NCBI GenBank assembly: GCA_949152475.1
Contig: OX424566.1
Location: 17,445,177-17,509,176, forward strand
DNA from: Terebella lapidaria
Lineage: Eukaryota; Annelida; Polychaeta; Terebellida; Terebellidae
Direction of reading: 5' to 3'
DNA length: 64,000 nt
Shown: in pieces, positions 1-64,000 of the stretch
How the letters are laid out: each line of letters opens with the position of its first letter
Numbering within the stretch: position 1 is the first letter of the stretch
The notes under the pieces: model-generated
The model's input: only the letters and a program-made list of their open reading frames with translations
Database searches by the model: none
What the model was told of the DNA's origin: nothing
Translations under genes and position numbers: made by a program

Positions 1-308
1 ATGAGTTGTGTTGGTGGTAATCGTAGATCCAATCAATATATAACAATTACAATCGCCTAGATAAATTAATTTGTTTAATCACACAGCTATTGTGAAAAAA
101 AAAAGTTTTATGATCCTCCTATAGATGATGTTCTAACGTCGGACCATACATAGTAAAAAGAGCATGGAGACGAGAGGTTGAGTCGTAGGGCAGAGTGCCG
201 GTATGACGTCATTCAACGGCAGATAGTTTACGAAAACCCATATCTCGTGAACAGAATTCATTCATTTTTGCAAATAGGAAAGATACACAGTTTAGAAAAC
301 GAAAATTT
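1..308. repeat. Left copy of a long direct repeat
   Basis: This segment matches 5080-5386 almost base for base. I see only scattered differences, for example near 132 and near 281. The similarity stops at about 308 on the left and 5386 on the right. The left copy runs into the window edge, so its true start may lie outside. The right copy sits upstream of the SULT gene, which suggests tandem duplication of a gene-sized unit rather than a mobile repeat. Confidence 0.85.
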
Positions 309-986
309 TCTAAAGAACTGTTTGCTTTTTTTTTGGCATCTTCTCAAAAATAATGTCTGAAACCCCTAATTTTGTACTAAAGTTAAGTTATATTAAAAAT
401 CAGACCCCCCCCCCCCCACCTTTTTGCTTGTGGTTTTGCTTGGGGTAATCGGATCAGCCTGAAATTTTATATGTGTCACTTCTGCATCACCCCACAACTT
501 TCTGGTGATTTTCAGAATCCTAGCTTCAAAACTGAAAAAGTTAGTAATCTACCTCAATGTTAAATTTCGGCTCAAAATGCCATTTCTGGAATTTGGCTGA
601 ATTTTCAGCTTTGGTCTTGTTCCTAGATAACATAATTGAAAAAGTGTTGCAATTTTAAGTTAGGTGATACAAAAAACTATATTATAAATGAACATACTCA
701 ATTGACTGCTATCTCATTTATATCCGCATCAATAATATGAATAAACATGGTTCGTTTTTGGCGCTCAGCCGCCCTCGTGATAAAATTCTTTTATACCGGT
801 GAATAACCCCAGACCGCTCGAACTGTGCTCGCTTCGTTCGTTCGCACCCGTCCTGAGAATTATCGAACACGCACCTGTTCAGAATAACACTTCGGATAAA
901 AATCTGATCATGTGACGAACCTTGTGACATACGTTCCGACGAATCAGAAAGTGAGCAAACAAGACAAAACGCGAACATTTTAAATG

Positions 987-1018
987 TACGAGGGGCGTTC
1001 CAGAAGTTCATGGACTGC
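987..1018. mobile_element. Mariner-like terminal sequence (solo end)
   Basis: The sequence TA-CGAGGGGCGTTCCAGAAG followed by TTCATGGAC resembles the terminal repeats of mariner-type transposons, and a TA dinucleotide sits at the outer edge. I found no inverted partner nearby, so at most a solo end or a truncated copy is present. This is a resemblance only. Confidence 0.25.
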
Positions 1019-1968
1019 GTCTGTCATTTAATCACTTTTTCAAGTGAAATTTTCACAGAAGAAATCTGCAAGGGTTATGAGTCGAATCCCCATGTGATGG
1101 ATATTGTATCCTTCCATACTGCATGACAACGGTTGTCATGGTAACCCAAAGCCAGAGGTACCGGAGCATGGTGATATTTATTTTGCATACAGATATTGCA
1201 AACACCCATTAGTGAGTCACTTTCAATCAACTGAATACAGGGAACAGCATAAGCTGCATATTAATATGCCGTATATCTCACACGTAATTTTGTATAAATT
1301 CCACAAATGATAAACATAATGAGATATGAGATTTCGTTTAATACCAGTGGAAAAATTACATTTGTACATCCAAGGATGAAAGAGATTATATGGTATTGTT
1401 TCCAGTGCCAGATCGGTTTATCTAGCACTCTGATCGCCGAATCTAGACCGAGCCTTTAGAACTCCCCCGCGTCAGATGTTTTTTTTTAATAACCTCTTTT
1501 CTCAAATTTTCAACGAACATTTTTTTTATCTAAATTTTTCTTTTCATTTTCCCCCCTATTTTCTGAATCGATATACTCTGGTTAGTTCTGTCTCACAGTT
1601 TTTGACCTTGTAGCTCTGGACATGAGTGCACAAACTGAGTGGACTAAAAAAAAAATAATATAAAAATTATTATACTTCGATATTTATATATTCCTTTGTG
1701 GGTTTACAATATACCGGTATACGCCACAAACATATATATGCCCATCAATATGCGCTGGACCCCGATATCCAGATTAGCAGTTATAAAAAAACTCAGAACC
1801 ATAGCACCAATTTTGGAGCATCACTGGGACGCAACCAAAAACATTTTTTCGTTAGCCTTCCACAATACCACTGAAATTTATTCACTGATAATCACTGTGT
1901 TTGGTACCATAACGTGGACATGTCATTGTTTGCACTTAAATTCTTCCACCAGTGAACCATTCTAATGT

Positions 1969-2090
1969 AGCCATGTCCATGTTCGTCCGTTTGCAATGCA
2001 TGTATGTCAATGTTCGTCCGTTTGTAATGCAGACATGTCTGTGTTATTCCATTTGGAACGCAGACATGTCCAAGTTCGTCCTATGCAAAA
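1969..2090. repeat. Short degenerate tandem repeat, about 3.5 units of 33-36 bp
   Basis: The words catgtccatgttcgtccg, tatgtcaatgttcgtccg, catgtctgtgttattcc and catgtccaagttcgtcc recur with a spacing of about 35 bp, each followed by a version of tttgcaatgcag. No function is apparent. Confidence 0.6.
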
Positions 2091-3414
2091 CATTAAAGAT
2101 AAAATATTAAGATAAAATAGTGTTATTGCTCATGAAGTCTCAACAAACACATTATTTGATAACTATGACCACATTTACACAAAATGCACTTCTTAAAATT
2201 GTTGAAATATGAAAAAAAAATAGGACATGTCCATGTTACATACTCTACCCATTAGCTGATTCCTGCTCATATATCAGACGGTTACCGAGCAGGTATCAGT
2301 AGGGCATCATGCGCTCTCCGGTAGGGCATCGTTGGTTGGTCAGTCTTTCTTGAAATTTGAACAGACATGGTGAAGACGCGCGATCGTAGGTGAATATAGC
2401 GGTCACCGGTGGACAATGCCTGGTGGTTTCATGACCACTCGAAAGATGCCTGACAAACTATCACCGGCGGCCGGAACATCGGTAAATACCACCGATGTCT
2501 CCACATCGGCCGGCGACCTGTGCAAATGTGGCCTAGGCATAAATAGATAGACCAGTGTATAATATACCTAATATTATCTTGATTATCTATATGTAATAAA
2601 TGTGCTCACTTTTCCGCACAAACATGTACCATGCCATGTAATAGTTTTCACAAATATAACTGTGACATTGGCACAACACATTACCTGAATGAGCTGAACC
2701 TCAGACGTGCTAAATGAATGACTTGTAGATAAACTTTTAATACCTAAAATCGAATGATGATCACAAAATAGGATTCACACTTTATATACTCAACATAATA
2801 GTTTCAGAGGTTTCATTATGCTGAATAATGAAACGTTTTGTTTATAATATTTGTAATTATGATGTTCTGTTTGTATGCTGTTGGGAAATAAATCGATATG
2901 ATACAAATGATATTTATTCTGTATGTAGAGTGTTAAGTTATTGAAGAAAGTTTAAACAAATCATATCATTTTTGATATTCTTGTTTTGAAAACAGATGCA
3001 CAAGCCGGGCATGCAAATGATTGCTTCTGCGATGTTTATAAACAAATACGCGCACTATATTGACTTCATGCCATTCAACTAGAATCCAATTTTGATATTA
3101 ATTTAATCACATTTATATAATATTGAAAGTTCTGTTACTCCAAAATGTCCACGCATAATATTAACATAGCAATATACATTATAGGCTTGTAATACTTAGG
3201 ATATCACACAATGCAAAATAATGATATAGAACCTGTTTTGATTAAATATTAAGGTTCGAAGGCATTGGCGGAAATCCCGACAGATTATCAGGTGGGAGTG
3301 ATTGGATTAGGTAGAACATTGCACACAGCATGATGGTATGGAACGAAAATAAACTAATGAACAAGAATGAATATAAAACTTAAAACAAACTAATGAAAAT
3401 ATACCTTTGATTAA

Positions 3415-3420
3415 TTTATT
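3415..3420 (-). terminator. Candidate polyadenylation signal of the SULT gene
   Basis: On the minus strand this reads AATAAA, about 97 bp beyond the SULT stop codon, a plausible 3' UTR length. It lies in AT-rich DNA where the hexamer is common. Confidence 0.4.
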
Positions 3421-3516
3421 CGTCAGTGGACTCATCAACTTAATATACCACGTTATTTAATTGGACTTATTCATTTAAACGACCTTATATATACTGAATA
3501 CACTCTCTGATGTGAC

Positions 3517-4717
3517 TTAGTCGAAACGAAGTTCAAATCCCTTGCTTCTCAACTTTTCTTCGTATTCCTGATCAACATAGCGACTCTGTTCAGGGGAGAA
3601 ATAGTTCTTCCAATCACCAACGACACCTTTCCTGATAAAAGCTGATACTTCAGTCTTTAGCGCACTGTCGCCTTCGTTGTTGACCATTTTGTTGGACTTC
3701 ATACTGTTAAACGCGGTATGCTTGATAATGTTGCCGATTTGTTCATCGGAGAGTTCTTTGCCGAGAAACTTTGCCACTTTTCGGATCACAGCATCGGCGT
3801 CGCTTTTCATATCTTCATATTTGACTAACAGGACGTTCGCCCGATTGAATAACTTCGACCAGCCGCCATACCAATCAAAAAAATCACCGTTAAACACATG
3901 TTTGCTCTTGTGAAGCTCAAAGAAATCATCCCACGATCCAGCGAAGTTTCCTAGACCAGAATTCATCCGGTAGAAATGATACATGGAAACGAGAGTGTCC
4001 TTGGGATTTCGGACAGTGACTATGACCTTGAGTGTCCCTTCTCCGACAATTCTCTCGAATATATTCTCCGTTAGATGAGTCTTCATGATCGTGGGACGCT
4101 CGGCACTTTCCAAGATCTCAATCCCAGCTTTGCCCTTGTGGTAGGATTGGGTGAACTCAAGGAACAGCATCCGGTCAGTTAGACGTTTGCTCGAGGCGCC
4201 CTCTGTGTCCGCATTGTTGCAAACTAACCACGTGATCTCCTCCATCCACGTGGTCCCTGATCAAAAGTACATAATAGGGATAGCGATGCCTGATGATACA
4301 AATGTAAAATGATGCAAAACATAATGCAGACGACACAAATTATTACACGAATCATGTGCGTTTATAAAGAATTGACGAATACAGTAATACACTAGGTCTG
4401 TTGTATTTTTCCAAATATCAAATTCCCTTATTTTATCGCATGTAAGCAAATTGCTATAATTATACATATTAAGTGTGAAGACTCATCTTCAAAAATATCT
4501 AAGATATAACAAAACAGGCATAGCCTAATATCATACAGTCATGCATTCACCAAATTATATACAGGAGCTGACCTGTTTTAGGGTAGCTCGCGATCAATAT
4601 GTCCCCATCCACCGCCTTCAAATTCTTCACCATCGCAATACTCTCCGGTCGTATCTCTGGTCCGAGAACCATCCCCTCATACATGTATTCTCCGGGAATA
4701 CGATAGTCTGCCATCAT
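3517..4717 (-). CDS. Cytosolic sulfotransferase (SULT family), two coding exons
   Basis: The predicted enzyme transfers sulfate from PAPS to small hydroxyl or amine acceptors in the cytosol. Exon 1 is 4717-4573 and exon 2 is 4256-3517. They join in phase 1 through a gtcag donor and an atcag acceptor, giving 294 residues, close to the usual 290-300. The join rebuilds the PAPS 5'-phosphosulfate loop SYPKTGTTW (residues 44-52). The catalytic His lies in MKTHLTE (about His109). VRNPKDTLVSMYHFYR supplies the 3'-phosphate site, and RKGVVGDWKNYF (257-268) is the family signature. Two ATGs in tandem (4717 and 4714) could both serve as start. The substrate cannot be inferred. All key motifs are present, so the gene looks functional. 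Only one intron is seen, fewer than in typical vertebrate SULT genes. Confidence 0.93.
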
Positions 4718-5079
4718 TTATATCTACTTTCAAAGTTTAATCTACACTCAAATTTTGGCATTTACCGGTTCCTATAGGCGAGCTTCACACAATTACTCGT
4801 GTATATTTTTGCCACATCAACTACTAGATAGTAGGTACGCCCTAGATGTATATCGATTAGTCGGATATGTGAAAGCACAAGTGGACGAGAACAAGCGAAT
4901 GAACTTTGTAACGAGGTCATCAGCCATGGTTGGTGATTATGATGCGATGTCCTTGGTGCGCCTTCTTAGCGTTGGGCTCAGTGATAAACATACAGCCAGG
5001 GCACACACTGAGAAGAACAGGCAATATTATTTCAGCTGTATAACATAGCCATACGATCGTAGCCATACGATCTATAAAT
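4718..5079. other. SULT upstream region
   Basis: This stretch lies between the SULT start codon and the right direct repeat and should include the 5' UTR and promoter. I see no clear TATA box or second gene. Short open frames on both strands lack family resemblance. Confidence 0.45.
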
Positions 5080-5386
5080 GAGTTGTGTTGGTGGTAATCG
5101 TAGATCCAATCAATATATAACAATTACAATCGCCTAGATAAATTAATTTGTTTAATCACACAGCTATTGTGAAAAAAAAAAGTTTTATGATCCTCCTATA
5201 GATGATGTTCCAACGTCGGACCATACATAGTAAAAAGAGCATGGAGACGAGAGGTTGAGTCGTAGGGCAGAGTGCCGGTATGACGTCATTCAACGGCAGA
5301 TAGTTTACGAAAACCCATATCTCGTGAACAGAATTCATTCATTTTTGCAAATAGGAAAGAAACACAGTTTAGAAAACGAAAATGTT
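5080..5386. repeat. Right copy of the long direct repeat
   Basis: This copy is near-identical to 1-308. It begins after gatctata and stops where the decayed gypsy-type fossil begins (about 5387), so that fossil may have truncated it. It lies about 360-670 bp upstream of the SULT start codon. Confidence 0.85.
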
Positions 5387-7330
5387 GATTCAAACAGGCG
5401 CATTGATACCATCACCGGACAGAGTCGAAAATAAAGATCCACAGACGTTCCAAGGACCAAGGCAATTCGATGAAAAACTCAGGGTTAACTCCAGCATCAC
5501 AACAAACAATCACCTGAAGTAAACTAGAGAACATTATCCCTTTGAATGCAGTCAAACAGTCACTAAAGCTGTACAATCACCATCAATCATAAACACAAAT
5601 CAATACTCACGAATTCCTCGAACACAAGGAGGAACTGAATACCGCTGGAAGACCTGGATCAATTACCTGACGACGTCACCAAGAACTGAAAATTATCGCT
5701 TGCAACACAACAGTGGATGCACCTAGACGTACAGTACTGTTGCTCCAAATACATTTCAGATGCAAGCTATTCCCGTGGCAAACTGCGAGGTGGCATCTGA
5801 CAGGGTGGCATCCCACACGACTCACTAGACTGCACCTGAGGAAAGAAACAAGACAGATGCTGAAGAATGGCTGATGAGGAATGATGAAGAATTGCTGTTG
5901 TGCCCACCACAAGCACCCTCGGTGAATGAGGCTGGAAGCCTGGTGAGCCCCTGAGTGATTGTTTGAAAGCTAACAGCAATTCGAAAGTGATTTTTCGAGA
6001 TAAAAGTCGCGAGGACAACACAAGACCAATGCCAGCATGCGACTCTGATGCGCTCCCAACCCAGACAACCGATCGGGAAAAGGGAGGCTGATAGTCTGCG
6101 CCACTTCCTTTCTCAGGAAGGGTTGTCGTGCACCATTGACAACACATCGGAGAGTGAATTGCTACTGGGAGAAATAGTAGATGCGACCTCGTGACCCACA
6201 CTTTATAGCAACTGTCCGTATTGATTTGTAGAAGGGAAGGACCAGCCATATACTGAACAGCCCAACTGTCGCTGATCTGCCAAGAATTTAGCAGCACCTC
6301 CCATCGTGACAACGCATTTCCACTGCAACTGTATTTCCATGATCGACATGAACGGCAAGACTATGTCATTTGAAGGAGAGATCCATGTACAAAACTGGAA
6401 TGGTTCTGAACAAGTCTGAGTCAACTTCTTCATGGCGACCATCTCCGACAATATTATTATAGGATTTAACTTCATGGTGGATAATATTATGAAGGTAACA
6501 GCTGAATTTCTGCCTAAAATTCAGAAAAAAACACAATGCTCCGGGAAAACTGTGATGGCCTTTTGGATCACAACTGACCTGGTAATGGGCCAGACTGCAA
6601 GCATGCGGTTGTGAACCCATCCCTGATGTCAGAAACCTTGACAAACAATGATAGGTCTGGATTGTCACCTCGGCCTCAGCATACTAAGAACGCTTTCAGA
6701 CCAAGCAGCTGATGCTAAAAAGATTGCTGCTCCCCTAAATCCTCCAAGAACTGATCGACGGTGCATGAATGTTCGGAGTACAGGGAGACGTTTTGATCCT
6801 ATCCACTGACAACGAAGCTGCAGTAGTCCAACATAAGACTGAAATTTGTGACATTCATAGACGAGGAACAAGCAGGGATAACACTCGATCTTGCATTTGT
6901 GACAACAGGTCAATGACGAGACACAAGCACGACAACACTGGATCCCACATTTGTGACCATTGGTCAATGACAAAGAACAAGCAGATCCTGCTTGTATGCC
7001 AACTGTGCAAAAAGAGGCTGTGGCAGGTCAGTGGTAGGGCCGCAGACCAATGGTTCCAGGGTTCAAATCTCAGGCTGGGAATATGGAATCTAATGGAGAC
7101 AAAATTGTGTGGATTTCTATGATTGTGATGCATGTGCTACCTTGAAGACGTCATCGTGTATTTAGACTCATTTGGGCGAGCACTCTGAAACCATTATGCA
7201 ATCATATACAAGATATGACTGTGCCTGCAGGTTGACAAGTGCGTGCTCGTCAAACGAAGAATTCTCTTCCCCACTGATTCAAAATGTTATATTTGTTTTT
7301 TGCAGAGTGAACATATACTAGTAGTTGAAA
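5387..7330 (+). mobile_element. Decayed Ty3/gypsy-type retrotransposon fossil
   Basis: Plus-strand reading across this segment shows weak, interrupted resemblance to gypsy pol. A retropepsin-like stretch lies near 6430-6480 and a reverse-transcriptase-like stretch near 7130-7290. No LTR pair was recognised. The copy is old and broken many times over, and it differs from the whole element next to it. Boundaries are approximate. Confidence 0.5.
7018..7083 (+). repeat. tRNA-like segment (possible SINE head or tRNA pseudogene)
   Basis: An A-box-like ggcaggtcagtggtaggg is followed about 38 bp later by a good B box, ggttcaaatct (7060-7070). That spacing suits an RNA polymerase III internal promoter. 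I could not draw a convincing cloverleaf, so a tRNA-derived SINE fragment or chance are both possible. It lies inside the old gypsy fossil. Confidence 0.3.
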
Positions 7331-7635
7331 CTAGAAATAAATTTCTAATGCGCCGTTTTTGTGGGTATTTTTGAATTGACCTTAGTGTAATTAAAACAAG
7401 AGTTTCCCCTATATTTTGGAATTTGGCCACTGTAGAATGAGTAATAAATTAACAATAACCCAGCAAATTATATTCAAAAGTAAATACAAGGTTTTTGGAC
7501 GAAAATAACACATGTTGAACATACAGTTCAGGTTTGTAAAATATTGAGTACAGAGTCATAGCTTATTATCTCACTAAGCTATAACCAATCAGCGACTCAA
7601 TGTTTCACCAAATCTGCAGACTAGATTCTCGTTGG
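7331..7635. other. AT-rich flank of the LTR element
   Basis: This is host or older repeat DNA between the decayed fossil and the 5' LTR. It ends in TTGG, the target site duplicated on the other side of the whole element. No gene is seen. Confidence 0.5.
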
Positions 7636-8370
7636 TGTGGCGATTTTGCCCTAAGCACGCGGCAGGTGATTGTAAACATAAAAGCCATTTATGTGGCCTT
7701 TCTGTACTTGGCCTTGTTTTGACATGCTCCGTTCGAGCGTGCGTTGCCACGGCGACGTATTGTAATTTACGTTCCAGTAAACTATAACAATGGATCGATT
7801 TAACCTCGCGTGCGTCCTACAGTTTGTGGTGTATTATATATACACTGGAAGCGACTCGTTCGAGGAGATTGTCCAAGATCGAGACTAGGACGCACACGAG
7901 GCTCGCCATGAGCTTTGTGTTCCCTGAGTCTGAGTAGTGGGCTCCTAGAGCCCTGGGGACGATTTCCGTGGGGAGGCCCGGGCTGGGAGAGACGAGTTGC
8001 TGACTCGGGGGCCTTCGGCCCTGTGGATCGCCAGCTCTCTCCCTTCCCGGGACATGTGACAGAGGCTCTGGCCAGCATGTCGGACTGTACGGGGTTCCGT
8101 CCCCGAGGCAGACCGCGGCTCGCCAGGCCCCGCCAGTTAACACCGTGGTGATGAACCAGTTTCTGAACGGTGTCCGTAGGCCTGGGAGTGTCGGGTGGGC
8201 GGTTACCTGGTTACCGTTAATGATGAAGTAGTTACCGTGTCCGCCGCGACCTCCGGTGAGCGGCCCTGCCGCGAGGATCCGGAATAGCGGATGCGCGTCC
8301 GCAAGGACTCGGATGAGAGAGGACTATCCTCGAGGATCCCGAAGAGCGGACGGTAGTCAATAACTTTACA
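7636..8370 (+). repeat. 5' LTR of the whole gypsy element
   Basis: It starts TGTGGCG and ends ACTTTACA, 735 bp, and matches the 3' LTR position for position with an offset of 10,005 bp. Short open frames inside it occur identically in both LTRs and are not genes. Confidence 0.95.
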
Positions 8371-8371
8371 T

Positions 8372-8383
8372 TGGTGCCGTGAC
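8372..8383 (+). other. Primer-binding site, tRNA-His type
   Basis: TGGTGCCGTGAC begins 2 bp after the 5' LTR. It is complementary to a tRNA 3' end reading GTCACGGCACCA, which fits metazoan tRNA-His (acceptor stem GCCGTGA). The match weakens after 12 bases. Confidence 0.65.
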
Positions 8384-8483
8384 CAGGATCAGTCTGACAG
8401 TGTTCCATCGCAGCCTATCGTCACAGTGTTGTTGCCTCCTTAGTCCCTGGGGATCGCCCGCTCCTCAAGGACGTCTCGAAGAA

Positions 8484-10700
8484 ATGACGAGAGCGAAAGA
8501 GAAGGCCAAAGATAAGGCCGATGAATCCAAGGGGAGGGATAAGGGTGGAAGTGTCGCGGACCACACCCGGTCACGCGACAGCCCCCGTGAGACGTCTCCG
8601 GACGACTCCGGCGGCCGGAAGGAACGCGCGGAAACCTCCGTGGACAAGACCCCGTCCGCGGAGACGACTCCGGCGTCCCTGGCTCCGTCTTCGGACGTAG
8701 AGTCGGGCCCCGCGGGGCCGCAGCAGGAGTTGCCGTCAAGGCCGGACCTTGACGTGTTAGGCGCGGTGGGTGGAGCTGGCAACGGCTCTACGCCGCGCCC
8801 GCCCGCGCCCAGAACAGATCCGTGGCAATCGGCACCCTTCCATAAGACGCCTTCGAGCGTCCGGAATCGAGCGCCGATGCATGCGGGTCCTTCTGGACGA
8901 GCGGACCAGTCCTACCAGATGCCGCACCCGGCCGGGTGGGCTCCCTCGCGGGCCTCTGGCATGGGTTCTGGTCGGTCCGCACCGGGCAGTGTGGTGGATC
9001 AGCTCACCGACGCACTTGGTGAGCTGGCTCCCCTCGGGCGCTATGACCGCGCCCGGTCGCCCCATCAGGGACGATCAGACCGGCGGAACCGCTCCCCTTC
9101 TCCGCTGTCACAAGGCAACTCGGGGCCTTTGACGGAGAGGGAGAGGTGGCTGATTTCCGAGGCGCTTGTACTGTTCAAGCGGAATCAGCTGCATTCGAGC
9201 GTTGACCCGTCGGTCACCCTAAGTCCGGGGATGTCTGGGCCAGTAGCCCCTCCCCAAGTCCTGCCGAGTCCGCAGGCGCCAGTGGCCCCCGCAATGGGAC
9301 CCGCGCCTGCCCCGCGGCTCGGAGGCACCACGTTGGCGACCGCGTCGACCGTTCCGACGGTTGGAGCGCAAGCCGCGTGGTCGACTTACCCTGGCACGTA
9401 CAGTGTGTCGGACGGGCAGTGGCAACAGGCGGCTTCGGCCCCAAGCTTTGCCGCCCCTTCTGGAGCCTACCCAGTAGGTTCGATGGGAGCCCCGCCCGCA
9501 CCTAGCCAGAGTGGGTTTTCAGCGGGAATGATCCCGGCGGCAAACGTGAGCTTCCCTGCTCCTATGTCCGCGGCGTCGATGTTTGCTCCGGCAGACTCCG
9601 CCGCAGGCGTGGGAAGCGCGCGGAACTTGCCGCAGTACACGGACGACCCCGGAGCCGGGACCGCACGTCGGGCGCGTAACAAACGCGATGACGGGCCCGA
9701 CCACTCTTCGTGGCGGAAACGGTTCAACGGGGATAACGCCGACTTGGAGGACTACTTGCTCCAGGTATGGCGTACCGCCGTGTACGAAGGATGGTCCCAG
9801 CCTGAGGCTGGACACGTCCTCGCGGGGAGCCTGGAAGGGAAAGCTCTCCGCGTGATGCCGTGTCTGCCGGTAGGAACAGTGACGTTCGGCGAGGTTGCTC
9901 GTCAACTTCGCCTGCTGTTCCCGCCGACGACCAATCGGCGGCAGTCTGAACGAGAGTTCAAGGCGCGTATCCGCCAGCCGACTGAGTCCGTGACAGACTA
10001 TGCGTACAGCTTACGCATACTCGGCCGGAAAGCCTTTCCGGACATGGACTCCAGACGGTTCGAGACGATGCTGATCGATCAGTTCATCGATGGCCAGCCT
10101 TACCACCTAGCGTACGGGCTGGCCACCCATGAAAAGCGATCGATGGAGGAGGCGATAGACTCCGCGCTTGCGCTTGAGATGGCTGTCCGTCCTAGACAGT
10201 TGCCTCCAGCCTCGGCTCCGGCCCCGGCTGTACCCGCGCAGGTGGCGACTCCTCCTCCGGTCAAGGCATCGCAGGTAACCCCGTGGCAGGACCCGGTCGT
10301 CCGGGAACCCGCCAGGGAACCTACCCAGCAGTGGGTTAGTGCGCCGGCACCCTCTACAGGGGCGCCCGCACCTGCGGCACCGGTCGCCGCGCCGCACTCG
10401 CCTTCGGACGAGTGCGACATAGAGGAATATGACCTCGGCGCCGCGCAGATGATTGCGCACTGCGCCGGGCTCGAAGCTCCGGGAGCCGCAGAATGTTGTG
10501 CGTTCACCTCCGGACCAGCTCAGAACCGTCCCTGCTACTTCTGCGGAAAGCAGGGACACTTTTGGCTGAAGTGTCCGGAGTTGTTGGAACGCCTGCGGTC
10601 GCGCGGATACCAGGGAGCTCTCCCTGGCCCGCAACGGAGGAATTCCTTCCGGTCTGGTCCTCCGGGACAGCAGAATCGGAACCCGCGGCAGGGAAACTAG
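8484..10700 (+). CDS. gag-like frame of the gypsy element
   Basis: This is a 738-residue structural polyprotein counted from the ATG at 8484. The open frame extends a little upstream without another good ATG. A basic, disordered N-terminal half rich in Pro, Ala and Ser is followed by a capsid-like region (about 9700-10200) and a CCHC zinc knuckle, CYFCGKQGHFWLKC, near 10,537. It overlaps pol by about 200 bp, with pol in the -1 frame, an arrangement this family commonly expresses by frameshifting. Confidence 0.85.
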   Translation: MTRAKEKAKDKADESKGRDKGGSVADHTRSRDSPRETSPDDSGGRKERAETSVDKTPSAETTPASLAPSSDVESGPAGPQQELPSRPDLDVLGAVGGAGNGSTPRPPAPRTDPWQSAPFHKTPSSVRNRAPMHAGPSGRADQSYQMPHPAGWAPSRASGMGSGRSAPGSVVDQLTDALGELAPLGRYDRARSPHQGRSDRRNRSPSPLSQGNSGPLTERERWLISEALVLFKRNQLHSSVDPSVTLSPGMSGPVAPPQVLPSPQAPVAPAMGPAPAPRLGGTTLATASTVPTVGAQAAWSTYPGTYSVSDGQWQQAASAPSFAAPSGAYPVGSMGAPPAPSQSGFSAGMIPAANVSFPAPMSAASMFAPADSAAGVGSARNLPQYTDDPGAGTARRARNKRDDGPDHSSWRKRFNGDNADLEDYLLQVWRTAVYEGWSQPEAGHVLAGSLEGKALRVMPCLPVGTVTFGEVARQLRLLFPPTTNRRQSEREFKARIRQPTESVTDYAYSLRILGRKAFPDMDSRRFETMLIDQFIDGQPYHLAYGLATHEKRSMEEAIDSALALEMAVRPRQLPPASAPAPAVPAQVATPPPVKASQVTPWQDPVVREPAREPTQQWVSAPAPSTGAPAPAAPVAAPHSPSDECDIEEYDLGAAQMIAHCAGLEAPGAAECCAFTSGPAQNRPCYFCGKQGHFWLKCPELLERLRSRGYQGALPGPQRRNSFRSGPPGQQNRNPRQGN

Positions 10701-13700
10701 ATCCGGACGTGGTGGCGACCAACACTGCGTCCGGGGATAGTTGTTCGGTGGCAAACGATGCCGCCCCACCCGCTGATGAGCAGGACGGACCCCAAGTGGA
10801 TATGACTTCTCCGGAAGTAGTCCTTGGAGACCAGTCTAGCTCCTCCGCGGCTGAGGCGGATGGCGAGGACTCCGTAGATGAGCCCAGCGCGTGCGAAAGG
10901 TATCACCCGACCTGCGCGCTGGTGAGGGACCCCTGCTGGTACCTGCCCCTGTCCTTCGGACGGGAGCCGGTCCGGTTCCTCATAGACTCAGGCTCGGAGG
11001 TGACCCTCGTGGCCGCCGGAACGTTTAGGAAGGAGCCCGCACTCCGCAACCTCGAGTTGCGAGATCCCGGACCGTACAAGCTCTACGGAGCGGGAGACAA
11101 CCGCATCCGTATCCATGGCATCATCGATCTGCCTATTACCCTTGGGGACAAGGTGTATCTGACAGAGGCGATCGTGGCGGATATCGGAGCGGCCGGGATA
11201 ATTGGGATGAATTTCCTACGGGTCCACCGGGTGATTGCCAACTTTAGCGCTGGCGAGTTCCGGATGGGAGAGGACACACACTTCCTCTTCCGCTCGGGCC
11301 CGATGCATTCATTCCAGATGCGGACATCGCGCACTGTAGTAGTGCCGCCGATGAGTGAGATGATCATCGAGACGAGGCCGCGGCGTCCCCGCATGCCCCT
11401 CGATGGTCGTCCGTGTATAGTGCAACCCGTGAGCAGTTTCGCCGCAGGAACTGGGCTCGTGCTGGGTGGGGCCCTGGTCATGTCCAACCCCCGCGCGATG
11501 CCCATCCTCGTGGTGAATCCTACGGATGCTCCGATTGTACTGAAGCGCGGATGCATAGCAGCTACTGCTATTCCCGCGGCTTCGAGTCGTGTCATCCCCG
11601 ACGATCCGGTCTGCCGCGCTGCGTGCGCGGCGGCGGCCGCCGGAGATGATCCGTTCACCCTGCCGGACCATTTGGAATCTCGGGTTCCGAAGGACCGGCT
11701 GGATGAAGAGCAGCGCCAAGCGCTCCGCAGACTGCTGCGGCAGTATGCGGATGTGTTCATGGGTCCTGATGGTGCGGTTGGCAAGACTGACGTCGCCAAG
11801 CACCGCATCGACCTCGTGGACGAGCGTCCTCTCAAGCAGCGTCTTCGTCGGGCAGCAATAGTGCACCAAGAGGTCATAGACCAGGAGGTGCAAAAGATGC
11901 TCGACTTGGACATCATCGAACCCAGTGACAGCCCTTGGGCCAGTCCGGTGGTTATGGTGAAGAAGAAGGACGGCTCGTGGAGGTTCTGCGTGGACTATCG
12001 GAAACTCAACGATGCCACGCGGAAGGACTCATATCCTCTCCCGCACATTGAGGATACCTTCGATGCCCTGGCCGGGTCGCACTATTTCTGTGCTCTGGAT
12101 CTGGCCTCCGGGTATTGGCAGGTGGAGATGGAGGAGAGTGATCGGGCGAAGACTGCCTTCGTTACCAAGAACGGGCTCTACCAATTCAAGGTAATGCCGT
12201 TCGGGCTCTGTAACGCACCAGCGACGTTCGAGCGCCTCATGGAGATGGTACTCAAAGGGTTCCTCTGGAAGCGATGTATGGTCTACATCGACGATGTCGT
12301 CGTGTATGGCCGGTCGTTCGAGGAAACCCTCACCAACCTCCAGATGGTGCTCCATCGCATCCGCGGAGCAGGGCTTAAATTGAAGCCAAGTAAGTGCGAG
12401 CTATTCGCGCAGGAAATCCTGTACTTGGGCTTCATGGTAACGGGCACCGGAGTGAGACCAGACCCCGCAAAGGTGGCGGCCGTGCAGAAATGGCCTCCGC
12501 CATGTAACGTGGCGGACGTGAGGTCCTTCTTGGGCTTCGCGAGCTACCACCGCAGGTTTATTCGCGGCTTTGCGGAGATCGCGCGTCCCCTTACTATCCT
12601 CACGGAAAAGGGCGCCGATTTTGTTTGGTCCGCCGAGCAGGCTAACGCCTTCTCGGGACTCCGGCAGGCCTTGGTAGTGGCCCCGGTGCTGCGGCACCCT
12701 CGTCCGGACTGCGAGTTCATCTTGGACACCGACGCGAGTAACTTCGCGCTCGGCGGTGTCCTCTCGCAGATCGTGGACGGGCAAGAGCGGGTAGTAGCTT
12801 ATGCGAGTGTGGCCTTGAGCCGCTCTCAAATGAACTACTGTACCACTCATCGCGAGTTGCTCGCGGTGGTTACGATGACCAAGCGCTTCCGGCACTATTT
12901 GTTGGGACGCCATTTCCGTTTGCGGACTGATCATAGTTCGCTGAGATGGCTCCTCAACTATAGTGAGGCCGATGGCTTGGTGGCGCGGTGGCTCGTCAAA
13001 CTCCAAGAGTATGACATGCAGATAGAGCACCGCGCTGGTAAGTTGCACGGCAACGCGGACGGCCTGTCCCGTTGTCATAAGTGCAAGAATCCGGGTTGTG
13101 CAGGGATGGCACCATTCCAGCAAGCCGCGGATTCGTCCTCAGACTCGGAATTGGACGTTCCGGGGAGACCGCAGGCCACCGCCCCCTCTAACAACACGGC
13201 GGCCGGAGCGTCTAGGGCTCATCTCCGCGCGCGGACCCGCCGATATCGGCGAGGGCGTCCCGCATATGAAGCGGAGGTGCGGCTCAGCTCCAGCGAGTCT
13301 TCCTCGAGTCCGGCGGTGTACTCCTCGTGGGTACCCTCGTCCTCTGGAGAGTCTGAGTATGAGCGGTCCTTGCCCCCTGTGGTGATGGCCGCTGCGGCGC
13401 AGCCGGACGCGACGGATGAGGAGCCTAATTACTTGGGTGGCTACTCTCCGGCGCAGATAGCTGCGGCGCAGAGAGCTGACAGAGCTCTGGCACCGGTAAT
13501 CACAGCCCTTGAGGCCGGCCAGAAGCCCTCGAAGGATGAGCGAAAGACCTACAGGGAGGAGACCTTGTCTCTAGTATCTCAGTGGGAACGACTCTCCTTG
13601 AGGGATGGCCTCTTATACCGGCGCTATGAGCCACCGACCCCACTGCCTCCAATATGGCAGTTGGTGCTTCCGGCGGAGCTGCGGAAAGAAGTACTCCACC

Positions 13701-15007
13701 AGTTGCATGACCTCCGGGTGACCGGTCACTTGGGAATCCGGAGGACCGTCCATAGGCTACAACAGCGCTTTCATTGGCCTGGTAGCGGCTTGGACGTGCA
13801 ACGGTGGTGCGCAGCCTGCCCTCGGTGTCAAGCTCGCAAAGGAGTCCCGACTCCTGGCCGCCACCCCTTAACCACGGTTAAGGCGGGCGCGCCGTTTGAT
13901 CGGATAGCTCTGGATATACTGGATACCCACCGGGTCACCCCGCGCGGTTTCCGGTACATCCTGGTGATATCCGACTATTTTACCAAGTATACCGACGCCT
14001 ACCCACTGCGCCGCCAGACTGCGGACGAGGTAGCTCGGTTGTTGGTGAATAGATGGGTGGTGTACCATGGGGTACCTAAACAGGTACATTCGGATCAGGG
14101 CACGCAATTTGAGAGCAACCTGTTCCGGAACCTAGCACAGATGCTAGGGAGTACCAAGGTGCGTACCACCCCCTACAGGCCCCAGTCTGATGGCCAGGTC
14201 GAACGCTTTAATCGATCGGTCCTCAACATGCTGGCGGCCTTTGTGAATGATCGTGCGAATGATTGGGATGACCACCTCCCGTATGTCTTAATGGCATACA
14301 GGTCGTCGGTCCACTCTTCGACCGGAGTTACTCCGCACGCGATGTTGTACGGCCGGGAGTTAAATTTGCCCGTGGATATTATGTATCCAACTGCGGCAGA
14401 GACCGGCGCAGTACCCCAGTGCGGTCCGGAGTACGTGGAGTGGATTCGCCGCGCCCTGGCGAACGCCCATGATTTCGCGCGCGCGCGCCTAGACAAGTCT
14501 GCCCTCCGGCAGAAGCGAGGCTATGACGCCCATGCTAAGGGTAGGCCAGCTTTTGCGGAAGGCGACAAGGTGCGCTACTATTATCCGCCGCTTAAGCAAG
14601 GCAATAAATTTGCTAAGCCGTGGATAGGCCCGTTTACCGTACTGAAACAGGTGACAGATGTGGACTACCGGATCCGGAGGGATTCCGATCCGGACAGGGT
14701 TCTGGTTGTCCATATCGATAATCTGAAGAAGTACGAGGGCCCGCTTGTCATGGATCCGCTAATTCAAGATGCGGAACCGGATGACGCTCCCGTATGGGAT
14801 CCGTCCGGTCAGCATCCGCGGACTCCGGACGAGCGTGTGCGCCGTATGGTGGGCCTCCCGGACCTCTCTGACCCGTCAGATGATGGACTGGGCGGCTATC
14901 AGCCAGATGACGGCGATCCGCAGGTACCTCCACTCCCTCCAGTACCTGCGGATGACGGGCGGCCACGCCGGAAACCACGTGCGCCAGCCCGGTATGGGTG
15001 GGAATAA
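10493..15007 (+). CDS. pol-like frame of the gypsy element
   Basis: The frame spans 1504 codons from its first ATG. Parts in order are retropepsin (FLIDSGSEVTLV, about 10,976), reverse transcriptase (YIDDVVVYG, about 12,283), RNase H (DTDASNFALGG, about 12,727), an integrase zinc-binding HHCC segment (about 13,700-13,850), an integrase DDE core (ALDILDTH, SDQGTQFES, DGQVERFN; about 13,900-14,210) and a GPY/F-like C-terminal module (about 14,530-14,740) with an acidic, Pro-rich tail. It looks whole. Its ATG lies within gag, so expression as a Gag-Pol product is likely. Confidence 0.92.
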   Translation: MLCVHLRTSSEPSLLLLRKAGTLLAEVSGVVGTPAVARIPGSSPWPATEEFLPVWSSGTAESEPAAGKLDPDVVATNTASGDSCSVANDAAPPADEQDGPQVDMTSPEVVLGDQSSSSAAEADGEDSVDEPSACERYHPTCALVRDPCWYLPLSFGREPVRFLIDSGSEVTLVAAGTFRKEPALRNLELRDPGPYKLYGAGDNRIRIHGIIDLPITLGDKVYLTEAIVADIGAAGIIGMNFLRVHRVIANFSAGEFRMGEDTHFLFRSGPMHSFQMRTSRTVVVPPMSEMIIETRPRRPRMPLDGRPCIVQPVSSFAAGTGLVLGGALVMSNPRAMPILVVNPTDAPIVLKRGCIAATAIPAASSRVIPDDPVCRAACAAAAAGDDPFTLPDHLESRVPKDRLDEEQRQALRRLLRQYADVFMGPDGAVGKTDVAKHRIDLVDERPLKQRLRRAAIVHQEVIDQEVQKMLDLDIIEPSDSPWASPVVMVKKKDGSWRFCVDYRKLNDATRKDSYPLPHIEDTFDALAGSHYFCALDLASGYWQVEMEESDRAKTAFVTKNGLYQFKVMPFGLCNAPATFERLMEMVLKGFLWKRCMVYIDDVVVYGRSFEETLTNLQMVLHRIRGAGLKLKPSKCELFAQEILYLGFMVTGTGVRPDPAKVAAVQKWPPPCNVADVRSFLGFASYHRRFIRGFAEIARPLTILTEKGADFVWSAEQANAFSGLRQALVVAPVLRHPRPDCEFILDTDASNFALGGVLSQIVDGQERVVAYASVALSRSQMNYCTTHRELLAVVTMTKRFRHYLLGRHFRLRTDHSSLRWLLNYSEADGLVARWLVKLQEYDMQIEHRAGKLHGNADGLSRCHKCKNPGCAGMAPFQQAADSSSDSELDVPGRPQATAPSNNTAAGASRAHLRARTRRYRRGRPAYEAEVRLSSSESSSSPAVYSSWVPSSSGESEYERSLPPVVMAAAAQPDATDEEPNYLGGYSPAQIAAAQRADRALAPVITALEAGQKPSKDERKTYREETLSLVSQWERLSLRDGLLYRRYEPPTPLPPIWQLVLPAELRKEVLHQLHDLRVTGHLGIRRTVHRLQQRFHWPGSGLDVQRWCAACPRCQARKGVPTPGRHPLTTVKAGAPFDRIALDILDTHRVTPRGFRYILVISDYFTKYTDAYPLRRQTADEVARLLVNRWVVYHGVPKQVHSDQGTQFESNLFRNLAQMLGSTKVRTTPYRPQSDGQVERFNRSVLNMLAAFVNDRANDWDDHLPYVLMAYRSSVHSSTGVTPHAMLYGRELNLPVDIMYPTAAETGAVPQCGPEYVEWIRRALANAHDFARARLDKSALRQKRGYDAHAKGRPAFAEGDKVRYYYPPLKQGNKFAKPWIGPFTVLKQVTDVDYRIRRDSDPDRVLVVHIDNLKKYEGPLVMDPLIQDAEPDDAPVWDPSGQHPRTPDERVRRMVGLPDLSDPSDDGLGGYQPDDGDPQVPPLPPVPADDGRPRRKPRAPARYGWE

Positions 15008-17640
15008 CCTTCCGCCCATGCGGATGCGTCTGCGGTACCCGTCTATCATACTATGGATGGGTTTTAGGTCGTTCCGTGAGAGTCCGCACGACTTACCTCC
15101 GCGGGTGGCTACTTTGTGGCCATCTTCGGAGTTGAGGTCCGCGGAGACTTTCATGTCGTAACGCCGCCGCTCCGCATCCGCCCTCCTGTAGTTTCTAGCG
15201 CCAGGGACGTGCGGATGGCCAGTCCGCACCTTGTGGACGGCTGTCCGGCGTAATCCGTACAACGGTTACGCTGGCCGGACGAATTTACTGATTCGGCCGG
15301 ACGCCCCTGGTCCCGGGACAACCTCTTATATGGCCAGACTGAGGTTGGGATTTACGTCCGCTACGGGAGAAGCTTCTTCCCACGGATTTGGGGAACTGGC
15401 TCTGGACGCGGGGATAGTGTCCGCAGATGAGGACTGATGTCCGCGGTTCGTCCGCGTGACTCGTCCGGCGTCCGCGGCGCTTTAAGATGACGCACTTCGG
15501 TGTAGTTATCCCCCGTGAGCCACTACTGTAATTGCGGTTATAGTAGATTAAGGTTTCTTACGGCAGGAAACCGACTATCCATTATGATAATGGAGCGGTT
15601 GTTAAGTCCGCGTGTGCGGACCAGCCGCGGCAGCGGGTGACGCTCGTTCTCGTCCGGATCGTACCTTACAATACGCGGTCCGGCCGGAATGACCGGAACC
15701 CCGGCCTCCTTCTAAGAAGGGGGTCGTATATTACATGCGCAACACTTGTGGTGGCTTCTAATTCCAATTTCATCTTCATTGGATAAGGGCAATACGCCGT
15801 ACAATGGTAGACGTCCGGCCTGGACTCCGTCCGCGGGCAGCCCCGGACGTCCGCCGGCTATTGCTTTCACCATCTTTGGGCGCCTCTAGATTGGGCGCCG
15901 GTATGAAGGGTTCGCCCCCTAACCAGTGCGGTTATGGACCATGCCGGCTCCGCGTCTAAATCTATTGGCTCCGCGCTCCGGTAGTCGTTTGAGGAGGCTC
16001 TGGGCTGGACCGGGCACCGCTCCGCGGCCGGGCAGTACGTCGGGGTTGCTAGTGGGCGCTTTGCAAACGCCCATAGGGCGCCCGATTGTCTGTCCGGACG
16101 TCATGGGTATGTCCGATCGCCCTGTAAGCGTGCCAGCGGCTATGGGGAGTGATTTTGTTTATTTTCCATCTCATTGATTATTTATGGGAGGATTATAAGC
16201 CACAAGTGTGCGGCATGTCTCTGGAGAATTCTGTTCTTGCTCATTTACTGATACAAAGTGAGTCAAGTATGTGAAATTTCCTTTCCGGTGCAAAAGAGGG
16301 TAAGAAATCGGGAGATTTCTGCTTTCGCTAGAGGGGTGTAAGAGATTGCGCTAATTTTGACAGTGACGGATTGCTGTGATATTTGAAAAGACTGGAGAAT
16401 GACAATTTATTGTTGTTTTCGTCTGACATATTCGTACAAGCCACAAGTTAGTGGTTACTGTCAATTTTATGCCCAATTTCTACCTTGCTTTGGTGATTAG
16501 TTTCACGTCATTTACCGCCAGTGCGGAAGCTTTAGCTAATGACTGATTTTAATTACTGTAGTTATTTGCGAGGTCCCCCGGGATAGAAATTTATTTTCTA
16601 CCCGTATACATGGTTTGATTTGGAGTCACCGGAGGGAAATGACTGCCTCCGCATGAGTTTTACGGTGTTTGTATGTTGGTACGGCAGTGTGTCAGTAAGA
16701 CCGGGGACAGAGTTTTGCAGCGACACCGCGTGCATTGCTGCACGTGTAGTATAGCTGTCATTTGTTACATGTATATATATGTAAAAATGTCGTTCTCGGA
16801 TTTTCATTAATCTCCAGATGTGTAGCACATGTGTTTTGTGCCATCCGCATTTCGTCCGCCGATGCGGCGCTGGATTCCGCGGGATCCGCGTGTCCGGTGT
16901 TCAAGATGCGGGTGATTTTGTCAGTTGTAAACTCCCCATGCGGGCCGTGCTGAAGATGTGCGGGCGGGCGGGCGGCTGCATGAAAGTGCAGACGTCCGTC
17001 CATCTGCGTGTCTGTACACAGGCCTGTGCGGGTTGCAGTATACAGATACTGGCAGTCGATGCGGCTTGCCGCGTTGGCTTTGATAGCTGTCTGCGACAGC
17101 TGTCCGCAGGTGTATGTGTGTCTGCTAGATGTACATATGTCATGCGGGCGTGCCGGAGTCGCTCCCGCGGCTCCGCCCTGCCTCAGACCCGTTCTGCGGA
17201 TCTGAGGAGCCGGCCGGCAGGGCGGTCGGCAACATTTTAGAGGTACTATCACTTTTGATCACTCGGTGTGTCGTTTTACAAAATTTCTAAATTTAAAGTC
17301 TAACCTTAAAGATATTCCAAAGACTCGACACACCGTCCTTTTATAATGGATGACCTTTCAAGGTCATCACACGGTTTTGGACCACCTCGGTCAAAATTTT
17401 AGCTTGTTTATTAGGATTTATTCAAAATTGCAAAGCGCGTTATAGTTTACTCCATAAGTCCGGGGGTAGTTCCCCATTCTTCCAAAAGGGACTCTTAAAG
17501 TCCTAGTGTTTGCGCCGTGACTTCCGGGCGTTGCCATCGTGCCTTCTTCCGGCCCCCGCCATGCGAAGCCTTCGTCGGGTTTCGAGCATTTTGGGCGCGG
17601 GCGGAACATGTTGGGGACCAACATTGTAAGAAGGGGGTAA
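15008..17640 (+). other. Long 3' noncoding part of the gypsy element
   Basis: These 2.6 kb lie between pol and the 3' LTR. They are rich in GTCCG and TCCGG words. Open frames on both strands (for example 16758-17252 minus and 16818-17240 plus) are short, low in complexity and unlike known proteins, so I do not call a third gene. The stretch GTAAGAAGGGGGTAA at 17626-17640 abuts the LTR and is the likely polypurine tract. Confidence 0.7.
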
Positions 17641-18375
17641 TGTGGCGATTTTGCCCTAAGCACGCGGCAGGTGATTGTAAACATAAAAGCCATTTATGTG
17701 GCCTTTCTGTACTTGGCCTTGTTTTGACATGCTCCGTTCGAGCGTGCGTTGCCACGGCGACGTATTGTAATTTACGTTCCAGTAAACTATAACAATGGAT
17801 CGATTTAACCTCGCGTGCGTCCTACAGTTTGTGGTGTATTATATATACACTGGAAGCGACTCGTTCGAGGAGATTGTCCAAGATCGAGACTAGGACGCAC
17901 ACGAGGCTCGCCATGAGCTTTGTGTTCCCTGAGTCTGAGTAGTGGGCTCCTAGAGCCCTGGGGACGATTTCCGTGGGGAGGCCCGGGCTGGGAGAGACGA
18001 GTTGCTGACTCGGGGGCCTTCGGCCCTGTGGATCGCCAGCTCTCTCCCTTCCCGGGACATGTGACAGAGGCTCTGGCCAGCATGTCGGACTGTACGGGGT
18101 TCCGTCCCCGAGGCAGACCGCGGCTCGCCAGGCCCCGCCAGTTAACACCGTGGTGATGAACCAGTTTCTGAACGGTGTCCGTAGGCCTGGGAGTGTCGGG
18201 TGGGCGGTTACCTGGTTACCGTTAATGATGAAGTAGTTACCGTGTCCGCCGCGACCTCCGGTGAGCGGCCCTGCCGCGAGGATCCGGAATAGCGGATGCG
18301 CGTCCGCAAGGACTCGGATGAGAGAGGACTATCCTCGAGGATCCCGAAGAGCGGACGGTAGTCAATAACTTTACA
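17641..18375 (+). repeat. 3' LTR of the whole gypsy element
   Basis: It has the same 735-bp sequence as 7636-8370. It follows the purine tract directly and is followed by the TTGG target duplication. Confidence 0.95.
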
Positions 18376-19433
18376 TTGGATTGGGGAGAGCAGTATACGC
18401 ACCACTATTAGTTGACCTTGAACTTTACCTCTGATGACCCCTGTGCTCAAGCTACTTGAATTGATTTTTTTGAGGCAGCATGTGTAGGGTGAAACATAAC
18501 ACTAATAATTTTATATCATTTAATCTTTGATATTAGCATAAAAATTGAAGGACCTACATCTTTTGGTGACTTTGAACATGACCTCATAATAATCACAAAC
18601 CTAACTTTCGACTAGCTAACGGATTGAGCACCATGGACTATTTTTTTCATCACACGTTTAACATATTTATGTGACTTTTAGACAACTGTGATATCAAGAT
18701 TTTGCAAAAAAAGCAATCAACAGAACCATTTGCATAAGTCTTTATTATATAATTGACATATAATTACATCAGGTTATGAAACCAGCAATGTACACTGTGA
18801 TATGAACACATTTATTTATTTATTATATACACCTACACGTATGTCCAATCATATGCTACATCCTAGACAATCATCCACTGACTATACATATGTTTATTAT
18901 TTACATCTATACACATTTTTATAGACAAATTTTTGGTCACGATAGTTTCGTCTTTTCTTGCATAATGAATAGGTAAATCTCTATTCTAAAGCATACCTTA
19001 TACATGCATAGTCTTGATAAAATTATTAACCCTAAGAGCACTTATTTCTCTGTTACATCACATGTCATGCACAAGGCGTGCAATAAAATATATTTTTTTT
19101 TATTCTGAAAGATACAACTTGTAACAAGTTAATATATTGATAATTCAACTACCAGACTAATACCACCCAAAAAGTATCATCGTGGTGACAACAATGAAAT
19201 AATGCATTCAAAGTTTTCAATGATACAACAGAAAGTATGATCACTATTAATTTTCATCAAATTATATTCATAAACTACAACTGTTTGTTGGCAAGGCTGT
19301 TCGCGTATAGCATGTAATTGCACATATTGGAGTGCAAAATAAGAGTTAATAAGAAAGCCTAACAACTCAAAATACAGATATATAACATGATAACTGAAAT
19401 CCTCAGTAACGAAAATATTTCTAGATGACAATT
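18376..19433. other. 3' flank and probable 3' UTR of FKBP15
   Basis: This AT-rich DNA lies between the LTR element and the FKBP15 stop codon. Several minus-strand AATAAA hexamers occur (for example near 18736 and 18815-18825), any of which could end the transcript. No other coding signal was seen. Confidence 0.5.
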
Positions 19434-19499
19434 TTATTTCAGCCAATCATCATCGTCATCCTCGTCCCCGAAAAGTGGCGGCGGTTTTGGCTTAAGATC
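19434..19499 (-). CDS. FKBP15: FKBP15 last exon, conserved acidic tail
   Basis: [20 protein letters not shown] then K and TAA (19436-19434). It matches the human terminus PPPTPLFGDDDDDDDIDWLG. The acceptor is TTCCTAG. It anchors the identity of the whole gene. Confidence 0.92.
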   Translation of the reverse strand, partial: DLKPKPPPLFGDEDDDDDWLK

Positions 19500-22400
19500 C
19501 TAGGAAGAGAAAGAACACATCATCAGTGTGTAGATTTATACCTAAAATAGTTCAACATTAGCTCATACTTTTGTGGACTTTGTACGACTCCAGTAGTTCT
19601 AAATTCAGAATGATTATTAATTATTTCACCCCAAATTTGATGACTAGTGCTTACGACAGTGGACTGAATATGGCATATGATATGCTTGTCATTTATTACT
19701 TCACATATATTTATGTAAAAAGGAAATATTTAAGATAAATTTGATGCATCATAATAAAGTTCCTTAATGTAGCAAAAGCATAGGATAGCGTTTTTATTAC
19801 ATTGTAACAGTAAATTATGTACATATGTACAAGATGGCAGTTTCGTAATACTTGTGAGCATGACGAGGAAAGAAAGAAACCAAATGACAAGGTGAACAAA
19901 ACTTTGTGAACACAAAGAAATCTGTGAATTCCACATAAAACAAAGAAATACCCTAATACTTAATGTGCTTTGAAATGCATTGCAAATTATGTGTTATGAG
20001 TATTTGCAATATTAAACATTGTGGAAAATCTATTTGTTAAGAATTGAACATCAAACTATATCTAGGACACAGAACTATTTCACAACTAGTCTGTCACTGA
20101 ACCTTTCGTGATTCCTAAAAAAAGTTAAAGAATATTTAGTGAGGCTATTTATATAATAATAAAGATAACTACATCTGTTTCCAGCACTGGATATGTTATT
20201 TGCGATTACGACAGTTTCTCATCAAAATTTGTTATATCAGCGTCACAAATGCCGAGATGCATAGTAAGGATTGCAACTTTTTCAGATAATTTCTTTTTAG
20301 TAGGAAACCGTTTTTCGACGAGTTAACGTACATCGTCAGAATCTGACTTGTAGACCTTCGGCTGGAATCCGGGTTTCCCCGGGGATTGTGCGACGTTCTT
20401 CTCAGGGCTGGATCTGTAAAAGTCGAAATTACCGTCATTGATTCTGGTGGCGGAAACTTGAAAATTGTTGTTATAGCTTAATTGTGTCATCTTCTAGTAT
20501 CTCATACCTCAGTTACAAGTGTATGTGTGAAGACGAGTAATTAAAACTAGAAAATAACCAGCACTAAAGAAACATATCTTTACATAGTATTTTGTATATA
20601 AACATAAATTTCGTATGAACTGAAAAAAAATCTTCATCTTTAAATAACAAAACTACCCAGACATAGTGAGCATATATCAACATCAGCTGTACTGACTCGT
20701 CTTTTGTTGCAGACTTCTGGTCTTTGGTGGGGGACTTGAACAGGTCCCCTCCGTCCTCACTTCCTGGCGACCCGAACAGGCCCCCAGAGTCGGACTTGGT
20801 GGGTGAGGAATCCTTTCCCGGAGGTCCTGCCTTCGTTGAGCTGGGCCCCTTGGCAGCGGCAGGCTCGGTCTTTTGTTTCTCGCTTTTAGTAGATGTTGGA
20901 GATGGTTCTTTTGATTTCGTTTTGTCGTCGCTAGGTTTGGATTTCGATTGTGCATCGCCTAACCCACTGCTAGATTTTTTGTCGTTTCTTTGCTTATTGT
21001 CAATATTCTTTTGTGATTTAGCGTCCTTAGGTTTATCACCCTTAGGTTTAGAGTCTTCAGGTTTAGTATCCTTAGGTTTTGAATCTTTTGGTTTAGCATC
21101 TTTAGATTTACTATCCACCACTTTCTCTGATTTTGGCGCATCTTTTGATTGCTCCTTCGGGGTGTCCTTTTTGTTGTCTGATTTTCCAGTTTTGTCCTGT
21201 GATGCCGCCTTAGCTTTCTCCTTTCCACCTTTACTCTCTACTGTTGCAGGTGTCCCTCCAGGTGTTGATTTACGACTGTCTGGAGATGAATGTTTCTCCC
21301 TGTTTTTGTCTGATTTTGTCGCAGATTTTGCTTCTTCACCTGCATTAATGGAATAGAATATTTGTTTTCGTGAACTATCTTCGAGTAACCATTCTATTGG
21401 AGTATAAACATGTGCATGATAAACTAATTGAGTATTTATTATTGGATCTGCAACTTTGTGCCCATATTTAGCCAAAATCATAACTCAAGCTGGCATAATA
21501 CACGTAAGTATTTGAGAAATTTATATCAAAATCCTGATTGAGTTCCTACCTATGTCCAGTTCAGCTGCGTAGTATGGGTTCCCATCGTCACCAGTGAAGG
21601 GAGCCACGGAAGCTTTGATGACGTCAGCAACTATTTCCATCGCCTTGGCTGGGTCTGTTGTCATGGTTACGTTGTGGATGGGAATGGTGTATAGCAAAAG
21701 CATGGGTATGGATCTAACTGTGCATACTTGGAGGATGTTGAACTAAGGTTGTACAGAATATATACACATGTATTTATACAAGTGGTTGTTGAATTGTAAT
21801 ATACACTGGAGTATTTGTCATATCAAAATATGTGCAGATATAGTTTTTTCCCTCATTATCAGGTGCACAGTGTACAAGGTATTTTGACACTAATTGAAAC
21901 TTTCGTGATTTGCACAATTTCATTTTTTGAGCTTTTATTTGAGCTCCACTCTAGGTTTTCAGAAAGGCCATGATATGTATGCACAACATAGTTTGATACA
22001 TACATACATAGAGGGCATCAGATACACGGGAATGAAAATTTGATTCAGAGATCAAAAGTTTGGCCCAGGAAGCTTGTACTGCTTGTTGTGCTGTATTTTG
22101 CAAAATGAATATTCATTAAGGATTGTAAAGGTGTGAGATGAATTAAATGGCCAGCACAATCTACGTGGGCCAAAAGTTCTACAGTGATTATTTTCCCCTG
22201 GAGGTTCATACATCACTTGTAACAATCAATCAATCAGAAAATATATGAACAACCTTCTGATATGCATGGATACATGGGCCTATGTATATGTGCCCAAAAC
22301 AAACCCCGCTGTATACCTGTGCGCTGAGCCTCCTGAGCGCGGTATGGGTTACCCCCGCCCCCTGTGGTGGGTGAGGCCGGCTGTATGGACACTGAAGTGA

Positions 22401-25400
22401 CCACCCCCTCGTCTACAACATGGATAGACAGATGGAAGGAAGGACAAGTGGTTAGCGGGTTAAATGGAGGTTGACAGAGACAAACAAAACAGACGAGAAT
22501 AGTGTATTAACTCATTGTGAGAAATCAAATTATAAGTAAACATAAAAGCACCAAAGAATTGAAGCGAATCTTGCAACAGATGCCAAAACAACACATTGAA
22601 AATTGAAATGGTGAACATTTCTAGTTGCGTATAATAAATAGTATTAAATCCATTCACAACATATATATATATATATTATTACACATAACATAATGCACAT
22701 GATATCCTTGGCCATGACACACCCTGTACTTGGGAGTCGCATGCTGTTGAGACACCCTGTGCATGGCCTGGCAATGTTGCTGTGACAGTCACACTGGTGG
22801 ACTCTCTGACAGGGTCTGGGAGAACTTTGGCATGCACGAGGTCTACATCTAGGTAATGTATATATATACATATGCAAGGAATATGAATGGCATGTAATTA
22901 TGTGATTTGGCATTCATGATTCATTCTATTTATTGATATTCGATATTAGATATTTAAGTATGAGTATTTTGAATCTAAAGGCCTGGATCAACGTTTTTAC
23001 TATGATGTGTACGGATAATCTGATCATAGATTTAACAAAATTTCAAAAAGGGGAGGCAATACAAATTATATTGCCAAAAACAATGTAACTGAACTTGAAA
23101 ACTACATGTATGGGTAAATTTTCTCTTTCAGGAGCTTAATATATTGGGGATTATGAAATACATGTACAACCACAGAACACTTTAAGAAGTCCTCAAAAAG
23201 TTCTCTATTTTCTATGTTATACTATCAGGAAAATCTTGCAATTGTCGACCAGGTCCTACTACAATGTTGTGACCTTAAGGGGGTACTACCAGTCATATCA
23301 GTCAAAATTTTAAATGATATGTTTGCAAATGCAAAATAAACTACATCTAATTCCAGATCTAATCGAAATAAAAATAATACTTTATCTAATTGAGTGTTTG
23401 TTCTGTAACTAAAGAATGAAATAAGTTGAAAAGACTGAAATAAAATCCAAAAAGTATAGCGAAATAAAATTTTTAAAATTATAATGTGAAAACAAACCTT
23501 TCGAAGCTGCAAGAATTAATGGCTAATAGCCCGGCTTTTTTTAAAGAGCAAAATAAAAGTGAAAACTACATTAAAGAGAAGTCTGCCAGCTCAACCTTTG
23601 TGCTCTACGAGAAGCGAGTCTCCAAAAAATATTTCACCCTTTTCCGCCAGACTGAGCAGGGGATGGACCGCCTCCTGGGGTGGTCCATGTGGGGACCGGT
23701 CTGATTCTGGGCATAGCCAGCAGGGAAAAACTGGTTAGTATATGTGTGTCTCCATGTGATTCAATTTACTTTTTTTGTTTCATTACGTCAGTTTTGATAT
23801 TTGGATCCATATGTAAAATAAATCAGTCTGTTCTTTGATATAATTTATTGTTCAGTGAATAAATCATCCAATTTCATACATGATATTCCTTTGATACTGT
23901 TGATAGGATATTGATTGTTTGATTGAAAATCAAGTCTTAATTGGAAACAGTGGTTAAGTATAAACTTATTGAAAATCAACTCCGTTGAATACGTGCTAAT
24001 TTTTTTTGCTATTTTTAAGCGGGGGTATATAGACATATATGGTTTAAATTGATTAAATTGATTTGGTACACAAATCAATTAATTAAATTGATTTGGTACA
24101 CATACTTCAAACTTCTGAAATTTGTATACAGCTTAATTTTCAGTACAGCTGATCAAAATCATGGAACACATGCAATCACAAGCATCACAGATTTCAAGGC
24201 ACATGGTATTCCGCATCATACCCCGGTAATTATATTTTTTATTGGGGGTTCGATATGCAAGCGAACAGAAATGCATCATAAAAAGTGTACCTTTATCCGA
24301 GTCGGAGTCGGATTTATCTTCCTTGCTGTCCGTCTGACTTGTTAAAGTCTTCAGGATTTCCACTGCATGAAAAATCGACCATGAAAAATAGGGAATACCA
24401 GCGAGATTTTTATCACATACTAGTATATATTTGTGTGAAAAATAATGGCCAATAAATATTCCAAGAAAACAAAAATGTGATTGAAGTTTCAAAAGTGACT
24501 GTACACAAAAACCAAAGTATCATCTTAAGCAGTTTCTGTGCATGTTCGTACAAGACCCAACAACTATACCCAGCCCGCCAACGTAAGTTATAAACAGTCA
24601 CCCAAATTATTTAACGCTCATCCTCTCTAAAAGAGATGTTATGTTTAGACAGAACCTTTCTTGGATATTTCCGCGGGGTCAGTTTTCAGAGACTCCGATT
24701 GGGCACTGGGAGCGGCTGTGGTCGATACAAAGATATCACCTGGCTTATCTGCAAATGTCGTTATTAAGTTGTCTAAAACAAAACACAATCACCTTGTCTT
24801 GCGATAAGATATTCAAATATTTGTTCATTTTTTTTATCTTGCTAAAAGCACACAGAAGAACTAGTAATGAAACTATAGAACTAACAGAGAAACGACATTA
24901 GGTTTGAGATTAAAGTAATATGTTATATTAAGTACAAAAAGCATGCTAACTGTGGAAGTAAAGATAACGAATAAAACAAAGTTCTCAGATGGAAATCACA
25001 CATAGTAAAACATGTACATGATAGAAAGGGAGAGAGACATTTGGCCCCACCCACCAAACACTTTATATCATATTTTTCAAACATACAAATAGCCATGTCA
25101 TAACACATGTTACATGCCGGTACCGAGCAAAAAATCTACAGTACTAACAGACTTAATTCCACAAACCTTCTTTCACGAGCCCCTTGTCTCCCGTAATTTG
25201 GGGTGCTTCCTTCTTGACAATCGGGGTGATGCCTGTAACCATAGCAACAACTACATGTATATGGTAAATCAACAGGGTGTAACCATAGTAAACAGACATT
25301 TAGGGTTTTCTCTTTGATATGAATATTTGATAATATATGTTCTAAATTTTGCAGCTCTTCAAGTATGTTAAAGTGATATTGGCAGTAAGTTTTGGATTTT

Positions 25401-28400
25401 TCCATAACTTTCTGATTGAACGAAGAAAACATAAAAGTTAAATTTCTGCACTTGTATGCTCAAACAGATACCATTTTTTAATTGATTTCGTTGCGAGTTT
25501 CTGGTGGATATATTTTGAAATTGTTCACATTAACGCCATTCTCGGTGCTTTGTATCCTGTGATGCAGTGCGATTCCAGCTTACTCGTGTATGTTCGAGCC
25601 AGTCGAGCGTGAAATAGGTTAAGTCAGAGGTAACTCTGAGTGGCGCACAAAACAAAAGAAAAGCGGCTGCTAGTACTGTCATATGCTCTGATAAAGCATA
25701 ATTTGTTTTGTAACCTATTTTTCTGAGACCACAGGCATATTGTTTTAGAAAAAATAGTTTTCCTGCCAACATCACTTTAAGCAATTTTAGGAAATCTTGG
25801 ATAAAAATATTGCAACAACATATGACATCACATGCAAACTCCTGACAAAAATAGATTTCACGCTTGAACAGTCCACCAGTCATGCATGCACACTGACTAC
25901 CTTCACTATTGAGCTCTGCGGCGTAATGCGGATTTCCTTTGTCGCCACTAGTGTGTGCCACAGCGGGTTTGATGACCTCTGCGACAATTTGCGCTTCGAC
26001 TTTAGCCTCTCTTTCATTTGTGGGGTTTTCTAAGCGTGCAAAATAACGTACAAGGATGCAGGGATTTAGGGTGCGGTTGGATTATGCAATTGTGAATCAA
26101 ACAAATACATGTACAAATCATGCCAATTTACATGTCCATTAATAATCAATCATTACATACTCATTAGAATATTTTGTGCCATCATACATATGGATTTGAT
26201 GATTATTTCTGTGCTTTAAATGCAAATTCAGCTTACACGCTTAAATAATTTCAGTTAAATGAATTTTTCAGCATCTGATTTTATGCTATTTACACATGTT
26301 ACACGGCTTATTACATGCATATAACTGTGCTCAAATAACGTATACAGATGAATAATAATAATGTCTTTCTGAAATGAAATATTGCGAGAGAGAAATATTT
26401 TGGTTAGTAACAGAAATAATTCTGAAATGGAAAATACTTTTTATTAGTATTAAGCATACAGGTATATTGTAAAACAACTAATTTCGGCGGACGATATATT
26501 TGACGGATTTGGCAGTAGAGGTATAATTAACTAGATATATCATTAGAAATATATGTGGTTTTGAAACCGCCAAATAATGTGGGGCTCACACCGCCAAATG
26601 TAATAGCCGCCAAAATTAGGGTTTTTACAGTACTAGTTTCCTGAACCTGCTTGCAAACAAAGCCTGTGATAAAAGCGGACCTTTCACAAAAAGATCACCA
26701 TAGATAGATGGAAACAAGATGGAAGTCCCATACTCAGCAATAGATGAACATGTGATAAAAGATCACAAATGCTTGAGACTAAATAATACAGTACTATTAT
26801 AACAAAGGGTAACATCTGCTACCAGAATGCTAAAGGTTACATTCATGTAGTTCATTCAGTGATGCTCTGGTTATACGATGTGTTGATAGACACTGAATTT
26901 GAAGCAGTAATTATAAAGTAATGTAGGAGAAACTTGACAACAGCTTTTGCCGTAGGTCTAGAAATTGTGAAAAGAAGCCACATCCAAAAGATCATTCATA
27001 GCCATTTTGAGACTTTTTTTTTACCCAAAAATGCACCAAAATCCTATAAAAATTTCTAAACTAGACAAAAAGATCTATGAAAGCCATCAAAAGTTACACC
27101 ATACACAAAGAAAGACTACGATAGAAGATCCCTTTATAAAATGTTATAAAACCTTTCTTCAATTCAGCTGCATAATACGGATTCCCTCGGTCCCCTGTAT
27201 TTGAAGCGACTGCTGGTTTTATGATGTCACTTTCAACTGCAGTTTGTCCGGCTAGAAATCGTAATATTAAGTGGTTAAGATCAGTTCTGAAAACTTCATG
27301 CGAAAAAAGAAAAAAACGATCAATTAGCAGATTAGATATCTTGAAATTTGTAAGTTTATCCACATGTAAAGTTCCAGTTACTTTTCATCAGTTGATCACT
27401 TTCAGAATAAGCATTGTTTCAGTATCAACTAAACACTGTGTTATTTCGACATTGTCAATATTTCTCACTATCTATCACGTTTATGTTTACTCAGAGACCG
27501 TTCTTTAATTCCGCTGCATAATATGGATTTCCTCGGTCCCCTGTATTTGACGCCACAGCGGGTTTTATGACGTCACTTTCAACTGCAGTTCGACCTGCTG
27601 GTAACCATGGTGACACATAAGATCAGTTCTACAGACTTTCTTGACATTCAGTTATCAAATGTCCTGGAAATTTCGGTCAATAAATTGTTTTCTTGCTTGA
27701 ATGTATTGGAATGAAATTTTTTCCACGGAAAACTCCAATAACCTTTATTCAATTCTTCCGCATAATAAGGATTTCCCCTGTCACCAGTAGATGGAGCCAC
27801 TGCTGGTTTTATCACATCGGCTGTGATTTCCTGTTTTCCAGCTGTGAAAACCACAGATTTCAATATTGAATACATTATTCAATAACTCATGGGAAAATAC
27901 GTGTAATTTGGTTTGTAATGTTATGAATAGGGATGTACTGAAACCTTTTCGAAGCTCGGCAGCATAGTAAGGGTTGCCTTTGTCCCCAGTAATTGGTCCA
28001 ACAGCAGGTTTTATGACATCATTATCTTCTAAAATTACAATTAAATCAAGATTATTTTCAATATGAAAATGTTGCACTTTTGTTGGTCAACTATAAAGTG
28101 CTTGTCAATTTAGGAGTGTATATTTTATAAAAACTTTCTCTAGCATGTCTAGGGGATCTACTGCGCTTTCAAGAGAAACTAAACCACATGTATATGAAAA
28201 TTGCAATCCTATCATTAACATGATTAAAAAGTTCATCTTTTTTAACAAATGCATGTTTTTTTTTAAAGAAAGTTCGCTGTTTTTCATTAGTTTGTACCTG
28301 CGAATATTTCTGAGGCGTAGTGTGGATTTCCCTTGTCACCACAAATATATCCACTAGACGGCACTATTGACTCCTCAATAGCTGGTAAACATAGTAGAGA

Positions 28401-31400
28401 AAATTGCATGTTGCTTTATAACAAATCTCAAATTTAGTTTTGTTGTTGTTGTTGATACAAATACATTAATATAGTTTTGCGTGTGAGTAATAAGTGCAAA
28501 TTTATAAGAATGCCTACTGCTAAAAATATATCAAGTTTCTACAGGTGCTAATGGGTATTTTGATCATGTTACAAGATATCCCCTACATTACAGCGCACTC
28601 ATACAACGATAATTGAAATTGCTTCCTATTACATTGATGACACCCGAGACATCCCCATAAAAGTAGTTTTTTTCCCGTCTCATCCCAGGATAACAACCTG
28701 TTAGTTTAGCAGCGTTTAGCTCCCTGGCATAGTGGGGGTTGCCTTTATCCCCACAAGTTGAGCTTGCGGCGGGCTGCAATACTTCTGAAATATGCCAAGG
28801 TCGTTGGAAGGTCAATGATAGGGCATTACTCCCATTGGGGAAATGACCGCTAATTTCGCTAAAATATGATGAGGGAATTTGCACATGACCTTGGTGGTAT
28901 CAAACCTACAATAGGGACGGTGGTCGGGTCCATGATGTCACTTTGGTAGCTGATTGAGCTGTTTATATATTTTTTCCTCTCTTTTTTGTTGAATAATTAT
29001 CTGTATTTCGTATAATACTTGCAAGGATAACTACCTTTTACCGATAATGTTTAAACCGAGTATGAACGAATGTTTCGGACATTTTTTACATGAAAACTAT
29101 GTTTTTAAAATAAAATCTATCCAAATTGAAATCTATGCAAGGCTTACACCTGAGATGCCCCCCCCCCCCACCATCCCCAGAGAAGCCAAACTAATCAATT
29201 CTACATGTACCCTCGACCACAGGCTTCTGTCCGCTGAGTTGAGCTGCGTAGTATGGGTTCCCACGATCACCGGTCACATGACCCACGGCGGGCTGTATGA
29301 ACTCCTCCACCCCAGCTGTTGTCATGGAGACAAGAAGGTATAAATACAAAGCAATCGTTCTTTGGGGGAGCTCAGCTTGATAATATTTCATAGTTATAGT
29401 GTCCAGGTAGGTGTGATTTATGTAAATCATTGCGTAATATATCATACGCTAATGTAGAAATGTACTATTTGGTCCTCCTTATACATGTTATAGTCTGATT
29501 TATGTACAGTGTCGTCCATTAATTTGGAGCCACCCAAAAGTAGTAAGATATTTCAAACTGTTATACATCCAATAGGAAATTGGATACCTGTTTCTTATTT
29601 TTTCACATACATGTATTGAGATTCTGGACGACCAACTAATTACATAATATATATTCTGTAGTGTCATATGATCATACAGCTGATCCGGATTTGCGCATCT
29701 GGATCTAGGACTTTTCTTCCCAATCTGTGGGTGAGCACGGACCTCAAATTCTTTTTTATAAATGTTTTTATTCAATATCGTTATCCACCTTGAAAGATTC
29801 TGAGCAGCAAATGTTTTAGAAATGAATATATACCAAAGGAAAAGGTTTCAACGAACGTATATTTCTCCGAGATTATGTGATATATGATCCAGAACAAGTG
29901 GAAGATCCAGTCAAATCGTTATGGCTATCACTCTTATTGTAACCCAAATGTGGCCTGTAATTTTCATCACTGGGTTTATTGAAAATATACACTCATAACC
30001 ATGTGATTGCAAAACCAAATTGTGTTAATCATGACCTCACTAAAGTGGCTCCAAATTGATGGATGCATGGCACTGTATATGATTAAAATGAAAACAACCT
30101 CATCCGTTAAGATGCCCATTCACACAAACATTTTAACTGCATGTTACATCTGGAAATAAAACTGCAACATTTGAATCCACAGATATACCAGTTGTTACGG
30201 TTACCTTGGTCCAGCTGGGCGGCATAGTAAGGGTTCCCACCCCCGCCAGTGATGTGTGACGTCGCGGAGGTCAGACGTTCTTCTACTGCTGCTTAGTGTG
30301 GGTTAACATTTATGAAATCATCAATATTTACATATTTACATGCAATAAGACTTAAGTTTTTTTCTGTAATCTCGGGACTTTTGATTGAGGCTCATGCCAA
30401 AACAAAACGTGTGCATGAATTTCATACATGAATGAGTATGAAAATTTGAATTGTACATTTTGCATGCAGTAAGTGCATGCTGCTGAAACAATCAATCAAT
30501 GATGTACATGTAAATCAATAATCACACAGGATTTCAAGCTGGGAATGGTAACTTTACAAGGACATAATATACATGCAAGATCTATCAGACAAAATGAGAT
30601 AACGGGAAAATATTTGGACACACAATATCGCACTTACCTCCGGATTCTTCATCTGAAACATAGTGAACAAATTTGATAAAAACATGTTGAGTGATCTCAA
30701 AATTAGTGTGGCCTGGTAGTGGGGTTTTTATTTGAATGGCAAACAATATTTTTTTTCACCCGAATAGATATAAGTGCACATGAAATTTTAAATTTTTTAC
30801 TGCAATTTATATCATGTAAGTGAGAAAGTCACAACTACAAAACTGATACAAGATCTTCGTTCAATTAAATATATATTATGGCACACACAACAAACATCAA
30901 ATGACATGAGAAATTTCACATTGAGTATTTACACATCTATTTACTGTACTCTGCTACAATGTCTTCTTTATGCTGAAAAAATATATATATACTTGTACCA
31001 AAGGTACTGAATTGTAAATGGAGAGTTATATACACACACACGAAATGTTAGAAGCAGCTACATGTATCTACATAGATGTAACTAGAAACCAAGAATTAAG
31101 CATAACAGCAAAATTTATAAGAGAAGCAAAGAGACACCCAGACCGTGTTAAGCCTCACCCTCATCCCCGATGGAGAAACTACCACACGTTGAGTCGGAGG
31201 AACTCCAGTCGTTCTCAGCATCGCTGGACATGATATCTTTCTGTGGGATGTCGTCTAATGATACTGGGGAGATCTCTTCACCAAACTCATCCTCGGAAGA
31301 GACGCTGAAATCGCTGCTACATTGCAAATCAACTGGAAAGTTTGCATCAATGGTGGCGGTAGATCTCGAGCGATTTTGATTTGAGGAGTCTGTTTGGGTA

Positions 31401-34400
31401 GTGTATTCAGTGGTGTCCTTAGTCTTAGCATTGTATGGATCATATGTTGATTTTGCCGGATGTCTGCTCATGTTGTCAATGTTTTCACTTCCTGTGGTGA
31501 TTTCATCGACAAAAACTATTCCATTCTGGTGTAAACTGTCTTGTCCTGAGTCGGGCATCATCGGAGCAAATTCGTCTCTGGTGTCTCCTTCAGCACCAGT
31601 AGTTGAGGTATTTTTTTCTTCAATTTCATCATCATCCATGTCATCTGCATCATCATCATTATTTTCCACATCATTGTCATAGAATTCCTCATCATTTTCG
31701 TCATCCGTACTGCTTTTTTCTTCAGAGTCTTCAGCATATTGCGTGAGCAGAGAGAAGGTTCATAGACAGGCTTATTTACAAAGAAACGAAACGAAAATAA
31801 AGTACATAATACACAAAAGCTTTCACGTTAGGATATGAAAGCTAGCACCACCAAACTGCAGTATTGTTGCGCAAAACAGGAGCCATCACCAAAATATTAT
31901 TACTATCACCTGACAGAAGAATTTTACATTTTATTTTTACTTTAAACAACGATGATCCAAGAATGAATCCAAGACCTTCAACCTTATATCTATACCAAAC
32001 ACACTATGTACAAGTTTACAGCAAAGAGCAGCCTTATCATACCATGCCCACTGTCAAAGTATTTACAACAGAGACAGAACTTCTTTGGAAGAGAAGACAC
32101 ATGAAGAATATAATACCTTTCTCCTCTTGTTTCTGCACCATTTGTAGTGTCACTGACTGTAAATATGAGAGATATTTCATTAAGACACACCATTTAATAA
32201 CTTTCAGAAAACCTTCAAATTAAATTCGAAGCTTCTCGATACTATTATCATATTCTAATCATGATAAATTACTGTGACACAAATTCAGTGTAAGGTAGAA
32301 AATAAAGCATGACAAACTATTTATGACTATGACTATTACTTCAAACTATATGTTATGAAACACTTCAAATTTTAGTTCCGGTACATGTATACCTTTAATC
32401 AATCTAAATAAATGATTGATTATTCTTATCATAAGACCCCCACATCCGTAGCTTCGATAGGTGCCTGCACACGTACCTTGATAGTATCCATGATTGTGGT
32501 GTTGATGTCTGCGCCATCATACGAGGATTTCTCTTCAAACTCCCCCTTCAGGCGGTGGTACACCGAACTCATGATCTTCTTCACCTGGTCACAACGTTAT
32601 GATACATGTGTTAGCATACGAAAGATTTCCGCACCTGGTGGGAACATTATGATACATGTATTTGTCATACAATATATTTCTGCACCTAGTTGGAACATTA
32701 TGATGACAATGTTGAACATTGCCTGGTAGAATTATATTTATTAGATAAACTAGTATACTAGTAAAGACTTCTAATGATTATATTCCTTATGATCAATAAC
32801 TTATCAAATTCATATAATTTCAACCAAACATCTGATTATGATTTTCAAAATTAATGATTTTTTGTTGTTGTAATTCAAGTGGCCAAAATACTATTGTACT
32901 ACTGTTGTATTCAGTTTTCTGTATTTAGTACAGTTACCTCTGAGACAAGCTCGTCCCTATCCCCAGAGCCCTGTGAACTCTCCAACTGTACAATTCGTTC
33001 TTGGTATTTCTCCTTCATCGTAGACGCCTGGCTCAGAACGTTGTCATACTGCGAGGAAACAGAACGAGTGTTAATCTTTATTCAATTTCAAATTTGTGAA
33101 AAAAATTCTAGGAGTATTACAAGTAAGGACAGTCTCTTATGATAGGAGATCATTTGCTATGACAGATTTTTTATGTTGACATTTTAGATTACCTCAAAGG
33201 AAAGCAAAGTTACAGCAGAAATCCATGGAATGGGGGTGGCATTCTTATGTAAAGTTTGAGAACTCATGCATATCATTTAAATCAGTACTGCATTAATAAC
33301 AAAATCTGAGAGTGCATATACTAGTATTGTACAGTTCTGTGCCATAATGTAAAGTAGTGCATGGGTAAATCAATCAATTGAAAGACAGTCAACTTTTCCC
33401 AAAAGCCTTATTCTTCCTGATGGGAAATAAGTTTAGTTGTCCAGTATCCATGGCAACAGTAACCACAGTTCTACCTTCGCTTGAAGCTCGTTTACTCTCT
33501 CTTCCAGTAGGTGGCACTCTCTCTCCGCCTGTGACAGCGCCGCCTGGTGTTTACTTTCAGCGGCTGCGACCAGACGATCACATTTTTCTTGCCACTCTTT
33601 GGAGAGCTCAGTATTCTAGTGACATGCAGTGGGAATGTAGGGGATATATACATAAAATGGTATAAATTTGTGCAAAATTCTTAAATACATTCAGGTATAC
33701 ACTATATATATATTTTGTGCATGGGAAAAATCAAATTTTTTGTACTGAAATTTTTATTAATATTGTTGTCATCTACAGTTACGGTCATTTCCCATTTTGT
33801 TTCCGGATTAGTTTTCTTAGCACTAGTAAAACAGTATAATCTACATTATAAAACACATTTGCATAACTTAAATATGAAGTGAAATATACATATCAACATA
33901 ATTCAGTTTTCTCTGGACAATTGTATATATACACAAGTATATAGGTGTACTAACTTCATTATAATTTATCAAACTGTACAGGATGCAATGACTGATTGTA
34001 CGGAGAAGGTACACCACATACCGGTTCTGAAGAGGACTTCTGGCCTTTCGCTTTGGCCAGCTCCGCCTGAACGTGACAAAATATAACACACATAATCAGC
34101 TTGATATGAACAAATATGAGAGAACTCTTTTTAATTAATCATGTTGACGGATTTTAGCTTATCACAGGTACACAAAAGAATTTTATGATCGTGTCATGAA
34201 ATATCAAACAGTGACCACAAAATTCAGATTTCAATTAATTTTGAAATGTAAACCTAAGCACAGATTAGTTCCCACATAGTTTTGAAACCTAATATCAAAA
34301 CAGGTATTTAAAACACATGTAGAAAACACAAACTTCGTAGTATTTCTTTGTGTCGTCGAGTTCTTGACGTAAAAGTTCCTTCTCCTCCGTCCATTTCTGC

Positions 34401-37400
34401 TTCTCTGTCTGCGTCTGGCAATGTAACATTATATTTGTCAATATGGATGTCTTTCTGTACATACATTGCTATCAGAAAATACCATTTTTTCGAGTAATTT
34501 ACTATCAATATACATTGCATATTTATCTACGAAAAATTTCATTTTTCAATTTCAAAGCATATCTGAACGGAGTAACAGATATATTTATTCTAAATGAAGA
34601 CCATGGACAGTATTCATTATTGCAACACATTCAAACTGAAAGTGACTCTGCCTCACACCTCACTCACACATACACGTAACCATGGTAACAAATCATGCTG
34701 TAATTCCAACCACTTCATCCAAACACAGGCAATAAACAGAATTTTTTTTTTCCCATAATGCTTCTGGAGTATATCTTGGTGTACAATTTTTCATCTATAT
34801 TCTGAACAAAAAAAATATATGTATATCTTGACTCTCAATATTCCATTCACATAACCACTGCATGTACTGCCATAGCAACAAATCCATACTCACATGGACA
34901 TCAGTCGTTGCCTTGGTTACCGCTTTCTGGCTGCCCCCTTGGAACATTCGGCCAAAAAACCCGAAAAGTCGGTCGAACATCCTAGTGTTGCAATTTATTT
35001 CTATAGACATGATGGGTTTTTTCTTGTTTTTTTTTTACTTATCACAACAATAAGACACAATTTTTGTGTGAGATGATTTGTTAATTTTGTTGTAATATCC
35101 AATATCAGAGTGAATTTATCCTTGGGTGATCATGAAGAACATCCAAATAAATCTGTGCAATTAAAATCATGATTCTCCATACATATACATTTCCAAATAA
35201 CTAAGATGAAATTCCAGTTGAATTCTTTCCAATTAATCAGTTAATTCCACGGCATATTCCTTGATCAAAGTATCAAAACATTTTCCCAAAATGCCAACCC
35301 CCTGACACATTGGTGTACACGTAAGCAAATTTCCAATCGAACATGTCCTTCGATATTGTTTATGTGGTTAACACACGTGAACGTCCGAGAGCCGATGCAG
35401 TCATTATCGAATGTTGTCTGCTGATGCCGTTAATTCGGACAATACTCAAGTTTCAATTGCTGCAGTTAACTTGATATAATGCGTAAATTTTGTGAAATGA
35501 ATCGAAAATAAAATGTCAATCATAACTTTGCTTGTTATTCCTGGGATTCCTCAGAAAGTTATGCTTATGTAATCCAATTTATAAATTCATAACTTTTTCC
35601 CAGTAATTAACATGCATAAAATAAGTAAAATATTCACAACATTGTGCATGAGCAATATTGCACATTTGAAATTTGAATCACAATGGCCAGATAGGCTGCT
35701 GCACAATAAAATGTTCAATAAAAACATAATAAAGCATTTTATGAGATACAAAAATGATAAATGTACATGTAACCGACCTGCTGATTTTTCGCCTAGGTCA
35801 TACAGTTGAACATCCAGTGGCAAAGCATCCAATAAATCAATATTTTCACAGGATTTCGCAGTGATTTTTGCCTGTGAGAGGCACTGATCAGAACCTACGT
35901 GTTTGTGTAACCATAATTCATGGATGACATAAAATCAATGATCAATGTTCAACATTATCAGCCCGTACCATATGCAGAAAAAAATCGAGTGTACATGCAC
36001 TTGGCCTGCGAGTAGGCAGCATCACAATACTATATGTAAGTATGCAGGTATGAACTAGGTGTTCATGATAGTCATCATTTATATGCAATATGTATCATCA
36101 TGGCACTTTGGTACAGGAAATATGTAGGACCATAAATTTTATAATTATTATATATTTTAATTATAATCATGTTCAATGAGTATAATCATGTTAAAAAGTG
36201 TCCTCAATGCACATTATAAACTGGCTACATGTACTTTTATGCAGATGCATTACCGAATTTTCTACATGTAAGCTTAAATGTTTCCAACCATAGATCATAT
36301 ATAGACAGACCGGGCGGAATACTAGACTAGAGTAAAGGTAACATGTCCACAGTGACATATCGCAATTACAGACATCACGGCCCTTGAAGCTTGTTGGAAC
36401 CACTCAGGACGCCCACACATTGCTGCTGATAACGTTGTATCATGTGTATCTGGGTGTTACTTGATATCACATGATACCAACCTCATCACAGGCAATCCCC
36501 AGTGTCATGATTTTTAGGTCTGATGTTTTTCTTTTTGGTGATAATCATAAGTGGACAAGATCTACATGTACACCGTTGTGACGTATCACTGGTTGTCTAT
36601 GATTACACATACACTATTTTCATGATGCTTTGTATTGTCATGACACGCCTTTACGCCTATAGCATCAGAATCGTCAAGTTATTTTACTTAAGTTATCTAA
36701 AGTTGAATGTAAACACTGCTAATAATTGAAGAAAAGCATGTACCTGAATTCGCCTGGTAGTATTGTAATATCCAAATCAGAGAGACATCGAAAGAACTAC
36801 CCGTACTGTCTCACTACACGTACAGTGAATGAATGAATACAGCATGCGGATCTACATATCACTACAGTGAGATGCGTCTCAAGTGACAAAAAAATTCGTG
36901 GCGACAAAAGAGACCCTTTAGAAAATCCGGTAGTAGTTTTCATTATAAGTCCATTTACTATTACTTCCTGAGTATGTGTGCAAACAAATAAGTCCAGGCC
37001 ATTTTTTTTTTTTCGATTCAATATTGCCACTTCATGTGGACATACGGTTGTATATGCCACAGATAAAATTTGCGAGTGGAAGTTTTCATAATTTATGTGT
37101 GATACTAGAACTTTGAATGTGCATTCTACCATTGTGCAATGTACAGATGTATACGTACTGGTAATTCTATTATGAATATGTAATATTTGACACTGTAACA
37201 GTTGAAACGCAAATACACGCTTACTATACATACATAATATAACCATACCTGTTGTGTCTGCTATCCGTATTATCCTATATAATAAAGTCTAGATACAAGT
37301 ATATCGATGCAAGCCAGGTGCGCAAATAAATAGCAATATGTACAGTTATGGTGGTATATCAACAAACATGATGTTTTTATATCCCTCCCTGATCTGAGTA

Positions 37401-40400
37401 TATACTTGGGCTATCTGCATACTTTGCTGTACACGTGCATGAAAATAGAAGATATTAGGCATAAATATGCATGATCACATCTACATGAATATATATTTTA
37501 TTGGAAGAGCAAAAACATGAAAAAGGACTTTTGATCATGAGTTCATATAGAAAAAATTGTTCAATTTCCACAAACTGCACACAGTAAACTCACATGCATT
37601 TTTAACAAAAATATTACAATGATTATTTTATCATCACCAGCAGAATTATTCAGAACATTTTTTTTTTTGCTGATATAAATACCACTGCCCTAGATCACTA
37701 GATGCACTTCAAGTGCTATTACATCTAGATTTTTAATTAACTCATAAATTCAATTATCTCATGAAGATCATCTAATAGATTGTAAACAGATGACCCCATT
37801 AGAATTTATATGTGTCATTATGTCTTTTTGCATCCCAATAAATAAAACTCATTTAATTTGGAGCATTGAACCATTAATGCACATTAATTAATATACATCA
37901 TACATGTTATACAAAGATGATATAATAAGCCTTGACCATCTTTATGACCTCACTGTGATGCGCATGATATTACCGGTATGCTTTTTCATGTTTTTGATTA
38001 GTATTTCAAATTTACAGTACATTATACCATGAGCTATGAAAATTACATGTCTACTATGATGTGATCGGTTTTTTCAGTATTTTCATGTTCCTGCTTATCA
38101 TAAATTAATCATGCTAATGATGTTAGTGTATACTCTATACTGAATCAATGGTATAATATTCCAGGTTTACGTGAAATTCATTGGTCTTTATTATCATAAT
38201 GTTTCACAATTGGCCATGTAGGGTGTATATCATAATGCATGCAAACATGCAGTGTATTGGCAATTTTACAATCATACAACCAAAAGCAATGCGTGTGTTT
38301 ATCTTGATTTCACTTGAATACAAAATTGAACAAGTGATGAAATATTATGCCAATATTCTCCAAAACTTTGCACACTGAATGTTTAATACACACAACACAC
38401 ACAGAAAATCACATCATGCCACACCATGCTGTACCAAATGCTAAACTGTTACCATAGTTACTGCTCACCTCACATATACAACTCTGTTGCCATGGATACC
38501 ATTCCAACTCTCACACTACTACCATGGTAACCTACCTAACCATTACAGCATCCTGTTACTATAGTGACCATACATATCACCATGGATACCATCCCATTTT
38601 GTTACTATGGTAACGACTCCTACCTTAGCGAGACTTTCGCGAGATGACTTGCTGTCAGACATCTCGCTCTTGAGGCTGGCGAGTTGTTTTTCCAGCTGTT
38701 TAGTCTTGTGTTTCTCCTCCCTCAGCTGTTCTGACAACTCTTCTGCCTCCCTCTCCGCCTCTAAACCGTAGATAGAAAACATATTGGAATTTGTATTATC
38801 GTGAATATTGAATATCAATTGTTCAAACAGGAAAATTTTCTTCACAAGAAATATACACCAATTCAAACAAATACCAAAGTGTACACATGGTACATGGAAA
38901 ATGAAGAAAATTTATATTTGCACTCTGTTCATAATATAAGTACTCATTATAAGTATGATATCACTATAATTATGATGTCATTATTTTTCATTTTTCAGTA
39001 AATGTTTTGTTATTTTTTTTTTTGTAAAAAAAAAGTGATATTCAAGTTGAATAATCTAGCATTGCAAAAGATCACAGGGAATGAGAAACTTGAAACCTGA
39101 ACCTGCATTAAGTTTAGTATTATTGATAATTTACATGACTTGGGTTTTATGTTGTGATTATAATATTAAGTACATTGCATGGTGTTCATTATAGTAACCA
39201 GGATATTATGAATTTTTGGCATCTGCATGTATTATATTGTGCACAACAGGGATCATCAAATTAAACAACATGTATTTAAACTTGATAATCACAATATCCC
39301 ACATACATGCATCTGAATAATCAAATGTCAGTAGAGTAATTAAAATTCTCACAGGTCTCGCAGTTGGGAATTATTTCCATGATTTCCTCATGACCAGAAA
39401 TGAATTCTTTCAAACTAATTTTTTTTAAAAATCTTTGAGACGAGCGAATACTGAACAAGTACTCTTGGGCACTCAATGAAGTGTTTTTTTCTTTCTATCT
39501 ACTGATTCGTTATCGAATTTTGACTAGAAGTACCCACTTTGCACGCCGGCTGACTTGGATTTTTTCCCGAAACACAACATGTTTGCAGCTTTCAAAAAAT
39601 CCTCGAGAAATCACTGATATCTTATAGAAATAAACATAAAATATTCCATTGATCGTTAGAAAGTAGAAAAAAATCCTTGTTTATGCTACGGTAGCAATTC
39701 AATAAGGCAAAACTGTAGTAACAAATACGGTTAAGTCTCTCGTTGGTCCTTGACTTTACATACTTTGGTCTCTGGCCGCACATAATCTGTCATTTTTATG
39801 ATGTGAAGGTTAAACCCTTGAAAGTTGCTCTGATAAGCACGGTAAGTAAGAATCAATTGGCAGAGAAAACTTTGATAATTATATAAAGACGAATTTTACT
39901 AAATCTACAATGGGGAGAGCGTTTTGGCGAGAATCATTGTAACGGATTTATGGAAAGTTTATTTGCTAGCTAAATGCAAATGTACGATTTCATGAAGTCA
40001 TATTATAATATACAGGCAATAATAGCATGCCTCCAAAATGAATTTCAGCATTTTAGTAAACATCGTAGAGTAAACATGACATGCATTGTGGTACAGTACT
40101 GATTTCGCAAAACCTCACTAGCCATGCGAATGCTACATGCTAAATGCTAGGCCAGGCGATTACGTGCGACTTGATGCTAGCATCAAATCGCATGGTGCGA
40201 CCAGTGGGCGCGATGCCATCGCATCAGGCGGCCGTCTTAGTTGAACAGGCGAGCATTGTCTCGCACAGATGCGCGCATCCTTTATTTCGAATGCAAATAC
40301 TGACTTTAATATGAACTGAAATGAAACACTGCATTTTCCCATACGATCTACATGATACAGACTGTTTATAAACCACTCGACCATGTGTTTGCGAGCATAT

Positions 40401-43400
40401 GCGAGCATATAATGGCCTTCACAAAAAATGCGAAATGCGAAATGCTTTTAGTGCACCACAGTGCCAAGAAGCAATGCTAGCATCGAGGGATGCTCGCATA
40501 CACAATGCTAGCATCAAATCGCATGATGCTACGTCAGGCGAAGTTGGGCGAACACGTGCTAAATGCCAGGTGTCCCATGCTGGCATTTTGGTGAGGTTTT
40601 GCGAAATCAGTACTGTATATTCCATTGGCAAAGTCTATGTAAACAACAGAGGTCGAAAAATCTAATTTTGCAGTGATATTAAATGCTAGTATCATCTATG
40701 GCCAGTGATGAACATGATGACAGAAGGCTAGACCATCATGATCGATGTGATCAATGTTTGACTGGGTCGATCAATACTCATGATACTGGAACGTTGTTAT
40801 CACATCTCTGTCAATATTCAAGGTCACATGGCCAAAACACACACACAGCTATGAATATGTGTATGTGTGAGTGAAATGGGTCAAGTTATTGTGGGCGGCT
40901 TGAGTGGATAAAGCTGAGGGTGGGGGACTGGGGAATTGTAGGGTACTCACAAAATGCCACTCATCTTTCCAATTAATCAGGCTCGTTAAACATTGGTTTT
41001 GCTTACTTGATTTTTTTTTATACTTATGAAATGCATCAACAGAATTTGTTTTTCTTCCATGACAGTCCATCCTTAATGTGTTCGATATTCTCATGTACAA
41101 AACATTCTTGGATGCAAAATCACTTACATCATGTACATGTATCGATAAAACAAATATTCTACTTACATACATGCGTGTACATGAATGTAATGTGATCGCT
41201 GTGAATGCTATATATTCCTGATTATAATATCCTTTTTGTCTGTGCAATTGAAATCATATAAAATATCAAACAGCGATACTGACTGAGAAATATGCCTGTG
41301 GAATTTAATGTGCACATGGCCTGCCCTCGATTGCACTGTATCAGGATGTTGTGCTTAAATCATATACAAATATGTATCAGATTGTATGCAATAAACATGA
41401 TAAATGCACAACATACGTTGTATTATATACAAATGCATACCGGTATTTGGGAACAAAATGTCCTCAGTTTTTCAACTTCAATGAAAGAATTGGGAATACG
41501 CGTAATCTGCATTCCTTCCAAGTACTTCTCCATGAACAATGCCTACCAATGAAACAACGTAGAAATGTTCGCAGGATAAAGTAAATATACTTGGAAAGCA
41601 AGAAGCTCTCACTTTTTGAACTTTAGCTAGCTGGGTATAATTTCGCTTTCATCCATCAGTATGCCAGGCGTCATATCAACATGATCAAGGCCCATATATC
41701 AGTACATGTATATATAAGAGAAGGAACAACCATATAAAAATAAAAGTCTAGGTCGGTCTTCACCATGTGAGAACAGAACACAAAGGTTTCTGCTGGTATG
41801 AAACTGAATTCAGTAGACAGCATCTTTTTTTTATCAGAACTAAGGGCTGAACGGTTCAGTGCATCTATTTTACAAATTTTTCGCTGTGACATATAATTGA
41901 GGTTGTGTATGTACATGATGTATGGGTGCCTCTGTACTATGGTATATATACCGGTACATCATACATGTAAATTCCACACTAGCCTGGTTTACCTACTTCG
42001 ATTATTAGTGCTATTTTACTCTCATAATATTCAGCGATTGCTTATTGATAGCTGATAATATAGTAGTTCATATAAACATACTTGTAATACTAGTATGACA
42101 TATAAAAGTCAGCAATATCCACAACTTGATGTTTTCCATGCCACGACCTGCCATCAACATACATTTACTCCTGCCACAGGCTCACAGTTACCATGGCAAC
42201 TCAGCAAGAGTCTATACCAGTCCTGTTATAAAGGTCACCAAATATGGATGAATAGGCTTGTGTGTAAAAGTATTCATAATGTTATATACATACCCACCCC
42301 TCCCCCCACATCCACACACATATACATGTAGTATCAACAGCCACAGGTGGTATCAAACCATGTCAAATGCTTTCCAGGAGTCGTAACGCATAGACATAAT
42401 GGAGGGGACCACAATGTATGATCTTTCATAAAATTTTTTTATATTTATGTTTGCATGGGTAACACAAGTTACGTAAAATGTGCAACTTACTTGGTGTACT
42501 GCAAATCAGTTATTATCCAAACTTAACGATTATTTCCTCTCACAGCCACTGATGTTCTATGTGTAGGAGTATAATGCACTGATGAATTATCCTTTTGTTT
42601 GGAAAGTACAATAAACTGCAAATTTTTTTGACAAACCCGGTGTATTTTCGATGATATTCACTTGTCTGCATGTAAGAGTGATGGTTTGTCAGACCATTTT
42701 CGTTTCCAAGAACATTCGGCAAGACTGTATCTCAAATGTGATATGTATCCAAATGTTGAAAGAATATCCATCAAAATATTGTGAAACATCCACACATGCT
42801 AAAATTCATATATCCACAAAACTTTGCATCCTACGTACAATAATACATGTGTCACCAAGTTTCACAAGTATCCTCACTGTGCATCCTTGCCCATGGTATA
42901 AATAGAACTACACACTTGCCAAGTTTTAAAATTTTTTTGTTTTCATGTACCTACACCTATGACAGTATGTGTGCCAGCAACACAAAACATAAAAGGCCCA
43001 CAACCCCCAGCCGCCAAGAACATCAATAACATTGACTTTTCATGGCCTTGGTCACGGCAAGGCAGAGAATCTAATTCTTCAATCAATGAATTCTGGGCTG
43101 TCCCAGGCCTGCCAAATGCTAACACGATGGACATCCAGGTTTTCTGAACAAATTTGTGCGCAATGGTCATTGGTCAACATGGTCAGCGCACAGATGCATC
43201 ACCGCCCGTTGGACATTATTTGATCATTGCAGCGCGAAGGCGATTTTTTCTCTCTTCCTATTTCGTTTGGTGTGTATTTTTCTGTAGAGAGTAGGGCATG
43301 CCACCTTTTACCAATTCAGGTCACACATGTAAGTGTCAGAGTGTCTGTCAGTGTTTAGTGTGTTATGTTGGGGGTGGGGGGGGGGGGGTTGCACTGACGA

Positions 43401-46400
43401 GTTGATGCCCAATAATTGTGTAAAGCACTGGGGCGAAAAGTGAATAGTTTTTACAATATGTTTGGGGATTTGAATGGAGGGATTCTGATGGAATATGCAG
43501 AAAATATACAAGTATAGCACATCTACATGTACAGTCAGGAACAGATACAAATTTGGTAATTGTTATGAATTACCAAAATATGAAATTTTGACATCATTTG
43601 GAAATAACACAAAACGGAAATGGCAAATATACATGACCATTTTGTGATATTTTAGCAATTACCTATTTTGGTAACTTCAGTCCAATTTTCTTGTTCGGAT
43701 GCCTGCTGTGAATTGCCTGCTGTGTACGGATTGCTACAAATCTATTGAGAGTACACCACATGGTGTAAGCTCTCTTTTGTCAAGTTTATAGCAATCCGTA
43801 CACAGCAGGCAATTCACAGCAGGCATCTGAACAAGAAAGTTACACTGAAGTTACCAAAAGAGGTAATTGTTAAAATATCACAAAATGGTCATGTATATTT
43901 GCCATTTCCGTTTTGTGTAATTTCCAAACGATGTTAAAACTTCATATTTTGGTAATTCATAACAATTACCAAATTTGTATCTGTTCCTGACTGATGTATA
44001 TTCAAAGATTGTGTATTGTGCTTGGATAAAGCGTTTTCATTATTTATATTTACAGTATATATTATTTATTGCTTTCTTGGTATGCATGTGGTATGTAAGC
44101 TTGAATGAAGACATACACACAAATTGACATCAGACTCGGAAGAGCTGTATGTAAACTTTAATTTGAAATTTAATCTCTCATATATCTGATAGCAGCTCAT
44201 TCACTGCGAAACCAGTTATGAAATGACTTCCTGGTTGAACATGTTGAGTGTATTGTCTTACACATCAGCTTTTAATAATGCCGAGACCAACGAAGGAATG
44301 CAGGGGCGGGTATAGGATTTTGGGAGCGGAGGGATTTTCGATCGACAGAGCGGCGAGCCAAGCGAGCCCATGTCGGTGGGGGGTCTGGGGCGCGCTCAAG
44401 GGCCCCAGACGCTGAAGGTTTATGCATCCCCAATGGTGTGTTCTAGGGCTCTCCTTGGACCAATTTCATGGCCTTGGAGAGTTTATGAATGCCTGATCTG
44501 GGGTAGATCGACGGTTCTGAAGGAGGGCCAAGATATGAAATATTGCAAAGCGAGTTGGCGAAGGCCGAGGGCCTTGAGCGGGCCCCAGACGCTGAAGGTT
44601 TATGCATCCCCAATGATGTGTTCTCGGGCTCTCCTTGGTCCAATATCCAGGTTTCTGTTGGAAGGCCATGATATGAAATGTCGTGAAGCGAGGTGGTGAA
44701 AACCGAGGGTCTGGGACCCGCTTGAGGGCTCCAGAAGCTGAAGGGATATGCAGTGGTGTATTTATAGGTTTCCTTTGGTCCATTTCCCATCCCCTAAAGA
44801 ATGTGTTGCATGGCTGAATCAGGTAGATCTAAATGTAGGATTTTGAGGAAAGCCTAGTTCTGAAATGTTGTTAAACAATTTGAAGCAAGCCCTTGTTGGC
44901 CGGGGGTCTGGGGCCCACTCAAGGGCCGCAGAAGCTGGCGGTATTCGCGTGCCTAATACAGCATCCCAGAGCTCTCCTGGGTCTAGCTATCAAGTATTAC
45001 TCAACATTTATTTGATATCTCATATATCAGCTCATACACTTATATTGGTGGGAACAGAGATGCATTAGCTTCCTTACTCGAATTTACAATTAATGGAATG
45101 ATATGGTTGATAAAGGCTTCTCGAAGGCTTCACGCGGTTTACTGTAAAAGACTAATATTGGCGACTATTAAATTTGGCGGTTGTGAGCCCCACGTTATTT
45201 GGTGGAGATTTAATTTGGTGGTTTCAAAACCACATATATCGCTTGATTAATATATATCTATATTAACTATATATATATAATTATATAGTTAATTTGGCGG
45301 ATGATTCATTTTGGTGTTCCCCAACCGTCAAATCTGCCAAATAAATCGTTCGCCAATATAAGTCGTCAGTATGTACATGTCTTCTCCATTGTACATCCAG
45401 TTATATTCGAAACTCACCTCTACTTTTGGCCCGCAGTGACTGAGCTACCTCGCCTTTCTGCTCTCGTTCCTGTGAAACCGTCTCAAGCTGCGCCTTCAGT
45501 TCTGATTCCTGTCGCTGTGTGGCGCTTAGTTCTATCTGTGCAGCTGATAAGCGGGAGTTGAGGGCACCAAGCTCTGTCGTGAGGGTCACCTGTAAGGAAA
45601 AACAAAGTAAAATTTTTTCTATATTATATTTTATTTTTGCAGATTTTTTTGTTAGTATTGTACTTAGTACTGTATTCTCTGCTAGTTTAATGGTCTTGGA
45701 TCTGGACAACAGAACATTTGTGCAGATTTATAAGTAAAGTAAATCCTTATAAGTAAAGAGTTTTCATAAAAGAATTCTATGTGAAGGAAAACCTCTGATA
45801 TGAATATCAGTAGGTTTTTTTACCCTACTGGTACCTACATTGTATGTTCCAAGTTACTTGAGTCTTTTGAATTCAAGATGGATGGAAATTACTCACCTTT
45901 TCCTGTTCTAAAGCAAGGAGTTTTGTTTGGTTCAGTGTTGTTGTGTTTTTCAGAGTATCACTTCTTTGCTCCAGTAAAGTGTTACTTTGCTCCACAAATC
46001 TGAAAGTGAAAAATTGCAACAAATCAACAAATTGGAAAAAAAACATCTTATTGAAATGTTTTGTTCAAACTTTTTTGATTACTTTTTTGAATATATTTTG
46101 ATGTTTTGTTTTAACTTACTGTTGGTTTCTATTGAGCAAATCACTGATTTTATCATTTTGCATCTCAATTTTTGTGCTTTTCTCAAAGACTTCCTTCTTC
46201 AATCTCTCATTGTCCTGCAAAGATGAAAACGTGCAAATTCTTTGAAAAATAGGTTTTCATGAATATCTCCAACATTACTGATGCTTGGAAACGACTCCTA
46301 CTTTCTTACGAATAATATCTCTTTTTTTTATATTGACATAAATGTTTGTGTAAAGAGGTGTAACTTTATTTTCACAGAACACACAGACTGGTATCAGCAC

Positions 46401-49400
46401 TGACAAAAAAAGAACCATGTACTAGATATCTCGTCCTATACCTGTACAATTTTCTGTAGGTTGTGCAAGAGTACCGCGGTGTCGAGACTGGGTGTACTGG
46501 AGGCAGATACTAGGGACGTCTGTGACTGCTGCTGGTAAAGATGGTCCAACTGCAACAAGTATATCATATATCAGTAAAATTTGAAAATATGATGTGGACT
46601 AAGATTGAAGAAATCTGTGAGCTGAGCAGAATGAATTCTGCAGTGTTAATATCCCAAGTCATTCAAAAGTTATAGTGCTTCAAATTTCAAATTACCGATG
46701 ATGCAATTATTTGATAATTTTACTAGTATATTTAGGATTTCTCATGTATATATGTGCAGGTCGACTTTGGTTTGGATTTATTCAGGTCAGTCAGAAAAAA
46801 AATTTGGGGACATTATGTCCTTTATAGTGGTACATGTATTTGAAAATTCAGTGCGATTCGAGGAACACACAAAATATTTTTTCATGTCTATTTACTCTCT
46901 ATTCGCACCACATTTTAAAACACCCAAGAGCTATGTGACACGTTTTCAGAAGCAATCTTTAGCGTACAACTCTCTCACTCACCCGCTCTGATATCTTGTC
47001 CACTTTGTCGGCCATTTTGCTAAGCGACAGTCGGACTTCAGTGTTTTGCTGTCGATTTTCAGACATGAGTATTGAAACGGAAGGATCTGCTGCACTTGGG
47101 GCCGGGGGCTGTGTGTATACTGGGGGTGCAAACTGGATCAAAAACAACGAAGAAATAGAATGTCACATGTGGCTATTTTCGTTCATTTTCGTTCTATGAT
47201 TTGCACATATTATTCTGAATCTTAACAAGGGTGTACATTGAATGTTATTAATTCTATTTTGACAATGCAAATACGAAGAATATATGTCACACTGAATTTA
47301 TCACAGATGTATGTATTGTTTGTACATGTATATGTAATATGCATACAATAAACTGCATGTAAATAGAGGTTATATGATAGAACTCATTTGTTGGACATCA
47401 ACACTTGGCTAACGCCTCGTGCCGATATCCACAAACTCTTGTCCATACATGTGCCGATATCCGATACCCCATCATATAACCTATTTATTACATGGCCTCA
47501 GACCGTCGTTAGGAAATCCATGGATACAGAACGTCATGACGTTCTTATGCAACCTGTGCCAATATCCGGATATCCTGCATTGCTCATCCTACACTTGGTA
47601 GTTTCTTACCCATGCCGATATCCGATACCTGTGCCGATATCCGGATATCGGCACAGTCTCCACCTTTATGGCTAGTTGTTAAAGGCCTAGGTTGTTGTAG
47701 GTTTACATGTAGTGGATATTGGCATTGCGTGATGTATATTTGCTGATTCATAATATGAATATACAAAATCACCTTCAACTGCATCAATACACTATGTGTC
47801 CATGTAATAAATATTCCTATTTCCGCCAGTTACCTGTGGTTGCATCATCTGCATAGGTGACTGGTAAACAGCAATCTGGCCGGGTGCTGCGATCAGGGAG
47901 AAATAGGGGTAATATAACGACAATCGAGTCAGTTTTGGTATTGCAAATATGTTGACAATAACGATCATCGGGATTGTCTTACCTGTGCCACCGTATCCCT
48001 GTTGGGGGAGGGGTTGAAATGCTGTCTGTGGGTGTACACCATGGTGTGTGGGGTGTGCGGGGTGTGTGGGATGTACAGGCTCAGAGGCGGTAGTGTGACT
48101 GGCATGGCCACTAGGCGGCAGCACTGGTTTCTTCGAGAGTGGTGCGGGTTTTACTGTCGGTGATGTGACTTCCGGAGTGGCCACCGGGGTCTTCTGCATT
48201 GATGAATGGTGTTGTTGTTCATGAAAAAACAATACACACACCTCTTCCTGCCATCAACATGGTGCATGTATGTGTCAATAAACTAGACTAATATAAAATA
48301 TCAATGTCTGCACTTATTTCGTTCGAAACTTATACCTAAAGGCATAGAAGGACAGATGATATGTCTGCATAACCAAACACAAATGGTTCCCAGTTGTTAC
48401 CATAGTTACTGACCTGCTCCTCTGGCTCGGCTTCTGTCTGACTCGGGTCCACTGCCGTGGGAAACATCGGCTGTCCCATCTTGGCGATACGAGAGATCAA
48501 CTTGGCCTTGTCTGGCTTCACAGCCTGCCAGCGAGAAACAAAATTTTTTATCAATTCATAATGGAATGAAACGTGGCGGAAGTGCAAAAGAATGTGAAAA
48601 TTCATTCACATAAAGGGATTTCACAAAATTTATTTCTAGGCCTATTGCCAAACAACTATCAGCGACATGGTTGCAAATGTCAGAAAAAAATAAATAAATG
48701 CCAAGTAATCTTTTTTCTGGTAATTACTGTCATTATAATTTTATACTGCATTTAGACAGTGCTGCACTGATTTTTCACCGGTTTGTCAGGTTTGTCTGGT
48801 GGGTATGTCCCCTCTGGGGGTCCGCCTGGTGTGGGGGTCGGGTTCTCCGTGGCGACCGGGGTTGTGTTGGAGGGGGACGGGCCTCGGGTTGAGGTCTGGG
48901 ACGTGCTACTCTCCTGGGACTGAGCCTCTCGCTCCTTGGACAGTTTTACCTGTAGCCATGGCAACAGAGGGGAGAGAGGATGCAATTTTGAGTGAAATTG
49001 AATGCATGTTCATTCTGTTCCTGATTGAACACAGAATTCTATTTGAATACAATCAATATACATAATTCTATCAGTTTATTGAATTTGTTGTTGTCACTTG
49101 TCCGAAACGTTAGTGTAAAATGGTCATGTTCCTTGATTTTTAAGCTCATTGCCCCCACAAACTAAAAAGAGAAAGAGTGCAAGACAAATCGCTCGTCTCA
49201 CCCTGATAGCTTCCACCTCATATACTAGGGTGACACTGGGAGGTATGGTGCCCTTCCCCTCCGCTCCATACCCGAGCTGTGGCGGGATGACGATTATCCG
49301 AGCGGCTCCCTTCTTCAGGCCGACAACACCATCATCAAGGCCCTAGAGTAAGACCAGGAATATGGTACAGGACAATTGAGGAACTAACACAAAATTTTCA

Positions 49401-52400
49401 AGTCTTTTGCATTTGTGCAACTGTTGAATTAAATAAGAAATACATTCACATGTTCCTGAGAAAGAATCATTACCATTTACATTGACTCTTATTTATTTAG
49501 AAGATCAAATTGTTTTTTAATTGTTATCTGTTGAAATTTTGTCAAGAAATTAGATATTCAATAGTTTGACCTAGGATGAATGCAGCAAGACCATTTCATA
49601 GATATTTTAATGGAGGAACAACATGAAATATAACCATAACTTACTTTGATAACTTTTCCTTTGCCGACTTTGAATCGAAGCAGTTTGTCGGCATTGGCGT
49701 TTGAGTCCACAACAGGCCCCAGTGTGTGTTCATTCAGCGTCCAAGCGATGAACTTCAGCTCAACAGAGTCACCTGCCTCCAGGCCACCCCCCTCCCCCAC
49801 TGTCAGGTCCTGGGTCACCACGGCAACAGGGCCAGTCGGGCAGCTTCCGGCTCTTGCCAGAGCCACCTGGGATATGAATTTTTAAAAATTTTTCATGAGG
49901 TTGGTATTTTGTAAATTTGGAGGATAAAAATTAGGTAGTGAAGATTATACAGTGTTTATCTGGCTTCTAAACATGCTAAATATGCACCATATTTCTTTCA
50001 TAGATTGCAATGGTCATGCAAAAAATGACAAAACTGCAATAACCTGTTTTGCAAACTGTGTCAGTTGTGTTTCCGAGTCAAACATCAGTGACCAGCTCAC
50101 TCGGCCAAAATCGAAGAAAGACGCATAATTCTTCGGTTGAATCTTAAGGGCAGAACAAACTGATTGACACATTCGACATATATGTACTGTACACTAAACA
50201 CACAAGTTTTTTGAAAAATGATTGAAACTTCAAAACATGTCATCATGGTCATGCTTATAGTTAATGACAAATCTTGAACAATGTTCAATTGACTGGTTTC
50301 TAAAAACCCACTCTTCCATTTACTAGTACAGTAGGCTCTTTATGAATAACCACATTGTCGAAATAGATAAACACAGCCGCTTACCGTAAATGAGAAATCG
50401 GCATCAATAACAGCGTGAGTGACTTGTTTCTGTTTGCTGACGTACAGCAACAACTTGTACTGTGTAAAATGTGCATCGCAAAAAATCATGTTTTCATACA
50501 TGGTATTGACAGATAACCTACAAAGCCAAACACTTTCATGTAGAAGAATCTGATAACACAAATCTGATAAGATTCAAGATATAAATTTCTAACGAGTAGG
50601 TTCAACTAGTAGTTATATTGGTAAGCGGTTAGTATAGGCTTACATCATGGTTTGCATGGTTCCCAATGACAGCAGCACCAAGCTTGTTTTGACTTTCATA
50701 TTTGCCATCCACACTGAAAACAGATCACGAATATAATACAGGAAGCTAACTTTGTTAGTAAAAAAAACCTTCATACATGTAATAACTCGAATACATCTGT
50801 GGAAAAGATAGAAATGAATGTATATTTTCACTACCAAAAATGCAATATCATTGATCACAAATCCTGCATTTTATGGGAATTGAATTCCATGGAACACTTC
50901 ATATTTGAAATGAAATAGAATGCAGAACGTGTACGTACAATTTGTAAGCGAAGGCTGCGGCAGCGTGTATGACGGCAGGCTGTGATCCTGCGGCTGTGGT
51001 CCCTGGCTGATCTGTAGATACAAAAGGGAAAAATTTTATATATCTGGCGATATACATAATAAAATTTTTCACAAATACGGGTGGAGCATCCTGTAGATCA
51101 TGGCTATCTGACTGTATCACAACTTTGTGCAAAGTGGGAACTACCGGGGGTACCTTTTTTCGGTTCCTTGGGGGCCTGGTATTTCAGACTCTCATTTCCA
51201 CCTTGTGCTTGGTTGATCCCAAACAGTGACGCCAACTTGGACCTGAAAGGATTAAGGATGAATTGGAATTGGTCGATGTAGATTTGTTCAGGATTAGATT
51301 ATGAGTACATGAGTTCAGAATCTGATGACCTGATACTCAGAACCCTGTAATTGAAACGCCACCAGTACCTGTACTATATGTACTATGCTGTAGGGCAAAT
51401 GGAGTTTGGTGTTGGGAATATTCAGTGAAAAAGTTATTGATTATTTGTCAAATGTGTATCCCCTTTGTTCTCTCGGTATATCATGTATATAGATGAGGCC
51501 TAGATGGAACCATTGTGGAAGATTTTGATTCATTTGTTGAAAAGATGTGTAATCGTTTTCCGTCAGAGGGTGAATGAGCGTGATCTCAGATGCTCCGCGT
51601 CGCTCAGGCTGAGCTAGATCTAGCCCCAAAAGTGGCTCTTCAACCTGGTGATCAATATGGGCGCCCATATCGATCACCAGGTTAAAAAGCCACTTTTGCG
51701 GCTAGGCTAGATCTAGGTACCCGAATCAGCTCGGGCTTCGCCCTCAGGAGGTGGATAACTAGATCCAGCCTGAGCGACGCGGAGCGTCTGAGATGGCTGT
51801 CATTCACCCTCGGGACGGAAATTGTTTGGACATCTTTCCAACTAAAAAATTAAAATCTTCCACAACTGTACCTTCTAGGCCTCATCTATATACCGAGAGG
51901 ACATAGGGGATACATATTTGACAAACAATCAATGACTTTATCACTGAAATATCCCAACTTGAAAACGCGAACCGGATTGTGACAACTTCACACATCTCAT
52001 GGGCACATCCATTTTTTCAGCTGTATTGACCTCACAATTCACTTGGTGGCGCCACTTCTCATTATCTGAGATCGAGTTGTGGCGCCACCAAGCGAATTCG
52101 ATGTCATACTATTGGGAAAATGGATAAACCCATGGCCCGGCCAAGAGCTTGTCAAAATCTGGTTCGCGTTTTCAAGTTGGGATATTTCAGTGAAAAAGTC
52201 ATTGATTGTTTGTCAAATATGTATCCCCTATGTCCTCTCGGTATATAGATGAGGCCTAGAAGGTACAGTTGTGGAAGATTTTAATTTTTTAGTTGAAAAG
52301 ATGTCCAAACGATTTCCGTCCCGAGGGTGAATGACAGCCATCTCAGACGCTCCGCGTCGCTCAGGCTGAACTAGATCTAGAATTCTTCTAGGCCTGGGCT

Positions 52401-53462
52401 TAGACAAAGTACGTCTTTCGGGGATACCTGCTGAGGACCGCAGGTCCGAAAGACGAAGTTCCATGCATGATAAAAAGTGTACCTCGATGCGATTGAAATC
52501 TATTCGCCGTTTGACACCTCAATACATGGTGAAAACTAACGAAAATTACAGCTAAACCTACCAAAATGGCTAGGATAATCATTTACAAGTTGTTATCTGC
52601 TCTAAAATCGCTGATTTATTATGTTTTACAAACATCTTGAATCGTTTGAACCAAGATGCAAAATCTGGCAAGTTTCTTGCTTCGATTCAATGGCGGTTTT
52701 ATACGATGTCGAATCAAATCGAAACTGGCTTAGTGTTGCGTACATGTTGTTCTGCATTACGCAACACATTTTCCGTTTCGATTTGATTCTACACCATATT
52801 TCTGTGTCACGGAGTTTATCGAGGCAATGGTGAAACCGCCATTGAATCGAAGCGAGAAACTTGCTGGATTTTGCTGGTTTAGTTCAAACGATTGAAAATG
52901 TTTGTAAAACACAATGAATCAACAATTTTAACACAGATAACAACTTTGAAATGATTATGCTTGCCATTTTGGTAAGTTTAGCTGTAATTTCCGTTAGTTT
53001 TCACCAAGTTTTGAGCCATCAAACAGCGAATAGATTTCGTTCGCATCGAAGTACACTTTTCAACACGCATGGAACTTCGTCTTTCGGACCTGCGGTCCTC
53101 AGCAGGTATTCCCGAAAGACGTACTTTGTCTAGCCTGGGCTAAGAATAGGACCTCGGGGCAGTCCAGGGGCAGTCAGTCCAAGGACGTGTGGCCCGAATT
53201 GCTTGGACTGGGGGGACTCATCCATAGTGAAATTGGGCAGATGGGCCAGGGTGGGCAAAGAGTGAGCTCACGAGACTGAGTGAGTGTGCCTGACGGCGAG
53301 TGCGAGGTGTCAGTTGTGATTGTAAACTGTCTTCCGTACGGCTGTATCGAAATAAGACTGGGAATATTTAGTGGTATGACCATCGAAACATCGCAAATTC
53401 ACAACTACGAACCCATCTCGTGGCGTGAAGTCAACATCGTCCTCATCATTGGCGAAAAACAT
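19434..53462 (-). CDS. FKBP15: FKBP15 (WAFL/FKBP133) orthologue, whole gene, about 43 coding exons
   Basis: Mammalian FKBP15 is a cytosolic early-endosome protein linked to actin and WASH/FAM21 trafficking. Hand-joined exons (high to low coordinate): 53462-53413, 51242-51154, 51011-50939, 50713-50644, 50459-50385, 50142-50044, 49866-49645, 49342-49202, 48949-48779, 48524-48414, 48193-47983, 47886-47834, 47132-46983, 46549-46442, 46214-46120, 45999-45897, 45589-45418, 38760-38624, 34414-34334, 34066-34022, 33615-33475, 33048-32938, 32584-32477, 32156-32117, 31728-31159, the small-exon array, 21339-20697, 20413-20332, 19499-19434. All phases agree, giving about 1774 residues (about 1826 with two weaker exons) against about 1219 in human. 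Start, domain order and tail match human. The extra length lies mostly in the exon array. Confidence 0.93.
20332..20413 (-). CDS. FKBP15: FKBP15 penultimate exon
   Basis: 82 nt: [18 protein letters not shown] then KVYKSDSDD. Acceptor TTTTACAG and donor GTACGT; phases join both neighbours. Confidence 0.78.
20697..21339 (-). CDS. FKBP15: FKBP15 Lys/Pro/Asp/Ser-rich exon
   Basis: A 643-nt exon entered in phase 1 and left in phase 2. It begins [19 protein letters not shown] and holds a run of KPKD/KPED units of about five residues ([20 protein letters not shown]). It ends with [20 protein letters not shown], whose GDLFK part matches human DELFKG near the C-terminus. Likely disordered and highly charged. 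Confidence 0.85.
21550..21654 (-). CDS. FKBP15: Array exon R12
   Basis: A 105-nt phase 1-1 exon (or 99 nt from an inner acceptor 6 bp on): [20 protein letters not shown] then [15 protein letters not shown]. Last copy of the array, NPxY intact. An X-box-like AACCATGACAAC abuts the acceptor. Confidence 0.87.
22317..22412 (-). CDS. FKBP15: Array exon R11 (NPYR variant)
   Basis: A 96-nt phase 1-1 exon: [20 protein letters not shown] then QEAQRT. It keeps GNPY but has Arg where the last Tyr of NPxY stands elsewhere, and AQEAQ in place of AAEL. Confidence 0.78.
22756..22848 (-). CDS. FKBP15: Candidate FKBP15 phase 1-1 exon
   Basis: 93 open nt: [18 protein letters not shown] then [13 protein letters not shown]. 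It begins after TTACCTAG and ends before a weak GTGTCT donor (another possible donor lies about 30 bp further on). The phase agrees with the neighbours. No homologue is recalled. Confidence 0.35.
23638..23700 (-). CDS. FKBP15: Candidate FKBP15 phase 1-1 exon
   Basis: 63 open nt: [21 protein letters not shown]. It lies between GAATCAG and GTGAAA and has the array phase. Evidence is base composition, splice ends and phase only. A plus-strand frame also crosses it. Confidence 0.4.
24291..24362 (-). CDS. FKBP15: FKBP15 phase 1-1 spacer exon (acidic)
   Basis: 72 nt: [15 protein letters not shown] then KSDSDSDK. Acceptor TTCATGCAG and donor GTACAC. Asp/Ser runs resemble other acidic parts of the protein. 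Confidence 0.65.
24656..24739 (-). CDS. FKBP15: FKBP15 phase 1-1 spacer exon (Ser/Thr-rich)
   Basis: 84 nt: [18 protein letters not shown] then TDPAEISKK. It is not recognisably a repeat copy. Same symmetric phase as its neighbours; GC-rich against the intron; canonical AG/GT ends. Confidence 0.68.
25167..25232 (-). CDS. FKBP15: Array exon R10 (degenerate copy)
   Basis: A 66-nt phase 1-1 exon: [18 protein letters not shown] then LVKE. The first half aligns with the module ([14 protein letters not shown]), but the NPxY and AAEL part is missing. The acceptor lies in GCTATGGTTACAG, an X-box-like word. Confidence 0.7.
25901..26029 (-). CDS. FKBP15: Array exon R9 (long form)
   Basis: A 129-nt phase 1-1 exon. 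A charged lead-in [20 protein letters not shown] precedes [23 protein letters not shown] keeps NPxY. Confidence 0.85.
26465..26632. mobile_element. Short inverted-repeat element (GGCGG/CCGCC family), copy A
   Basis: The ends read TATTGTAAAACAACTAATTT and, inverted, TACTGTAAAAACCCTAATTT, each followed by GGCGG. The body contains CCGCCAAAT words and GTGGGGCTCACACCGCC. A second copy lies at 45140-45371 in the opposite direction. No coding capacity, TA at the edges. Intronic. Confidence 0.65.
27153..27251 (-). CDS. FKBP15: Array exon R8
   Basis: A 99-nt phase 1-1 exon: [20 protein letters not shown] then [13 protein letters not shown]. It is the recent tandem partner of R7, about 250 bp away. 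Confidence 0.88.
27499..27597 (-). CDS. FKBP15: Array exon R7
   Basis: A 99-nt phase 1-1 exon: [20 protein letters not shown] then [13 protein letters not shown]. It is the closest relative of R8. By my count, 13 codons of 33 differ and 10 of those are synonymous. The acceptor lies in an X-box-like palindrome and is duplicated (CAGCAG). Confidence 0.88.
27743..27841 (-). CDS. FKBP15: Array exon R6
   Basis: A 99-nt phase 1-1 exon: [20 protein letters not shown] then [13 protein letters not shown]. Same length as R7 and R8, with an intact NPxY. Confidence 0.88.
27945..28028 (-). CDS. FKBP15: Array exon R5
   Basis: An 84-nt phase 1-1 exon: [18 protein letters not shown], then [10 protein letters not shown]. 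It is close to the consensus, with an intact NPxY and canonical splice sites. Confidence 0.88.
28298..28381 (-). CDS. FKBP15: Array exon R4
   Basis: An 84-nt phase 1-1 exon: [17 protein letters not shown], then [14 protein letters not shown] keeps NPxY. It shares the [10 protein letters not shown] form with R3, which suggests the two are sister duplicates. Confidence 0.85.
28698..28784 (-). CDS. FKBP15: Array exon R3
   Basis: An 87-nt phase 1-1 exon: [20 protein letters not shown] then RELNAAKLT. Cys replaces the Thr before GD, as in R4. NPHY keeps NPxY. Confidence 0.85.
29211..29315 (-). CDS. FKBP15: Array exon R2
   Basis: A 105-nt phase 1-1 exon: [19 protein letters not shown], then [16 protein letters not shown]. 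The intact NPxY is followed by a longer tail than in other copies. An X-box-like CCATGACAAC abuts the acceptor. Confidence 0.87.
29507..30075. mobile_element. TA-flanked Tc1/mariner-type element, non-autonomous
   Basis: Inverted ends CAGTGTCGTCCATTAATTTG and CAGTGCCATGCATCCATCAA share the inner part AATTTGGAGCCAC and are flanked by TA on both sides (29505-29506 and 30076-30077). It is 569 bp, too short for a transposase, and no transposase frame was seen. It sits in the intron between R1 and R2. Confidence 0.7.
30205..30288 (-). CDS. FKBP15: Array exon R1 (GNPYYAAQL module)
   Basis: An 84-nt phase 1-1 exon with core [16 protein letters not shown]. The acceptor is duplicated (AAGCAGCAG), so inclusion can vary by one residue. 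It carries an intact NPxY. Confidence 0.85.
30638..30652 (-). CDS. FKBP15: FKBP15 15-nt microexon
   Basis: ATGAAGAATCCGGAG is bracketed by TGTTTCAG and GTAAGTG, both near-consensus. It is phase 1-1 and adds (D)EESG. It can be included or skipped without changing frame. Confidence 0.65.
31159..31728 (-). CDS. FKBP15: FKBP15 acidic Ser/Asp/Glu-rich exon
   Basis: This is a 570-nt phase 1-1 exon coding about 190 residues, starting [18 protein letters not shown], with an acidic run [17 protein letters not shown] and ending SFSIGDE. Its place matches the shorter acidic SSSEEEEEKAEE region of human FKBP15. The acceptor at 31729-31730 has a pyrimidine tract about 14 nt upstream. The donor is GTGAGG. 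Reading through the donor meets TAA within three codons, so intron retention would give a short isoform without the repeat array. Confidence 0.78.
32117..34414 (-). CDS. FKBP15: FKBP15 exons 19-24, coiled coil, second half, and conserved C-core
   Basis: Exons are 34414-34334, 34066-34022, 33615-33475, 33048-32938, 32584-32477 and 32156-32117. The first five are phase 0-0 with lengths divisible by three. The core [18 protein letters not shown] then [13 protein letters not shown] matches human VKKIMNQVFQSLRREFEL then MVTLQLLNQQEQEK. The last exon is 40 nt and ends in phase 1, the phase used by every following exon of the array. Confidence 0.9.
34894..34980 (-). CDS. FKBP15: Probable alternative first exon of FKBP15
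   Basis: An ATG in good context (A at -3) opens exactly 29 codons, [16 protein letters not shown] then [13 protein letters not shown], ending in phase 0 at a strong donor (CAT before GTGAGT). It joins exon 19 in frame. Entering it from exon 18 through the upstream CACTAG acceptor would put it out of frame and hit a stop, so it fits as an internal-promoter start (or a poison exon) better than as a cassette. The N-terminus would be an amphipathic hydrophobic/basic helix, suited to membrane contact. This segment has no counterpart that I recall in human FKBP15. Confidence 0.6.
34981..38623. other. Large FKBP15 intron (part)
   Basis: This AT-rich intron of 3.6 kb shows no coding signal. It would hold the internal promoter if 34894-34980 is a true first exon. 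I saw no TATA box in the near upstream sequence. The X-box cluster lies at its far end. Confidence 0.5.
38448..38614. promoter_or_regulatory. Cluster of six RFX/X-box-like palindromes
   Basis: Six 14-mers lie in 167 bp: GTTACCATAGTTAC (38448), GTTGCCATGGATAC (38486), ACTACCATGGTAAC (38518), GTTACTATAGTGAC (38555), ATCACCATGGATAC (38576) and GTTACTATGGTAAC (38601). All are variants of the RFX consensus GTTRCCATGGYAAC. The cluster ends 10 bp from the exon 18 donor. It may be an enhancer or a decayed tandem repeat. Confidence 0.5.
38624..38760 (-). CDS. FKBP15: FKBP15 exon 18, coiled coil
   Basis: It encodes [20 protein letters not shown] and [18 protein letters not shown] and ends in phase 0 at AAG before GTAGGA. 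A 6.7-kb intron separates it from exon 17 and a 4.2-kb intron from exon 19. The intron side next to its donor carries the X-box cluster. Confidence 0.88.
40094..40615. mobile_element. TA-flanked MITE with perfect 25-bp terminal inverted repeats
   Basis: Both ends read CAGTACTGATTTCGCAAAAC inward, continuing CTCAC, without a mismatch, flanked by TA (40092-40093 and 40616-40617). The body has many GCGA and ATGCTAGCAT words. 522 bp, no transposase: a Tc1/mariner-type MITE. Confidence 0.78.
43532..43993. mobile_element. Foldback element, near-complete palindrome
   Basis: The left arm from CAGTCAGGAACAGATACAAA mirrors the right arm ending TTTGTATCTGTTCCTGACTG. The arms are about 220 bp each and meet near 43760. 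ATGTA flanks both sides (43527-43531 and 43994-43998), a likely 5-bp target duplication. No gene. Confidence 0.75.
44370..44990. repeat. Degenerate tandem repeat, four units of about 140-190 bp
   Basis: Each unit opens with GGTCTGGGGC(G/C)CGCTCAAG-like sequence, then GGGCCCCAGACGCTGAAGG, and most contain a GGGCTCTCCTTGG-like word. Units begin near 44376, 44562, 44700 and 44892 and diverge progressively. They are GC-rich within an AT-rich intron. Confidence 0.65.
45140..45371. mobile_element. Short inverted-repeat element, copy B
   Basis: It is the same family as 26465-26632, inverted: TACTGTAAAAGACTAATATT at the left, GTGAGCCCCACGTTATTTGG inside, and a matching inverted right end near 45371. 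It has an AT-rich centre. Noncoding. Confidence 0.65.
45418..46549 (-). CDS. FKBP15: FKBP15 exons 14-17, coiled coil, first half
   Basis: Exons are 46549-46442, 46214-46120, 45999-45897 and 45589-45418. The protein is heptad-rich: [20 protein letters not shown] and [12 protein letters not shown] match human ENERLKQEILEKSNRIEEQN and YVEQSNLMMEKR. This is the best conserved part outside the tail and likely drives oligomerisation. Confidence 0.92.
46983..48949 (-). CDS. FKBP15: FKBP15 exons 9-13, Pro/Thr/His-rich linker
   Basis: Exons are 48949-48779, 48524-48414, 48193-47983, 47886-47834 and 47132-46983. The conserved island [15 protein letters not shown] (human KLISRMAKMGQPMLP) lies in 48524-48414. 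A His/Pro/Thr repeat ([11 protein letters not shown]) lies in 48193-47983. The last exon enters the coiled coil with [20 protein letters not shown], close to human RQHNTEIRMAVSKVADKMDH. The segment between the island and the coiled coil is poorly conserved and probably disordered. Confidence 0.88.
47423..47655. repeat. Repeated GCCGATATCC words ending in a perfect palindrome
   Basis: The word GCC(G/A)ATATCC occurs about five times in 230 bp. The last (47630-47655) forms a perfect 26-bp palindrome built from TGTGCCGATATCC and its complement. It lies in the intron between 47132 and 47834. Confidence 0.6.
49202..49866 (-). CDS. FKBP15: FKBP15 exons 7-8, FKBP-like domain
   Basis: Exon 7 (49866-49645) ends in [13 protein letters not shown] and exon 8 (49342-49202) begins [12 protein letters not shown], joined in phase 0. 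The pair forms an FKBP-type prolyl isomerase fold with the family signature [11 protein letters not shown] and [12 protein letters not shown] (about residues 153-273). Whether it is catalytically active cannot be told from sequence alone. Confidence 0.93.
50044..51242 (-). CDS. FKBP15: FKBP15 exons 2-6, WH1-like domain
   Basis: The five exons are 51242-51154, 51011-50939, 50713-50644, 50459-50385 and 50142-50044 (about residues 17-152). Segments [20 protein letters not shown] and [10 protein letters not shown] align with human KFGAAVLGNH, YRILLYISQQ and RPNNYSTFYD. This region of WAFL resembles WH1 domains, which bind proline-rich partners. Splice sites are canonical. Confidence 0.9.
51412..53149. 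mobile_element. Nested foldback elements in FKBP15 intron 1
   Basis: Three related arms, A (51412-51655, plus), B (51664-51960, inverted) and C (52172-52385, plus), make two overlapping hairpins centred near 51660 and 52065. A separate hairpin of two arms of about 375 bp follows (52381-53149, centre near 52750). Shared words include CTCCGCGTCGCTCAGGCTGA and, in the last, AAAGTACGTCTTTCGG. Mirrored 60-codon frames occur in the last hairpin's arms because the arms are copies. No transposase. Confidence 0.75.
53413..53462 (-). CDS. FKBP15: FKBP15 exon 1, start codon
   Basis: It encodes [17 protein letters not shown], matching the human start MFGAGDEDDTDF. The ATG is at 53462. The exon ends in phase 2 before GTTCGT and joins 51242, which continues SKLASLFG, as in human RLASLFG. 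An in-frame upstream ATG exists, but homology favours this one. Confidence 0.88.
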
Positions 53463-54224
53463 TGCATCTCTTCCGAGAGCTTCCCTCCCACTAAATAAAA
53501 AAAGGTTGCAGAAGGAAACGAAGTCATGTGTCCATGCGATCATGTGACCGGCTTGGCGGGCATTCCTAAATTAAACAACAACATCTATGAAATAATTCGG
53601 TCATAACGTGACCATGTAAAAGCAGAATATTCGGCCACATGAGGCTTTTTCCATATCGGGCAAGAAACACAACAAAATTATCGTCAGCCTTTCTTCTCTA
53701 AGAAATTCACTTGCTATTACTTTACTTTAGCTAAAATGGTCATCAACATTTTTGTAAAGATATGGGATGGGTCCCAAATTATAGATCGATATAGCTGTAC
53801 CAAAAAAAAAACCCCCTTCGTCTTCTAACCGAAAAAAAAGTATTAATTGGATTAGACATACTTTATACTCTATTTCACCCAGATTTCAGCGTTAGTGAAG
53901 TTATGATGTTTTTCGAGAATCGCCTCTCATCTCGATCCACAGGGGCAAAATATTGGTCTGGAAATGATAAATTTGAGCAAATTCGTGTATTTATATTGAA
54001 GGAAGAAATAAATAGTTGCAATCTTGATCCAGAGCTTACGTTTGGGTATATATCCCGACCATGCTGATCTGAAAGGATCGCATGACTCAAAAATCGAGTA
54101 AACGCATAAATTTGTGATTTTTTTTGTCTTCCAAGTGAATTTTGAATTTTTATTATCCAAATAGCAAGCTAAGTAACCCGGTAAATACATTCTAGCATAA
54201 AACAACAAAACTGCTCCATTTTTA
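53463..54224. other. FKBP15 5' flank
   Basis: This region should hold the FKBP15 5' UTR and promoter (minus strand). No TATA box or second gene was recognised. Confidence 0.4.
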
Positions 54225-55101
54225 GCTTACCGGCCCACAAGCCTGATGAGGGCCAATAAGCTATTGTCGTAGTTTTTCGTCCGTCGTCGTCGTCGTCGTC
54301 CGCCACATCATCTTTCAACATTTTTTTTTATCTTTTTTTCGGGCTGATGAATTTGTCCATAAATTTGTGTGAATATGTATTGGGTTAATACCCCCAGACG
54401 TTTTTTTCCTTTTTTGATTGAATCGATTATGCAGTTTTGGCGGCCATTTTTATGCTGAAAATGGCTGTTTTTAAATGCTTTCAACTATAAAAATTATTTT
54501 CTCAAAAACTGTCTGATCAGTTTTGAGATTTTAGTTTCAAAATGTTTCCCTCATTCATCTTTATAATGTGTATAAGTTTCGATGCTCTTGAGTCGCCGGT
54601 CTGCGTGTGGCGGCCATTTTGATATTGTTTACGGGGCCCAAATAGGACTTTCCCATGTTATATTTTCCTATGCTTTATATAATGGGCCACAATGTTCTTG
54701 ATATCTCACTTAATATTGAGATTAGAGACTCGGAATCAATTGTGGACATATAGGAAATGATATATGCTGAATATTCTCGTGACCTTGAATTTGACCTTTA
54801 ACCTCATTTTCAAGGTCAGACGCAAAATGGCCAATATCTCGCTTATTATCAGCTTTACAGCTTAGGAATCAATTGTGGACATATAGGAAGTGATATATGC
54901 TGAATATCCTCATGACCTTGAATTTGACCTTTGACCTCATTTTCAAGGTCAGACCACAAAATGGCTAATATCTCGCTTATTATCGACTTTACAGCTTAGA
55001 AATCAAATGTGGACATATAGGAAATGATATATGCTGAATATGCTTGTAACCTTGAAGTTACCGGACCATCGGTCCGATCACCTCTTGGCTAGCCGGTAAG
55101 C
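54225..55101. mobile_element. TA-flanked inverted-repeat element with internal tandem repeats
   Basis: The inverted ends GCTTACCGGC and GCCGGTAAGC are flanked by TA. Inside are a (GTC)n run near 54284-54301 and about 2.3 copies of a unit of about 130 bp containing TTGTGGACATATAGGAA and CTTGAATTTGACCTTT (54711-55080). No coding region. Such elements are common in marine invertebrates. Confidence 0.65.
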
Positions 55102-55103
55102 TA

Positions 55104-56788
55104 CAGGTCCCTTGGGCCTATGTTTTTTAATTACTGTGTGTGTTTGAAAATTGTTTGACAATCAAAGAAACGTATCGAGTACATGGTTGTTATCGTCAGA
55201 GCACCTCAAACACGTTGAATACAACAAAGTTTGCACTGCTCTGAATTTTCCATGCAATGTTTACGAGACTAAGATAGGCCTATACTTTCTGATGTTTTCT
55301 ACATTACGTACGCATTTGTTATTTCTTTTCTTTAAAAAAACATCTATCTCCAGGCAGACGTACAGGATTATAACATGTCGTCAAATTAAACGGGGAGGGC
55401 GGGCACATGACGGGGCATATAACCACCTTATCGGGCCAACTTGATGTACCCCTTCGCGCCCTGTCTCGCATGTTATTAGGGCCTTGTCGTGATAGCGCTG
55501 CAGGTTTATACAATGCAAGGTATACAGACTATTGTTGGGCCGGTGTACATGTACTTTCAGCCATGTACTGTAGTCAGCCAAGCGATCAGCAATCAGACTG
55601 AGACGCTCAATGTATTCACGGCGACATGCTTTGACAGTGAGAGGATGACAAGATCTAGATACTTGTAGGGAATTTTGAACGATAAACGTTATATTTCACG
55701 TGGATTTAACACTGTATATGTGGAGAGCCTGCAAGTAACAGGGGACCTTTTTCAGTGAGGTGAGTTCTGGTTGTCAATAAACAGAATGGTATTGGTACGT
55801 CTTCCTTATCAGATATCAAATAACTCAACTGATATGATGAGCGATAACGAACATAAGTAAGAAAGCTGCCCATTTGATTATTTCATCCAATATACACACT
55901 GACTAGATGTGTACACGCATTTTGACGATGTACATCATATTTTCTGTACGTTCTTGTTATTTTCGCGCAGGCCGACGCTTACGTATGTGGTTTCTTAGCT
56001 GAGACACTCATAACAACAGCGTGGAGATTTTTTATGAGTGCCTTGTAATGGTCCATAGAAAAACAGGTAGGTACCGCTGAGTGGTCTACATACATACTTG
56101 ACAACCAGGTCTAAGATTTTTCACATTGGTGTGGATGCGATTTTTATTTGCAGCCCTAGAAACGCCTGAAAATAGTGGCCATAGACTGGTATCACACAGG
56201 TTTCTTTTAGTGGTGAAAGGCCAAAAAACAAAACAAAAGCATATCGTTTCTCCCTCACTACTACATTAATCTTAAGCGTATCATGCGTAAAAAGACGCCC
56301 ATATAGCCTACACTATCATATGTCTAGGTCTGTGGGGTGTTGATATTGTGGAATATCCACAACATGCCTACAGCTATATAGTACACTCATATATATAACA
56401 TATCTCAAAGATGTGGATCAAATACCATTTAGTGCAATTGTTCGTGCATGATGTAATGCGGTAAATAAATGTCAATAACATCATGGGACGTTCTGGTAAA
56501 GTTTTTTTGTCTGAATCACTATGTATTATTTTCTGTGTGCATTAGTGCATTATACCTAAATTGTGAGTATAATTTTAATCCTTTATGACACATGGGCTTT
56601 TTAGTTTTATTTTTGACACGCATGTTATCAATACTGTGTGCATTGTGTTGTACATGTAAGATTGCGTTGTCGACAGGTGCCTTGCTATATTTACCGCTAT
56701 GTAAACCGATGATTTACACTAGTATTTGGCGCCATTGAAATGTGCAATAACTAACCCAATACTTGTTATTTCTTTCTCACAAATTCAG
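55104..56788. other. Region upstream of the CHST coding start
   Basis: The first coding exon starts after an acceptor (AAATTCAG at 56781-56788), so at least one noncoding 5' exon must lie in or before this stretch. I could not place it. Nothing else was recognised. Confidence 0.45.
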
Positions 56789-56813
56789 TTTCGAACTTGA
56801 CTGCACGAGTGTC

Positions 56814-59064
56814 ATGTATTTCGGGAAGTTGAAGAGGAATGCCAAGCAGAAAGTCCTCGTCTTCCTGTGTGCCACACTGGTTGGGTATTTGCTCTTTGAC
56901 AGATGGGAGGTCCCCAGAAGGATCAAGGATATCGCCGCCAGGTTCCGAGGCTGTAAGTAGGCCTACATACTATCAGTTTGATAGACAGTCAAGATTTCCC
57001 ACTCTATGCTGTAAATACCTGCTAAAGACCCAGATACAATTAAATTATACCGATTGTTCTTCTACTGTACAAAATATGAATATTTAGAAAGGATTAAAAA
57101 GGTGTCAGACGGACTAAATATTATGTGAGCCGAATGAATTTGATAATTACCTGGTAGCAGAAACCCATAAGAGAGACTCTTATGGGTTTCTGCTGGTAGA
57201 GTAACAGATTGATTACGGTAAAATTCGCACGGATTTTCCTATGAGTTTTCAACAGAATATATATATGAATGATCTGGCTTGCAATCAGAAATTCACCCGT
57301 ACATAAACTCTAGGGCATTGACCTTTTGTGTTTATTGAACAAATGTACAAGCTAATACAAGTGCCTACACTTCAACACATGATCGGGTGATCATATTTTG
57401 AGTTGAGTAGAGTTGAGACTGTAAACTACGGAGCCTCTGAGAGGACATGGAAGAAATACTTTTAGTACATTGTTATTGCGTTCCCTCGCAATATTATTGC
57501 GTTCCCTCGCAATATTATCGCGTTCCCTCGCATTCCGGATCGCGTTCCCTCGCAATCCGGATCGCGTTCCTTCGCAATCCGGTTCCCTCGCAATCCAGAT
57601 CGCGTTCCCTCGCGATATTGTCGCGTTCCCTTGCGATCTTATTGCATTCCCTCGCATTCTGGATCGCGTTCCCTCGCATTGTGCTGACGCCAATGACTTC
57701 TGAGAAGGTTATTCTACAAGATCGCGAGGGAACGCGATCCGGAATGCGAGGGAACGCAATAAGATCGCGAGGGAACGCGATAATATCGCGAGGGAATGCG
57801 ATCTGGATTGCGAGGGAATGCAATAAGATCGCGAGGGAACGCGATCCGGATTGCGAGGGAACGCAATAAGATCGCGAGGGAACGCGATCCGGATTGCGAG
57901 GGAACGCGATCCGGATTGCGAGGGAACGCGATAATATTGCGAGGGAACGCAATATTATCGCGAGGGAACGCAATAACCATATGTCAAAAAATATTTCTTC
58001 CATGTCCTTTCAGCGGCTCCGTAGTAAACTCTATACATTGTACATTATATTTTATGATTGGAGAATTTGACATAATTTGTAAAAAAAAATCCATCGTGTC
58101 AAGAATTGATTTTATATTCTATTGTTCCATAGATCGATGCAAGGGCTGCTCCCTGGATCATATGATTGTTATCCGCGCCGCGAACCCCCTCCCCCAGGCC
58201 ACCGTGCCCGTCCTAGACCCGGACCCCCCGACTCCCTGTGCCTTGGAATTCCGCAGGAGACATGTCCAAAACGTCTGCAAAACGTCACCTCCACCGCGTG
58301 TGAACACTCTCTTCGCGAACTACACAAGCGAGAAGGAGCTGGTCGTCTCCTCTGCAATCTTCGACCTCCGCAGGCGAACTCTCGGGTGTCTAGTCAACAA
58401 AGTAGCTTCAACATCGTGGTATAAGTACTTGGCCAACCACTCTGAAAATGCCACTCCAAAAGTGACAGAAGTGAAGCGTTATAGGTTGATGAACTATGGG
58501 TTAGACAATCGGAATCGCGTGCCATTGTCTAGCATCCGCGAAAGAACTAACAGTACTTGGAAGAGTTATATGTTTGTGAGGCATCCGCTGCAGAGACTAG
58601 TGTCTGCATATTCTCACACGGTTAAAAAACAGAGGAGACATGACAATATTACATTTGACGAATATATGGAGAAGCTGGCTAGTGGGGAGTTCACGGATTA
58701 TGATATCCACTGGTCTAGGTACAGCTCATTTTGTCATCCTTGTGATATCGACTATGATTATATTATTAAGATGGAAACACTGGATATAGATATGAAAGTT
58801 TTGAACAAAATCATGGGCATTGATGAACGAGCAACATTCTCGCAACAAAATAAGAACAAGTATTTCGGAGCTGGAGCTCGGAAGACAAATGCAGACACTT
58901 ATCCTTACGATCAAATTCTCGTGGATTTTCAGAGGAGGAAACCGAGAGTTTTTAACAAAATTCTACAATTATATAGGAAAGACATGGATATGTACGGCTA
59001 TGGCTGGGATATGAGAACAAACAGTACTTGTGGATATGCGAATACAAAACACTCGTGCTGTTAG
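56814..59064 (+). CDS. Carbohydrate sulfotransferase, HNK-1ST/CHST8-14 family, two coding exons
   Basis: Predicted Golgi type II membrane enzyme moving sulfate from PAPS to glycan chains. Exon 1 (coding 56814-56952) gives MYFGKLKRNAKQ and a membrane anchor KVLVFLCATLVGYLLF (residues 13-28). Exon 2 (58133-59064) follows in phase 1 through GTAAGT and CCATAG. Total 356 residues, in the usual range. The lumenal domain has the 5'-phosphosulfate motif CLVNKVASTSW (from Cys132) and the 3'-phosphate motif FVRHPLQRLVSAYSH (194-208), plus two NST glycosylation sites (KERTNST-like and MRTNST). The acceptor sugar cannot be told. An open frame runs from the intron minisatellite into exon 2, but the acceptor and anchor argue against it as a start. 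A polyadenylation signal lies at 59194. Confidence 0.9.
57156..57194. repeat. Perfect 18-bp hairpin in CHST intron
   Basis: AGCAGAAACCCATAAGAG (57156-57173), a 3-nt spacer, then its exact complement (57177-57194). It is too short for a miRNA precursor. It may be the scar or core of a small palindromic element. Confidence 0.7.
57419..58031. mobile_element. Foldback minisatellite element in the CHST intron
   Basis: Two arms in opposite orientation meet near 57700. The outer ends match over about 45 bp (GTAAACTACGGAGCC and GGACATGGAAGAAATA, and their complements). The inner part of each arm is a tandem array of units of about 21 bp, GCGTTCCCTCGC plus AATATTATT, AATCCGGATC or similar, roughly ten per arm, GC-rich. 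The array is open in all frames by composition and is not a gene. Confidence 0.85.
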
Positions 59065-60648
59065 GAAACCATTTTTAAATATTATTTGCTGTTAAAATCA
59101 TTGTTATATACTGTAAATTTATTTATTGAGGTACTCTCAATTATTTCACAGTGAATATCTTGCAGATCTGCTGGTTTCGACACGGGATTCATAAATAAAA
59201 TATATTTTTAAAAACTTCCGGCAGTTCATAACTTGATACTACACAACAAAAATATCCGGGTTGACAACAACATACAAATGCATTTCGAGAATTTTCACAC
59301 TGTTTTGATACTAAATAGGAATTGGAACATATCCTTTTCGAATGTTTTCCTAGATTAATTGAACTGAAAGATAAAAACCTACTAAATGACATGTTACAAA
59401 GAAACGTTTATTTCATTGATTTACTACTTGTAAATTATGTTCACATATTGAGCACGGTCGATTGCAATCTCAGAAACCGCACTATCAGCATTCATGATTG
59501 CTGCCACTGATATGCATAACTTGTTACAGTAGAGAGCTTCGTGATTGATACGTGCATTTCTGAAATAACATTTTGCGGTTCATCGTGATATTACATATAA
59601 TTATACTCTGATATTCAGAACTCGTTTTTGCATAGCCTGTGGCGGATATTTTTGCGGCGCTATATGGTATCGTATTATCACTTAACATACCTCACCTCTG
59701 AGTCAATCGGCAATTTTCTACCAAATTTCGGACTTCTGCAGCTAAAATTGAAAAAGTTGGCAATCTATCTACTAATATTTACAAGAATAAAATAAATAAA
59801 CTTCTTCAAAACATTCACCGATTCAGTAGTTTATAGAGGCTAGATGCATTGCATGAAGGACACACTGCATTTGCAAGAGTTAAAAACAATCGATAAATTT
59901 GATTAGTTATTCACATTGACTATCTTGATATAGCTTTGGCAAGCGTATTCCATTCTGCCAAAGGCAGGGAATTGTTAAAACATCGATCGAAAATGCAGGT
60001 TCAGCCGTTGAGCAGGGTTAATCTTGATACTTCAATTAGATAGATTCTATTTTATACTCTAGTAAATTGGAGTTTCATACTCACAAAAGTAACTGCATCA
60101 TAGTGGTAGTTTCACATCGACAATGTTGAGTGCAATGAGTGCATGGCTCTGTTGGGTCTGTTCATGGAGCATTATGATTGTATTTTTAAAAGTTGGCATT
60201 TGTTTTATTAATCGCGGACCTCGATCTGGAATTCCCCGGTTGTTGGAATTTCCCAGTTTTACACATGTCATTTCCACGTCTTGCACATTTATTGTGAAAT
60301 ACTTACACACCAGCAAGATCTATCAATTCAACCGCGATACAAACTTGTTTGAGAACACCGGAATCATACAAAGGTATTAAACATACACAGGTAACTACTT
60401 TCAGGGGATTGGAACATCGCCTTCCACATTCCGTGAGCGATAATGTGTGTATCTCATGGTGCATGATTTTATGACCATGGTGCAGCAGTGTCAAATATAC
60501 GTTTCTGTCGTACCATGCCAGTCGTCATTTTAAAATTCCTTCATTTGTTTAAGAAACTGGAGATAGATTGACCGATTTGATTTTGTTTCTGAAATATATG
60601 TCAGACATTTTGATTTTGCATTTGTGATTCAGTCAACCACAGCAGACG
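59065..60648. other. Intergenic region between CHST and DHPS
   Basis: This contains the CHST 3' UTR with AATAAA at 59194-59199 and, at the right, the DHPS promoter and 5' UTR. No further gene was recognised. Short open frames lack resemblance to known proteins. Confidence 0.5.
59194..59199 (+). terminator. Candidate polyadenylation signal of CHST
   Basis: AATAAA lies 130 bp after the CHST stop codon in an AT-rich stretch. Confidence 0.5.
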
Positions 60649-63493
60649 ATGGCATCCACAAGCCAGAGCGACACCGCAGGCGGTGTGCCAACTATAGCAC
60701 AGGATGCTGTGATGGTTCAAAGCGGTGAGCTTCCGGTTGAACCGGTTGAGGTCAAAGGTTACGATTTCAATGACGGAGTTGACCATCACAAGCTGCTCGA
60801 GTCATTCAGGACGACTGGCTTCCAAGCTACAAACCTGGGGCTGGCAGTCGAGGAAATTAACAAAATGGTAACAGCTTGTTGTGTGTACAGTGCAAGCAGT
60901 CCTTTGTTAGTTTTGTATAAATTTGTGTGCTTAATATTTATAAAAATCTATATTTTGATAAATAATAAATATGAAACTTATGATGATTAGGTATGTGCAA
61001 TTGAATGTGTCTATATAAAAACTAAATATAACAAATATTAAACTGCCTCTGTCCTTTATTGAACAATACAGATCGACAAGAAGCTTGAACCACTGCCCAA
61101 AGAAGCGGAGGAATCGTTGAATCTCAACCCTTGTAACCGGGAGAAGACGACATGTACAATATTCCTCGGTTTCACATCTAACATGATCTCCAGTGGCGTT
61201 CGGGAAACATTGCGCTTCCTCGTACAACACAACATGGTATGTATTGTGCATACAACAGAATTTAAACAATGATGTTTGAATCCCTCTCTATCATTCAAAG
61301 TACCCTTGAATTATACCATGTTGAATAATATTGTAAAAAAAAATTTGTGATTGTATGAAATAGCTTGCTGTCTATCTTTGAAAATACAAGATTGTTCATG
61401 TGAACTGAACACAATCCATTATACCCCCAATATTTCAGCAGACTAAATCTCTACTATTAAAAACCTACTATCAACATAATGAATTCATAAATACATCCAA
61501 AATATATATTTCGATACAAAGATGTCATATAAATGACAAAATATACAAAAGCAAACCGATTTTAAAAATCCACGGTCACCTGTGCAGGTTGACTGTATAG
61601 TAACGACTGCTGGCGGTGTTGAGGAAGACTTCATCAAGTGCATGGCGCCCACGTACCTGGGAGACTTCGCCTTGAAGGGGAGCATGCTTCGAGACCGTGG
61701 CATCAACCGTATCGGCAACCTCCTGGCCCCTAATGACAACTACTGCAAGTTTGAGGACTGGCTCATGCCGATACTCGATCAGATGTTGAAGGAACAAAAA
61801 GAGGAAGTGAGTCGGAATTTTCGGAGTGTTCCGTAATTGTTTGAATATGTTTGTGTTTGGTATAGGTACAGTGTTCCCCCTCAGATAAGGCCTACCCTCC
61901 TATGACAAAATCAAGGTCTTATCTGAGGGGAGGTCTTCCAAACTACAAACTTGGGGCTGGCAGTTGAGGAAATTAACGAAGTGGTAAAAATAAAATAATT
62001 CTAACGCCACCCAAAAATGACTTTTTAGAGGGCAAAGTCTTTATTGAGGGGGAGGGGGTCTTATCTGAAGGGTACCACTGTATTGGGACTAGTGAAATGA
62101 ACCAACCCAGTTCATTTCCCCACTGTTGCGTATCTTGGTAAGATTTCCCTATTCATCCATGGCATCTATTTCTAACGTGTATCGGTTATTATTCAGGGCA
62201 CTTTGTGGACACCGTCGAAGGTGATCGCTCGACTCGGCAAGGAAATTGACAACCCAGACTCTGTGTACTATTGGTGCTACAAGGTGCGCTGATATAACAC
62301 AAGCAGGAGATTTTAGAGGATCTCGATCACACAATTATAATGGTTTTAATCAATCATAACTATCAATATTCATCCACATCCAGTGTCAAAAATTTTCAGC
62401 ATGTTTCAATAAGTGACAAGTATTATGTATGGACAATGTATATTAACGGTCAGGTATGTGTTCGAGTACTTCATGATTTGTTGCCTTGGTTACAGAATAA
62501 CATTCCCGTGTTCAGTCCCGCTCTGACGGATGGCTCTCTTGGAGATATGATCTACTTCCACTCATACAAAAACCCCGGTCTAGTCATCGATATAGTAGAA
62601 GGTCAGTAATATACTGAATGGTGGAACTATGACACTAATAATGTGGAATACTTATATTCATGTGTGTGATAATACTTGAAAAAATTTTAGGAATACTTTC
62701 TAAGTTATGAGTACACCTCTTGAATGATTACAAAATTGTGATGTTTTATCGTCAGTGTCTACAAATACTTGATGTTTTAGATATAAGGCGTATGAACATG
62801 CAGGCCATGTACGCTGTCAACTCTGGTATGATCATCCTTGGAGGCGGCCTGATGAAACACCACATATGTAATGCTAATCTCATGGCAAGTGAAATTTACG
62901 AGAAACTATTGTGTAGTGTAATAGTATTATATATACGTGTATGGTGAAAAAAAGCAGCATTTACTCTTTCACTGTCCCGATGAAGAGGGAAAAAACAACA
63001 TTTACTTTCACATGAGGAAAGTTCTATAATTAACCATAAACATTACATGTGATTCTCATCATGGCAAAAGGTATCGCATCAAAAATAAATTTGGTACATT
63101 AGGTCTATATGAATGAACGAATTCCATGTCTCTCACCAGAGGAATGGAGCAGACTTCTCTGTGTTTGTGAACACCGCATCGGAGTTTGATGGCAGCGACT
63201 CGGGCGCGCGGCCGGACGAGGCGATATCCTGGGGCAAAATCAAAAAGTCAGCCACGCCCGCCAAGGTGATATAATATTTACAAAAATTTCTTTGCCGCAA
63301 ATTTCCATTCAATCTCTACATAATTATGTCACAAAAATTTAATTACGGGTAATATGTGCATGGAAAGTTTTATATATTTTCACAAAATTTTTTTCTCCAG
63401 GTCTATGGTGAAGCGAGTATTATTTTCCCTTTGCTGGTGGCTGAGACATTTGCGCGGAGGAAAGAATTATTGAAAACTGAAAATAAAGCCTGA
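60649..63493 (+). CDS. DHPS: Deoxyhypusine synthase, eight coding exons
   Basis: Cytosolic NAD-dependent enzyme that moves the butylamine group of spermidine to one lysine of eIF5A, the first step of hypusine formation. Exons: 60649-60867, 61072-61236, 61588-61806, 62197-62283, 62496-62601, 62781-62884, 63140-63265, 63401-63493, giving 372 residues (human 369). Landmarks are [10 protein letters not shown], the NAD-site [59 protein letters not shown] with the expected catalytic Lys333, and the ending FPLLVAETF. Intron 6 starts GC rather than GT (ATG before GCAAGT) and is required for NANLM-RNGADF. The last codons contain AATAAA, which is coding. Near-complete match to the family; single-copy housekeeping gene. 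Confidence 0.97.
61869..62080. mobile_element. TA-flanked small element carrying a DHPS exon 1 fragment
   Basis: Inverted ends CAGTGTTCCCCCTCAGATAA and CAGTGGTACCCTTCAGATAA are flanked by TA (61867-61868 and 62081-62082). Inside, 61935-61986 matches DHPS exon 1 end plus donor (60819-60870) at 47 of 52 positions. All five differences are transitions. A third copy of the CTTATCTGAGGGG end word lies at about 61917. 212 bp, in DHPS intron 3. Confidence 0.8.
62885..62890 (+). other. DHPS: GC donor of DHPS intron 6
   Basis: ATG|GCAAGT is a perfect donor consensus apart from C at +2, the pattern typical of rare GC-AG introns. Exon 7 follows after CTCACCAG. No nearby GT keeps the conserved protein intact. 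Confidence 0.85.
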
Positions 63494-64000
63494 CATTGAA
63501 GTACAAAATGTCTGTGATGTTTTTGATCATTTTAGCTTCATATATTTCACGTGTATTTTCTCTGCATGGATGTTGTACTCGGTGGAGTATAATTGTATCC
63601 CCCGAACAAAGTTCGGCGGATACTATGGATTTACGATCGTCGCGCCGCCGCCGCCGCCGCCGCCGCGTCCGCGTCCGCAGACACTTTCTTGTGAACGCGC
63701 TACAGCTTACAAATCTGAACCGATTTTGATAATATTTTATATGGACATGACTTATGGTGAGATCTCAACACCTGTCGATTTTGGTTGCCATAGCAACCAA
63801 AATAGCCGATTGGCGTAACATTTTGTGCTCAAATTAGCCTGTTTAACACACATGGGTTGTGAACGCTCTACGGGTGGGAGTTTTCGATGAATGATGATGA
63901 AATCGCACAGGCTCAATGAGAAAGACCATCACACGAAACCTATTGTTTTTCAGAATGATCGAATAAATATTAATAAGTTTGAGAGGTTAACTTATTACAA
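63494..64000. other. DHPS 3' flank with a CCG repeat
   Basis: It holds a CGC/CCG run (about 63640-63676), a palindromic word CCGAACAAAGTTCGG (63602-63616), two versions of TTGTGAACGC(G/T)CTAC (about 63690 and 63850) and an X-box palindrome GGTTGCCATAGCAACC (about 63783). Probably a dispersed repeat. A possible AATAAA lies near 63962. No gene seen. Confidence 0.5.

Follow-up and report, generated by a model that had tools for sequence, protein, structure and literature searches.

The FKBP15 gene of the annelid Terebella lapidaria carries, after its acidic segment and before its conserved C-terminus, an array of twelve separate small exons, each holding one module of about 28 residues (eleven clear copies and one remnant). 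On sequence grounds this module is homologous to repeats in host proteins that are unrelated to FKBP15, and its copies show purifying selection. The best reading, in which we place somewhat better than even confidence, is that an exon-shuffled module was inserted into FKBP15 and multiplied there, and that the array would act as a multivalent docking repeat for a shared partner.

The host gene and its module exons

The window, a stretch of 64,000 nucleotides of contig OX424566.1, contains the gene on its minus strand. Searches by tblastn with FKBP15 of spiralians and a hemichordate recover collinear exons from 51274 down to 32477, and the modelled protein contains the FKBP15 coiled-coil domain (PF23649, E=1.5e-28) and FKBP_C (PF00254, E=1.8e-20). 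The N-terminal WH1-like region is represented by four separate exon-sized tblastn matches with approximate limits of 50011-51274, and the FKBP (PPIase-like) domain by two exons, also matched by tblastn, at 49645-49866 and 49202-49342. The proline-rich and coiled-coil exons form an incomplete model between 32477 and 48949. An acidic exon (31159-31738), whose 5' boundary is provisional because the modelled start lacks an AG, lies upstream of the array. Downstream, the exon chain continues into a lysine-rich tail exon (20693-21339; lower end at about 20691-20693, placed by eye at a GT) and a terminal exon with the stop codon (about 19434-19499), whose product is similar to the C-terminal ends seen in other FKBP15 records. 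A WH1-like region, FKBP domain, PF23649 coiled coil, acidic segment and C-terminus of the form PPPLFGD..DDDWL are all shared with FKBP15/WAFL, and the identity of the host gene given in the initial annotation is thus borne out by domains, collinear exons and terminal exon alike. Among the 30 of 56 candidate loci of this genome that were scored, only C13 matches outside the FKBP domain. A tree places the window FKBP15, a partial model on a long branch (1.12), on the spiralian side (97/99) and outside a clade of gastropods and bivalves (98/96), with Owenia, Lingula, Octopus and one JGI record unresolved.

The module exons occupy 21550-30288. All twelve have AG/GT borders, a length divisible by three, and a reading frame split after the first codon base at both ends (class 1-1), so that each could be duplicated or skipped in frame; the exon joins across the array are predicted. 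GNP(Y/H) is found in eleven of the twelve and NPxY in ten. The twelve exons and both motif counts had been reported in the initial annotation and are reproduced here. The same annotation described the module as VIKPAVA followed by a core; the core stands, and VIKPAVA is typical of some copies only. The consensus is approximately V-E-x-x-(M/I)-x-(A/S)-x5-(V/I)-T-G-D-(K/R)-G-N-P-(Y/H)-Y-(S/A)-x-x-L-(D/E), of which TGD(K/R)GNP is the better conserved part.

The copies were scored with a profile built from 32 module copies, all from proteins other than FKBP15 (hereafter the outside profile). In the direction of transcription the first exons are E1 (30205-30288, TGGGGNPYY, 44.0 bits), E2 (29211-29315, TGDRGNPYY, 38.7 bits), E3 (28698-28784, CGDKGNPHY, 23.8 bits), E4 (28298-28381, CGDKGNPHY, 31.1 bits), E5 (27945-28028, TGDKGNPYY, 36.0 bits) and E6 (27743-27841, TGDRGNPYY, 35.0 bits). 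They are followed by E7 (27499-27597, 32.0 bits) and E8 (27153-27251, 27.8 bits), which both read TGDRGNPYY and are identical at 86 of 99 bases, and by the 129-nt E9 (25901-26029, SGDKGNPHY, 30.3 bits). E10 (25167-25232) is the remnant, with AG/GT borders and phase 1-1, and retains TGDKG without NPxY. Of the last two module exons, E14 (22317-22412, TGGGGNPYR) is diverged and has lost NPxY, and E15 (21550-21654) reads TGDDGNPYY and scores 35.5 bits. Three further small exons of phase 1-1, with AG/GT borders and in frame, are located in this part of the gene and lack the module: a 15-nt microexon encoding DEESG (30638-30652), the linker exon E11 (24656-24748) and the acidic linker exon E12 (24291-24362). 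A candidate exon at 23590-23740 was inspected and excluded from the model.

Homologous modules in unrelated proteins

With the outside profile, ten of the window's eleven GNP exons reach 23.8-44.0 bits, against a best score of 10.8 bits in 20 first-order Markov windows and 5.5 bits in the reversed window. E14 (5.5 bits) and E10 (7.9 bits) fall within chance by this measure. A profile that includes the window copies gives 22.8 bits for E14 and 4.4 bits for E10, and the assignment of E14 also rests on its position and phase.

Beyond this genome the module is found in some gastropod FKBP15 proteins, in RanBP2-like, KANK-like and GRASP55 proteins, and in two unnamed proteins. This number of carriers is a lower bound, drawn from the best 10 matches among 7989 candidates scored and 12 among 413. 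In the FKBP15-like proteins of Pomacea, Batillaria and Gigantopelta, the module is inserted after the acidic segment, as in the window gene, in 8, 6 and about 5 copies, respectively. The gastropod linker reads V-E-E-P-M where most window copies have V-I-K-P-A-V, and the Gigantopelta copies are degenerate. The same module of about 28 residues occurs in 2 to 12 copies in RanBP2-like (Haliotis), KANK-like (Babylonia, Littorina; labelled from the KN motif and ankyrin repeats) and GRASP55 (Littorina, Babylonia) proteins, all of them hosts unrelated to FKBP15. The module is therefore not specific to FKBP15, a point that the initial annotation had missed. In one carrier, P0002, the copies are regularly spaced about 29 residues apart.

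Within FKBP15 the module is a lineage-specific gain. Among 120 FKBP15 records listed of 510 matches, the majority from vertebrates and some of them partial, it is present in four (three species) and, in contrast to the window gene, absent from 116; 114 of the 120 are devoid of any NPxY. None of five single modules matched a Pfam family. Summed repeat scores reached 29.5 bits for PF19972 in P0001 (cut-off 27) and 25.3 bits for PF23938 in the window array (cut-off 31); in neither case did an individual stretch pass. We found no literature on the module in open-licence PMC.

In the T. lapidaria genome the module was found in FKBP15 only. Both exact core patterns occur there alone across 762 Mb (9 of 9 and 6 of 6 matches), as do all seven genome matches to the module consensus at E values up to 10, and an exonised transposable element was rejected for this genome on that basis. 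No module was detected in those parts of GRASP55, RanBP2-like genes and KANK that were scanned in this genome (best 6.3 bits), in a search whose control was poor in that P0007, with four modules, matched nowhere, FKBP15 included. Modules in hosts other than FKBP15 have thus been seen in other species only.

Constraint, duplication and isoforms

Pooled over the window copies, pS is 0.82 and pN 0.32; in the core the values are 0.89 and 0.22, and in the closest pair, E7 and E8, 0.44 and 0.02. The copies are under purifying selection. The initial annotation had named, as the outcome that would count against it, a motif missing from all other genomes and free to change neutrally; we find instead that the motif occurs in other genomes and is constrained. 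Recent segmental copying of E7 and E8 was considered and rejected: their flanking introns share 62 and 59 matched positions, and random 100-mers average 56.7 and reach 64 at most. This chance level of similarity points to an ancient duplication or to later divergence of the introns.

Protein isoforms in the database vary in steps of entire modules. Those of Pomacea FKBP15 differ by 28 and 60 residues, and among them X5 has eight modules and X11 five; a 223-residue block of Gigantopelta FKBP15 X1 is missing from X3; and Littorina GRASP55 isoforms differ by 71 and 30 residues. Phase 1-1 was read directly in the window, and in the other carrier families it was deduced from such isoform edges. These differences, together with the symmetric duplicated exons, fit the earlier suggestion that valency is tuned by exon duplication and splicing.

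A putative shuffled docking module and its alternatives

The reading that we prefer begins with a short exon-encoded module that would have entered the FKBP15 gene of a spiralian-like animal and then multiplied. Its transfer between genes would have occurred by exon shuffling. An individual copy, which probably does not form a folded domain alone, may present a TGD(K/R)GN(P)(Y/H)Y...L surface to a single cytosolic partner common to all carriers, so that scaffolds of the endosome, Golgi, nuclear pore and cortex would be brought to one machinery. Copy number, changed through exon duplication and in-frame skipping, could then set avidity. An AlphaFold2 model of the GRASP55 protein P0128, built with four sequences, had a mean pLDDT of 28, with the GRASP domain also low, and is uninformative on the fold of the module.

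Class 1-1 symmetric modules are described as the units that exon shuffling in metazoans normally uses (PMC8001218). The present module resembles those treated there in having a symmetric phase-1 exon for each unit, in its tandem duplication and in its spread to unrelated genes. It differs in that those modules are described as mostly extracellular folded domains, whereas ours is a cytosolic piece of about 28 residues. We consider it an even chance that this is a previously undescribed mobile class 1-1 module, shuffled among unrelated cytosolic scaffolds of spiralians (FKBP15 of the endosome, GRASP55 of the Golgi, RanBP2 of the nuclear pore and cortical KANK), which would carry a single docking specificity to several organelles and adjust its valency by duplicating and splicing exons. 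Its oldest carrier would be FKBP15, since it is the only host common to the window species and the gastropods. Exon shuffling has been recognised chiefly in folded domains, most of them extracellular; here the shuffled unit would be no larger than a binding motif and would lie inside the cell, in scaffolds of different organelles. If so, a single adaptor would be expected to connect these organelles in molluscs, and the natural isoforms, which carry 0 to 12 copies, would provide a series relating valency to recruitment. The module profile may also serve as a search tool for a module outside all Pfam families, as judged from the five single modules checked.

The foremost alternative, which we regard as unlikely, is that the module is an NPxY ligand of PTB or FERM-F3 adaptors such as SNX17, SNX27 or those of the Dab/ARH type, which would make the array a multivalent tail for endocytic docking. 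On endosomes FKBP15 is reported to act together with retromer and WASH (PMC4024763), and the FERM domains of SNX17 and SNX27 bind NPxY-type motifs there (PMC11339278, PMC8083963); NPxY is present in ten of eleven window copies and in 19 of 25 FKBP15 copies counted. Ligands of the NPxY or PhixNxx(Y/F) type, however, have a hydrophobic residue at -5 to the tyrosine in the case of SNX17 FERM (PMC11339278). Across all carriers we compared 78 copies. The pattern used to select them already requires core residues G, G and N/T, which leaves NPxY, TGD, the -5 residue and the outer columns as the only fair comparisons. NPxY is kept in only 39 of these (1 of 21 in P0001 and 3 of 9 in GRASP55), the tyrosine or the proline being lost in the other half. 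The -5 residue is K or R in 66 and hydrophobic in 4, and in none of the eleven window copies. Conservation also reaches beyond the core, N-terminally to TGD and C-terminally to the leucine, and five of the six carriers are not known as cargo proteins. PTB binding by the module is thus conceivable, though we do not favour it, and NPxY, taken in the initial annotation as the point of the module, does not appear to be so.

A cytoskeleton-binding repeat, for actin or microtubules, is less probable still. FKBP15 and KANK are reputedly cytoskeletal proteins, and we noticed by eye a pattern, GxxGN(P/I/V)H(Y/H), that we take to be loosely reminiscent of the tau/MAP repeat. The composition of P0001 and of P0007 (basic, rich in S, T, P and K, four copies) and the regular spacing in P0002 would suit such a role. 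Nevertheless, the module profile searched against PDB at E values up to 10 retrieved neither tau nor MAP chains, and Pfam gave no tubulin-binding family for P0007, P0001, P0128, P0004, P0013 or the five single modules; a tau/MAP tubulin-binding repeat was accordingly rejected as a sequence match. An actin-filament motif that was also considered yielded nothing usable for the module (PMC13364712).

We give little credence to the idea that the copies are a spacer, that is, a linker under constraint but without a ligand, which would determine tail length and solubility. The wide range of copy number, 0 to 12 in the FKBP15 and RanBP2 carriers, would be tolerable for a length-setting role, but T, G, D, G, N and L are strongly constrained, pN is far below pS, and the same residues recur in unrelated hosts. 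That the likeness among carriers reflects convergence or low complexity rather than common descent is highly improbable in spite of the shortness of the module, given scores of 23.8-44.0 bits for ten of eleven exons with a profile from other families, compared with 10.8 bits at random, and given that the VE, TGDKGN, YY and L positions have the same spacing in all carrier families.

An array of module exons in FKBP15

The minus strand carries, at 21550-30288, 12 small predicted exons that each encode a variant of one module of about 28 residues with a TGD(K/R)GNP core. The position and counts in the initial annotation (12 modules, 11 with GNP(Y/H) and 10 with NPxY) proved correct on re-examination, and one exon, E10 (25167-25232, minus strand), is a remnant that retains just TGDKG. 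Each of the 12 exons is flanked by AG and GT, spans a multiple of three nucleotides and interrupts a codon at either end following its first base; these are thus symmetric class 1-1 exons. Three further small 1-1 exons without the module are situated among or before them, one of which, a 15-nt microexon encoding DEESG (30638-30652, minus strand), immediately precedes the array. The array is placed between an acidic exon (31159-31738, minus strand) and a lysine-rich tail exon.

The array had been assigned to FKBP15, and this is borne out by PF23649 (E=1.5e-28) and FKBP_C (E=1.8e-20) in the modelled part of a partial gene model, by collinear tblastn matches on the minus strand that span 51274 to 32477, obtained with FKBP15 queries from molluscs, Lingula, Owenia, Saccoglossus and others, and by a terminal exon (approximately 19434-19499, minus strand) resembling the C-termini of other FKBP15 records. 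Judged from these matches the host gene is FKBP15, with predicted exon joins. A profile built on 32 module copies, all from non-FKBP15 proteins, gave 23.8-44.0 bits for 10 of the 11 GNP exons, compared with maxima of 10.8 bits in 20 first-order Markov windows and 5.5 in the reversed window; it does not recover E14 (22317-22412; 5.5 bits) or E10 (7.9 bits).

Homologous modules in other proteins

When the array was used as a query against 5.8 billion proteins (7989 candidates scored, best 10 listed), the matches listed included FKBP15-like proteins of Pomacea (two isoforms) and Batillaria, RanBP2-like proteins (two records of Haliotis rubra and one unnamed), KN-motif and ankyrin proteins of Babylonia and Littorina, which we label KANK-like, and two proteins without clear family, one with 22 copies. 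The matches listed for a module-only query further included GRASP55 proteins from Littorina and from Babylonia; one of these, P0128, has PF04495 (E=1.2e-76). By profile, the database proteins carry 22 copies (P0001), 12 (Haliotis RanBP2-like), 8 and 5 (Pomacea FKBP15-like), 6 (Batillaria), 5 (P0008), 4 each (P0006 and P0007) and 2 each (KANK-like); by pattern, GRASP55 carries 5 and 4. The two GRASP55 proteins (P0128, P0130) also have half-module runs of the AEPMMKASASQLTG type beside full modules, ending before GNPYY, which are perhaps decayed or differently used copies. In Batillaria P0004 a sulfatase is fused to FKBP15 in the annotated protein, probably a merged gene model.

None of five single modules tested matched a Pfam family. 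PF19972 was reached in P0001 by summed weak repeat scores (29.5, cut-off 27), and PF23938 was approached and not reached by the window array (25.3, cut-off 31), no single stretch passing in either case. A PDB search with the module returned only four designed or repeat chains (E 0.05-1.8, eight residues aligned). The module probably lacks an autonomous fold.

Distribution of the module

Among 120 FKBP15 records listed out of 510 matches, some of which, including Owenia, are partial, the module is present in four, namely two Pomacea isoforms (X5 and X11), Batillaria and Gigantopelta X1, where it is decayed. It was absent from the listed FKBP15 of vertebrates, two hemichordates, Lingula, bivalves, octopus and Physella. 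The FKBP15 of the window, on a long branch, falls on the spiralian side of the tree (97/99) and outside the gastropod and bivalve clade (98/96). In its own 762-Mb genome the pattern GDxGNP(Y/H)Y matches nine times, the wider TGDxGN pattern six times and the module consensus seven times, every match within this FKBP15 gene. No module was seen (best 6.3 bits) in the stretches scanned for other hosts in this genome, which were its own GRASP55, four stretches of RanBP2-like genes and 30 kb around KANK; such protein searches can miss modules, P0007 (four modules) giving no match as query. No host other than FKBP15 was seen in both the window species and gastropods, so FKBP15 may have been the first carrier. 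One chromosome (G000 C15; loci L055/L056 and L057) holds several RanBP2-like gene copies, including two near-identical pairs.

Constraint on the module and the place of NPxY

The module copies are old and constrained: by uncorrected Nei-Gojobori counts, pooled copies gave pS 0.82, near saturation, and pN 0.32, the core 0.89 and 0.22, and E7 (27499-27597) versus E8 (27153-27251) 0.44 and 0.02, the introns flanking these two exons being no more alike than random DNA. [TSC]G[DEN]xGN occurs in 68 of 78 copies, which were chosen by pattern, so that columns set by the pattern are not fair measures of conservation. Among the columns not so set, two are conspicuous, column 27 with L (0.93, family-weighted) and column 4 with E (0.71); T at column 15 (0.85) and D at column 17 (0.87) were constrained only loosely by the picking pattern.

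The initial annotation read the modules as NPxY-bearing docking sites, an emphasis not sustained by the 78 copies: NPxY occurs in 39, and position -5 holds K in 51 copies, R in 15 and a hydrophobic residue in 4. SNX17 requires a hydrophobic residue at this position, according to an excerpt of one report (PMC11339278). On this sequence evidence NPxY does not define the module; it may be used in FKBP15.

Isoforms and a possible docking role

In database annotation, isoforms differ by whole modules in Pomacea FKBP15 (X5 versus X11, 28 and 60 residues), Littorina GRASP55 (X2 versus X3, 71 and 30 residues) and an apparent Babylonia pair, and Gigantopelta FKBP15 X3 lacks a 223-residue block of X1 that comprises all modules. 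The 'lgn' records look like transcripts because their contigs, of about 3-5.6 kb, hold whole FKBP15 reading frames; if so, P0006 and P0007 would represent spliced mRNAs with modules.

Apart from FKBP15, the module hosts are proteins of the Golgi, nuclear pore and cortex, and the factor common to the hosts is a cytosolic scaffold. We propose that the module acts as a docking repeat, which would recruit a single putative partner common to all hosts, with copy number setting avidity. FKBP15 is described as binding retromer and the WASH complex in part of one source (PMC4024763). The module probably spread by exon shuffling. Shuffling of class 1-1 modules is a familiar process that, in the portion of a review consulted (PMC8001218), is described as mostly extracellular, whereas the module here is about 28 residues long, cytosolic and located in organelle scaffolds; we found no description of such a module spread over organelle scaffolds in the open-licence literature.

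Neighbouring elements

Approximately 1 kb beyond the FKBP15 stop lies a retroelement, by eye Ty3/gypsy, with gag-pol-like reading frames (8364-15004, plus strand) between two direct copies of 739 bp (7636-8374 and 17641-18379); these are 100% identical, and the insertion is therefore recent. By eye, the reading frame at 58164-59061 (plus strand) looks like a carbohydrate (HNK1-type) sulfotransferase and that at 3520-4260 (minus strand) like an exon of a cytosolic sulfotransferase, and 60628-60987 (plus strand) is likely the first exon of deoxyhypusine synthase. A minisatellite at 57441-58100 has several frames open on both strands.
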